From assembly GCA_016800925.1 (NCBI GenBank), contig JABCPU010000251.1, positions 36,398-100,397 on the forward strand: 64,000 nt of DNA, read 5' to 3'. Source of the stretch: Suillus spraguei (taxonomy: Eukaryota; Basidiomycota; Agaricomycetes; Boletales; Suillaceae). The stretch's first letter is position 1, and every line of letters starts with the position of its first letter. This document shows, one piece after another, positions 1 through 64,000 of this stretch. The notes beneath the pieces are model-generated. The model was not told the DNA's origin, made no database searches, and worked only from the letters and a program-made list of their open reading frames with translations. The translations under genes were made by a program, and so were the position numbers.

Positions 1-2
1 TT

Positions 3-1476
3 TTCCTTCAGCCTTCCAACCGCGTTCTCATACAGCCATTGTTGGACGTGATGTTAAAACATCTGTCAGACCCAAAAGAACTCAGCCATCACATCATGCG
101 TTCGCCCTCTGTGATTACCGAGGCGGCTGCCAGAAAGTGGCTCGCCTTTGACAAGCAAATTCTCGGTCAGATTCTGGTCGCCTTTCTCCTAACATGCGGG
201 ATACCTCCACTACACTGGCAATTTCGGACCTTTCAATTCCAGTTAGATAGCGATACTGGCATCCCTCGTAATCTCTATCTTCTAGGCTCCGAGCTTGTTA
301 TAGGTCACCCGGCGGCCAGACAACCCAACCAAGTCTTGCAAGAGTGGCTGTGGGCCTTTCCTCACAGTCTCGCTCCGCTTATTTTGTTTTACCTTGCAAT
401 AATACGGCCTAGCGTCGTTTACATCACAGGCCTTCTTCATTATGTCAACGACGATCACAGAACTCATATTTTTGCTCATACTTTTCCTACTACTCGCCTT
501 GAATTTCCCGGAGTTTGGAATGGAAGCGATGTCAATAACTTGCTGCAGGTCTACACGTCCTCTCTACCAGTTCTGTTATCATGCGGACTTCTGCGGAACG
601 TGATATCTGCCTTGTACAATCAGTTCTTCCCAGCGCTTTCCCATGTTGGACCCTCAGACGACTCTATGGTGGATCGCCAGGCCCAACACACAAGAATGAC
701 CGGCAACACTCATTATGGACGGTCTGATCATGTTCCCTTCGCTTTCGGAATGACACTCGAACAGGCTCGCAAATGCATGGCCTCCAGCCAGGCATTGCAT
801 GCCTTCTATGGGTTAGGCAGTCTGGATCATCCATGGGCTGATCGCTTACAAAACTCAGTGTTTCTGGCTGACCTGAGGAACGAGAGTCTGGCTCTTAAAG
901 AAGCAAGGGTTCTTGTCAGAGAGATATATAACTTACACAACTGTCGCTTGCCAGACCAGACAGCTGGCCTTCTAGAGACTGCACCTTACTTGACTCTCAA
1001 AGACGTAAGTGAATTATAGGTTTGGCGTTCATTGTCCTTGATGTTTTCACCAGGGGGTTATCGGAGATGAGGTGCTTCGACGGGTGATGCATGCAGTGTT
1101 ATTCGGTGACTCCAGACCCAATATTCTCGATCGTCCTTCTGGAGGAGGATACCTGATCGTTGATGCATCAACCGCTGTGGTACAGGTGAGCAGCATTTCG
1201 ATATTATTGTGAAGAAATGCTCCTAAATGATTTAAGATTGTCAAAGCTGTGGAGGAAGTAGAATCCGGAGTCCAGTTTCATTCTCCAAGACACATAGACA
1301 TCGGCACCATCATTCACTTCGACGAAGTAGCAACCCAAGCCCAATGGCACCTCGCTGCACTAAAAGATGAATTTCCTACTTCATGGATGGAACTATGTAC
1401 TGATATTCACAGGCTCTATCAGAAGCCAGGCGTAGCGAGAGAGATGTCATGGGTTGTGAGAGGAGTTCCTGGATAA
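3..1476 (+). CDS. OrsD-like family protein, C-terminal part (5' end outside window)
   Basis: The reading frame is already open at the first bases and aligns from there with the middle of the protein at 7790-11645, so the start lies upstream of the window. Exons are 3-1004, 1054-1185 and 1237-1476; both introns (GTAAGT...CAG and GTGAGC...AAG) fall at the same places and in the same phase as in the paralogue. Shared blocks include FLQPSNR near the start, RNLYLLGSELVIG in the middle and IIHFDEV near the C-terminus. This copy has an NTHYGRSDH block where the other has lost the tyrosine. I recall such proteins from Agaricomycetes, with an OrsD-like N-terminus and often next to RecQ-like helicases; that family link is from memory. 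Molecular function is not known. Alternative: a remnant of a mobile or subtelomeric element. Confidence 0.65.
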
Positions 1477-3189
1477 ATATATATGTTCACATATGCAGGT
1501 GTGGTGATGATTATTTAGTCTCGCTCGTCCTAGCTTTACATAATCAAGACCTTTCGGTAACGGCGCTTAGCCGCTCCAAGTGCCACTTTAATAAATTGCG
1601 CAATACAACATCGAGTGCGCGAGACACAACACCGAGTGCGCGGTACACAACATGTTCCAAAACTTTGGCGTCAACTTGTATCACAGCAGAAAGAGTTTGG
1701 GGTAGCAAGTTAAGGTAGCAGCAACGGAAGTTCTATGATTATTACTATGAAAGACACTAAGTAGATGCGTCTCATAATCGCACGCTCCATAATCGTTTAC
1801 TCTGACTACCACTATTGGTAGGCATCTTGCACTTGATCAACAAGCCATATATACGTTTGTCCATCAGTGGGAGGTGGACTCGGTCGGATCATCCTGAACT
1901 CACTGAGACGGTTATTCAAAAAGATGAGAAAGCCGTCATGCTAACTTATGACCGGGTTGCTTAGCAGCCCTGAGTGGAGCATGGGGCCGAGTAACACTGA
2001 GCCTGGATCACTATAAGAAATCAGCATGGTCAATTGTGAAGATAATAGTATAGCGGTATACATGGTAGCACAAGATCGTCAATCAATAGCTGTATGCTGC
2101 GAGAGGTGACAGACGCTCGTCATCGCAGCTCGGTGACTGATAAGAGCATGAAGCGAGCAAGATGAGTGGATCGTGACTCGTGAGCCTGCGAACCTTGACA
2201 CGTGAAATACGGCCTTTGTAAGCTCCCCCACATGAAGATCCTCCAGGACGTGTTTCCTTGAGACGGACCCTTTGGTCTATGCACGTATTCAGTCCGATCA
2301 CGCTCCGAAGGTCTGTCTCTTCTCCTTGATCCTCAACCTTCCAGAAGCCCGTACTCTTGGCTTCTTCTGAGTCACGTGCTCGGTCCAGACCCGCGCCCTT
2401 CCCGCGCAGGACCAGCAAAGACCAGACCTTCCCACACAAACCGAATCAATTTCTGACGAACTTTCGTCTGATTCGTTTCTTAAAGCTTCTCACCTTCTCC
2501 TCAGCAGCCGTGTCACCAATCGGCACTCTCTATACTCAATATTTGTCTCTCTGACCTCTACAGCTAATATTAAGTCACTTCATCTTCATTTGAACGAGCG
2601 ACAATACAAAGGCTCCGAGCTTCCATTCTAGGATACTTTGCGCGCCCAAATATCATAACAAACGGGACACTTTTGTTTGTCCAGCAACTAAACAAAAGCG
2701 GTGAGGGGAACAAAATCAAATTTGGTCTATCGATATGAAAGTTGCTGTAAAGTGGAATCATATGATATTGATCAATGGTTATCTACATACTATTAGCGTA
2801 GGCCTCACCAATTCCTACATCATGAATTTTGTAATGAACACCTAATATAATAATAATTAAATATTTGAACGTCTTCGTCGGAACTCATCAAAGTCCACAC
2901 TGCAGACAAGCCCTTGAGGCTTGAGCCTCAGGTATTTTTCTATAAGAAGGCTGTCACTCACTGCGGAAACAAGATTTTAGCCAGATCTTGAGAAGACAGT
3001 GCAGAACTTTCTCACTCCTCTGATGCGGTGACCAAACATGTGACTGCCTGTTATAGGTCTTGTCACGGTGAGTAACTTCCATAAAGTCTGCTTATCATAT
3101 CACAAACGCGGACCTCAGTTATCCATACTGCACCCTATACCCCCAGCACAGCCCACAGGGCACTGCGGAGTCCCCGCTATTTGTTGCAG
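1477..3189. other. Intergenic stretch, no gene recognised
   Basis: Only short, unconvincing reading frames are present. Around 1600-1650 a roughly 20-bp motif containing GAGTGCGCG is repeated in tandem about twice. The stretch from about 2900 probably contains the promoter of the kinase gene. Confidence 0.5.
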
Positions 3190-3197
3190 TATATAAT
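3190..3197 (+). promoter_or_regulatory. TATA-like box of the tandem-kinase gene
   Basis: TATATAAT lies 50 bp before the proposed ATG at 3247 and is followed by a pyrimidine-rich stretch (CTCTTCTCTCATTC), the usual look of a fungal core promoter. The assignment depends on the proposed first exon being right. Confidence 0.35.
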
Positions 3198-3246
3198 TAT
3201 AGCTCTTCTCTCATTCAAGTAATCCTTGCACCGAAGAATTTACCTC

Positions 3247-6200
3247 ATGAACCAGTCCAACGTTGTGAGTCAATCTTGATCTTGTGCTTACTTTGACTGA
3301 GTAACACGGGCAGGAGAGCAAGGGTATTGTGTTCAAAATCAGACCAAACGTTATCCCTGCCACAGCCATCCAAAGACTGGAGCTATTTCCCATCAGTTCC
3401 GGAGGGTTGAGTGATATCTGGAAATGTTGTATGTTTACACAATCTGAGACTCGTCCTGTAAGTTTGCAGTCAGGTAGTTCAATGACAGTGTTATTTATCA
3501 CAACAAAGGTCGCGATCAAAGCTGTCAGGGCCCCTCACCACTTGGATAGAGAACCAGAAGTAGTACGAACATTTGGCCAGGTTCGGCTTAAGTATTTCAT
3601 CATTATAAATTATATTGGCTGATAGATTCACTCACCAGAGGATTCGTCGTGAGGCCTACTTTTGGATTCAATTGTCACACGACAGCATTCTTCCTCTTGA
3701 AGGTGTCACCGATGGATTTGGGCCACTTCCCGCCTTTGTCACTCCATGGATGGAAAATGGATCATTAAATGAGTATTTGAGACCGGAGGTCAATCTTTCG
3801 AGAGAGAAGAAGTTGACTATGGTATGTATCCTTTTGTGGAGACAAGTTGAGTGCTGACTTGACACGTCAGATTAGAGAGGTGGCAGCAGGTCTTCAGTAT
3901 TGTGAGTAAGCAATCAGCTCTTGCATTTCGGTTGATTTATATCCTGTAGTGCATGACAAAGATATTGTCCATGGTGACCTTACTGGTGTAGGCGTTGTTT
4001 ACTACCTTACTCTAGCTAGAAATGACGATTTTATAAATTAGGCCAATATCCTGGTCAGCGGTGATGGGACGCTCTATATTAGTTTACCCAATATCCTCAC
4101 AGAACCACCGAAGAACTTCTGTCACACAGGCAGTGTCCGGTGGATGGCACCAGAGATATTTACTATGAACGACACTAAGCCAACCAAGGCCTGCGATATT
4201 TACTCCTATGGCTGTGTAGTGATGCAGGTGGACCACATGTTCCCGCCCAATTTTATGTCACTGATACATCGCAGGTATTTTCTAGATGTCAGCCTTATCA
4301 TGGTATAATGAGCTCTTTTGCTGTTTTGAATGCGAAGATGCAGGGGATCAAACCGTTCTCCCAGTTGGCTGGTATTGACGAAGACATCCAGGTAGTTGCA
4401 AATCAATGTTGGGCAAGCGAGATCGAACAGCGTCCGTTGGTTGCCAATATTGTGGGCTTCTGCTGGTTATGGACCAACATCTCGGAGACTATCAAGAAGT
4501 TTTTATCCCACTCTGCAGTCAAATTAATCCCACAAACGGCTCTTTCAAACTGTGACCGTGGCTCCGATAGTTTCAGCCACCCCGGTTCAACTTTGCAATG
4601 TGAGTGGTCGCGGGAGTCAGGTATAACCAAGGTCAGTGCATTCATATGGATTGTTAGTACTATGCATAACAGATCAGTCGACAGGTTGCTGTTAAGTCTT
4701 TCATGGACGTCATCAACAATCAGAATGATTTGGACAAAATATGCAATGTAAGTCAACTCACACTTCAGTATATCTATACAGAAACATGGTCACTGAATCA
4801 TGAATGATTCCACAGAGGATTCGTCGTGAACTATCCGTCAGGGAAAAGTTGAAGCGCAAGACCATCCTCCCCCTCTATGGCATGACGATTGGTTTCGGAA
4901 TTCTCCCCTCCTTTGTACATCCATGGATGGGAGGCGGTTCATTGCATGATTACCTGAAAAAAGAGCACTTGAATTTACCTTCGCGAGAGAAGCGTGATAT
5001 AGTAAGTTGATGTTTCATGCTATCGTCAAGTCCTTCTCCTCTGACCGCCAAAGGGCAGCTGGTCCAGGTGGCGGATGGGATCAAATATCGTTAGTATTTC
5101 CCGTAGATGTTCAAGTAGAGAATTTACGCGGGCCTTAGTGCACAAGCAGGGTGTTGCGCATGGAAATATAACTGGCGTATGTTTTGATTATTTACCAAGT
5201 CATGTGCCGAAGATTCTTACTGCACCCACAGGATAGCATCCTCCTTGACACCTCAGGCCAAGTACGGATCGCGGACTTCAGCCATTCCATCATCTTGGCT
5301 GAAGCCGATAATCGCATATTCAATGAGCAGCTCCCTGGACATCCCAGGTACATTCCCCCGAACACATCCAGCCAGGAACGCCAAGGGCAACCAAAGCAGG
5401 AGATGTGTATTCATTTGGCTGTATTGCGGTTCTGGTGCGTTACGCAACGCATCAACTTGCGATGAATTTTATATTAGCGTACTCCAGGTATTGACAGGAA
5501 AGGTGCCGTACTGGTGGGTAGTCGAAGAAAGCCAAGTGCTTGTGGAAAAAGCTTGGCGCACAGAGCCTTTTCTTCTGACTCCGAACATGATGGAGGTACG
5601 ATACTTGCAAAGTTTTTTCTATGCCAACTTCAAAGAGCTTTTAATTCAAAGGTTGATAAAGAGCTGTTGAACTTGGTGCGACAGTGCCTGTTGGAGGAGA
5701 AAATCCGTCCTTCAATCGAGAAGGTTCTCTACTTGATCTTAGTCCAAAGTTTCGGGTGAGCTATCTTTGTTACATGCCACTGCTGAGCTCACCATCATCA
5801 CCAGCCCTGTGGATCTGACGAACTCAATCCAACGACTCGACAAAGATCGCTTCTGCTTCGGAGGATTTGCAAATGTTCACTCATGCCGGATCCGTCTAGC
5901 AGAAATCGATGGGAGCGTCCAAGAAAAAATTTCCCGCTACTACCAGCACCCTTTAACAACAGATTGCGTTGATGTAAGTAGCTTATTTGTTTTCATCTGC
6001 ATTTTTCACAACAATTTAGGTCGCAGCTAAGGAAATAATCTTGGTCAATGATCCGGACATCTTGAAGATCATCAATGTCAGTAGCCAATGGTATGCATTC
6101 TGCCTTCATCCATCTGACCTGGGTCCGTCAGCGATTGTTCAGAGAAATCAAAACATGGTTGAAGCTCGAGCACCAAAATATTGTTCCCCTCTGGGGCGTT

Positions 6201-7037
6201 ACAGAAGGATTTGGCCCCCTCCCAGCACTTCTCTCACCATGGGTAGAAAACGGCACTCTGACCGAATACCTTCAGCACAAGCACGAGACACTTTTTGATA
6301 ACGAAAAGTTTGCACTGGTTCGCTGGATCGTCTCTTGCCCCATATCAGCAATGCTAATGTCTCTTTAGCTCGGGGATGTGGCTCGCGGACTTCAATACCG
6401 TATGTCCAGTGCCTTGATGCTAGCGTGAAATGGGAGTCAGCTAACACTAACACTTCGGGCAGTCCATTCGCAGTCAATTGTCCATGGAGACCTGACTGGT
6501 GTACGTACGTGTTAATGAAATCTATGAGCGTTCATCTGAAGCATCTTTAGAACAATGTCCTCGTCCACAAGAACGGAAAGGCAAGCCTCACCGATTTCGG
6601 TCTCTCCGCCCTCCTTCCAGGAAGAATGAGTCAGGCATTGTTGCCTATCAATCCTGCATGCACGGCGCAGTACATGGCACCAGAATACTTGATATTCGAT
6701 GCCAAAGGTAGCTTTGCACCGGACTTCACCTGGAAGGGCGATGTATACTCCTTTGGAGGGATCATGCTGCAGGCATGTGGCATAGATTATTCTCACTCAA
6801 TCAGCTCAGCTCACATTGTTGCAGGTTTTGGAGGGCAAGGTCCCATACCATTATATTCTCAAATATGAATCCATAATTTATTCTATACTGAAAGGAATAA
6901 GGCCTAAGAGGCCGCCTGGTTTTGTCATCATTGATGGGGACTGGCATTTCATACAGAGATGTTGGTTAGAAGATGCGGAGTGTCGGCCCTCTACTGAAGA
7001 TATCTTGGGATTTGTGGAAGAACGGGCTGGAATTTAA
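3247..7037 (+). CDS. Three tandem TKL-type kinase domains (pseudokinase-pseudokinase-kinase)
   Basis: Exons by splice signals: 3247-3264, 3314-3457, 3509-3580, 3639-3821, 3871-3901, 3950-3987, 4042-4227, 4275-4631, 4685-4747, 4816-5001, 5059-5089, 5139-5176, 5232-5434, 5488-5595, 5652-5755, 5805-5973, 6020-6076, 6132-6317, 6369-6399, 6463-6500, 6551-6772, 6825-7037. Domain 1 has VAIK (Lys codon 3518) and HGDLTGAN but SLP instead of DFG. Domain 2 has VAVK, HGN instead of HGD and DFS instead of DFG. Domain 3 has GGFANV, VAAK, HGDLTGNN, DFG and APE, so only it should be catalytic. Domain 1 runs into domain 2 within one exon, and the 2-to-3 junction splices in phase (GG|C), so I read one gene of about 892 residues. 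One base is missing in a C tract at 5355-5359. The intron after 6772 is GC-AG. Substrate unknown; the pseudokinases may regulate the third domain (inference). Confidence 0.75.
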
Positions 7038-7400
7038 CTATAATCGATGTTGGTTACTTTGTATTTGTCCGTCATTTAAACTGTATTTGTGACAGCGCTA
7101 CTTGTTACAGGAGGATCGGACACGATATCTTTGCTATGTAAATTGAGGCCGCGGCTGTCTTTCTTGTACTGGCCTACCCCCTTCACCTTGACTTGCCTTG
7201 ATCAACGGCTGAAAGATGCACTAATTGGTTTCTGCACCGGAGGGTAAAGCCCCATGCTCCATCCAGGGCTAGCAACCTGGTTATTTACATGACAGCTTTT
7301 TCGTCTTTTTGAATAATTGTCTCATGAGTGCGCTCGATATATGACAACATATACTAGTAAGGGAGTTAGGGCAATTACAACCTCTGCACTGCAGATTCAG
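7038..7400. other. 3' flank of kinase gene, no feature recognised
   Basis: AT-rich sequence following the kinase stop codon; it probably contains its 3' UTR. No open frame or repeat of note was seen. Confidence 0.4.
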
Positions 7401-7667
7401 TTACTGGAACATCCGCTGCTGTGAGCAGACGAGGTCGTCCACTTTCCAAGGGTCTTCGAACAACAGAGCCTGTGAGACGAGAGAGCCAAAGAACTCGGTT
7501 AACAGTTCGGTGCTTGTGTGAGTGGCTTGTGCTATGCCACTAAATGTCATATGGGCAGACATGGTCACCCATTGCTGTTTTACAGCTGCTGGAATATGAC
7601 GGCAGTTTCCAGGCATGGCAGTGAATTGATTAGTCTCTGATATTGTAGCCGTGAGAACGAGAGACAC
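7401..7667 (-). pseudogene. Remnant of a Tc1-like transposase DNA-binding (HTH) region
   Basis: An 88-codon minus-strand frame contains MPGNCRHIPAAVKQQWVTMS and later GSLVSQALL. In basidiomycete Tc1-like transposases I recall MPGN-R-HI-x-VK openings followed by a helix-turn-helix and GS-V linker. Nothing of the DDE catalytic region is next to it and no terminal repeats were found, so this would be a small relic. The match is from memory and weak. Confidence 0.35.
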
Positions 7668-7789
7668 ACATATTATAGTGGGAATCAGTCACTCTGAGTC
7701 CCATTAGTAACTAAGTAACTGTACATTTCCTGGAATTCAACCGTTTTAGGCCCGAGTTTGGATATTTCGGTGAATTTCGGTTTGCCCTG

Positions 7790-10700
7790 ATGCTGGCGTC
7801 ATTTTCCATAGGCCTCACTATTGACATGTCCGCAGCAAAGCGCAGACAGCCCAAAGCCATGCAATGCAATGATAATGTCCCAAAGCGCCCTCACCTGTTT
7901 GGGTCTTCCAAGTCACATCCCATGTTAAATAATGAGCCTACCTGTTGTGAGCACTCCCATACTCCAATCCACTCGGGACCACTCTTCTCCTCTCCTACCT
8001 CCAGTTGTCCCTTGCTTGAACTGTTGGGAATCTCATTTGGGTCATACGGCTTCGTCTGTGAGATCAATTCTACTCTAGTGCCAGCCAACGTTTTGGGTAC
8101 CCATGTCGGGCATCATCACCATAAACGTAGACTCTCAAACAGAATGACAGTGTACAGAGAGGGTCTAGTCAATCATCTACTCAATAGCCATAGACTCACG
8201 GAAGCAACACCCTGTCCTAGCCCCACCGGTGACCTATCTGGTCCTATCCCGGGTCTTGAGCCATTGTGGGCAGCATTGTGTCCGCACCCTGGTTGCTCTT
8301 CTTGGTCTTTGATGCAGACATCGAGAGGTTCTCTCAAGTCTCAGCAAAAAAATTCTAGAATTCATGTCTCCTCAGCTCATCCTGAGCACGCAGCCAGTTA
8401 TCTAGCTGATGTTTTTGAAGCTCGATGGATCTATCGTCCATTCCAAAAATCTCTGAACTCAGAAGACCCACTCAGTTGGACTGTATGGCCTTTGGCCGAA
8501 TGGTACATTCCACCGCTTGCTGTAGAAGACATACACAGGTCCTGCCCCTTGCAGACCTCCTCTGATCTCATGCCGACAATTCCTCTCTCCCCCCAATATC
8601 TGATTAACCTCCGGTGGCCCGACTTCATTGCTAGCTTGGGTGCACAGGCAGACTCTCTTCGTGGGCTGACGAAGCTTAGGTCTAAGAAGGAAGCACGATC
8701 CTTGATGGGAGTGGAAAGGCAACTTGAGCTTGGCCTCATCACCGTTCGAAAACTTTTCAGGTCATATCTAGTCGACATCCAGACCTATCTCTCCTCTAAA
8801 GGAGATACGCAGTTTCGTCAAGCAGTGACGTTGCAGTGAGTACCCTTCTCATCCGTTTATGCATAGCTCATGATTACACAGTACCAAAGCGCACTTCAGA
8901 GAATTGAGTCGAGCTTCCTACTACACCTACTCCAGACCTCTGTCTCGCTGCATATGCATGCTTATCAGATGGACCCATGCAGAGCACACCGGGGTTTTGG
9001 CGTCATTCGGCACTCTTCACATTAGACGGAGTCTGGCCCAGGAGTATGCCGCCAACATGCTCTACGATTACCTCATTCAAACTAAGACTCCCCGTCCTGC
9101 TGCGCTTCTCCAGCTTCTGCATCAACTACTCGTAACCCTCATCAAGCAGAAATTTACGAACCTAGAAACAATGGCGTGCCCAACAGACTACGCCCTATGT
9201 ATTGGCTCACTGGCTCACAATGGCGGCTTTCTGCTTGCTGCCGCCACCACCAAGACTTGTGCTGTGCTGCAGCACAACTTCTACACCGTCATCATCCACT
9301 CTGCTCGGCTTGAGGACCATGGCTATCAACGTTTTATTCCCTTTAATTTAGATAACTTCACCAGGGATCCTGTACCGGATGCAGCTGAAGCGTCTCAGTC
9401 TATGGAGGAGTCGGCTGCTGCTCCAGATGAGGGAGAAAGCCCTGATGATATTGCGGTTGTGCGATACCAGGAAGTCGAGGAAGAGTTTGTAGATGGTCAT
9501 GACGACGGTATAGATGCAGAGGAGGGAGAGTCTATGTCACCACATGAAGCTGAAGGCGGGTGGGACTTTGAACAAGAAGAAACCTTTCATTGTTACTATC
9601 TAAACGGCGACACTGCAGGGAACCTAGGTGAGGCACAAGTTCGGGATGCCATACAGTACGCTGATATGAGTGACATATTCAGATACATACTATGATGCGC
9701 GGTCTTCTCTTCCAGCTCAACGTTGCCCAGCAAAAAGTGTAACCGGAAAAGCTCAAGCTCCTGGATCTTCGTCTGTCTTAAAGTAAGCTGGTTTATAATA
9801 TTTATTACGCTTATCTACATAACCTACAGCATTTTGGCGGAGAATCTACCCTACCTTCAGCCTTTGCTCGCCAGTCATCCCTCGTTCGCCACACCATACA
9901 ATCAACTCAAAACAGTCTGGTTCGCTGCAAGGCCAAATGCGTTCAAGGAGCAGAGAGACTACGGTTTTATCTTTGCTGAAAATGGCACTGCCATTGCCAT
10001 GCGAGACGGTGACGACATCTCCCAGAGTATCCTGTTTTCTGATCTTGGGAGATTGGCTAAGACTGCAATAGCGGATGTATCAGCGCAAATACTGGAGTGC
10101 TTACCAGACGGTTGCCAGGGCCTTCTTGAACAATTTTATGGCATTTTCAGCCAACTAGCGGACGACCTTAGTAGTCCCGATGCCATTTTCCTTCAACCTT
10201 CCAACCGCATTCTTCTACAGCCATTGTTGGACATGATGTTACAACGTCTGACGGATCCAGCAGAACACAAACATCACATCATGTGTTCTTCCTCTTTGAT
10301 CAATGAGGAGTGCGCAAAGCACTGGCTGGATTTTGATGAACGAATTCTTGGTCAAACTATTGTCGCATTTCTCCTGACATGCGGTGTTCCTCCTCGTCAC
10401 TGGCAATTTCGATCCTTACTATTCCAGTCAGATAGCAGCACCTGCAGTGTTCGTAATCTTTATCTACTAGGGTCGGAGCTTGTTATAGGGAACCCGGAGG
10501 CAAAGCAAATCAATCAAGTTACACGAGAGTGCCTATGGGCATTCCCTCCTAGCCTTGCCCCGCTCATCTCTTTCTACCTGGCTATAGTACGACCTTCTGT
10601 GATCCGCATCTCAAGCCTTATTCATCACGTCAACCAAGCTCACCGGACACATATCTTTTCCCATACATTTACTAGGACCCGCCTTGAATTCCCTCACATT

Positions 10701-11645
10701 TGGAATGGTAGTGATGTTAACGCTGCGCTGTTGGCGCACACGTCCTCCCTCGATGTTCGGTTAACATGCAGTCTTCTACGAAATGCGGTCACAGCAATGT
10801 ACCATCAGTTCTTTCCGACTCTCTCGCAATCTGAATCCTTAAGCGCTCGACTGGTTCCAAAGACAGGCAGTAATCGTCATCAACCCTCAAATCATGTTCC
10901 CCCTGCTTTAGGGATGTCATTTGAACAGGCTCGGAAATTTATCTCCTCTAGCCATGTCCTGCAGGCGTTATACGGGCTACGGTGTCCGGACGATCACGCG
11001 GACGGGGATTCGGCCATTCTTGGTAACTCAAAGAACGTAAGGCTTGCTTTGAGGGAAGCGCGGTTTTGCATCCGAGAAGAATATGACCTATACAGTGCAC
11101 AGCTGCCTGCTATGTCAGGGAAGGCGGCTAGCATTTTAGATGCCGCACCATACATATGTCTCAAAGAGGTAAGGAAGGAACACCAACAGTCGACTCAGTT
11201 CTCATCTAACTTTACTCAGAGTATGATTGGTGATAATGTGCTTCGACGCGTATTGCACGTGGTTTTATTTGGTGATTCCAAACCGTCTGTTCTTGATCGT
11301 CCTCCTCCAGGAGGGTACCTGATTACTGATGTATCTCGCGCAGTGGTTCAGGTGAGAGTTGAACTTATTCATCTCTTTCATAAGACTTAGTTAGCTCTCA
11401 AGATTATACAGGCTATTGAGGAGCAAGAACATGGATTTGAGTATGATTTGACTCGACAAATAGATATTGATGCCATCATCCACTTCGACGAAGTAGAGAA
11501 AAAAGCACGAACATATCTAGCAACACTAAAAGATGACTATCCTAATTTATGGATTCAACTATGCTTCGAGGTCCATGAGCTCTATCAGAAGGCTCCGGGG
11601 GCAGATGGAGAAAGGAGTTGGGTATTGAGAGGTATTCCTACATAA
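7790..11645 (+). CDS. OrsD-like family protein, full length (about 1187 aa)
   Basis: What look like three or four separate frames join into one gene: exons 7790-8835, 8882-9627, 9716-9782, 9830-11168, 11220-11351, 11412-11645, total 3564 nt, all phases consistent. The N-terminal third has Cys/His pairs (CPHPGC...HVSSAHPEH) like the degenerate zinc fingers of OrsD-type proteins. Next come a conserved helical part (RWTHAEHTGVLASF) and an acidic linker (about 9390-9600). The rest is the block shared with the partial paralogue at 3-1476. A second in-frame ATG at 7826 could be the true start. The family is often found near RecQ-like helicases in these fungi (from memory), but no helicase follows here. 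No enzymatic function can be assigned. Where the paralogue has HYG this protein has HQP. Confidence 0.65.
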
Positions 11646-11971
11646 ATGCTTTCTTATACGACCACTAAGACTATAGGACATTCATAATCGATTCCTCAGG
11701 TTGTGCGTGAATCATCGTCCTTGGTACATTTGGCGACAAGTGTGTCGACATCTTCTCTGAGACAAGGTAAACAAAAAATTGAGCCAGACGAAGAATGACG
11801 CGAGCATCTAGAGAAACTCGACAATCAGGAAGTGGCATCGTTGAAAGACTCTAAAAATTCAATGAACACAGCAACTATAATGCAAAGTTTGTGAACCGAC
11901 TCGCGCGGAACATATCAATATGCTTATCCTACATTTGAAATAGCACGACAGAATAATTTCTGGATAAGATG
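11646..11971. other. Convergent intergenic stretch
   Basis: Sequence between the stop of the plus-strand OrsD-like gene and the stop of the minus-strand WW gene. It should hold both 3' UTRs. No further feature seen. Confidence 0.4.
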
Positions 11972-14252
11972 TCACTGCGGCCGCATCCTGGCCAGGCCAG
12001 GACCATAACTGGCAACCACCAATACAATTAAGGAACACACCACAACACCGAGCGTGGTGAAGCACGCAATCATTAAAGGCGTAGATGGCCTAAAGTTTGA
12101 AACAACACCTGCAAAGAATCCAAGGATGGAATTTATCACACTACCGAAAATTTCATGAGTGACACAAATAACCATGATCGAAGTTTGCTTACCTCAGTAC
12201 ACAAAAAGAAGTAGGTATGCTTGTAATGACGACGAGCAATGCCGTTCTCTTCTGCAGGTAATATACCTGTCCAGTCAGTAATGTTAGGCGTGGTTTGCAG
12301 AAAAATGGTGTGAATCAAACCGCAAAGTCAATAGATCTCATTTTCTCGCCGAAATGTTGTACCATCGTGCCAGCAAAGATGCAGCCGACACCAAAAAGTA
12401 AGGAGCAAGAACATAATGTTTGTGAGGCCATTGTTACGCCTAAACCTGGAATGGCAAGGATGGCGATATCCAAGGCCATGGAGACACCCGCCTGTGGGAG
12501 AATAAGTGGGTGGATACCCTCACTGATGTAGCACCTACCAGGGTAATTTGATTTTTCGTCTGACTGCTAAGATTGTCGACAAAGTTTTTGACCTCCACTC
12601 CATTTACGATACCATCAATGGAAGTCCTCTTGACGCTTTCGATCGTGACCGGCATGCAGAAAACTGTAGCTGCAGTATTGCCCATGAAAAAAAGAAGTTT
12701 GCATTTTCTATGCTTTTCTTTCACTGCATGGTTCTGAATAAGCCGAGCTTCTGGTTGGTTGTGGCGGTGAAGATATTGATGGTGCCCTATAATTCCATGT
12801 ACTCGGCGACGCTAGGTTTGTGAGAAAGCAACGTACGTATGATATATAAAATTCTACCTGTCAGATGGGATATCAGTAATGGAATTCAATTTTCCAAGTT
12901 CACGTACAACAGAACACAATGCCGGTTTCATGTATGAACCCGTTGTCTGCAAGGTCTTCTGTTTCTTCGTTATAAAGATGTTATGCATGACTAGACAAGA
13001 GCACGTACCGATACTGGCTAGATGGCTGATGATCTGATTCATTTGGTCCAGGGTCCAGAATATCGAACCGGCCGTGGATTGACTCAATGTTATCGCCTCT
13101 GTGTCTGCTAAGCGATTCTGACCATTCCTGTGAGAGAAGACTTACCTCCAAGGTAGCAAATGACTTCTCGCCGTATGCTTCTCACAACAGAAACATCCAT
13201 CAACGACTGCTGCGGAAAGAATTCGAAGTGTTTCCTGCGGACAGTGAGAAGCGTTTGGGTCAATCAGCTTAGTATATCCTTTATCGACCACTTACCAATA
13301 CTGAGCCTCGAGTTCGAGTCCTACATGATTGCAATCAGTCTCAAAGAAAAGGTGATTTCGAATATAACATACTTACTTTTATGTTCCCATTGGCTTGGCT
13401 GGATACAGTCTCGGAAAAGAAGGTAACCGTTCAGTTCCTCTGTCCAGGCGATGATGTGCTGGTCTGGAACCACGAAGTAGTATTGAAATTTTTCTTCTCC
13501 CCTGAATATTGTGGGATGAACGACAAGTATCCACCCATCTTCTTGCGCTACGGCTCGTATGGCATGGATAAAGTTGTCGATATTCTGTAGATCCGCGTAA
13601 CACCTTAGGTTTACCGAAGTATACGTTCTCTGAATTTTCATTCAGCGTATCACTTACATGACTAGCTGTGAGGCACTCACCTTATCCCTATTATAGTAGT
13701 ATGTACCACCTAATGGGTGAACAAATTCCTCCCAATGACCGTATGTTGAAGGCCTGTTGATGGCGTCAAAGTGAATACATTAAGAAGAAAGGCGACCAAC
13801 CTAGGAACATCAGTTTTCTTGATACCAACAGATGTATCTTCACATATATCACCCCTACTTGTAGGTAGAAAGAATCAATCGAATGCAATATTACTCGTAC
13901 ATGCGTAGTACTCACAGCATCATCACTTCAGCGTACCGCGGAAGTTGCGTTGGCCAAATACCGACCGCATGATTGAGAATCTGTTGCTGAGGACTGGAAG
14001 TCGTCTATACCACGTTAGACTCCGGAGGAGCGCGTTCAGAAGGCACAGTTGAACTCACCATCAGCTTCCAGGAACCTGCGAAGAGGTTGTTTGTGCTACA
14101 CATTCAGGCTAGTACAAAGACGATATACATATATCCCGTGTTCGGACCAAACTTCCTTTTTGGGAATTTTACGTACTACTGGTTGTCAGCGTCATACATG
14201 TCGACAAAGTAGACAAGAAAGCGACCACAATAACAAGCTTTGAAGGTCTCAT
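11972..14252 (-). CDS. WW-domain protein with C-terminal membrane segments (possibly disrupted)
   Basis: Minus-strand exons read clearly: 14252-14177 (hydrophobic N-terminus, MRPSKLVIVVAF), 14075-14059, 14004-13916, 13857-13801, 13753-13681, 13629-13377, 13320-13296, 13234-13146 and 13098-13009, all phases matching. Exons 13753-13629 encode a WW-like motif (HWEEFVHPLGGTYYYN) and the next parts contain FQYYFV and EAQYWKHFEFFP, characteristic of a family I know from Agaricomycetes. The 3' part (about 12770-11972) encodes hydrophobic helices (LDIAILAIPGLGVTMAS and INSILGFFAGVV). Between 13008 and about 12730 no single frame splices cleanly: the frame inherited from upstream meets TGA at 12902-12900. 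Either I miss an exon boundary or the gene is broken there. Function of the family is unknown; WW domains bind proline-rich peptides. Confidence 0.55.
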
Positions 14253-14337
14253 AAATAACATATCGACATATCTTTATACAAGATACACATATAAATTTAT
14301 GCTGTGGTCCAGAAGTTCAGATCAGAGACTACTGCCC

Positions 14338-15004
14338 CTACAGCAGCCCAATCGGAGCAGAACACATAATAATGGGTTGCAAGTAGCTCAACATCACCGA
14401 TATGGCGGCCGAAGATAAGATGGCGTTGAACTGTGAAAGCGCAAATGTTATCAGAATAAAGAAACACAGTAATGAGTTGGGTCGACTGACTGCAATTGCA
14501 GGCCCAAAGTAAGCGCATGATATAATGTATCCTATCAAAACGCTACTCCATACACCCCAGTATAGTGCTTGGAATCGGTTCAAGGTCACTATCCAATGGA
14601 AATGCGTTATCTCGTGCGAGTGCATTGGTAGCAAGCCGCCTGAGTTCTGTTATAGATGTAAACTGGCACGTCAATTCTTTGATGTCCCTTAATCGGATGG
14701 CTGTTACGGGCTCGTCTGAGTCAGTTCTCAACGGCTGAGCGACTGGAATCATCGAGTCTAGTGTGCGATCCTGTAGAGAGGTCCGAACTTTGTGCTGAGA
14801 AAGCACCTTCTTCGCCACTGAGCAGGATTCAGATGATATTCGCCTGAGATTGTGGAAACACTTACCTTGATTTCCTGATGCCCGGCGATCATCCTCTGGT
14901 CCCTCGCCATCTCCTTCCACCTCATCGGCATTACTTGCTTTTTCCTTACCCTTCCGTGATCCTGATTGTGCGATGCCCCCAGTAAGTAGCGTCTGTCAAA
15001 GAAG
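14338..15004 (-). CDS. Small predicted membrane protein, 5' end uncertain
   Basis: Exons run from about 15004, across the in-phase introns after GNQ (donor near 14873) and after DSDEP, to a last exon ending in SAPIGLL at 14338. The middle exon contains WSSVLIGYIISCAYFGPAIA and the last FNAILSSAAISVML, two likely membrane helices. The N-terminal part is charged (KGKEKASNADEVEGDGEGP). No family recognised. A splice from the upstream SEC23-like fragment (GAC|GTACTT...GACAG|ACG) keeps the frame, so the gene may start inside that fragment. Confidence 0.35.
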
Positions 15005-15020
15005 GTGTATAAAGTACGAG

Positions 15021-16125
<1,105 letters not shown>

Positions 16126-16517
16126 TTATGGAGCGATCGCAACAGTTACAGTCAAAGCTTGCACTTTATCTCTGCAGCGCTCAAACATCTTAGAGGAGCT
16201 TGAGACTAGTAGATAGCGACATAGTAAAAAACTTACCCTCTGTATGGCCGATCTTATGTGTTGCACCACGCGAATGCAGCCGCCGGCGAAACGGCGCATC
16301 AATTGCTTCATACGATCACATAGCGGCGTTCGCGGAGTGGTGGCCTCGGGTATAAAATTAAGGTAATTCGGTGACGCGTTACACGAAACGCATACCAAGT
16401 TTGCCAAAAACTCTAATTGTGACTGTCGAATGTAAGATTATACCTCCTACTTACATGAGAAACGCTTACAATGATGTCGTTTCCTGCGTTTTCCGGGCTG
16501 TATACAACGCGAGACAT
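16126..16517 (-). CDS. Small hypothetical protein (98 aa, three exons)
   Basis: ATG at 16517; exons 16517-16470, 16422-16237 and 16188-16126 join at phase 0 throughout with good GTAAG donors and CAG/AAG acceptors, total 297 nt. The product begins MSRVVYSPENAGNDI and has several Cys and Arg residues (RRFAGGCIRVV) but no motif I recognise, signal peptide or clear membrane helix. The consistent splicing is the only evidence for a gene. Confidence 0.4.
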
Positions 16518-17248
16518 GTTCTAACTCGAGTATGTTAATAGATCCGATCGGAGATTTAGCTTAACGGGCTTACCGTAACTATGCCTTATTGGGCCTTTGA
16601 CAGCAATTATTGGTCGATCAGCGATGAAGTGTATCATAATACATACCGAATCAATGACAAACAACTTCGTCGGTGAAGATCAAATGTGTTGAGGCCCAGT
16701 GAAAAGTCCTTTGAGAAGGAAATCGTGAGAGATAGAGCTTGGTGACCACGTCAAACCTCAATCGACTCACCGTACTGGTATCACGATTGCATACAATGTC
16801 AGTCGAGTGACATCTATGTTCACCGGAGGATATTAGTTGACACAAAGATTGTGCTCGATTTTGTTCGAACGTAGAATAGTATCGAATTCAGTTGAAGGAT
16901 GTGAAGAAAAGTATTGAGTTGTGATACACATACAATGGCATTGGCACAGTACAAAAAACACTTAATGCAGGGTACAAAACACAACAGGAACAGAGCAGCA
17001 AAACAGTGTTCAAGTTGCGGTGGTATGCTGAGTGCACGTCGCAGAATTGAAGGACAGTTGTAAATGTCGTTCACTGGTCCTTTCCGCTTGTTGACATCAA
17101 CACAGCGAACTTCTCGTTCCATATCTAGTGACCACTGATGATTACAACCAATAGCATAATAAAGCAATGATACGAGCCTTAATTGATCTGGGCAGCTTGT
17201 TCCAATAAGCCTCGAATTCCTTTGTAAGTGGTTTAAGCTTCTTTTGTT
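16518..17248. other. No gene resolved
   Basis: Minus-strand frames between 17167 and 16650 (one with a hydrophobic stretch, CFAALFLLCFVPC) have a plausible GTATGT donor near 16935 but no exon partner I could connect. Possibly upstream exons of another gene. Confidence 0.3.
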
Positions 17249-18017
17249 TCATCTCCGCACATCACTCGTGAACGCATAGGGTTCTGAAAGAGCAACACAC
17301 TCAGTTACTTGGCGGAAAGAAACAACCCCGTTGTACCTAGCAGTTTTGCTGGCTTTGTTTGGACGCATGACACTTATGGATTCAGTAGCACCAGGAGCTT
17401 CTTCATTCGGGCGCACAATCACAGCGGCTAGAACAGTCGCAGAAATATCAATAGGGCGCTTAGAGTCACATTCAAGAACATGGGTAGGTTGAAGAACGTC
17501 TTGAAGAACAGCTTGAGGAGGGAGGCTGTCTTCGATTTGGAGTTGTTCAGATATGTTGTCCGGGGGAGGGTGCAGGGTGGACGGTGCTGGTGGTAATAGC
17601 TCTTTGTTTGGTTTGAGTATATCTGTGTCAACTCGGATGCTCGGCGTCAAGCCATTAAGAGGGTCGTCAAGGGCACTATCTGAGAGTGATTATCACACCA
17701 AACAAGGCGAACACGTACCGTACCTCTAGCTCTTGGGTATCCGTCACAGAGTCACAGAACTTACTTCGTAGCCAGGGTGATTTTGCGTTGGTGAGAATAT
17801 CATAGCAGTAGCGGACAGTCGCAATAGAATTCCTGCGTTGGTTTGGGTGCTCTAGGCATAGTAATGGTAAGTTTTCGAGGGGAGACTCGGGGAGGACAGA
17901 CACACAGCGCTGGGCTGGAGAAAGACGCAGGTGGACTTCCGTGTCGAGCGCATATTGCAGTGTTGTTTGCAGTCTGTCATGCAGATTTGCAAGGTCATTT
18001 GCAAGATGATTGTGCAA
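17249..18017 (-). CDS. Hypothetical proline-rich protein, 5' end uncertain
   Basis: Two minus-strand frames join across a GTAAGT...CAG intron (about 17773-17686) in phase 1, giving a continuous protein from MHNHLANDLAN to a stop at 17249. The first exon has conserved-looking segments (IATVRYCYDILTNAKSPWLR); the second is rich in proline and acidic residues (LPPAPSTLHPPPDN). No family recognised. A second upstream frame (to 18109) may belong to the gene but does not join simply. Confidence 0.4.
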
Positions 18018-18795
18018 ATGACGAGATCAACATTGCTAAGTGTGTGAATTTTTTCCGGTTCTACACGACTACGCTCGATTTGCAAATCTACCTCGACCAC
18101 CACTCCCATCGTTCTAGCTCAAAAGACTTTTCACTGGGCTTGAGGCAGTCACGTTTTGTACGAGTTTTCGTATGATAAGAATCGTTTTACTGATCGCGTC
18201 GGATATGGAAATAGAAGAGTAATCCATTGTTGAGAGTAAGAACTGGTTATGACGGGAAAGGACTATGTGACAACATATGAATTACTCGTTTAGTACTATG
18301 TTGGCCGCAGTTTTGCCTGATAAATGATGGATAATTATGGGCTCGTACAACAAGATGCTTCATATGTAGTAGGACTTGATGTGTTGAAACATGTCTTGCC
18401 TAAGGCCTCGAGAGTTCTAGTAAGCATCATAGTGTCCTGTGAATAATAATTCGGCTCAAGTAAACAACAACTCTTGTGAAAGATATCCAAACCATTAATC
18501 CCTTCCTATACCCACCCAATGTCACTCATCAAATGCCCCCATAGCCTATACACCCTGCACCAATCATCTATACTCCCTCAACAACTCCCCCACCTCCGAC
18601 ACCTTCAAATCATCCTCTGCGCACCTCATAAATCTTTGTTAGGTGCAGGAAACCATATCAAAATAGGAGAAGGCACACATGATGATGTTTGCAAGTTGGA
18701 GTGGTTGTGGTGCGAGGGGAGCAGTAGTGAGGAGCATGTGATGGGGGGTGATGCGATCTGCGACAGGATGAAAATCAATCACAGTGTAAGTTATA
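18018..18795. other. Intergenic flank of the first transposon nest
   Basis: No supported gene. The open frame at 18519-19016 runs into the LTR and is not credible. Confidence 0.45.
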
Positions 18796-18806
18796 CTATT
18801 GGTTAC

Positions 18807-19281
18807 TGTTACAGTTGTACATGCCCCTATTCATTTTCCCTTTATTTCCTTACTTGTATATCATGTCACATGACTCTGACTCATATGCTCAATGCATCTG
18901 TACAACACATGCCTTCCTTATTAGGATACGCAGTTACGTTCTCACGGTTGCTTGGTCTGTGCGCACATATTGGCCTATTTAAGCACAGTGTATTTGTAGT
19001 AGATTCCTTACTTTAATCTTACTGGGTTTTACCTGGAATCTCCTTCGCTTAGGTCTCCAACCTAAGTCGTCCTGAATCGTCTCTAAGTCTAAGCACTCCT
19101 TAGTCTTAGTCTCTGTTCTCGCAGAACCTCTCGGATTTGTCCTTGAGGCCAGACCCATGATCGTACTCGGAATGCGTTCCTTGTACTTTCACCTTGTCCT
19201 CTTCTGGACATTGTAAGAACCTCCCAGCAGACCGTCTGTGTCTTTTCACTGTCACTGGTGACGCCATCCCAGTTCATAACA
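18807..19281 (+). repeat. 5' LTR of the Gypsy element
   Basis: 475 bp, begins TGTTACAG and ends TTCATAACA. It differs from the 3' LTR at five CpG-type transitions. Confidence 0.92.
18976..19010 (+). promoter_or_regulatory. LTR promoter: TATA box and inferred transcript start
   Basis: TATTTAA at 18976-18982 is followed 34 nt later by ACTTTAATCTT (19010-19020). Because that 11-mer is complementary to the primer-binding site, the genomic RNA should start at or very near 19010, as in Tf1. The same TATA motif is kept in the solo LTR at 28096 and, in reverse, in the LTR at 57360-57832. Confidence 0.55.
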
Positions 19282-19282
19282 A

Positions 19283-19293
19283 AAGATTAAAGT
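19283..19293 (+). other. Self-priming primer-binding site
   Basis: AAGATTAAAGT, one base inside the 5' LTR, is the exact reverse complement of LTR positions 19010-19020. Tf1/sushi elements prime reverse transcription with the 5' end of their own RNA rather than a tRNA, and Tf1 also uses 11 nt. I saw no tRNA 3'-end match here. Confidence 0.65.
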
Positions 19294-19464
19294 CTACCTG
19301 ATTGTTAACTATCTAGTCTTCAACCCTAAACCCTGAACTAGCGTATGCGTACGCTGAGCAGATTGTCAAGAGAAGCCCTCTGACAGAAGAACAAGCCCTA
19401 ACGGACAGCAAGACAGCGCGTGTAGGCACCGAGAAAGTATAACTCATCAGACGAATCATCAAAC

Positions 19465-20367
19465 ATGGCAACCAAAGAATTTGAATACAAGATCGGTCAA
19501 CCAAAAGGTTTTGATGGAGATCGCGATAACTCTCGCGAGTTTATCCAGTCGTGCAACTTGCACTTTTACATCAACAAAAAGCTTTATACCACCGACAAAC
19601 AGAAGATTATCTTCATAACATCCTTTATGACCGAAAAGAATGCCAAATCCTGGAAAGAGTAATTCCTTGACCACGCTCAATCAACCGACACTTCTGGACA
19701 AAAAGTTGGTTATGGGACAATGGTGGACTTCATGAAAAGCTTCAAAGAAGCTTTTGACCCAGTGGATACCAGAGGAACCGCACTTACGAAACTTAGAGAC
19801 CTCAAGCAAAGTGGAGATCTCCATACTTACATCGCCGACTTCGAGGCACTTGCAGCCAAGGCTCGTATCAACGATGATGCAACAAAGATCCAATTCTTCC
19901 AAGATGGCCTGAATTGGGGCATCCTTACCAAGCTTTTCGCACTAGGAGATGTCTCAGAAGTATTTCGAGACGTTGTGCTGCAATGTGTTTCCATTGACAA
20001 TTCCCATCATCGTCTTCAAGCCATGAGGACACGTCATGCTCCACAACAGAAGAAGAAGAACTATGGAAATGCACGTTACATCCCCAATCGTGATTCCAAT
20101 GCAATGGTCGTAGATCGAATCTCCGATACAGAAAGATCCGAATGTATGAAGAAGGGACAATGCTTCGGATGTAAGAAGACAGGACACCACATTCATAATT
20201 GTCCTGAAAGAAAGAAGAAGACCCCGCTCCGACAAGCCGAAGTCAAAGAAGAAGAAGAAGAAGAAGAAACAGTGAGGCGGGTTGTTCAGGATTTTGACTT
20301 GGAGAAACAAAGACTCGACGTATGTTTCTCCCAATGTACTACTAAGACTTGTACGTGCTGTAGGTGA
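19465..20367 (+). pseudogene. gag: gag of the Gypsy element, one internal stop
   Basis: ATG at 19465 opens a frame that meets TAA at 19660-19662 and then continues in the same frame to 20367. The structural part has the retrotransposon-gag helices (KLRDLKQSGDLHTYIADFE), followed by one CCHC zinc knuckle (CFGCKKTGHHIHNC) and an acidic Glu run. Gag packages the element RNA. The TAA is most simply one C-to-T change from CAA. The end overlaps the pol frame, which is +1 relative to gag. Confidence 0.8.
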
Positions 20368-23300
20368 AAGAAAAGAACTCTGTGTTCCCATCACCCTTCA
20401 TTCGCGTACGCGTCTAAAATCCGTCGACACCACTGCCGTTATAGATTCCGGAGCAGCTGGAACCTTTATCTCTGAGGAGTTTGTGAAGCTCCATAAAATC
20501 ACTAAAAGAAAACTCGATAAACCCTTCAAAGTCACAACTGCTGATGGAACCTATATCAAAGGGGGACCGATTACGCATTACTGTCTCCTAGTGGTCAAAA
20601 TTGATGAACAAACCATGTATGGAAAATTCAATATCACCAAACTAGGAAGAAGAGATCAGATCCTTCTGGGGATCCCATGGTTACGCGCAATGAACCCAAG
20701 TATAGACTGGGCTGCTGAAACACTTGTCCTTCCTCGAACAAAGAAATCGGATGAAATCGAAATTGATATGGATATTGATCGGAAGAAGAATGGATTACCC
20801 CCAATTTTCCATTGTCATTCTAAAAAATGGCAACATTCCCGACTTCCAAGATCTCTCGTAACCCCTTTGATTTCTAAAGAACCTGAACCGGAAGTACAAA
20901 CACCGCGCATCACTGATCCCATTCCACGTGTACAACTGCCACGACCAGTATCACCTATTCCCCGCGCAGAAAAACGCAAGAATGAATCTGAACCCGAACA
21001 TCGAGTCGGACAAGAACCTATTGAGCAACGGCCAATAGAAGAGCAGAAACATGGGAAGAGAAAAGCGGAAGAAGAAATCCCAGGGCGAGACACCGATGTA
21101 CCGAAACTATCCAAGTTCTATGTTCCTCCGAAAACTCTTTCAGCTTCAATTGAAGAAATCCCCAAAAACAACGAACCCGTGCCCTCGTTGATCCCAACTG
21201 AGGATGATGACCAATTCAATACAATGCAAGATGTCTGGCACGCGCCAGAAGTACATGATATTTCCTCTTATGAACTAGGAGATGGAGAATTTCTCGTTGA
21301 ATACGATACTGATGGAGTTAGTATGAGAATCATCGAGGAAGTATCCATGGATACACCCCTGACACATGATGGAACTTCCCGACTCGAACAAACCCCCTAC
21401 TCCACAATCCCTCTTCCTCCTCCGAAATACAGTAACAAAGCTCAGGAATTCGCCACGGATGAGAAGGAAAAGAAAAAGAAATCCTTCGAAGAATTGGTCA
21501 TGGAATATTTGCACGACTTTTCAGACGTCTTTGCTAAAGACGGTCTGAACAAGCTACCCCCCGAACGCCCTGGTATTGATCATCGGATTGATACTAAACC
21601 CGGTTTTATTCCCCGTACATCTAAGGTTTACCCGCTATCAGAAAAAGAACGCATTGCCGTCAAAACATTTATCGATGAAAACGTTGCGAAAGGTTTTATC
21701 TCAGAATCAAAGTCACCCCAAGCCAGCGGCTTCTTCTTTGTAGGAAAGAAGAGTGGAGAACTGTGTCCCTGTCAAGATTATCGCTACATCAATGATTGGA
21801 CAGTCAAGAACGCCTATCTGCTCCCACTCCCTATCTCCCTTGTTGCACGCCTTCATAACGCACAGTTCTTTACGAAAATGGATATCCGGTCTGGTTATAA
21901 CAATATTCGCATCCATCCCGATGATCGCTGGAAAGCTGCTTTTACTATGGAATTCGGCCTCTTTGAACCGAACATCATGTTCTTTGGCCTCTGCAATTCA
22001 CCGGCAACTTTCCAAGCATACATGAATCGCACCTTCCAACAGGAAATCAACGAAGGATGGATGGTTATTTACATGGACGATATCCTAATTTTCTCTACAA
22101 CCATGGCAGAACATCGTGAACGGACAAGACGGGTTTTGATGAAGATACGTAAGGAACACCTGTTCCTGAAACCGGAGAAATGCACCTTCGACGCAGAAGA
22201 AGTGGAATATCTCGGAATGATAATTTGCCCTGGACAAGTTGCTATGGATACCACCAAGACCAAAGGAATCTCCGACTGGCCAGTCCCAAAATCTGTAAAA
22301 GATGTTCGGTCATTCCTCGGCTTTTGCAACTTCTACCGCACGTTCATTTCCCACTATTCTGACATCGCCCGACCTCTTATTGATTTAACAAAGAAAGATA
22401 AGGCCTTTGATTGGACAACCGAATGCATGGACACCTTCACAGAACTGAAACGACGCTTTACGTCCCAACCGGTGCTCCGTAACCCTGATCCTTCCTGACA
22501 ATTTGCTATTGCTACTGACGCTTCGCTCATAGCAACCGGTGGAGTTCTCTTACAGACTGATGAGAATGGTGTTTACCACCCATGTGCATATCTCTCACAG
22601 TCTTTGAACCCCGCAGAACACAATTACCAGATCTTTGATCGGGAACTCCTTGCCGTAATCAGGGCATTAAACGAATGGCGCCATTATCTTGAAGGAAACC
22701 CACACCCGTCCTGGTATTCACCGACCACAAGAACCTTCTGTACTTTAGAAGTGCACAGAAGCTTACCCGTCGCCAAGCACGTTGGCAGCTTATCTTGTCT
22801 ATCTACGATATCGAATTGCATCACGTTGCAGGTACCAAACTGGCAGTACCTGATGCACTATCTTGCTGGCCTGACTATGACTCCGGCAAAGACGATAACG
22901 AGGACCAGACACTCCTCCCTGACGCCCTATTCGTTTGTCTTATTGATACTGATCTAAAGGATGTCTTATCATCATCCGACCCCCTCGACGACCCTGTGTT
23001 CAAAACAGCATCTGACGCCCTCGATGGCGTGTGCCTTCCACCTATGACATCGGCACTCTCTGACTGGAAGATCGAGGAAAACGTCCTCTATTTTAAGAAT
23101 CGTGCCTACATTCCACCGGCGCATCGTCCCGATATCCTGAGAAGGTATTATGATCATCCTACCGCAGGACACTCCAGCAGATTTAAAACTGAAGAACTCA
23201 TGAAACAGGAGGCGTGGTGGCCAGCTATGGGCTCCTATATTCGGAAATACGTTGAGGGTTGTGCCCTTTGTCAGCAAATGAAAGCCGATACGCACCCTGT

Positions 23301-24393
23301 CCGCCCACCGCTTACCCTGATTCCCTCGTCTGCGACTCGCCTGTTTTCCCAGGTCTCCATTGATCTGATCACTGACCTCCCTGTTTCTGGAGGCTTTGAC
23401 AGTATTATGGTCATGGTAGACCATGGCCTTACAAAGGGGGTGATTATTATTCCTTGTCTAAAGACCGTCACCTCCGAAGGGATTGCTAAGCTATTCTTGA
23501 AACATGTCTTTTGACAATTTGGACTCCATGACAAAGTCATCTCGGATCGAGGTCCACAGTTCCTATCACGCTTCTCTAAAGAGCTTGCCCGACTCCTCGA
23601 TTACATCATTGCTCCATCTACAGCCTATCACCCTCAGACCGATGGTCAAACGGAAAGGCTTAATCAAGAACTTGAAACATACCTACGCATCTATTGTCGC
23701 AACAATCCGGAAGATTGGGTAGAACACCTACCAATTGCCGAATTCATCCACAACCACCGAAAACATGATGCAAGGAACGCATCGCCCTTCTATCTCATGA
23801 TGGGATATGAACCACGCGCCATCCCTCACCTTATCCCTGATTCATCAGTCCCCGCAGCAGAAGATCAAGTACGATCCCTGCAGAAGATAAGAGAAGAAGC
23901 AATCGCCTGCCATAATATTACAATGCAAACAATGGCCGAGCGATCCCGAGGAGATAAGTACATTCCATGGAAGATCGGAGATAAGGTTTGGCTATCTGCC
24001 GCTAATCTTAGACTTAAACTCCCATCAAGGAAACTCGCCCCAAAGCGATATGGACCTTTCCCGATCATCGATGTCTTATCTCCCATCATGTTCACACTCA
24101 AACTTCCACAACAGTGGAAAATTCATCCCACGTTCCATGCTTCTGTCTTATCATCCTATAGCGAAACGGACGTACACGGTCCAAACTTCCCTGAACCACC
24201 ACCTGACATCATCGAAGAAGAAGAAGAATACGAAATAGAAGCAATCCTTTCTCATAAAGGAACCGGCAATCGCCGACGCTATCTTGTTTCCTGGAAAGGA
24301 TACTCATCGGGAGATAACGAATGGCTCCCAGAAAAGAACTTGAAGAACTCCGCTCGAATCTTGAATGCTTATAAGAAGCAACACGCCCTCTGA
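20282..24393 (+). pseudogene. pol: pol of the Gypsy element: protease, RT, RNase H, integrase, chromodomain
   Basis: Protease active site DSGAAGTF (about 20444), reverse transcriptase with YMDD (about 22070), RNase H (TDAS and DRELLAV), integrase with HHCC finger (CALCQQ), DDE residues around ISDRGPQF and [11 protein letters not shown], and a C-terminal chromodomain (YLVSWKGYSSGDNEWLPE, to 24393). Broken by TGA at 22496-22498, loss of one base around 22705-22708 in RNase H, and TGA at 23512-23514 in integrase. The inverted copy has CGA at both TGA sites and the missing base. The chromodomain is expected to steer integration to histone-marked heterochromatin. Confidence 0.88.
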
Positions 24394-24447
24394 TTATTCC
24401 CCAGTCAATCAACCGCACTAGCACTTGATCAACTACCAAACATCGAA

Positions 24448-25917
24448 ATGTCTTTCCCCACTGCCTACATCACTCCCGTCACCATAGCCAACAATGACTC
24501 TGACTCTGAAGCTGAAAGCTACGGAACTCTCACCGCCGAAATCGACAACACTTCCTACATTGAAGCCACTATTCTCTGTGAAGGACATGCCCTCGAAATC
24601 GAAAGAATCCTCACTGAAAGAGGTGCTTTCCCTGCCCTACTCCTTGTCAACATCATCCGTACTGCAGCCCTTATTGAAGCCACTGCCAAAGACACAACAG
24701 AAGTTACACTCCGTCACCGTTTCCTTCATTTGCAAAAACGCATTCGTTCTTATGCTATGTTGTTGCTTCCTGGTTCTTTTAAAAGTGATGTTGAAGAAGC
24801 TATTCACATCATGGCTGAACGTCGAGCAGGCGTTGCTTGACCTCCCTCTCCGCAGGAAGATGCGCCACTTCCTATTCCAGCACCCCCTGCTTCACGCATG
24901 TATTCTAGTGTTGATGCCCTTGCTGGCTTATGCACTGCTGTCCAAGAGATCGGGCAGCTCACTAATGCAGTTGTCAAAACCATCCAGCAATCAGTCGCTG
25001 AAACCAGAGCAGCCAGAAACTTAGTTGAAGAAGCCATCACTGATTTGCAACAAACACAAGCCAACCTCGCTTCTCCCCAAACCCCATCTCCCATTGAACA
25101 ACCGACTTCATCGTCTCCCGTCGTAGCCTCTCATGAACATCCTGCATGGTTATACAAGCCCTGTACAGAGGAACAGTGTGAAGCTGCAAAAAGGTTAGGA
25201 ATTCCCGTAACCGAATTAATAGCACTAGGTCCTCGTCTTCGCGACCTACACATTCATCCCCCCATGTCTATCCCGTCATCGCTTGGTCCAATGGATCCTG
25301 TCTCATCAGTCTTAGTAAAAGACTTAGGCATCACTTCCCCCTCTTCCTCTAATGAACTCCTTGCGGATGCTGAACGCGGAACCACTCACGACCTCCCCAC
25401 ATCTGCGTATACCCTGACCACCAAGCAGCAGGCACAACTTCGACGTGACAACGCCCTTGCCTTAGAACGCATGACACGAAAGAAAGGGAAGAAGCATGCT
25501 AGATCCACCAGCCCTACACCCGTTATCTCACCATCACCATTACGCATGTCCACTTCTAACACTGATGAAAACATGAAATGCCGAGTCTGTGGCATCATTG
25601 GACATCGACAGAAGAATTGTCCCGACTATCAGTGTCAAATCTGTCTGCGACACGGTCCCACCCATCTGTCCATTTATTGCCCTCAGTGTCGAGGGGAACC
25701 TCCATTTACGCTTACCTGGAAGGACAATGGATTTTATGATGCACTGCATAGGTGGGAACAGTATCTTATTAACCGTCGATGACGAAAGGAAGGTCGACGG
25801 GCGAGAACTATAGCAGAAGAGGAAGCGGCTTACATGCTAGGAGGATCTGCCGCTGATGAAGACATTGCCAACTATGACGACTATGATCCCGTCTACGACG
25901 ACAATAGAGATGTTTGA
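24448..25917 (+). pseudogene. Extra third ORF downstream of pol with zinc knuckles (broken)
   Basis: Starts 55 bp after the chromodomain stop and ends just before the 3' LTR. The frame is interrupted by TGA at 24838-24840 and 25780-25782 but otherwise open for about 490 codons. N-terminal half helical (ERGAFPALLLVNIIRTAALI), then a Ser/Pro-rich linker, a basic patch (RKKGKKHARS), a CCHC knuckle (CRVCGIIGHRQKNC) and a second Cys/His cluster (CQICLRHGPTHLSIYC). The inverted copy has the same ORF with 85-90% similar protein by eye. It has no transmembrane segment, so it is not env-like; it may be a second nucleic-acid-binding protein. Confidence 0.7.
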
Positions 25918-25950
25918 AAGCCAGTGACTTCCACCGTAATATGGGGGTAA

Positions 25951-26425
25951 TGTTACAGTTGTACGTGCCCCTATTCATTTTCCCTTTATTTCCTTACTTG
26001 TATATCATGTCACATGACTCTGACTCATATGCTCAACGCATCTGTACAACACATGCCTTCCTTATTAGGATACGCAGTTACGTTCTCACGGTTGCTTGGT
26101 CTGTGCGCACATATTGGCCTATTTAAGCACAGTGTATTTGTAGTAGATTCCTTACTTTAATCTTACTGGGTTTTACCTGGAATCTCCTTCGCTTAGGTCT
26201 CCAACCTAAGTCGTCCTGAATCGTCTCTAAGTCTAAGCACTCCTTAGTCTTAGTCTCTGTTCTCACAGAACCTCTCGGATTTGTCCTTGAGGCCAGACCC
26301 ATGATCGTACTCGGAATGCGTTCCTTGTACTTTCACCTTGTCCTCTTCTGGACATTGTAAGAACCTCCCAGCAGACTGTCTGTGTCTTTTCACTGTCGCT
26401 GGTGACGCCATCCCAGTTCATAACA
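25951..26425 (+). repeat. 3' LTR of the Gypsy element
   Basis: 475 bp, same ends as the 5' LTR, followed by the GTTAC duplication. It keeps CpG at four of the sites where the 5' LTR has TG or CA, and the reverse at the fifth is also a CpG transition. Confidence 0.92.
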
Positions 26426-26666
26426 GTTACCACTTGCTCGTGCACACCACATTTCGTGCATCCCTCAAAAACAACACTTTTCCTACTACAAAATGTTCAA
26501 ACTACTACATCTATTTTGAATAATAATACACAAGAATGTCTTACAAGCTTAGACAGATGCATTTGGACAACAAGAGAGATAAATGTTTGGTTGTGACAAA
26601 GGCTTTTGTCACTTCCATTGTCACCTGCCGTCCACTGCTGCAGCAGAGTTTTAATTCAATGCATTA

Positions 26667-26909
26667 GTGGCAATGCATCTACTTGCTGCACAGATGGCAC
26701 CCACTCGAGTCAGTGGAAAGCAGAAAGGTCCCCGAGATCCCACCAAAGAAGCTCGCATTCAGGCTGCCATCTGTGATACCTTGACTGGTGTTTATGCCAG
26801 TTTTTGCAGTGCTGCCATAGCTCACAATGTAAGCACTCCCTCAACAGTTTTGTTGCAATTCAACAACCACCCCAGTCATATCACAGCCATTGCTGTCTGG
26901 GCATCCTAA
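26667..26909 (+). pseudogene. Pogo-type HTH fragment inside the DNA transposon remnant
   Basis: Reads PRDPTKEARIQAAICDT and then YASFCSAAIAHNVSTPST, close to the psq-type helix-turn-helix at the N-terminus of pogo-family transposases (P-DPTKEARIQAAI...AA-AH-VP-STL). The frame loses similarity right after and no DDE domain follows, so it cannot encode a transposase. Confidence 0.5.
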
Positions 26910-27083
26910 TAGTCACAGTTCATATTACTCCGGCAATCTGCAATACATATTCAATTAGATTACTACATACTAGCTACTGGTACACTCATATATATCTTCC
27001 TAAGGCTAATCCACAGCGTGTTGAGCGGACTGCAAAATCGGCCAGTGTGACTACACCATGACTTTCCTTTACAATTATGTGAC

Positions 27084-27124
27084 TGCACGAATTGTGGTGT
27101 GCACGAGCAAGTGGTAACCAATAG
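27084..27124 (-). repeat. Right terminal inverted repeat of the pogo-like remnant
   Basis: Reverse complement begins CTATTGGTTACCACTTGC and matches 18796-18806 joined to 26431-26460. TA follows at 27125. Confidence 0.65.
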
Positions 27125-27454
27125 TAGATAGAACATGTCAGTGATAACTTTAATGTGTGAATAAGTAAAGAGTGACCTTGTGAGCATCTATTCCTGACAG
27201 CCTTGCAAGCCCTGGCACCTGCGCCAGTTGATCAGTCAGGCTCATCCTACTGAGCGCAGCAAGCTTCTTCTTTTTTTGTACTTTCCAGCTATTCTCATTC
27301 ATCATACTGTCGAAACTTCGAATACTTCTTGCATCATGAGCATATGCTTCCTCCTTTCTTTTGTCTTCCTCATCCTCACCATCTTCCTTGTCATCATCAC
27401 TCTCTTCACTCTCATCCTCCTCCCCTTCTACATCTTCATTTACATAAGTTGAGT

Positions 27455-27695
27455 GAGCTCATAGATGAGTCAGAGGTGTATGAACCAAGGAAAGCATGCA
27501 TGTGCAAAGAGGAGTCACTGGTGTGGAACCAAAGGTATAAAGGGTACGAGCCAATGAGGTGATGTATGAGTCATAGGTAAATGCAAAGGAAAAGATGAAA
27601 GGAAATATGACACCAGACGTAATCCTTGAGCCAGAGGGCTGTTTGTGTGAACCAAAGGATAGCGCATGTTGAAGTGCAAAGGAAAGCGACAAGCA
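27455..27695 (-). repeat. Left arm of an imperfect ~240-bp inverted repeat
   Basis: Its reverse complement aligns with 28585-28810: shared blocks include TTGCACTTCAACATGCGC, CCTCATTGGCTCGTACCCTT and CCTCTGACTC in the same order. The arms enclose a repeat head and a solo LTR. Confidence 0.55.
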
Positions 27696-27734
27696 CAACA
27701 AAGGCGCTTGAGGTACAAGAAGTGCGAAGAGCGC

Positions 27735-27848
27735 TGTAAAGATACAATCTAGCCTGGGCTGTAGATAAACCACGGTCCAAGCTAGTATGTGAGTCTTGTG
27801 CTCTACCTAGTCTGCTTCACTTGTGAAAGCAAGAACGTTCGACCCTAA
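27735..27848 (+). repeat. Head of the TGTAAAGATA repeat family
   Basis: About 114 nt starting TGTAAAGATACAATCTAGCC and ending TTCGACCCTAAA, also found at 35151, 35994/53254 and 54917. Here the sequence after the head is unrelated, so this is a truncated copy. Confidence 0.55.
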
Positions 27849-28095
27849 ATGTTACAAGAACACCTTCTTGCGCCCCTACTATCATTTTTCCTCCTATGCG
27901 TCGCCATCTACTCTTGTCCCAATGAGGCTTCCATCCTCATCCTCTGCTACCTCATCTGGCTTGCCATCGTCACTCCCTACCTTGCCTATGTTTGCCTCCT
28001 CCATCGTCATTGAACACGCCCTCTTCACGCACCTTCTACCTCCTTCACACCTATACACATCTCTCTCGCTTTGCACGCTTCAAGCGCCTCCTCTG

Positions 28096-28569
28096 TGTTA
28101 CAGTCGTACGTGCCCCTATCCATTTTCTTTCCCCTTTACTTTGTATATTACGTAACATGACTCTGACTCATATGCTCAATGCATCTGTACTTTAGTTGCC
28201 TTCCTTCTTTGGATACGCACTTACATTCTCACGTCTCTCTTGGTCCGTGCGCACATATTGACCTATTTAAGCACGTTGTATTACACTTGTATACTTCACT
28301 TTAATCTTACTGGGTTTTACCTGGAATATCCTTCGCTTAGGTCTCCAACCTAAGTCGTCTTGAATCATCTCTAAGTCTAAGCACTCCTTAGCCTTAGTCT
28401 CTATTCTCGTAGAACCTCTTAGACTTGTCTCTGAGGCCAAACCCTTGATTGTACTCGGAATGCGTTCCTTGTACTTTCACCTTGTCCTCTTCTGGACATT
28501 GTAGAACTTCCCAGCAGACCATCTGTGTCTTTTCACTGTCGCTGGTGATGCCACCCCAGTTCGTAACAC
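28096..28569 (+). repeat. Solo LTR of the Gypsy family
   Basis: 474 bp with TGTTACAG...CGTAACA ends and the same internal landmarks (TATTTAA, CTTTAATCTT, CTAAGTCGTC). Flanked by an exact 5-bp duplication CTCTG (28091-28095 and 28570-28574), the mark of LTR-LTR recombination after a full insertion. Confidence 0.88.
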
Positions 28570-28584
28570 TCTGCACTCATCGCA

Positions 28585-28810
28585 TTACCTTGCACTTCAA
28601 CATGCGCACTCGCTCAGTTCATGGGAACCCCCTGTCTACCTTCAAGGATGTCCTGGTATCATGTTATGCTTTATCCTTTGACCGTTTACCTTTCTTGACT
28701 TGTGCGTCGCCTCATTGGCTCGTACCCTTTTTACCTTCGGCTCTGCACTTATGACTCCTTCGTGCACATGTGCATTCTCATTGGTTGATATGCCTCTGAC
28801 TCGTTTACAA
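28585..28810 (+). repeat. Right arm of the imperfect inverted repeat
   Basis: Counterpart of 27455-27695. Several small insertions separate the arms, so the structure is old. It may be the terminal region of an unrecognised element. Confidence 0.5.
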
Positions 28811-28904
28811 GCATGCATCCTCTTATTGGCTAACTGACTTCATACTTAATTCAGCAATACTTACGTATTCGCGCTCTGCTTCAATCTTACGCTCAATTGT
28901 TCAG

Positions 28905-30500
28905 GTATGTCATCTGGTTCATTGTTTTCATTCTCTCAATTTTTTGTAGCCTATTTTGAGTGGAGTACTGGAGCTCAACCTGCCCTGGCCCTCCACAATT
29001 GTTGTAAGGACACCCCATTCCCCTTGATTACCTCATTCCCCAAAGAAGCAATCTTTTGGTCCTGCTTCAGTAAGTAATATTTATTTGTTTGGAACTTGGA
29101 TATATGCTTATATATCATCAGCTCACTGCTGGCAGTCCACCAAAGGTTGTGGTCAGTCATTATTATTTGTCCAGACCTCCTGCCTATGCTTACACATTAT
29201 CAGGCTACTTCCGGCAGTTGTCCAAAGTCATCAAGCCCCCCCAGGCTATGTCCAGCACTCCAGCTGATGAACCTCCAGTCATTGATATAGGCAATATTCT
29301 CATTCCCAGCCCAGTGAGTACTCTAATTAATTCCAATGAGTCCATCAACTTGTCAAGATATGACTATCAATGTCATTATCATACATACTCATACATTTAT
29401 TTTACATACACAATCACTCCTCGTTGCATGCCTAAAACATGTTTCCCTTTGATTCTCTGTCTAAACCATCATATTAAAACTTCTTGTCATCAAATATTGT
29501 TCTTTAGTCTTTTGAGCTAATTACAAGTTGTCGTTTCTCATTCTGTTCCCAGTCTGAGGCTCATCAGATCTTCACACAACTAACGGAACCCACAGAACAA
29601 CTCCTGTCATTATTGCACCCAGCAAAATTGGCCCTGCACAACTTGGTTGGACAGGAGGACCCACACCCTGTGTATGTCATGCATCCACAGCACCACCAAG
29701 AAGGTCAAATGTGACCCACCAGACGCACTCCAGGACACCTTCCAGAGCTCCCTCAAATGCTCTGTCTGCCTTGCAGTCCAGGGCCTGAACTCATAGTCAA
29801 TCTCATGGCCCATCTGGCACTCCAGCTGTCTCTGCTGTGACAACACCCAAGGTATAGTCCCATGGTCATGGCAAGACCATCACTGCTGTCAAGACACCTG
29901 TACCTGCACCAGCTCATAAGTTACCCCAATTTTTCATGACCATCTGACCTTATCTTTGACTTAGCTATTCCATCTTCAAGTGCCATAGTGCCTCATCCAG
30001 CACTTGATGTGCCCATGCCGGATCTCCATTCCATGGCAATTGTGATTTGGGATGGTGCAGCTTGAATCACTCTTCTTGAAGCTCATGTGGCAGAGCAGGA
30101 TGGTAAGATTGATACCCTGCAATGCCTCCATGAGAGCCTTCGATGCAAAGTCATCAACTGGCACCCTTCATTTCCACTTCCCGACTCTCCTGTCAATGCA
30201 ACCTTTTTGCTTGATCAATCCATCCCCCTGTCCATGTCACCCCTCCCATCCACACTTGCTCCCCTTATTGACTTGAATATGGCAGGGATGGAACCTACAT
30301 CTCTGAAAGTCAAGGGTGCATCCACCATTGAGGGTCTCATATTTGAGCCCAGCCAAGTTCAGCCTGAGGGTCCACAAACATCCGGCAATATTGTGGACCC
30401 AGATGATCCAGGCAACCTTGTCCTAGAATATAATCCTGATGATATGGATGTCAAGGTGAAGGTTGAGCCCTCTGGTGAAGAGGTTGAAATGGCTAGATAA
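28905..30500 (+). pseudogene. Decayed copy of the 48136-50274 KDZ accessory gene (3' half)
   Basis: Exons corresponding to 48904 onward are recognisable, ending in a frame at 30087-30500 (AEQDGKIDTLQCLHES ... MDVKVKVEPSGEEVEMA). Intron borders match, including a GTGAGT donor at about 29311 where the young copy has ATGAGT. The following intron carries about 215 extra bases here. Many CpG sites of the young copy are TG or CA. Stops and the missing 5' half exclude a functional product. Confidence 0.6.
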
Positions 30501-30559
30501 TTGCATATTGATAGATGTATATGAATTGTTTCAATGAATGTTAGTGCTGGCTGCCAAGT

Positions 30560-31610
30560 CCCAAAACATGGAACTCAAAACTGGAGATTCAGACTAGATA
30601 TTTCCCAAATTCTGGATACCCAGACACCTGAAACACAACACACAAGGTGAAAGATTTGAAGTCCATATGTTGAGTCACCTAGTGCTGAGTGCCGAGTGCC
30701 AGGTGCCAGGTGCTGGTTGCAGAGTGCTGACACTAGAAACTTGAGATTCAAGATAAAAAAGATATCTACCAAAAATGTGTGGATCAAATTCTTTTTATTG
30801 TCTCATATTTTTCTGAGTCCTAAGTTTAGAATCCCAAGTGCTGAACCATGAAATTGTGGGCTACCAGATTTTAGGGTTCGGGGTTCAGCACTAAAATGTG
30901 TGGGTCAAAGTCTTTTTATTGCCTCACATTGTTCTGAGTGCCAAGTGCTGAGTGCCATGTGCCAGGTTAGATCAAAGTCTTTTTATCGCCCCACATTGTT
31001 CTGAGTGCTGAGTGCTGGGTGCTGGGTGGTGCAGAGTCCCAAAACTAGAAACTTGAGATTCTAGACAAAAAAGAAATCTACCAAAAATATGTGGATCAAA
31101 GTCTTTTTATTGCCCCAGATTTGTCTGAGTCCCGAGTGCAGAATCCTGAGTACCAAACTCCAAAATTGTGGACTACTGGATTTTGGGGTTTGGGGTTCAG
31201 CACTCAAGATTCAAGATGAAAAAGATATCTACCAAAAATATGTGGATCAAAGTCCTTTTAATGCCCCAGATTTGTCTGAGTCTTGAGTGCCAGCTGCTGG
31301 GTGCCAGGTGCAGAGTCCTGAAACTAGAAACTAGAGATTCAAGACAAAAAGGATATCTAGCAAAAATGTGTGGATCAAAGTTTTTTGATTGCCTCACATT
31401 TTTCTGAGTCCTGAGTACCAAACCCTGAAATTGTGGACTACTGGATTTCAAGGTTTGGGGTTCAGCACTTGGGATTTGGCACTCGGCACTCAGACAAATG
31501 TGAGGCAATAAGAAGACTTTGATCCACACATTTTTGGTAGCTATCTTTTTCATCTCGAATCTTGAGTGCTGAACCCTGAACACCGAAATCCAGTAGTCCA
31601 CAATTTTGAG
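30560..31610. repeat. Degenerate subterminal repeats of the old KDZ relic
   Basis: Irregular copies of CTGAGTGCCGAGTGC-like and ATGTGTGGATCAAAGTC-like segments in both orientations, equivalent to 50440-52500 in the young element. Confidence 0.55.
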
Positions 31611-31931
31611 GTTTACCATCTATTCAATAAATATTTTACTGCACCATACCTCAGCCCACCCATCTATGCAATAATATTTGCCTTACATCTCTCTTCAGCT
31701 CAGTTGTCTATAATATCCTACTCTACATATTACCCAGATGGGCCCACCCATCTCTGTCAGTGATGATATCCCCCTGGCCCATCTGTCAACATCAAGGATA
31801 TATATATCATTGGCATACATGGGCCCACCCGTCTCCATCAGAAATAATATTCCTCCTGGCCCATCCATCATCATTGAGGATATACACAACATCGGCCTAT
31901 GGTTCACTGACCCATCTTATACAGGATATTA

Positions 31932-32150
31932 CAGTGGCTCAAAAAACTGTCCGCATGTTTTGGCATTTTTCACTATCTATAATATTGTGTGAGAACAAAC
32001 AAATGCCTCAACAACATGCTTATACCACATTGTAGTATGGCTTCAGGGCTTTCATTTGAGCCCTACACCGTGGGAATCGGTGGAGATATGGTGGAGATAC
32101 AAGGCTCACAAAATGGTGACTCATGCGGACAGTTTTTTGACTCAAGTATT
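31932..32150 (+). repeat. Left terminal inverted repeat of the Tc1 element (IR/DR type)
   Basis: The outer end has CTCAAAAAACTGTCCGCATG; the inner end (about 32125-32147) carries the same motif again as CATGCGGACAGTTTTTTGA. Two motif copies per arm is the IR/DR layout of transposase binding sites. Confidence 0.75.
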
Positions 32151-32171
32151 TTACAGTAATAACCAGGTATT

Positions 32172-33188
32172 CTAGTATTTTGTATGACCTCCCTTGGCTT
32201 TAATTACTGCCTCTATCCTTCTAGGCATACTCTCAATTAATTTCTGGCAATCCTCAGCTGTGATCTTCCCCCATTCCACTGCTACTCTCTCCCAAAGCTC
32301 CCATACTCCTTTAGGGGGGTTTTCATAGGCTTGAAGCTTTTTCTTGAGTGTTCCCCAGAGATGTTCAATGACATTGACATCAGGAGACTGTGCTGGCCAG
32401 TCAAGAACATTGATGTTATGTTCTTCAAACCATTCCCTAGCTCTTCTGGATGTGTGCTTGGGATCATTATCCTGTTGGAAAATGATATCTTCTTCATCAA
32501 TCCCTGATTCTGCCAAGCTAGGCAGCAAGTGGTCATTTAAAATGTCCACATACTGCTCAGCATTCATCTTCCCCTCAACCTCAGCAAGCATTCCCACACC
32601 ATTCCATCCCATACAGCCCCATACCATTAAAGAACCTCCTCCAAACTTGACAGTCCCATTAACCTCTCTGTCTGTTAGGCCATCTCCCTTCTTTTTCCAT
32701 ACATACACCTTCCCATCTGACCCAATCCTATTGATTTTGGTCTCATCTGACCATATAACACGCTTCCAGTCCTCTACAGTCCAGTGTTGATGAGCTAAGG
32801 CAAAGGCTAGTCTTCTCTGCCTATGTTTGATGGAGAGAAGAGGCTTTTTCTTCTTTGTTACTGCCTTGAGATGAGCTGCCTTGAGAACATTCCTCACAGT
32901 TTGTGAAGAGACAGGGGTAGTGATGGTGGAATTGATATAATGGGTGGCTTGGACAGCATTATCAGCCTTTCCTGTAGTGATATGTTGGATAATAGCCCTT
33001 TTGTCAGTAGAGGTAAGCTTGGATGGACGTCCTCCACAAGAGTTTTCCTTGTCTGGGTGGCTTTCTTTGATGAACTTGGCCACAGTGGACTTGCATACTC
33101 CAGTTCTAGAGGAAATTTGGCGAGCAGAGAGGCCAGCATAAGACAGAGAGAGGATATTATCTCTTTGAGCAGAGGAGATGGCTTTCAT
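32172..33188 (-). CDS. Tc1-family DDE transposase (338 aa)
   Basis: I place the start at the ATG at 33188 (MKAISSAQRDNILSLS) because the 26 upstream codons are hydrophobic and atypical. N-terminal paired-type helix-turn-helix region (AGLSARQISSRTGVCKSTV), then GRPSKLT linker, and a catalytic core with WSDETKI, FQQDNDPKHTS and SPDVNVIEHLWG. There are 34 residues between the second Asp and the Glu, the DD34E spacing of Tc1. Length is normal for the family and there are no stops or frameshifts, so it may be active. It cuts and pastes the element at TA sites by binding its terminal repeats. Confidence 0.92.
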   Translation of the reverse strand: MKAISSAQRDNILSLSYAGLSARQISSRTGVCKSTVAKFIKESHPDKENSCGGRPSKLTSTDKRAIIQHITTGKADNAVQATHYINSTITTPVSSQTVRNVLKAAHLKAVTKKKKPLLSIKHRQRRLAFALAHQHWTVEDWKRVIWSDETKINRIGSDGKVYVWKKKGDGLTDREVNGTVKFGGGSLMVWGCMGWNGVGMLAEVEGKMNAEQYVDILNDHLLPSLAESGIDEEDIIFQQDNDPKHTSRRAREWFEEHNINVLDWPAQSPDVNVIEHLWGTLKKKLQAYENPPKGVWELWERVAVEWGKITAEDCQKLIESMPRRIEAVIKAKGGHTKY

Positions 33189-33344
33189 GGTGATTATGAC
33201 TATGATACATGAGATATTCTGGTTTATATAGTTAGATATAGTCATAAAATAACATAATGACACCACTTTATAATTTATATAATAGTGGCATGATTTTTAT
33301 GGTGTCATAAATAATGATTTATATAGTTTTAATATACACTCAAA

Positions 33345-33547
33345 AACTGTCCACATGAGTCATCATTTTATAAGCCTTATATCTCCACCATATCTCCGCC
33401 GATTCCCACGGTGTAGGGCTCAAATAAAAGCCCTGAAGCCATACTACAATGTGGTATAAGTATGTCCTTGAGGAATTTGTTCATTCTCACACAATATCAT
33501 AGATAGTGAAAAATGTCAAAACATGCGGACAGTTTTTTGAGCCACTG
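33345..33547 (-). repeat. Right terminal inverted repeat of the Tc1 element
   Basis: Mirror of 31932-32150 with a few differences; the inner motif reads CAAAAACTGTCCACATGAGT. Confidence 0.75.
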
Positions 33548-33598
33548 TATGTATGTTGGGTGGCCAGTATAATACAGAGTTTGTCACTGAAGGGGCTC

Positions 33599-35150
33599 TA
33601 TGATGGACAAGACTTTGTGCATTTTTTTGATGAGCCATGGATGGCCAATGCCTTCTGGGATGATGCTCAAGTATGTGTGTGCTACTAAATTTGAATGTTC
33701 TAACAATGTAAATGTGTGTTTTGTAGTCATCCTTACTGACAGATGAAGGAAAACCATTCGCTTTTATCATATATGCTGACAAGGCAAAACTCTCTTTGTT
33801 TGGTCATCAAAAAGTGTATCCTGTTATTGCACAATGTGCAAATTTACATGTCGGAATATGCAATGGTGAAGTTTTTGGTGGTGGTCACCTTGTAGGCTGG
33901 TTTTCAATTGTATGACAAATTATTCAATTTGTCATTAGCTTCTATGCTTATGGCTGACTCTTGCAGGTTGAAGAAGAGAAACAATATTCTGGAACTCAGT
34001 CCTTTGTCAATTTCAAGAATGTCATCTGGCATGAATCATTTAAGTGCCTTCCCAAATCACTCACACCACTCTTGAAAACCAGTTTTTGCATCAAGTGTTG
34101 GGATGGTATCGAGCATCTTTTTTATCCACTTATTCTTATTTTATCAGCTAACTATGAGGAGCAGTATGTGTGTTGCCTATATCATTCTGATTCACTAATG
34201 GCTATTCTACAGATGCATTATGACCTTGATACATGGAATGAAGTGCAAATTCCCTTGTCCCATCTGTCTCGTTCCTAGAGAGGAACTTGGCAATGTGCTT
34301 ACATCATATCCATTGTGAACAAGCATGTCTATGCAAGCTACGCTTAGAGAGGCTTGAAGTTTTGCTCGACAAGAAGACAAAGAGAAGGTATTAATGTCTC
34401 AAGGCCTCCAGGATGTAGATGTAAGTGTCCTGTTGTTGTATCTTCATTACCAACTCTAATTGTTTGTTTTAGAATGCATTTTTGGATGTTGCTCACACAG
34501 ATGTTCATTCTGCAGTCTCATTTGACCGCTTACATGTAAATAACGAAGGCAATTTTTCTGACCATCTTTGGACCCAGTTTCAGGAACATGTCAAATCAAT
34601 TGGTCAGCAGACAGTCTAAAATAGACAAATAGTAAGTTCTTTGGCTTTGGGTATAGTAGATACTGACTTCATAATTTGAACAGCTTTGACTTAATGCCAC
34701 GTTGGCACAACATCAATTACTTTAATCATGTCATGGACATATCATTCTCTGATGGCTCGAAGTATGAAGATATCTCTAAGGTAAGGCAGTTTTATCAATT
34801 CTATTTAATATACTACCAATTCTGATGATTCTGTAGCTTATTGTATTCACTGCACATGATGTCATTGACTGAGCCTCTTATGCACTCCCTTATCTGCTCC
34901 TTTAATGCATCCGTCAATATGTCAACATTGACATGTATGCAGCTCTTGAAGTCCATATATCCAAAACCATTGCTGAAGGCTGTTGGACCATACAGGAGTT
35001 CACATGACTATTGGATGTAAGCTTCTCATTTGAGTTGTGTGTTAGAATTTTACTGACAATCCAAATCATACAGCAATATAGTGCAAAAGACAAGTCAGGG
35101 AAGAACTGGGAATACCCAAAATGACATGCACATGCCCACCTGTTTGACAA
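33599..35150 (+). pseudogene. Plavaka-type transposase, first surviving part
   Basis: Exons and short frames read LYDGQDFVHFFDEPWMANAF, then FAFIIYADKAKLSLFG, HLVGWFSIVEEEKQ, FYPLILILSANYEEQ, and later VSFDRLHVNN and KYEDISK, in the order I know from Plavaka (KDZ-related, CACTA-like) transposases of Agaricomycetes. In-frame TGA/TAA codons occur near 34617, 34870 and 35005. The sequence is CpG-poor. It stops at 35150 after HLFDN; the next residues (IEAKGA) are found at 54294, 19 kb further on. The N-terminal part is lost at the junction with the old KDZ relic. Confidence 0.75.
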
Positions 35151-35993
35151 TGTAAAGATATAACCTAGCCTGGGCTGTAGATAAAACCACGGCCTAAACT
35201 AGTATGTGAGTCTTGCGCTCCATCTAGTCTGCTTCACTTGCGAAACAAGAGCATTCGACCCTAAAGGGGGATGCCTGTTAGTATAGTTAAATTCAAGTCA
35301 AACCAGTGAGCGAAAGTAGCGTCGTAGTTAGCGGTAAGTTGCCGCAGTCAGCGATGATGCCACTGAAACTAGCGTCGTAGGTAGCAGTACTAGCGTTGTT
35401 GAAATAAAGTCAGTAATGGTAGCGTCGAGCAAGCGGTGATGAGCAATGATATCTGCAGTAGCGGTAAGGTTGTGAGTGGTGCAAAGAAACAGTAAAGAAG
35501 GCCACAGTACTTTCAGCGGTAAAGTATTGGTGTGTGAGAAGTTCAGTAAAAATAGCAATCAAGAGTCCAGCAGTATGCCAGCGGTAATGGTGAATGAGCA
35601 AAATCAATTAATGAGCGGTAAAGAACTTAAAAGGATAAGTCTACTACTGGGTGGTTCCAGAGCTAGACACTAATCTTGACCTATAGTACATGCAATGAGG
35701 TACAAATCAGGTACTGTATTGTGCAGGGTATGTGGTGTTTATATCTTAAATTGTATGTACTCAGAATGCTCTAGGCGAGATCAGTAGTGCTCAAGTACAG
35801 TAACCGTAGTGTGAGGTGACATGTAATAAGACTTGCCATAGAATCAGAACATATAACAAACAACGCACCAAATGGAGCTATGCAGATGCGGCAAGGACAT
35901 GGAAGGACATCGGTATGTGGAATGTGGTGCGGTAGTCGGTATGGTGTGTGGTAAGCGTGGGATGCTGCTGGAAATGCTAAAGGGGTAAGACAG
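35151..35993 (+). repeat. TGTAAAGATA repeat, first unit of a tandem pair
   Basis: Starts with the conserved ~115-nt head (CCTGGGCTGTAGATAAA ... GACCCTAAAGG), followed by a body rich in AGCGGTAA-like words and a short conserved CGKDM-encoding part. The second unit begins at 35994 (TGTAAAGATAC) and, after the KDZ insertion, continues at 53254. Inserted in the Plavaka gene; ACAA is found on both outer sides (35147-35150 and after about 54286). TG...CA ends suggest LTRs but no internal region is present. Confidence 0.55.
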
Positions 35994-36004
35994 TGTAAAG
36001 ATAC

Positions 36005-36095
36005 CACATATTACAGTGAACTATCTCCGTATTATACGAGTGAACGGACGTGCATAATATCCCGTATGATACGGGCCAGCGGACCATGGGCCCAT
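36005..36095 (+). repeat. Left terminal inverted repeat of the KDZ element
   Basis: Pairs with 53165-53246; matching blocks are CAGTGA, CTCCGTA, ATACG, CATAATATCCCGT and ACGGGCCAGCGG in order. Confidence 0.7.
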
Positions 36096-36099
36096 GGTA

Positions 36100-36500
36100 G
36101 AAATATCCTCGTTGATGACGGATGGGCCGGGAGGAATATTATTCCCGATGACAGCGGGTGGGCCCATGCAAGGAATATGTAGAGTAGATGAGTGGGCCGA
36201 TGTACATGAATATCCGGTAGACGGATGGGCCGAGGTAGTTGGATATCATGTAGATGGGTGTATCAAGGTAGATGTGTATCAAATAGACAGGTATGTGAAG
36301 GGTACTTGTTATCACATACACGGGTGGGCCCAGACACATATTAAATTAGACGGGTATTAGACGGGTGAGCCGAGAGTGTTATATAAATATTTATTAGACG
36401 GGTGGGCCAAGGGTGTTGTACAGTATATTATATTAGACAGGTGGGCCGAGGGTGGTATAAAATATAGACGGGTGGGCCCATGTGTATGATAATGGTAGAC
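36100..36500 (-). repeat. GGGTGGGCC subterminal repeats, left
   Basis: About ten copies of ACGGGTGGGCC with variants, 20-60 bp apart, the inverse complement of the right-hand GGCCCACCCGT array. Candidate transposase-binding sites. Confidence 0.55.
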
Positions 36501-36559
36501 ATGACGGAGCTGAGGGAGTTGCATATCATCTGAATCAGAGGAGGTAATAAATCACAGTT

Positions 36560-37046
36560 ACTGAGTTCCCGGAGCAGCAGGTGCTGTCTTGACATGGCCT
36601 TTTGTGACGCTTAGGTTGTCTTGTAGAATGTGGAAACTGGGGTGCGAGGCTTGTGTTGCCCTACAAGACACCCAGCTCCGACCCCCAAAAATCAGATGAA
36701 GCATACCAAGTTCCGAGTTCCGAGACCCGGGTCTCGACACATAATTCAGTCAATGAGAGACACCCAGTTCCGACCCCCGAAATTTGAGTGAAGCATACCA
36801 AGTTCCAGGAGCAGCAAGTGATGTCTTGAAATGGCCTTTATGGCGCTTAGGTTATCTTGTAGAACGTGGAAAGCGGGGTGCAAGGCTTGTGTTGCCCTAC
36901 AAGACACCCAGTTCTGACCCCCGAAAATCAGATGAAGCATACCAAGTTCCGAGTTCCGAGACCCGGGTCTCGACACATAATTCAGTCAATACGAGACACC
37001 CAGTTCCGACCCCCGAAATTTGAGTGAAGCATACCAAGTTCCGGAG
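36560..37046 (+). repeat. ~240-bp tandem duplication in the left subterminal region
   Basis: Two units (about 36560-36806 and 36807-37046) share GCTTAGGTTRTCTTGTAGAA, TTGTGTTGCCCTACAAGACA and a GAGACCCGGGTCTCGACAC palindrome. Confidence 0.6.
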
Positions 37047-37256
37047 TTCCGAACCCGGGTCTGGACAAATGAATATCAGATATCCAGCACACTTCCAATC
37101 ATCTGGTATTTCATTGAGCAATGGATGATAATACAGCTTTGAAAGCCAACATCATCCAAGGTTCCCTTATCTGATCCTCGCTATCTCCACCCCCTTTAAC
37201 ACCAAAGTCTGGACATCCAGCATTCAGCGTCTGATTTCCCAATATCAACTTGCAAC

Positions 37257-38563
37257 ATGAACACTTCTTCCATGTCCACTTGTGACATAAAAATCTGGCG
37301 CACTTGGGCCCTGGCCATCACTCATGAAGCAGGGGCATATACCAAACAAAAATTCAATGCAGAGAAGACTGGAGGAGAACCAGTTATACCTTCTCCGAAC
37401 CTGGACACTGATCTGGTGATGGCGTGCGATCGCTTGGCTGATGTACTCATAAAGGCATATAAAAATCCCAGTGGGTCTTCCTGCAGATGTTGAAAATGTG
37501 TTTGATCATTCAAATTCCTTCATGACAGTTAAGATACAGATTGATATTGCAAGATATAGCAAATTGATATCCCCAAAGAACACTGGGCATAATGAGGAGA
37601 AAGAGGAGAAGTTGCTTGAGAGGTGTCCTCCTGGCCATGAGGGCACAAAGGTGGTGGACAAACCTGCCACAATTATCGATGTTTCCGGTACCATCATCGC
37701 ATGGTACCTTCCGGACGCCCTGACCGAGACCACCCAGGTGCGTAATGTGTAGATTGTTACTCAATGGATATTGAATATCAAATGGTACCTACAGAAGGAA
37801 ATCAGGGCGGCCACCGATTTGCTGGGTCCAAGCCTCGAAAAAAGTGTAAAGGCTGATGGCAATTGGCGATATAATCAAGAATGGTTCAAACAGGGCTCGG
37901 AAAATGTTGGGTCAACTCCCGGATGCATCAATTTATCTCCGGCATGGTTTCAACAGGGCCACGAGGTAGGATGTGATGAGATGGTGATTTCTGGAGTCAA
38001 ACTCACCAATCCCATAGAATCTGTCAGATCCGGAGGTATCCGCATCATTGAAGGGACCCTCCTCCGAGAATATCCTGAAAGCTATTGCAAGGCCGGCAGC
38101 CATCGCATCGGCGGCACTCAGGGTCATGCATCCTCAGCAGTATTTTGCAGGGTTACGAGCCTTGTCACACCTCGGAGATAAGGCAGTGAGCAAGGAACTG
38201 CCACAGATGCCAGAGACCCTGCAGTACTGGGCATCCGTGTTTAACAGCCTCTCCATCATTTCCAATCGGGAAACCCCCAATCATCGAGACCATTTATCGA
38301 TTCCTGAATGCTTCGATATTCTCACCACCGTGGGGAACTATTCTAATGCTCGGATGAGCATGCCAAGCCTTCAGCTGGAATTCAGGTATGATTCCGGCTG
38401 TATGATTGCATTTTCGGGAAGAATTGTGAGACATGGTGTTGATGGAGGGGAAGGGGATCGGATTGCTTGGGCATGGTATATGAGGGATTCTGTGCACATT
38501 TATGCCGGGGTTCCCTCATGTGGATGGGCTATGGTCGAAGGCCACATACTAAGCACGGTGTGA
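37257..38563 (+). CDS. TET/JBP-like 2-oxoglutarate/Fe(II) dioxygenase (379 aa), KDZ cargo
   Basis: Exons 37257-37470, 37529-37737, 37795-37965 and 38018-38563 join in phase to 1140 nt with no internal stop. The C-terminal exon has the double-stranded beta-helix signature: H-x-D in NHRDHLS (His codon 38282, Asp 38288), the distal His in GRIVRHG (38432) and the 2-oxoglutarate-binding Arg in DRIAWAW (38459). Upstream blocks EGTKVVDKPATIIDVSG and NLSPAWFQQGHE are what I know from fungal TET/JBP proteins linked to KDZ transposons. Family members oxidise 5-methylcytosine (or thymine in JBP). Unlike the transposase of the same element, this gene is open throughout. Whether it modifies host or transposon DNA is inference. 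Confidence 0.8.
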
Positions 38564-38639
38564 AAGATCAAAGAAGTTGAAAGAGTTGTGACCCATGTTA
38601 GTAGCAACACACGAATACCATGTACCAATTAGAGCATCA

Positions 38640-39840
38640 ACAGTTCTGGAACTCAAGTCGGAAGTCGAGTTCCATGAATTGAGTCCCTAACTCTGTGTAT
38701 CTCGGGACTCTGGACTCGATCCTCGAAATTAGGGACTCAATGATCGATAGTCCGAATTCAGGCTTCACACTCGGGACTCAGGAAAGTGTGAGGCAACAGA
38801 CTTTGATCCACACATTGTGACTGCCGAACACCAAACACCGGCAGCCGGCACTCAGGACTCAGGACTGACACCAATGTGAAAAATATGAATTCACATATAG
38901 TGAGTGCCAAATCCCAAACTCAGGCAGCCAGAGCTCGGGACTCGGGACTCAGAACAATGTGAAAGATGTGAATTCACATATCATAAATGATGAACTCCGA
39001 ATCCTGGCAGCCGGCACTCGGGACTCGGGACTCAGAATAATGTGCAAGTCATTGATCCACACATGTTGAGGGCCGAACTCCGAACCCCGGCAGCCAGCGG
39101 TCGGGACTTGGGACTCAGAACAACGAGAAATATATTGATTCCTACATGTAAAGTGCCGAACGCCGAATGCCGAACCCTGTGAAAGATACTGATTCCCACA
39201 TATCAAGTGGCGAACCCGGAACCCCGGCAGCCAGAACTCGGGACTCGGGACACACAACATTGTGAATGATATTGATGCACACATGTTAAGTGCCGAATGC
39301 CGACTGGCGAGCCCCGGCACCCGGAACTCGGCACTTGGCACTCACAATAATCCACACATGTTGAGTGCCGAACCCCAAACTCCGGCAGCCGGGACTCGGG
39401 ACTCGGGACTCACAACATTGTGAATGATATGGATGCACACATGTGAAGTGCCGAACGCCGACTGCCGAGGCCCAGCACCCGGAACTCGGGACTCGGCACT
39501 CAGAATAATGTGAAAGTTATTGATCCACATATGTTGACTGCCGAGCCCCGCACTGTCGCACAGATATCTATTTCGTCTCGAACCTTGATTGCTGAACCCC
39601 AAACCATGAAATCCGGTAGTCCACAATTGTGGGGTTCGGGGTTCGGTACCTAAGATTCATGACTCGTCACTCAGAAATATGTGAGGCAATCTTGCCATTC
39701 GGAAGTCGAGTCCCATGAATTGAGTCCCAAACTCTAAGTACCATTGCACTCAGGCATTCGCCACTCAGCATTTGGGATTTGAGACTCTACATCCAGATCT
39801 TGACATCCAGTCCTCAAAATCCGGAACAAAATATTCGGGA
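38640..39840. repeat. Array of degenerate GACTCGGGACTC / GTGCCGAACCCC repeats
   Basis: Irregular repeats such as CAGCCGGCACTCGGGACTCG and TGTGAAAGATATTGATCCACA in mixed spacing separate the dioxygenase from the minus-strand genes. The minus-strand open frames here follow the repeat periodicity and are not genes. Confidence 0.6.
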
Positions 39841-39901
39841 GTCAAGACAATCATTTGGACGGAATAAAATATTTTACATCATGTATGAAATGAAGACCAT
39901 T

Positions 39902-40704
39902 CTAATCTAAACACAGTGAAGAGGACTCCACTCCCCTGCCTCTCTTCAATCTCTGTAGCATGTCAGTGTACATCTTCACCTCTGCCATCTTCTCATGGAT
40001 ACCCTCATCTTGCTCCTCCATCAATGCTACCAGGCGTGCTCGAATCATCTTAAGTCCCATCACTGATGGGCCTGATGAGTCATTTACCTCCTCAGGAAGA
40101 ACCAAGCCATCATCCTCAACTCCATTTACCATCCAATGCTGGTAGTGAACGACACAGGACCTCATGATCTGACCCCATTGCCATGGTTCATTCGGAATTT
40201 CGGTGTGTCCCATCCACCATGGAGTATCATAGCTGGGAATAATCCGGGATGGATGTCCCGGAGCTGCGACATCATCAAACTGACACAGGTGGGATGAAAA
40301 GATGTGGTCTGGAACAGTGTTCCAGGTGAGCATGGGATACAATGTCAGGACATGAGCGACGGGGCTTGGAACAACAGAAACGATGTTCCTTGCAGCTGAG
40401 TACTGCAGGAGTGGCGTAACAAATGTCTGTTGGAAATCTCAGCATTGCCCAAAAAAGTCAGCCGGTCATCCGGTCATCAGTCACATACATTGATTTCCCA
40501 TTGCACCCCGGCTTTAAAGTACATGATCCGGGCAGAAGAGGGAGGGTTGTTAGCAGCCTCCATCTGATATTGAGAGATACATGCGCGGATGCGCGATGCA
40601 GCCATATTCAAAGTACAAGAAATATCTTGAAGGTTCAGCTTCATGGGTTGCCAGTGATGTCCAGTATTTGGAGTGCCAGATGTGGATGCAGGAGTTTCAG
40701 GCAT
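39902..40704 (-). CDS. KDZ-associated protein of unknown function (246 aa)
   Basis: ATG at 40704; exons 40704-40489 and 40426-39902 with a GTATGT...CAG intron, phase 0, 741 nt, no stops. Distinct segments: LQDISCTLNMAASRIRACIS in exon 1, and WWMGHTEIPNEPWQWGQIM, VVHYQHWMVNG and a C-terminal helical coil (KMYTDMLQRLKRGRG) in exon 2. I recall similar WW-G-x-E-NEPW-W proteins beside KDZ transposases in other mushrooms. No catalytic motif seen. It follows the transposase on the same strand after about 170 bp. Confidence 0.6.
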
Positions 40705-40875
40705 GGCTAATGCAAGAGTGTGACGCTGGGAATGACACTGACAGATGGTAAAGAGCTGATGATATGAGTCACTGATGGATGGATTAGAAATTCAAACTCC
40801 GACATGGGCTGACCCGGACAATTCCCGGGACTCAATGTTTGGGTGTCAAATATGCGTTTCATCAGCAAAACAAAT

Positions 40876-43800
40876 TCATTCATGTGCACCATCGATCAAC
40901 GAGGGCTGCAGGTCTTGAAATGCTGCCTGTGCATCCTGAGCTAGTAAGGAATACATTTGAGACTGCCTTCCGGCATAGCATGCATGACCCGGAAGTTGTT
41001 TCAACAATGATTCCTGCATCCGGGCACCCCATGTGGTTGCCTTCCACAAGAAAAAGTTGCACGTCCAATCCATCTCTGATTGCACCAATGATATTTCTTC
41101 CATCCATCGATCCCGTAGTGCCTTTGCCCGAAGCCAATGAACTCGGTAAACTTGGGATGGGTCCTGTCAGCTCACCACGGAATATATCAAGCATGCCCGA
41201 ACTCACATTCCTCATTCCACGAATTTTCTGGACCCTCCATGTCGACTTCCACTGACCAGAACCAAGCGAGGGACTCATTTCGCTGACCTCGGGCGTTTGG
41301 ATCGCCAATGGCAGTGCTGATTTTGAGCTGCTCGCGAAGCAGGGGTTTGTATTTCTGAAGCTGGTCTGGCCCCGGCTCAAGTTGTATCATTTGCTTCCTG
41401 GTTTTTGTATATATACTGGCATGTAGGGATACTGCCTGCTGCACTGATGTCACCTGGGACCACGCTCGAGTTTTTAGGGCTTGAGATTTGGCTTGCCTAA
41501 CTGTTGTTCGGAACAGGATAGCCTTGTTGCACAAGTGAATGCGGAGATTGTGCAGGGCATCATTGGCCTGCCCTTCACGAAGCGACATCTCCAACGGAAT
41601 CAGATCCTCTGCCATACAGCGTCTGCAATGTTCAACCCCGAGGTTTGATGGCAATGGAATTATGGTGAGCTCAGGGGAGTTTGTCCATGCATCAGATGTC
41701 TCGGTGAAATCCACTGGGTCATCATCGATATCGTCAAGAATATCTATGTTCAAGTCGTCAGGATCGTCATCTGCATCAAATCCCTCTCCCAGATGCGTAA
41801 GAGCAGACCGAGTGAATTCATCTATCTGGCCTTGAATACGATCGCGTTGCTGGGCGATATCTAATCTCTGTGTCTCTGTCGATCGTCTTCCAATTCTGTG
41901 GACCTCGATGAGCAATGCAATTTGAGCCTCTTCAATTGCCAACCCAATGGATATCCATGTTGCCACAGATCTGCGAGAGGGTGCTGCATGACGGGCATTA
42001 CCCGCTTCTAGTAGTCTAAGCTCGATCTCCTTTTTGCTTGGTGCTAAGTGAAAAATGAATGCGGAGCTCCACGGAGACAAAGAATGTTAACTTACCCTTC
42101 TTGATATTGATTTCATATAAATCCATCGCCGCAGGATCCCTGATTCTCTTGAACTGAGCGACCATCTCGCTGGCTAACCATTGTGTCTTTAAATTGCCAG
42201 GTGCAGCTTCATCAAGTCTGTCGAAAGCCTTGCCACTTTCGGCGATGCCATTCTTCGCCAGCTTGTATTTCCGGCAAAGAGTCCTTTTCATGCGGATCAT
42301 CTTGCAGAAATTGGAATCGTTCATCTGATAATCAAGACATTCCTTTCGGTGCGGGGATGACATTCCCTGAGCGGCAGGGGAAATCAGGTTGAGACGCGCC
42401 CATAGGGTCTCCATGATCTCTCCATCAATCCGGCCAATGCCTTCAATAAAATTCGAAGCATATCGGACATAGCAACTGTCCTGATGTCCATGCACATGCC
42501 ACAAACCGATTCCAGGAATGATGGTCAGTTCCGGTACCATGTCAAGGTATTGGCTTCGATCCACCCGAACACGAAAGTGCTTGTTGTATTGACAATTAAT
42601 GTCATAGAAGGTGACAGCCCTGGTAATGCCTTCCATGTTGTGCTGGGCAGCCTCACAAATGGCGTAGTCCATGTTCATTTGTCTGCAAATGATGCATGGT
42701 CAACTAGTGAATGTCGATTGGCATGTTTGGCTTGCCTTTCCCCTTTCTGAAAATCAACCATCGAGTGAGGGACAAAGCACCCATGCCGGGCGCAGGCAAC
42801 TCCCCCGATTCCTGTGGACTCGAGCTTGTGCCGCGCCGCATTTGCTTGATTGACCGCCCGGTGATTGTTGCAGCTCGATTTTTCCACCGTGTCAGCAGCC
42901 TCCGCAAGATGCATGTTATACCTGTCCTTTCCGACCATGAATCCAAGCCCATCTGAAAGCCAAACTTCATCGAGGGGATTAATGGGATGCAGGTGTTCAG
43001 CTTTGAAATTTCCGTCCATCACAAATGACCAGGTGTATTTCCAGCTTGGAGTTCTTATCATCGCCGAGTTCACTTCGGTATTGAACATGACTCACTCATC
43101 AAGTGATTCATCCCCTGACAAAGATACATTAATCCCAGGCTGAGGACATGCTGGGCAAAATAATGCAAGATCTCCTGCGTTCGGGATGTCAGAACGATGG
43201 CCATAGCCATGCCATTTCATGGTCTTCAACTGCCTCCACTGTCAAGCGACTCTCATGAGCTCTCTGTATCGATCCTTGCCACGGCCTGTGTCAACATCAT
43301 GTCCTTTAGATGAAGCACAAATAGCATTACCGGAACAAGGTGTGGAAACATGCTCGAGGTCATTCGCCGGAGCTTACTGTAATAGTTCATTGCGGAGGTG
43401 CCGCATTCAAGGTTGTCCAATAGAAAATCATCCAGCACTCCAAAGGTAAACACGGTCTTCGGCCTGTTAAATGATGCAGGGAAAAATCCATGCTGAAACA
43501 TTTGAATGTCCGGACTCATGGCATTTGGACAATCGCAGCAGCGAACCTCGAGGCGGTGAACTCCGGACTTGTCAACGATGACCATGGTGTTTTCCTTCGG
43601 CTGGAACTCAGGTCCCGACACAGACGGAAGATCTTCGGGCTCAAGCTGGTCTTCAGGTTCATCTCCTTCGAACAAATCCCACCTATCTGTGAGCACCGGA
43701 CATTGCTTGCCATCATGCCCGAGGTGTATGGTGAGTCCCACATGAGCGAGACAACTCCGCTCGAAGAATTGACCATTCCATTGACTGATCCAGTGGAAAG

Positions 43801-44308
43801 GATTGCAACGATGTTGACTCCTGCAACAGCCCGTGCAATAGAGAGGCTCGCCAAGACAATCTTGACATTTGTAGACCCCATCCTGGTGGCAGATGATGCA
43901 TCTCCTGTCTTCTGGTGGAGCTTCTCGATCCAGGAGGTGATGCAGATATGATTCCTGCCTTGGCAGCCATTGCCTGAGGTAGTCATTTTGACTCTGCATT
44001 TTTTATATTGAGCTATAGTTTGAATGACACTCCAACATTTAACATGAACTTGCCATGGTTTTTGGGAGTTGCAATGGCTCAAATGAGCCTTGGTCTTGCT
44101 CGTAAGTATTGTCAGGAAAGTCATCCCAAGGAGGTGGTGCCTGAACAGGCTGAAGTGTTGGTGATTCTGGGGGAGAGGGAGGCATGGACCTGTAGGCTCG
44201 TCGTCTTGTGCTTGCAAGTGGGACCTTGACCCAAATCTTTCTACCCTTGCTGCCCCTTGCTTCTACCCTGTGGGATTTTTGCAATGGGGTGCATCTACCT
44301 ATCTTCAT
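40876..44308 (-). pseudogene. CxC2 cysteine-cluster KDZ transposase, with in-frame stops
   Basis: Proposed exons: 44308-44054, 43993 to about 43337, then about 43290-42736, 42682-42096, 42043 to about 41198, and about 41168-40876. The CxC2 zinc cluster lies early (CQDCLGEPLYCTGCCRSQH ... GHDGKQCP); the KDZ core follows (VMDGNFKAEHLH, FYDINCQYNKH, GLWHVHGHQDSCYVRYA, GRIDGEIMETLWA, GMSSPHRKE) and ends with DPNARGQRNESLAWFWS and VHWLRAKALRDRW. TGA codons interrupt it at 43244-43242 and 43094-43092, and the junction near 41197 is one base out of phase. Two introns use GC donors (44053, 42735). The product would cut the element out and reinsert it; this copy is probably inactive unless the stops are bypassed. 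Confidence 0.85.
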
Positions 44309-44545
44309 CTTATTTTATAATGCTAATGTTGCAAGCAAAGCATCTGCTCAGGTGGAATGAATTTTTATTACATTGTGGTGTCATACAGTCCTGCCGACTC
44401 ATTACAAATTTATGTCCATTTATGGCTTCGGGACCAATATAGCTCAATTAAGCTACTGTTAGGCTTTTGTCAAAGATCAACTTCTGTCAATTCGTTCATT
44501 CTTCCACCTTGCTTATCCTCAGCCCATTCTGCAATTTGATTCACC

Positions 44546-46380
44546 ATGGCAAGGACGGGTCATTCCACTCACTTGACTTCCAGCAGAAATAGGGCACGTC
44601 AACCACAGACACAGAAGCTCACGGAAAACGAAATTTCGGAGTTGAAGAACTACCTTCCTGAGTGGACCACGGCCAAAAGGGGTGAGAAGCGAGGGGTTTT
44701 CACTGCAATTGCCAGGGCAGCCAGGTTGTTTGCTCCTAAAGTCGACCAAGGACAATGGAAAAAGAGGAAGCAGGTGATGCGTCTTCGTTGTGTTGAAAAA
44801 CTACAATTTTAACATCTTATTCTTCCATCAACTCTCAGATGTATAACACTTGGTTGTTCAACAACAAGAAAAGGAAGGAAAGGAAGGACATGATAAAGTA
44901 TGGGAGGAAATGGACGCCTAGGATGGTGGTCTACCAGCAGAAGCGCGAAGAGGTGCTAAAGAGGATTGAGGACGAGTCCGGGGCAAAGCCGGGAGATCCC
45001 GGTATGTTCAAACATTATCAGGGGGCTGTGAAGAGAGTCATGGCTGAATTGGACGATGACGAGTTGGAGAAGGCAAAAGAAACAGCGGAAGAATGGTCAA
45101 ACAGCTTTCCTCCTCCGGAGATACAAGCAGAAGTTGCTCATAAGAAGGGACCAGCATATATGGAGCACTTTTCGAAAGAGATGTGGAGGCAATGCGGGAT
45201 GAGAGTTTTTGTGTTGTCAGCTTGGAAGAATGAACAGGGAGAGGTTCTGTTCGGGATGTAAGTCAATTGTGTCCATCATCGCCGATCTTCAATCTCAATA
45301 TATGTGTGCAGGCATGATGATAATGAGGCATTAGGAGATGGGGACAGCTTCATGAAGATGAAGGACTGGGAGGACATTGAGCCAGTATGGCAGCAGTATG
45401 CCCAGGAACAGTTCGGTGAGTGTTTGAACTTTGGATGCAAGAATGAATTCGTTGATCATCACAATGATAGGTGCCGGGGCACAGGACGGAGGATGACAGG
45501 TCAAGGGAGGTCGCAAAAGAGTCAGAAAACCAGCTTTGGAACTCGACACAGATGGAAATGAGATGCCGTTGCTTCCAGACATCACAGAAACAAAACTTGA
45601 GGAGAAGAAAGCCATAGTCAGGGCGTTTCTTACATCGCACTACAGTGAGTCTTTCGTGGCAACATCTGAGCTGTTGCTGAATGCGTGGACACAGGAATAT
45701 GTTCCGGGAATGACAAGGCTGTCGTGCCATGGAGTGCCCTCGTACAAAGTCAGGATGACTTTGTGGCAAGGAAGTATCTTCCGGCAGATATTGACCTGAA
45801 GGAGCCTTCGAAGTTGCAAAGCTGGGACACAACAGCCTTGCTCAATTTCTGGTATGCTCAGCAGGAAACAGGAAAAGATTCAACATTTCTGTTCAAAGCA
45901 TGGAAGAACAAGGATGGGGACATGGTACCATCTGTGGTATCCGGCAAGTCGCCATCGCGTCTGACTCGTCAAGTGAGAATGCAGAAGAGTGGAACTCTCC
46001 GAAGGCCCTGGGATCCATCAACCGAAGCCGAGAGTGATACCGACAGTGAAACTCATGACAAGGAGGATGACATTGATGATGACTCGGCTGATGGTCGATC
46101 CCCACTGAAGAAACCCAGACAAATAGCACACCCATCTTCAGCACCCAACGAGACAGAAGTTCCATGTTCAATGCCGGAGCCTCGCCCGGCCAGGCCGGCC
46201 AAGGCAGGTGCACTTTTGACATCACGGATGGGCGACCTCCTGGCCGGGATCACTGAGGAAGTGGAAGAGAGGAACGCATCGCCGGAACCAAGGAGTATAC
46301 AGGGCAAGAAAGCTGTCATTGAACCATCCGCAAGGACCACCCGGAGTAAGTCTCAAAAGCCGGTAGAGAGTACACTTTGA
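44546..46380 (+). pseudogene. KDZ-associated accessory gene, one premature stop
   Basis: Exons 44546-44773, 44839-45257, 45312-45415, 45471-45644 and 45695-46380 join in phase to 537 codons with one internal TGA (45494-45496), most simply from CGA. Recognisable blocks: QMYNTWLFNNKKRKERKD, AYMEHFSKEMWRQCGMRVF, KKAIVRAFLTSHY and DKAVVPWSALVQSQDDFVAR, in the order seen in a protein that accompanies KDZ transposases in other Agaricomycetes (from memory). The C-terminus is acidic, then basic and disordered. No enzymatic motif. It is divergent from the transposase, about 240 bp apart, so a shared promoter is possible. Confidence 0.65.
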
Positions 46381-46489
46381 GTAACCAGGGCAAGGGGAAG
46401 GAAATAATGTACATATACCAAACTGCCCCCATGTTTACCACATTTTCATCATTTGTCACACTTCTTAAAACACAGTGTCCCACTTCCAA

Positions 46490-46890
46490 AATGTTGAATC
46501 CTAAGCACCGAGTTCTGGACGTATCCTGATCACCGAGTTCTGGACGACTCCCGATCACCGAGGTCCGGCACCCAAGTATCAATCATTGGTAGTTGGTATT
46601 AGAGATTAGGGTTTGTGCATCATCTAAAATACATTGGAACTGTCATTGATATACATGAAAAATTCAGTGGTTCACATGATTTAAGTATGTGAATGAAAAT
46701 CCAAATATCACGAAACCCGATCACCGAGTTCCGGATGAATCCCAATCACCGAGCTCCGGACCCCGGGAATCAATAATTGGCTGTTGGAATGGGACAATTG
46801 GGTGTGTGCATCATCTAAAATCAATTGGAAATGTCATTGTTATACATGAAAAATTCAGTGGTGAACATGATGTAAGTATGTGAATGAATA
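46490..46890. repeat. Short GATCACCGAG repeats between accessory genes
   Basis: Copies of GATCACCGAGTTCYGGA and two copies of a ~170-bp segment (ATCATCTAAAATNCATTGGAA ... GTATGTGAATGAA) at about 46616-46703 and 46808-46895. Confidence 0.5.
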
Positions 46891-46899
46891 TCCAAATAT

Positions 46900-47916
46900 T
46901 TACATATGGGGTTGATCATCACACTTTTCAATGAGGGTATCTAATACAAGCAGCAATTCAGAGCTCATCTGTTTGGCCCTTTGCAACCTCCGGAGGTCCA
47001 TATCAGCTCTTCTGAGTTTGTCGGATGTGTCAGCCCAAGCCACTCGTAATGGTCGGTCGGCCTCGAGGAGTTGATGTATGGTAGGCTCCGGAAGATGGCC
47101 ATGACGCTGTTGGTAATGGTCCAGGCGATCCAGAATTGATTCAACTTCAAGAAAATTAGCAGAATGATACATGATGAACAATTAAATACTCACATTCTGT
47201 TTGATCATATGACCCTAGGGGCATGAACTCCCTAAGCATGGCACGCAGGTCTTCATTGCTGAGTTCCGGTATGGGGGACTGACATTTAGGAGGTGTTGCA
47301 TGTGCTTGGGACATCACATCAACAATAAAAATGAGATTGTATGAGTGAACTCACCTGGAATTGCTATTCCTGGGATAGCCAGAGCATCAGTCTCAACATC
47401 AGCACATTCCGGTGCTTCATCACAATCAATAAGATCATCATCAGGCCCTAGGTACAAGTCCGGATCGTTGAACAAAGGAAGTTCCTCAGGCTGAGCCGGG
47501 CATAAATGATCTGGATGGATTGAATGAACATCCACAGTTGGACTATCTAAAGGTGAAGTGAGAAACCTACCAGAAACTGCATCCAAGACATCCGGAACAC
47601 CTGATGACCCAGAATCATAGTCGATCTCATCATCCGGCCCAAGGTATACATCTTCACTTGGATCTAATAAATCTCCAGTCAATTGTAAGATATACTCAAA
47701 GCAACACATACCTGATGAAATCCGGGACTCAGTCTCATCATCCGGCCCAAGGTATACATCATCCAGTGCATCTGGTCCATCTCTGGTCAATTGAGAGCTG
47801 GACTGAAAGCACAACATACCTAGTGAAATCTGGGACTCGGTTGAGTCATCCACATCCATTGAGTTGTATTCAGTGACCGGAGGTTCATAAAATCTGACTG
47901 CTGGTTGAGATCTCAT
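46900..47916 (-). CDS. KDZ-associated acidic protein with LGPDDE repeats (305 aa)
   Basis: Exons 47916-47355, 47304-47194 and 47144-46900 join in phase to 918 nt without stops. The first exon carries three copies of a VYLGPDDE-like motif spaced about 35-80 residues and is strongly acidic; the last encodes a helical region (ESILDRLDHYQQRHGH ... LRRLQRAKQMSSELL), probably a coiled coil. No known domain. Intact, in contrast to the transposase. Confidence 0.6.
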
Positions 47917-48135
47917 GATGTCTGATCAACTGATCAAACTGATTGATAACTGATAACTTCGAAGTTCAACACATGGCTGGCAATGGCCGAAAGTTGAACC
48001 ACGACCAAACAAAGACAAACAATCAACGCTTATCAAGATTGTCCTTCAATTGTCTGGTTTCTTTTGAAAATTCATCCAAGTGATCACAGATTTCAAACTT
48101 ATCTCAAGCTTTTCACATCTTTCAAGTCAATCCAA

Positions 48136-50274
48136 ATGTCTACTTCAGTTGAAACCTCTTTGGCCAGTCTCAAGGCAACCACTGCTCAGATTGTGGGCAT
48201 CATTGCCGGGGCTCGGCTCATGCCTGCCGGCACTGGCCAAGCCCACCTTGCTCTGACAGCACAAGTCACTAATCTTGTGGTAAGTACCATTCATGTGTTA
48301 ATTTTACTTTTGGTTTTTCTAAGATCTGGGTAGGCTGAGATTGTCCGGGAGCATGAGAAAGGGCCTTACATGCCTGGCATCATTGCATCCTGCTCCAAGG
48401 AGTTGATGAGAGTCAGGTCCATGACTCCCCGGGTGTGGCCCAACTGGCACAGCATCGGTCATGACGACCCCCGGGTGTTGAAACACTCCTGGCGCAGCAA
48501 GATTCGCACCTGGGAGGCGTTAGGTGACTATTCAGGTGATCTCCCTGTCATGCCTAACCCTTCCATTGGCCCAATCACTGTGGACCTTCCCTCCCCACCC
48601 ATCATCGCCAGCAATGTCGCTGGTTCTTCCACCCACGCCACCTCCGAGCTCCGGGACAAAGGAAAAGGTAAGGCGGTTGTTGCTGACCCAGAGCCGGAGG
48701 TGGAAGGGAGCAGGAAGAGGAAGTCCCCCATGATGTCTGGACACTCTTCCTCACCTCCGAAGTCGGCCAAGAAGGGTCGCAAGCGGGTCAAAGCAACTCG
48801 CCATGTCAAGCAGAATGTGCTTGTGGAGTCGGAAGATGATGAAGACACAATTGTTCAGGTATGTCGTCCAGCTCATTGTTTTCATTCTCTCAATTTTCTT
48901 TAGCCTATTTCGAGTGGAGTGCCGGCGCTCAACGTTCCCCGGCCTTCCACAATTGGTGTAGGGACGCCTCATTCCCCTTGTTCACCACATTCCCCAAAGA
49001 AGCAATTGTTTGGTCCTGCTTCAGTAAGTAATATTTAGTTGTCCGGCACTTGGAAAAATGCTTATGTATCATCAGCTCATTGCCGGCAGTCCACCCAAGG
49101 TGATGGTGAGTCATCATTCTTTGTCCGGACCTCCCGCCTGTACTTACCCATTGTCAGGCCACCTCTGGCAGTCGTCCAGAGGTTGTCGAGACCCCCCAGG
49201 CAATGTCCAGCACTCCGGCTCAGGAACCTGCAGTCATGGATACAGGTGATATTCTCATTCCCGGCCCAATGAGTACTCTAATGAATTCCAATGAGTCCAT
49301 CAACTAATGGAACCCACAGAACAACCCCTGCCATTATTGCACCCAGGAGAAGTGGCCCTGCGCCACTCGGTTGGACAGGAGGACCCGTGCCCCATGTTTG
49401 TCGTGCATCCGCTGCGCCACCAAGAAGATCAAATGTGTCCCAGCATCCATGGGATCTCCGCCAAAACATATTCGAGGGAAGTCAACCACCCGGCAGGCTC
49501 GCTCCAGGACACCTTCCAGAGCTCCCTCCAATGCGCCGGCTGCCTCGCAGTCCAAAGCCCGAACTCGCAGTCAATCTCGTGGCCCCTCCGGCACACCAGC
49601 TGTCCCTGCTGTTACCACACCCAAGGCACAGTCCCGTGGGCGCAGCAAGACAATCACTGCCCCCAAGACACCTGCACCTGCATCAGCTTGTGAGTCACCC
49701 CAATTGTCTATGACCATCTGACCTTATCTCTCACTTAGCTATTCCGTCTTCAAGCGCCCCAGTGCCTCGTCCGGCACTCGATGTGCCCATGTCGGATCTC
49801 CATTCCATGGCAATTGCGATTTGGGATGGTGCCGCTCGAATTGCTCTTCTTGAGGCTCGTGTGGCGGAGCAGGATGGTAAGATTGATACCCTGCAACGCC
49901 TCCATGAGGGCCTTCGTCGCAAAGTCATGGACCGGCACCCTTCATTTCCACTTCCCGACTCTCCTGTCAATGCAACCTTTTTGCTTGATCAATCCGTCCC
50001 CCTGGCCATCTCACCCCTCCCATCTGCACTTGCTCCCCTCATTGACTTGGATATGGCAGGAATGGAGCCTCCATCTCCGAAAGTCCAGCCTGCATCTATC
50101 ATTGAGGGTCTCATATTTGAGCTCAGCCAGATTCAGCCTGAGGGTCCACAAACGTCCGGCGAACTTGTGGACCCAGATGATCCGGGCAACCTTGTCCCAG
50201 AATATGATTCTGATGATATGGATGTTGAGGTGAAGGTTGAACCCTCTGCTGATGAGGGTGAAATGGCTACATAA
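48136..50274 (+). CDS. KDZ-associated cysteine-rich, coiled-coil protein (about 611 aa)
   Basis: Exons 48136-48279, 48334-48858, 48904-49023, 49076-49105, 49158-49268, 49320-49689 and 49739-50274; total 1836 nt, phases consistent. Segments: N-terminal helical part, basic patch (KGRKRVKATRHVK), Ser/Pro linkers, a Cys-rich cluster (CHYC, CLSCIRCATKKIKC) that looks zinc-binding, a coiled coil (IALLEARVAEQDGKIDTLQR), and an acidic tail (DDMDVEVKVEPSADE). The intron at 49269-49319 begins ATGAGT instead of GTGAGT; if it is retained, TAA at 49305 truncates the protein to about 309 residues. The old copy at 28905-30500 keeps GTGAGT. Function unknown; nucleic-acid binding is plausible. Confidence 0.6.
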
Positions 50275-50439
50275 TTGTAGGTTCATAGATGTATGTATAT
50301 ACAATGTTTGAATGAATGTCAGTGCTGGATGCCAAGTCCGGACATCCGGAACTGGACAATGGAGATTCACAATTGATATTTCGCGACTTCCGGATATCCG
50401 GCTACCTGAAACACAACACACAATTTAAAGAATTTGAAA

Positions 50440-52500
50440 CATCTCTGTCGAGTTACCTTGTGCCAGGTGCCGGGTCACATTGTGAAACATATCATTCCAT
50501 ATATCTTAAGTGCCGAACCCCGGACCCCAGGACCCTGGAGTTGGGACTCATCACCATGTGACAGATATCGATCCACATATTTGATGTGCTGAACCCCGAA
50601 CTCCGGCATTCGGGAGTTAGAACAATATGAGGCAATACAAAGATATTGATTTACACATGTTCAGTGCCGAACCCCGAACTCCGGCACCTGGCACTCGGGA
50701 CTCGGGCCTTGGAACTTATAACAATGTGAAAGATGTCAATGCACATTTTCTATCACTGACCCCCGAACCCCGGCACCCAGGAGTGAGAAACATGTGAGGC
50801 AATACCAAGATATTGATTTACACGTGGGGAGTGCCGAACCCCGAACTCCGGCACCCGGCAGTTGGGAATCTGGACTCGGGACTCATAACCATGTGAAAGA
50901 TATTGATCCACATATTTAACCACCCAACCCCGAACCCCAGCACCCGGGAGTGAGAACAATGTGAGTCAATACAAAGATATTGATGTACACATGTTGAATG
51001 CCGAACCCCGAACTCCGGCACCCGGCACTCGGGACTCGGGACGTGGTACTCATAACACTGAGACAGATATCGATCCATATATTTTCACACCGAACCCCAA
51101 ACCCCCACCACCCTGAGTTAGAACAATGTGAGGCAATACAAAGTTGAGTCCCAAATCACGATCACTGAGTGCTGGGTTACCATGTGAGGCAATACCATGA
51201 TATTGATTTACACAAGTTGAGTGCCGAACCCCGAGCTCCGGCACCCGGGAGTTAGCACAATGTGAGGCAACACCATGATATTTATTTACACAAGTTGAGT
51301 GCCGAACACCGAGTGCCGGGTGCCGGAGCTCGGGGTTCGGCACTCCACATGTGTAAATCAATATTATGGTATTGCCTCACATTGTGCTAACTCCTGGGTG
51401 CCGGAGCTCGGGGTTCGGCAGTCAACATGTGTAAATCAATATTATGGTATTGCCTCACATTGTGCTAACTCCCGGGTGCCGGAGCTCGGTGTTCGGCACT
51501 CAACATGTGTAAATCAATATCATGGTATTGCCTCACATTGTGCTAGCTCCTGGGTGCCGGAGCTCGGGGTTCGGCACTCAACTTGTGTAACTCAATATCA
51601 TGGTATTGCCTCACATTGTGCTAGCTCCCGGGTGCCGGAGCTCGGGGTTCGGCACTCAACATGTGTAAATCAATATTATGGTATTGCCTCACATTGTGCT
51701 AACTCCCGGGTGCCGGAGCTCAGGGTTCGGCAGTCAACACAATGTGAAAGTCCTCGATCCACATATTGTATGTGCCGAACCCCGAACTCCGGCACCCGGC
51801 ACTCGGGACTCGGGACTTCCGAGCTCCGGCACCCGGCACCCGGCACTCGGCACTCAGGACTTGGTACTCATAATGTGAAAGATCTTGAGCAACATATTGT
51901 CAGTGCTGATCCCTGAACCCCGGCACCCAGCACTCGCCACTCGGGACTCAGAACAATGTGAGGCAATAGACACCTATTGATCCACACATTCTAAGTGCCG
52001 AACTCCAAACTCCAAAATCTGGTAGTCTACTATTTAGGGGTTCGCAGTTCGGTACTCTGGCTTTTGCACTTGAGACCGAAAACAATGTGAGGCAATAAAA
52101 TGACTTTGATCCACACATTTTTAGTAGATATCTTTTTCATCTCAAATCTTGAATCTCGAGTGCCGAACCCCAAATCCTGAAATCTGGTAGTCTACAATTT
52201 CGGGGTTCGGTCCTCGGGACTCAGACACATGTCAGGCAACAACAAAACTTTGATCCACACATTTTTGGTAGATGTCTGTTTTGTCTCGAATCTCGAGTTT
52301 CTAGTTTCTAGTTTCAGTACTCTGCACCTGCACCCGGCACTCAGCACTAGATGACTCCACACATGGACTTTAAATCTTTCACCTTGTGTGTTGTGTTTCG
52401 GGTGTCCGGGTATCTGGAATTCAGGAAATCTCTAGTTTGCATCTCCAGTTTCAAGTTCCTGGATTCGGGACTTGGTACCCGGCACCCGGCACCTCAATTA
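50440..52500. repeat. Right subterminal repeat array of the KDZ element
   Basis: Repeats built from GTGCCGAACCCCGAACTCCG, CACCCGGCACTCGGGACTCG and TGTGAGGCAATACAAAGATA words in both orientations. No supported gene. Confidence 0.65.
51320..51735 (+). repeat. 78-bp tandem repeats
   Basis: Five full units and a partial sixth: GTGCCGGAGCTCGGGGTTCG, then CACTCAACATGTGTAAATCA, then TATTGCCTCACATTGTGCTA. The same unit occurs in opposite orientation just upstream (51170-51300), giving a palindromic junction near 51310. Because 78 is a multiple of three, a repetitive frame stays open across it. Confidence 0.85.
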
Positions 52501-52654
52501 TCGATGAATGTCAGACATGATAAATTCAGGTTTTTGTGCTTCAGGGTTTAGATTTTGGTGGTTGATGGTAGGTATATGCACTCATAGGGTGCATGTATCC
52601 TATGTGTTTGATTCTCTGGTGGCTACATCAGCTGTACGTCTTTATGATACATAT

Positions 52655-53165
52655 CTAGGCCCACCCGTATATGTAATATATTTTACCTCGGCCCACCCGT
52701 CTATGTAAAATTCCCCCACATCGGCCCACCCGTCTATGCAATAAATATTTTACTGCACCCTCGGCCCACCCGTCTATGTAATACACCCCACGTCGGCCCA
52801 CCCGTATATGTAATATTCTCTCACCTTGGCCCACCCGTATATGTAATATTCTCTCACCTCGGCCCACCCGTATATGTAATATTCTCTTACCTCGGCCCAC
52901 CCGTCTATGCAATAATATTTGCCTTGCATCTCTCTTCAGCCCAGCTGTCTATAATATCCTACTCTACATACTACCCAGATGAGCCCACCCATCTCTGTCG
53001 GGGATTATATCCCCCTGGCCCATCCGTCAACATTAGAAATCATGTTTCCCTCGGCCCACCCATCTCTCCCGAAAATATAAGTCTCCCGGCCCACCCGTCT
53101 CCATCGGAAATAATATTCCCCCTGGCCCATCCGTCAACATCGAGGATATACATAACCTCGGCCCA
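52655..53165 (+). repeat. GGCCCACCCGT subterminal repeats, right
   Basis: Eight near-regular copies of CGGCCCACCCGTCTATGTAA between 52659 and 52920, then looser copies to 53165; inverse of the left array. Candidate transposase-binding sites. Confidence 0.65.
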
Positions 53166-53246
53166 CCATCCGCTGGCCCGTCTTTGACGGGATATTATGT
53201 GGGTCGGGTGACCCGTATAGTACGGAGTTTGTCACTGAAGGGGCTC
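53165..53246 (-). repeat. Right terminal inverted repeat of the KDZ element
   Basis: Ends TTTGTCACTGAAGGGGCTC, followed by the AAGATAC duplication. The old relic has the identical last 19 bases at 33580-33598. Confidence 0.75.
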
Positions 53247-53253
53247 AAGATAC

Positions 53254-54117
53254 AACCTAACCTGGGCTGTAGATAAACTACGGCCTAAGCTAGTATGTGA
53301 GTCTTGCGCTCCGTCTAGTCTGCTTCACTTGTGAGAACAAGAGTGTTTGACCCTAAAGGGGGATGCCTATTAGTATGGTCAAGTTCAAGTCAAACTTATG
53401 TGCAAAAGAAGCATTGTGGTCAGCGGTAAGTTGCTGTGGTCAGCTATGATGCCGCTGGAACTAGCGTTGTGTGTAGCGGTGCTACTGTGGTCGAGATATA
53501 GTCAGAAACAGTTGCGTCAAGTGAGCGATGTCAAGCGATAATATCAGCGGTAGCAGTAAGGTTGTGAGCGGTGCAAGGAAACAGTAAAGAAGTCCGCAGT
53601 ACTTTCAGTGGTAAAGTAGTGGTGCATGAGAAGTTCAGTCAAAATAACAGTCAAAAGTCCAGTGGTATGCCAGCGGTAACAGAACGAGCATGATAGATTT
53701 AACGAGCGATAAGGAAACTTTAAAGACTAAGTCCACTACTGGGTAGATCCAGAGCTGGACAATAATCCTGACCTATAGTATGTGCAATGGTGTAAAATCA
53801 GGTACTGTATCATGTGGGGTATGCGATGCTTATATCCTAAATCATATGTACTTGGAATACTCTAGGTGAGATCAGTAGCGCTGGAGTGTAGTAACCGCCA
53901 TAAGTAAACATAGCGTGAGGCACTGCAGCACGAGGCAACATGTAATAAGGCTTGCTGTGGAATCAGTGATAATGAACATAAAACAAACGATGCACCAAAT
54001 AGAGCTATGTGGATGCGGCAAGGACATGGGAGGACATCAGTATGTGGAACATGGTGCAGCAGTCAGTATGGTGTGCGGTAAATGTGGGATGCCACCAGTA
54101 ATGCTAAAGGGGTAAGA
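53254..54117 (+). repeat. TGTAAAGATA repeat, second unit (after the KDZ insertion)
   Basis: Continues the unit that began at 35994 and parallels 35151-35993 along its length (for example GATGCCTATTAGTATGGTCA and CAGGTACTGTATCATG). Confidence 0.6.
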
Positions 54118-54293
54118 CGGCCATGAACAAGTGATAACTCCTATAGACGTGAGACGAGTGTCAAAAGATGGGGTTTTAAGCCCAGCACCAATATGTTTGT
54201 TACAATGGCCATGGACAAGTGGTAACTCCTATAGACATGAGACGAGTGTCAAAAGATAGGGTTTTAAGGCCAGCACCAATATGTTCGCTACAA
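54117..54293 (+). repeat. Two tandem copies of an ~88-bp unit
   Basis: Unit contains ATAACTCCTATAGACRTGAG and TTTTAAGSCCAGCACCAATA; copies at 54117-54205 and 54206-54293. It closes the TGTAAAGATA repeat (…GCTACA) before Plavaka sequence resumes. Confidence 0.65.
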
Positions 54294-54916
54294 CAATATC
54301 GAGGCAAAAGGTGCCATGCAAAACACCAACACTAAGCCAAATGAGAAGTGTCATGGCCCAATCAGACGAATTTACCTTCAGTGAATGAATTTCAAGAACA
54401 TTGCTGAACAGGTGTGTCCTCTCATGTGTTCATGAGATCAGACAGTATTTCATTGATCTTACTCAGGTACTTCACCTTGACCATCACTTTGTCATTGCAC
54501 ATTCAATTTATTTGGACATCAAAGACTATGATGACATCATTATATTTCAGAGTGGCCGTTTGCACTGGGACAGTGAGGATGATAATGAGCACCCTGACAA
54601 TGATTCTGATGACACATTTTATGTTAAGTTGGGTTCAGTGCAAACAGAGCAGACATTTGCAGCCATGGAGCAACTACATGCAAATGATAATGCATTCAAT
54701 CAATTTCGCATCAAGCTTGCAAAATGTTTGAGTGATTCCCTCCCTGTTCATAGGATACCCTTACCTGGTGGAAAACAACTCAAGTTCATGCCCAACAAAA
54801 CTGTATATTGTTCTGTTGTTTTCTAATTCATGTCTAAACTACAGAATGCAGGTGACCAAGCATCAATTCATAAAAGTCAACTACAAGTCCATTGTAGAAT
54901 TGTGAACCACCACAGT
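54294..54916 (+). pseudogene. Plavaka-type transposase, second part
   Basis: Resumes with IEAKGA and NTKPNEK, the residues expected directly after 35150, then QVLHLDHHFVIAHSIYLDI, TFAAMEQLHANDNAFNQFRI and IPLPGGKQLKFMPN (open frame 54401-54826). Frames are broken between exons. It stops at another TGTAAAGATA repeat inserted at 54917. Confidence 0.75.
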
Positions 54917-55848
54917 GTAAAGATACAATCTGGCCTAGGCTGTAGCGAACTACCATCAAGCCAGTATATGAGTCTTGCACTCTGTCTGGTCTGCTTCACT
55001 TGCAAGGCAAGAGTGTTCAACCCTAAAGGGAATGCTAAGTTAGTATAGTTCAATAATACCCAATCTGAGGTGCCGTCAGAGGTAGCGAAATGCTAGTGGT
55101 GACCTCTGGTCCATGGGAAACTAGCAGTAAGTGTGGGAAAGAAGTAGACAAGCAGTAGTGCAAGCGGTAAAACTGTGGTAGTGCAAGCAGTAAAACTGCA
55201 GTAAGGCATGGGAAAGTGGCAGTAAAACAAGTGGTAAGGCTGTGGTAAAGCATGGGAAAGCAGTAAACAAGCAGTAGCACAAGCAGTGAAGTGTGGGAAA
55301 GCAGTAAAGAGTGGTGGTGCATGCAGCAGTGAATAGATTCTTAAGAGACAGTGACTTTAGTAAAAGACTTTATTCCATTAGAGACAGTAGTGGTGACTAT
55401 TCCTAAGTACTGTTTTGTACTATAAGAGGGAAGTCAAAGTACCAGTATGTGCAACAAGTCCTTTTTAACATGTACCATGAGCGGCCAGAATACATAGTGA
55501 AACTGGTAGCAAAATAGAGATATACTATGTGATTTTAGCAAAGAGACATGCAACGAGCAGTGGCCTCATGGAATGTAATGTAAGTCCTGCCATAGGTTTA
55601 GTAACAGCAGAAATGAATATACTACACACCAATGGATCTAGACAGAAATAAAATGGACAGAAGGACATTAGTACCAAGATTTAGTAAGGGACAAGGGTCC
55701 ATGGAGTAAGAACAGTACTGGCTTAATGGAGTGAAAAGGCTAATGTCCGCTATAAGGGATCTGCTTGGTAGCTGCTGTAGATGGTAATGAGATGCTTGTG
55801 TAAAACAGCACTTTCATGGTCAGTGTGAATATGTTCATCACAGCAGAT
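54917..55848 (+). repeat. TGTAAAGATA repeat, third copy
   Basis: Has the ~115-nt head, a body of AGCGGTAAAACTG/AGCAGTAA-like words and an AATATGTTCATCACA end similar to the AATATGTTCGCTACA end at 54286. Interrupts the Plavaka gene a second time; the right border is approximate. Confidence 0.55.
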
Positions 55849-55859
55849 TACCTTTGATA

Positions 55860-56580
55860 TAGCCCTTCATTTCATAACCTCCCTCAATGTGACTGCATTA
55901 TCATTCAAGCTCAAGCCAGAGTGATATTTGGGCGTTTACTGATGGTTTCCACCTGTGTTGTGGATGGTCAAACTCATTCAGTTGCTCTCATTCACCCATA
56001 CGATGCTCCAGTTGGACAATGCTCCCTCACATATAATCACTTTCAGTTCTGGCACATTTGTGAAAGACCAAGGATATCATCTGATTTTTTTTTCAATTCA
56101 TTCTATCATTCAGGGTGTAGCACTAGCAGAAGATCACAGCATCTGGAGTGATTATCTTGTTATTGACACAATTGACACTGACATGTTCTTGCACATGAAG
56201 TCAATGCACAAGTCCATTGGTCATCCAGCTTTATCTCATCTCCCTCCTCACCAGCATCTCCAGCCCTATTGGACACAAATGTGCCTGTGGAGCTGCCAGT
56301 GTCATTCAAACTAGTGTTGGAACTTGCATTTTCAATGCTCTCATTCATTCTTCGCAATCTGATGTGGAGGACTTCACCTTTTGCTCATTCAACTCCCAAT
56401 CCTTATCTCTTAGTCATGCTCTCATTCACAATCCAACATGGAAGGCCTCACATTTTGCTCATTTGACTCTCAATCCTTATCTCTCAGTTATGCTCTCATT
56501 CACAATCCAACATGGAAGGCCTCAGTTCTGGGTATCATTCATGGGACTTGACTACAAGGAAGTGTTGGCATAAGGTAATG
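55860..56580 (+). pseudogene. Plavaka-type transposase, C-terminal part
   Basis: Reads VIFGRLLMV, HSVALIHPYDAPVG and LVIDTIDTDMFLHMKSMHK, the C-terminal blocks of the family, in several frames. From about 56335 on, a ~74-81-bp segment (ATGCTCTCATTCACAATCCA ...) is repeated two to three times. Confidence 0.7.
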
Positions 56581-56769
56581 ATTACTCTCTTGGTTGCGCC
56601 ACATAAGTGTACTATGCATCATTTTACCTGTTATCTTTGAATTGACTCATCCTGTCCAGTGTTTAATTACCTCACCACCAACACGAGGCACTGTCTAGTT
56701 CCTTATTTTAAGCACTTCAAATGACAACTTTTACTTTACCCTTCCTTTCATTGAGGTGCTCTGGTCACT

Positions 56770-57296
56770 TCCACCATCGCAATGCCACCATCAATCACAT
56801 CAGGCCTTGCTAATGTTGGACAGGTCTGTGCTAACCCTCTAACTGTCACTTATGTCTTCTAATTTTTTCTTTAGGCTTTGCAGGAATTACAACTCAAGTT
56901 GCAAGAACTCAAGGACATCAACAAGGAGTTGACAGAAGAGAACAGGATCCTCAAGGCAAACCAGCCAAAGTGAAGGAAGAAGGGTCAAAATGTCTCTAAG
57001 GAAAACATGGCCTTTGATGAAGAAATCTGCTTATATGGTCACAAATATGGTGCTTGCTATGAAATGTTTGCATTGGAAGAGCAACTTCTTCAGCATCCCA
57101 ATCCTACATTCCCTCCACCTCTCAAGAAACCATCATGCTATGAGATGCTAGCCTCTACAGAGTCTGCCTTGCTTTTAGAGCTATTCAGTCTACTTCCATC
57201 TCACATTCACCCTCTTGTTGGAGATAACCGCTTTGCCAATATTGTGAGCAGCATGTTTATTTTACTGACTCTCAGAACTGATAGTACTTAAGTTCA
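56770..57296 (+). pseudogene. Second gene of the Plavaka element (relic)
   Basis: A coiled-coil stretch (LQELKDINKELTEENRILKA) is followed by EEICLYGHKYGACYEMF and ELFSLLPSHIHPL, which I recall from a small protein encoded downstream of Plavaka transposases in mushrooms. TGA at about 56971 and missing exons indicate decay. Confidence 0.5.
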
Positions 57297-57359
57297 AGGA
57301 TGCAATAAACAGTAGCTGACAAAACCAGATGAGTTCACGCCTTTGGCGAAGTGTGCACC

Positions 57360-57832
57360 TGTTACGAACTGGGGTGGCATCACCAGCGACAGTGCAAAGA
57401 CACAGACGATCTGCTGGGAAATTCTACAATGTCCAGAAGAGAACAAGGTGAAAGTACAAGGAATGCGTTCCGAGTACTATCAAGGGTTCGGCCTCAAAGA
57501 CAAGTCTAAGAGGTTCTACGAGAATAGAGACTAAGGCTAAGGAGTGCTTAGACTTAGAGACGATTCAAGACGACTTAGGTTGGAGACCTAAGCGAAGAAT
57601 GTTCCAGGTAAAACCCAGTAAGATTAAAGTAAAGAATCTACTACAAGTACAACGTGCTTAAATAGACCAATATGTGCGCACGGACCAAGAGAGGCGTGGG
57701 AAAGTAAGTGTGTATTCAAATAAGGAAGGCAACTATAGTACAAATGCGTCGAGCATATGAGTCAGAGTCGTGTTACGTAATATATAGGGTAAATGAAGTA
57801 GAAAATGAATAGGGGCACATACGACTGTAACA
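57360..57832 (-). repeat. 3' LTR of the inverted Gypsy copy
   Basis: 473 bp, TGTTACAG at 57832 to CGTAACA at 57360 on the minus strand. It is closer to the solo LTR at 28096 than to the LTRs of the complete copy (for example CCCCAGTTCGTAACA). Confidence 0.88.
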
Positions 57833-57864
57833 TTACCCCCTGTTTACACATAAAGTCACCGACT

Positions 57865-59334
57865 TTAGTCATCTTGATTATCATAGTAAACGGGATCATT
57901 GCTCCACTCGTAGTCTTCGTCAGCAAAAGACCCTCCTCTCATATATGCGGCTTCTTCAAGGCCAGCGCGTCGTTTAGAATCCCTCTTCTTTTCTGCCTGA
58001 ATTCGTTCATCTTCAAGCTGTTGCTCCCAAGAACAAAGTGCATCATAGAATCCTTTGTCTTTCCAGGTTAACTCGAAGGGAGGAGGTCCGACTCGTCGAG
58101 GACAATAAATGGATAGATGAGTGGGTGACCAATATCTGCAAACCTTGCACTGATATTCCACGCAATTCTTCTGACGATGTCCAAGTAGTCCGCAAACACG
58201 ACATTTCATGTTTTCATCAGGATTAGAATGGACCTTGCGTAGCGGCGACGGTGAGATGATAGGCACGGGGCTAGTGGATCTGGCGCGCTTCTTTCCCTTA
58301 TTCTTCCTCATACGTTTTAAGGCAAGGGTGTTGGTGCATCTAAGTTGCGCTTGTTGAGAAGGGGAAAGAGTGTATGCTGATGCGGGAAGGTCAGGGGTGT
58401 TATCTCATTCGGCAATTACGAGGAGTTCATCACAGGAGGAAGGTGAAGTGATGCCAAAATCTTTTACTAAGATTGGCGAGACAGGATCCATAGGGCCAAA
58501 TGAAGACGGAATGGACATAGGAGGGTGAATGCAAAGATCACGAAGTCGAGGACCGAGCACGATTAACTCAGCGGTAGAGATTCCCAATCTCTCTGTGGCC
58601 TCACATTGTTCTTTCGTGCATGGTTCATATAGCCATGTAGGATGTTCATGAGAGACTATAGCGGGAGGTGATGAGGTTGGTCGTTGAATTGGAGATGGGG
58701 TTCTTGGAGAGGCAAGGTCGACTTGCGTTTGCTGCAGGTCGGTGATAGCTTCTTCTACTAGGTTTCTAGCCGCTCTCATTTCAGCAACTGACTGTTGAAT
58801 GGTTTCGACGACTGTGTTGCTGAGTTGTCCGATCTCTTGGACAGCAGAGTATAAGCCAGTAAAGGCGTCAAGACTAGAATAAACACGTGAAGAAGGGGGT
58901 GCTGGGATAGGAAGTGGCGTATCTTCCTGCGGAGAGGGAGGTTGAGCAACACCTGCTTGACGTTTGGCAATGATATGAATAGCTTCTTCAACATCATTCT
59001 TAAAAGAATTGGGAAGCAACAACATAGCGTAAGCACGAATGCGTTTTTGCAAATGAAGGAAACGGTGACGGAGTGTAACTTCTGTTGTGTCTTTGGCAGT
59101 GGCTTCAATAAGGGCTGCAGTACGGATGATGTTGACAAGGAGTAGGGCAGGGAAAGCACCTCTTTCAGTGAGGATTCTTTCGATTTCGAGGGCATGTCCT
59201 TCACAGAGAATAGCGGCTTCAATGTAGGAAGTGTTGTCGATTTCGGCGGTGAGAGTTCCGTAGCTTTCAGCTTCAGAGTCAGAGTCATTGTTGGCTATGG
59301 TGACGGGAGTGATGTAGGCAGTGGGGAAAGACAT
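57865..59334 (-). pseudogene. Extra ORF of the inverted Gypsy copy
   Basis: Starts MSFPTAYITPVTI at 59334 and is open except for TGA at 58407-58405. CCHC knuckle (CRVCGLLGHRQKNC) and the second Cys/His cluster are conserved with the other copy, as is the basic patch. At the site of the other copy's first TGA this one has CAA. Confidence 0.7.
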
Positions 59335-59388
59335 TTCGATGTTTGGTAGTTGATCAAGTGCTAGTGCGGTTGATTGACTGGGGAATAA

Positions 59389-62300
59389 TCAGAGGGCGTG
59401 TTGCTTCTTATAAGCATTCAAGATTCGAGCGGAGTTCTTCAAGTTCTTTTCTGGGAGCCATTCGTTATCTCCCGATGAGTATCCTTTCCAGGAAACAAGA
59501 TAGCGTCGGCGATTGCCGGTTCCTTTATGAGAAAGGATTGCTTCTATTTCGTATTCTTCTTCTTCTTCGATGATGTCAGGTGGTGGTTCAGGGAAGTTTG
59601 GACCGTGTACGTCCGTTTCGCTATAGGATGATAAGACAGAAGCATGGAACGTGGGATGAATTTTCCACTGTTGTGGAAGTTTGAGTGTGAACATGATGGG
59701 AGATAAGACATCGATGATCGGGAAAGGTCCATATCGCTTTGGGGCGAGTTTCCTTGATGGGAGTTTAAGTCTAAGATTAGCGGCAGATAGCCAAACCTTA
59801 TCTCCGATCTTCCATGGAATGTACTTATCTCCTCGGGATCGTTCAGCCATCATTTGCATTGCAATGTTATGGCAGGCAATTGCTTCTTCTCTTATCTTCT
59901 GCAGAGATCGTACTCGATCTTCCGCTGCGGGGACTGATGAATCAGGGATAAGATGGGGAATGGCACGTGGTTCGTATCCCATCATCAAATAGAAGGGTGA
60001 TGCATTCCTTGCATCGTGTTTTCAGTGGTTGTGGACGAATTCTGCTATTGGTAGGTGTTCTACCCAATCTTCGGGGTTGTTGCGGCAATAGATGCGTAGG
60101 TATGTTTCAAGTTCCTGATTAAGCCTTTCCGTTTGACCATCAGTCTGAGGGTGATAAGCCGTAGATGGAGCAATGACGTAATCAAGAAGCTGAGCAAGCT
60201 CTTTAGAGAAGCGTGACAGGAATTGCGGACCTCGATCTGAGATGACTTTGTCATGGAGCCCAAATCGTCGGTAAACATGTTTCAAGAATAGTTTAGCAAT
60301 CCCTTCGGATGTGACGGTTTTCAAACAGGGGATAATAATCACCCCCTTCGTAAGGCCATGGTCTACCACGACCATGATACTGTCAAAGCCCCTGGAGATA
60401 GGGAGGTCAGTGATAAGATCGACGGAGACCTGAGAAAAGGGGCGGGTCGCAGAGGAGGGAATCGGTGTAAGTGGGGGTCGAACGGGATGTGTATCCGCTT
60501 TCATTTGCTGACAAAGGGCGCAACCCTCAACATATTTTCAAATATAAGAGCCCATAGCGGGCCACCACACTTCACGTTTAACAAGTTCTTCTGTTTTGAA
60601 TCTACCAGGATGTCCCACGGTAGGATGATCATGATACCTTTGCAGGATATCGGGGCGATGCGCCGGTGGAATATAGGCGCGATTCTTAAAATAGAGGACG
60701 TTCTCCTCAATCTTCCAGTCAGAGAGTGCCGATTTCATAGGGGGAAGGCACACGCCATCAAGGGCATCAGACGCCGTTTTGAAGACAGGGTCATCGAGGG
60801 GTCAGAGGAGGACAGCACATCCTTCAAGTCGATATCAATAAGACGAACAAATAGAGCGTCAGGGAGGAGGGTCCGGTCCTCGTTATCGTCTTTGCCGGAA
60901 TCATAGTTGGGCCGGCGAGAAAGCGCATCAGGTACTGCTAGTTTAGTACCTGCAATGTGATGCAGTTCAATGTCATAGATAGACAAAATCAATTGCCAAC
61001 GTGCTTGGCGATGGGTAAGCTTCTGTGCACTTCTAAAGTACAGAAGATTCTTATGGTCGGTGAATACCAGGACAGGGTGTGAGTTTCCTTCGAGATAATG
61101 ACGCCATTCGTTCAATGCCCGGATCATGGCAAGGAGTTCCCGATCAAAGATTTGATAATTGCGTTCCGCGGGGTTTAAAGACTGTGAGAGGTACGCACAT
61201 GGGTGATAAACACCATTCTCATCGGTCTGTAAGAGAACACCGCCGGTTGCTACGAGCGAAGCGTCGGTAGCAATAGCAAATTGTCGGGAAGGATCAGGGT
61301 TACGGAAGTACCGGTTGGGATGTGAAACGTCATGTTAGTTCGTCAAAGGTGTCCATACATTCAGTTGTCCATTCAAAGGCCTTATCTTTCTTTGTCAAAT
61401 CGATAAGGGGTCAGGTGACGTCAGAATAATGGGAAATGAACGTGTGGTAGAAGTTGCAAAAGCCGAGGAATGACCGAACATCTTTTACAGATTTCGGGAT
61501 TGGCCATTCGGAGATTCCCTTGGTCTTGGCAGTATCCATAGCAACTTGTCCGGGGCGAATTATCATTCCGAGGTATTCCACTTCTTCTGCATCGAAGGTG
61601 CATTTCTCTGGTTTCAAGAACAGGTGTTCTTTCCGTATTTTCATCAAAACCCGTCTGGTCCGTTCGCGGTGTTCTGCCATTGTTGTAGAGAAAATCAGGA
61701 TATCGTCCATGTAGATAACCATCCATCCTTCATTGATTTCTTGTTGGAAGGTGCGGTTCATGTATGCTTGGAAGGTTGCTGGGGAATTACAAAGGCCGAA
61801 GAACATGACGTTTGGTTCGAAGAGGCCAAATTCCGTTGTAAAAGCAGCTTTCCACCTATCATCAGGATGGATGCGAATATTGTTATAACCGGATCGAATG
61901 TCCATTTTCGTAAAGAACTGTGCATTGTGAAGACGTGCGACAAGGGAAATAGGAAGTGGGAGCGGATAGGCGTTTTTTGACTGTCCAATCATTGATGTAG
62001 CGATAATCTTGACAGGGACGCAATTCTCCACTTTTCTTTCCCACGAAGAAGAAGCCACTGGCTTGAGGTGACTTTGATTCTGAGATGAAACCTTTCGCAA
62101 CGTTTTCATCGATAAACGTTTTGACAGCAGCACGTTCTTTTTCCAATAGCGGGTAAACCTTAGACGTGCGAGGAATAAAACCGGGTTTGGTGTCGATCCG
62201 ATGATCGATACCAGGGCGTTCGGGGGGTAGTTTGTTCAGCCCGTCTTTAGCAAAGACGTCAGCAAAATCGTGCAAGTAGTCCGGAACCAATTCTTCAAAA

Positions 62301-63515
62301 GATTTCTTTTTCTTTTCCTTTTCATCCGTGGCAAATTCCTGAGCCTTGTTACTGTATTTCGGAGGAGGAAGGAGAATTGTGGAGTAGTTGGAGGATTGTT
62401 CGAGTTGGGAAGTTCCATCACATGTCAAGGGTGTATCCATGGATACTTCCTCTATGATCCTCATGCTGACTCCATCGGTATCATACTCCACAAGGAATTC
62501 TCCATCTCCAAGCTCGTAAGAGGAAATTTCACGTACTTCTGGTGCATGCCAGACATCCTGCATTGTGTTGAATTGGTCATCATCCTCTGTTGGGATCAAC
62601 GAGGGTACAGGTTCTTCGTCACTGGGTATTTTCTTCGATTGAAGCTGAAAGGGTTTTCGGAGGAACGTAGAACTTGGATAGTTTTGGTACGTTGGTATCC
62701 CTTCCAGGGATTTCTTCTTCAGCTTTTCGTTTTCCATGTTTCTGTTCTTCTATTGGTCGTTGCTCAATAGGTTCTTGTCCGACCCGCTGCTCGGGTTCGG
62801 ATTCATTCTTGCACTTTTCTGCGCGGGGAATCGGTGATACTGATCTTGGCAGTTGGACGCGTGGAGTGGGGTCTGTAGTACGTGGCATTCGTACTTCTGG
62901 TTCTAGGTCTTCAGGGGCATCAATAGGAGAAGCGATGAAAGGTTTCAGAAGGCGGAATGCTGCCATCTAGTGTGATGATTGAAGAGTCGGGGGCAACCCG
63001 TTCTTCTTCCGATCCATATCCAGATCAATTTCGATCTCGTCTGATTTCTCCGTTCGTGAAAGGATAAGTGTTTCAGCAGCCCAATCTATAATTGGGTTCA
63101 TTGCTCGTAACCATGGAATTCCAAGGAGGATTTGATCTCTCCTTCCTAGCTTGGTGATGTTAAATTTTCCATACATGGTTCGATCGTCAATTTTGACCAC
63201 TAGAAGGCAGTAATGCGTGATTGGTCCTCCTTTTATGAGGGTTCCATCTGCTGTTGTAACTCGAAATGGTGTTTTGAGTTTTCGTCGTGTGATTTGATGG
63301 AGTTTCACAAACTCTTCCGAGATGAATGTTCCTGCTGCTCCCGAATCGATAACAGCGGTGGTGTCGACGGATTTCAAGCGAGTACGTGAGTGGAGGGTGA
63401 TAGGGACACGAAGTTCTTTTCTTTCACCTACAGCGCGTACAAGTCTTAGTAATACATTGGGAGAAACATACATCGAATCTTTGTTTCTCCACATCAAAAA
63501 TCCTGGACAATCCAT
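59389..63515 (-). pseudogene. pol: pol of the inverted Gypsy copy
   Basis: Same domain order as the other copy (protease DSGAAGTF, YMDD, integrase, chromodomain). Breaks: TGA at 60024-60022, 60540-60538, 61332-61330 and 61413-61411; one base lost near 60797 in a C run; one base gained near 61975 in an A run; further frame changes near 62620 and 62967. Confidence 0.85.
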
Positions 63516-64000
63516 CTCACTGTTTCTTCATCTCCTTCTTCTTCTTTGACTTCGGTTTGTCGAAGCGGGGGTCTTCTTCTTTCTTTCAGGACAAATTATG
63601 AATGCGGTGTCCTGTCTTCCTGCATCCGAAGCATTGTCCTTTCTTCATGCATTCGGATCTCTCCATATCGGAGATTCGATTACGACCATTGTGTTGGAAT
63701 CACGGTTCTGAATATATCGTGCATTCCCGTAGTTCTTCTTCTTCTGTTGTGGAACATGACGTGTCCTCATGGCTTGAAGCCGATGATGGGCGTTGTCAAT
63801 AGCAACGCATTGCAACACAACTTCTCTGAATATTTCGGAGACATCTCCCGTATTGAAAAGCTTTGTAAGGATACCCCAATTAAGGCCATCTTGGAAGAAC
63901 TGGATCTTCGTTGCGTTGTCGGTGACTGAGCCTTGGCTGCAAGTGCCTCAAAGTCAGCGACGTAGGTGTGGAAATCTCCAGTTCCTTGTTTGAGATCCTA
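63516..64000 (-). pseudogene. gag: gag remnant of the inverted Gypsy copy
   Basis: The zinc knuckle region (CFGCRKTGH near 63640) and a HTYVADFEALAAKA block near 63970 can be recognised, separated by small insertions and deletions. Continues past the window end. Confidence 0.7.

Follow-up and report, generated by a model that had tools for sequence, protein, structure and literature searches.

A TET-carrying KDZ transposon in Suillus spraguei: copies, signs of selection and CpG decay

Introduction

Does a transposon that carries its own TET/JBP DNA dioxygenase escape the methylation imposed on it, and the mutations that follow? The question is raised by a 17.2-kb unit in a 64,000-nucleotide stretch of Suillus spraguei DNA (hereafter the window; contig JABCPU010000251.1), for which the first-pass annotation, made from the letters of the window, suggested that the cargo could oxidise methylcytosine on the element and counter silencing. 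Iyer et al. 2014 are said to have found basidiomycete TET/JBP genes expanded together with KDZ transposons and extra accessory genes; here, by comparison, the complete ends of an element, its duplications, the number of its copies and their decay were measured in one genome. Near-identical TET copies run to dozens there and can be set beside older decayed ones, beside KDZ families that have no TET match nearby and beside TET-less retrotransposons, so that the protection idea becomes testable by mutation pattern.

Structure of the element

Positions 36005-53246 hold a complete KDZ-type DNA transposon that shows the defined ends and the target-site duplication by which such elements are recognised. 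It starts with CACATATTACAGTGAACT at 36005 and ends with TCACTGAAGGGGCTC at 53246, and the limits first assigned to it proved exact, both ends and the flanking AAGATAC being found. This 7-bp duplication is read directly from the sequence at 35998-36004 on the left and at 53247-53253 on the right, and its length was found again for four further insertions elsewhere in the genome. The same outer bases occur in 20/20 left-end loci and in 30/30 right-end loci fetched from the genome. The terminal inverted repeats described in the first-pass annotation were upheld as inverted arms (36020-36164 and 53088-53232, 78% complementary) but not as termini, because the arms are subterminal. On the forward strand the left end (36005-36164) opens with nine unpaired bases, CACATATTA, followed by the left arm, and the right end (53088-53246) consists of the right arm and a final ...GGGGCTC; read inwards, the outermost 9 bp on the right are GAGCCCCTT, which is not an inverted copy of the left nine. 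Internal tandem arrays lie at 38803-39509 and, on the right side, at 50530-51739.

The TET/JBP dioxygenase gene occupies 37257-38563 on the forward strand, in four exons (37257-37470, 37529-37737, 37795-37965 and 38018-38563) separated by introns of 58, 57 and 52 bp. With these exons the majority row of the aligned copies gives one open frame of 379 aa and the row of the window copy is free of stops; the public model P0001 has the same junctions for exons 1-3 and lacks two pieces of exon 4. All residues of the H-x-D...H...R signature reported between the element ends are present in the window copy, namely H287-x-D289, H337 and R346, the last of which we take to be the 2OG-binding arginine of the enzyme, together with D298. 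A profile search had been set beforehand as a test of the gene, and the no-match outcome did not occur: Tet_JBP (PF12851) scored 54.7 bits against a Pfam cut-off of 34.9. The catalytic domain also matches CcTET of Coprinopsis cinerea (PDB 7vpn, 7w5p, 8jkk; E 5e-23 for 7vpn/8jkk). The two enzymes have in common the aligned HxD/H/R residues and the aspartate equivalent to CcTET D337, and differ at the CcTET Gly331 position, which is Ser in the window copy, a residue that other Kyakuja enzymes can also have there. Judged by this homology, the enzyme probably oxidises methylated DNA.

The transposase gene (41187-44002, reverse strand, several exons, approximate limits) combines a KDZ domain at 42016-42699 (PF18758, 91.5 bits; cut-off 26.6) with a CxC2 cysteine cluster in front of it at 43253-44002 (PF18803, 91.4 bits), confirming the CxC2/KDZ transposase noticed at first inspection. 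Two accessory genes on the forward strand have several exons each and approximate models. Gene A (44546-46380) has relatives in many Suillus species and no Pfam domain in the profile search; an HMG-like label, reportedly used by Iyer et al. for an accessory gene, is not claimed for it here. Gene B (48136-50274) encodes a cysteine-rich cluster (CHYC...CLSCIRC...C) and has no Pfam match over the cut-off.

Relation to known transposons

The TET-carrying KDZ transposon is a kind already known. TET-bearing Kyakuja transposons of Agaricomycetes, including Kyakuja-1_LB and Kyakuja-2_LB of Laccaria, have been published and are also reported from Boletales (Kojima 2025, PMC12730594); the first-pass annotation had likewise given KDZ transposons and TET/JBP genes as known together from fungi. 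Like these elements, the Suillus transposon has a KDZ transposase, an AG-type TET/JBP gene inside, 7-bp duplications and a 5' end in CA, and the name Kyakuja would apply to it on the strength of its 7-bp duplication, its AG-like TET and the order to which its host belongs. Zisupton and Dileera, of the same KDZ superfamily, make 8-bp duplications (Kojima 2025), as against 7 bp here. The Suillus family differs from the described Laccaria families in its termini (5'-CAC...CTC-3', the 3' CTC standing against TG in those families) and in having a subterminal inverted repeat with arms about 145 bp long and 78% complementary, the two Laccaria families being stated to lack terminal inverted repeats. 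Suillus is not named in the main text of Kojima 2025, whose Table S1 may list a Suillus family. Escape from methylation has been proposed for transposon-borne TET and is, in Kojima's words, not experimentally validated (PMC12730594).

Copies and signs of selection on the TET gene

At least 40 near-identical left ends are present in the Suillus spraguei genome. In 36 of these 40, the window's own included, the end is followed by a catalytic TET domain; two are visible only in part and two are without it, the catalytic exon being deleted in C747 and the gene missing within 3.4 kb in C191. Ends of this type that lack the gene, which the first-pass annotation had named as part of a refuting result, are thus rare (2/40).

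We consider it reasonably probable that these copies result from a recent burst of a TET-carrying KDZ transposon of Kyakuja type, in which the TET gene is selected and acts transiently without lasting protection of CpG. The transposase would mobilise the 17.2-kb unit as a whole, from end to end, generating the observed 7-bp duplication, and the AG-type TET, by homology with CcTET, is most likely to act by oxidising the 5-methylcytosine of CpG sites in copies of the element. The gene may have been kept because it helps the lineage while expressed and moving, for example through the opening, in trans, of copies that had been silenced; the function would then probably be selected but transient and trans-acting. 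Settled copies, as their mutation pattern demonstrates, keep losing CpG, the enzyme's own codons included.

The substitutions in the TET gene provide part of the case for function. Non-CpG substitutions common to the two most diverged copies give a dN/dS of about 0.31, or 0.25 when only those exclusive to the pair are counted, although few sites are involved, and private non-CpG substitutions give 0.84 (Fisher p 0.012 and 0.020 against the older ones); the older changes suggest purifying selection on the gene, within the limit of those few sites. An alignment of 18 TET proteins, of which 17 belong to other Suillus species, keeps HxD throughout (18/18); the codons of H287 and D289 contain no CpG. 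The second His is kept in 13/18 and the Asp aligned with CcTET D337 in 13/18 (Asn in 5), and the Arg in only 6/18 (Gln in 5). These counts, which may reflect copies in decay and faulty gene models, weaken conservation as evidence.

These losses raised our estimate of the reading in which a single capture brought in a TET gene that has since been carried without benefit, and lowered that of a selected function. A passenger gene would fit the loss of key residues or of the catalytic exon in many copies, CpG changes having cost 20 of the 31 TET-bearing copies compared a key arginine or aspartate, and the low Arg count among the aligned proteins. It would also fit the other KDZ families, which form groups of equally scoring copies with no PF12851 within 10 kb among the matches listed; since these families amplify too, TET may be unneeded for amplification, at least in cis. 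We nevertheless think the passenger reading unlikely, given the low dN/dS of the older changes, the invariant HxD and the catalytic domain behind 36/40 left ends. The signs of selection would thus argue for some function.

The useful substrate could be N6-methyladenine or RNA rather than 5mC. CcTET also oxidises 6mA, and both residues involved are basically conserved in Kyakuja enzymes (Kojima 2025, PMC12730594); the Suillus enzyme has Ser at the first of the corresponding positions (Gly331) and Asp at the second (Asp337). That Asp, according to the same study, is essential for 5mC, and the mutation pattern of the genome points to 5mC at CpG, which makes this alternative quite unlikely.

CpG decay of the element, its neighbours and Gypsy controls

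In 1-kb bins of the window, CpG observed/expected (o/e) is 0.08-0.27 at 29-35 kb and 54-57 kb and 0.43-0.82 inside the element. This contrast favours lasting self-protection, whereby the cargo keeps its carrier copies unmethylated and saves their CpG sites, young copies being richer in CpG than decayed neighbours. The decay of the neighbours, on which the first-pass annotation had based its argument for protection, is real, but the stretch at 28894-31931 (forward strand) belongs to this very family: it is the right-hand part of an old, CpG-decayed copy and stops at a Tc1-like insertion. Gypsy elements, moreover, have a CpG o/e of 0.78-1.10, so that youth explains the CpG retained by the element.

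The mutations accumulated by the copies bear on the point more directly. Across 31 TET-bearing copies, which are mainly the best-scoring PF12851 loci and are enriched in diverged copies, CpG transitions (463/2815) exceed other substitutions (483/40140) 13.7-fold per site, with a Poisson 95% interval of 12.0-15.5 that is too narrow because the copies share history; over a longer stretch the excess is 15.0-fold. The LTR pairs of TET-less Gypsy elements give 9.2-fold (5.0-16.0) from 7/10 usable pairs, three having been dropped for want of a match and two more aligning over just 264 and 348 bp, and with CpG defined slightly differently (from either LTR, as against the majority row for the element). 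A copy-to-copy comparison of Gypsy elements (ratio about 1.3-4.6) was set aside as a control, as it mixes in changes that preceded insertion, and LTR pairs were taken instead. A RIP-like sequence preference was also considered and rejected: the mutated share is 0.143-0.167 across TCG, GCG, ACG and CCG, and neither strand is clearly favoured.

Settled TET-bearing copies thus appear to decay at CpG no less than Gypsy elements, and the enzyme does not look like a lasting shield. The proposal that the cargo spares the element methylation and its mutational cost is not supported by this comparison, the CpG excess of TET-bearing copies not being below that of Gypsy LTR pairs, and we regard lasting self-protection as very unlikely. 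What stands of the anti-silencing idea is a KDZ element with its own TET in a genome whose transposon copies decay at CpG. This first, small test by mutation pattern goes against lasting protection in cis; a genome-wide effect in trans would slow the decay of the Gypsy elements too and hence be invisible in the comparison, and TET may have a transient or trans-acting anti-silencing role.

A further reading, which we hold to be very doubtful, is that the TET carried by the element leaves CpG mutation no lower and may raise it, its products 5hmC, 5fC and 5caC being repaired or deaminated into TpG/CpA. The gain from TET would then be transient expression, and the cost would be that settled copies, along with the TET gene in them, die out sooner. 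That the gene serves the host, for example in regulated demethylation, and spreads because a transposon carries it, is highly improbable: the genome does hold at least 150 PF12851 matches, and for L. bicolor and C. cinerea a role of oxidised cytosines in gene expression and in transposable-element silencing has been reported (PMC8889193), but the copies here are young, near-identical and bound to one element, and many are broken.

Contig joins

When 29 left flanks were compared with 27 right flanks in all combinations, four 7-bp matches were obtained where 0.05 would be expected by chance, each across different contigs (C933-C533, C912-C1036, C822-C1221 and C337-C897); the same comparison gave one match at length 6 and none at length 5 or 8. 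As these duplications join ends on different contigs, the assembly misjoins copies. Ten same-contig end pairs were also tried, and none of the seven with both flanks readable (C594, C528, C540, C324, C341, C858 and C678, the last three with a repeated transposase flank) had a common 7-mer. Given the four cross-contig matches, these pairs were dropped as evidence against a 7-bp duplication and would be better read as misjoined contigs.

Five of the 30 right-end loci run on into transposase sequence from 43212. Nested composites were considered for this arrangement and rejected, because the contig stops 2305 bp past the right end in C905, C678, C676 and C493 (and in C341, by positions and flank), which points to an assembly-graph end; C858, in which a 301-bp stretch showed no outer end, was left out of this argument. 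Sequence of this element family also occurs in three further flanks, L059 on the right and L003 and L019 on the left.

Element structure and gene content

The 17-kb transposon proposed in the first-pass annotation is real and its coordinates (36005–53246) exact, as read directly from its ends and their AAGATAC flanks. It starts CACATATTACAGTGAACT at 36005 and finishes TCACTGAAGGGGCTC at 53246, with AAGATAC directly flanking both ends; the outermost 9 bp of the two ends are not alike, and the inverted repeat is subterminal, with arms (36020–36164 and 53088–53232) that are 78% complementary. The dioxygenase gene (exons 37257–37470, 37529–37737, 37795–37965 and 38018–38563) encodes 379 aa. Its exon 1–3 junctions are identical in the related public protein model P0001, and exon 4 matches Tet_JBP at 54.7 bits and CcTet at E 5e-23. 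The transposase contains both CxC2 and KDZ domains, and identification of the element as a KDZ transposon with TET cargo is secure. To the right of the transposase are two more genes (44546–46380 and 48136–50274), pieces of which gave no Pfam match over the cut-off. The first has relatives throughout Suillus (126 matches, 120 listed), 20 of which are 45–92% identical to the first of 21 aligned sequences.

Kojima 2025 (PMC12730594) places TET-bearing Kyakuja elements, with 7-bp duplications, in Agaricomycetes including Boletales, describes two Laccaria Kyakuja families with CA..TG ends and without TIRs, and proposes escape from silencing for the TET-bearing members. We infer that the present element belongs to Kyakuja.

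The window copy is self-consistent for target duplication. Seven other same-contig end pairs, in each of which both flanks could be read, had no common 7-mer. When 29 left flanks were compared with 27 right ones, however, four matches of 7 bp emerged, each between different contigs (chance expectation 0.05), which indicates that many contigs are misjoined or broken within this repeat. The sequences flanking the window copy (35155–35991 and 53247–54118) are 79% alike over ~850 bp in direct orientation, and the target site looks like an old tandem duplication. At five loci (L063, L065, L071, L073 and L080) transposase sequence from 43212 follows beyond the right end; contigs C905, C678, C676, C493 and, by positions, C341 terminate 2305 bp past that point, and such common contig ends probably reflect an assembly end rather than a spreading nested composite.

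Copy number and linkage of the TET gene

The left end occurs at no fewer than 40 places including the window, 36 of them identical over 97 bp, a lower bound because it rests on 40 scored out of 529 candidates. The number of TET DNA copies is likewise a lower bound (40 of 217 candidates scored), and those scored show 99–100% identity; PF12851 gave at least 150 matches over the cut-off (150 of 197 candidates scored), and P0001 represents at least 44 member sequences. As to whether the dioxygenase always accompanies these ends, the question raised earlier, the catalytic domain lies within 4 kb on the expected side in 36 of the 40 left ends (35 by TET DNA or PF12851 matches, contig C224 by its own DNA), but a deletion covers the catalytic exon in C747, and in C191 (L084:42–556) a left end 93% identical over 529 bp is followed by no element match within 3.4 kb. 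The latter is possibly a TET-less derivative or another family with the same ends. C1227 retains the 5' portion of the gene, the listed matches including none to the catalytic domain, and C309 retains its start, the copy being interrupted by the contig end. In C716 the catalytic domain lies ~1.6 kb deeper inside than usual; the C224 gene carries a stop and an Arg-to-Gln change.

KDZ matches of equal score, with equality judged on score alone and 150 of 493 KDZ candidates scored, formed groups of 10 (plus one nearly equal), 6, 5 and 3 places. None of these 25 places has a listed TET match within 10 kb, with 150 of 197 TET candidates scored; listed matches lie at 11 and 15 kb (two places) and 79 and 246 kb (two), with none on the contig for 21.

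CpG decay in TET-bearing copies

By homology, the TET protein would oxidise methylated DNA, and the first-pass annotation suggested that it could thereby counter silencing of the element, citing CpG decay in the neighbours. That decay is confirmed (CpG o/e 0.08–0.27 at 29–35 and 54–57 kb); values are 0.43–0.82 within the element and 0.78–1.04 in the bins of two Gypsy copies (19–26 and 58–64 kb). One decayed neighbour (28894–31931) comes from the right side of an old copy of the element's own family; three of its pieces aligned to the intact copy have TpG/CpA at 62 of 151 CpG bases of that copy and the same transitions at 68 of 818 other C/G bases.

The quantitative test of CpG decay in TET-bearing copies is the novel part of this analysis; a search lying mostly outside the subscription literature found no published measurement inside such copies. 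Across 31 TET loci besides the window, made up of L083 and the 30 with the best PF12851 scores, CpG transitions (463/2815) exceeded other substitutions (483/40140) 13.7-fold, with a Poisson 95% interval (12.0–15.5) that is too narrow because copies share history, and the excess relative to non-CpG C-to-T changes was 21.8-fold. Over 37061–38759 the ratio was 15.0, with values of 16.7 in the 5' part, 15.4 in the domain and 10.9 in the 3' part, which indicates that selection of loci by Pfam score is not the explanation. Here 108 of 114 CpG bases were changed in at least one copy, and no TCG context preference was seen among CpG changes in the TET copies. Two CpG changes, CGG to CAG at Arg346 (11/31 copies) and GAT to AAT at Asp298 (9/31), never occur together in one copy, and part of them may be inherited rather than independent.

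As a control we used the two LTRs of single Gypsy elements, assumed identical at insertion (seven of ten pairs usable). CpG transitions (22/221) exceeded other changes (30/2768) 9.2-fold (5.0–16.0), and the CpG share of all changes did not differ between the TET element and the LTR pairs (Fisher p 0.39, site numbers uncorrected), in a control that is small and blind to any trans effect reaching all elements. The CpG test thus argues against lasting self-protection by the TET cargo, and a transient or trans role is the best reading. Earlier studies report that in Laccaria and Coprinopsis 5hmC/5fC is enriched to a similar degree in retrotransposons and in DNA transposons (PMC8889193), and that transposons carry CpG signatures in three basidiomycetes, Microbotryum, Puccinia and Melampsora (Amselem et al. 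2015, PMC4352252).

Selection on the TET gene

Private (one-copy) non-CpG changes comprise 29 synonymous and 74 non-synonymous or stop changes (dN/dS ~0.84), against 21 and 20 among those common to L033 and L040, the two most diverged copies (~0.31; p 0.012), and 12 and 9 among those exclusive to this pair (0.25; p 0.020), all with approximate site weights. This pattern fits a TET gene that would be kept during movement of the lineage and decay freely once inserted. All 18 aligned proteins, hand-chosen from 120 listed, have HxD, and 13 have the second His; Asp is present in 13, with Asn in its place in 5, and Arg in 6, with Gln in 5 others. These counts speak against a simple conservation argument. 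Many of these proteins may themselves be decayed copies, since Asn and Gln are outcomes of CpG decay in this element, and some missing residues are gaps in public gene models. Neither the H287 nor the D289 codon contains a CpG.

Other observations in the window

A Tc1-like element (31930–33549), whose inverted ends span 208 bp (93%), has a transposase frame open over 374 aa; CpG o/e in this stretch is just ~0.08, so that the gene is apparently intact yet nearly CpG-free. The two Gypsy elements (18801–26435 and 57346–63997) lie in opposite orientation, are 86% identical over 6.7 kb and have high CpG o/e. In the left element the two LTRs are 98.5% identical, with CpG transitions making up five of seven differences. 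Long open frames of 374, 273 and 564 aa at 7715–11387 had no Pfam match, and positions 1–1478 and 10186–11647 are 67% alike.
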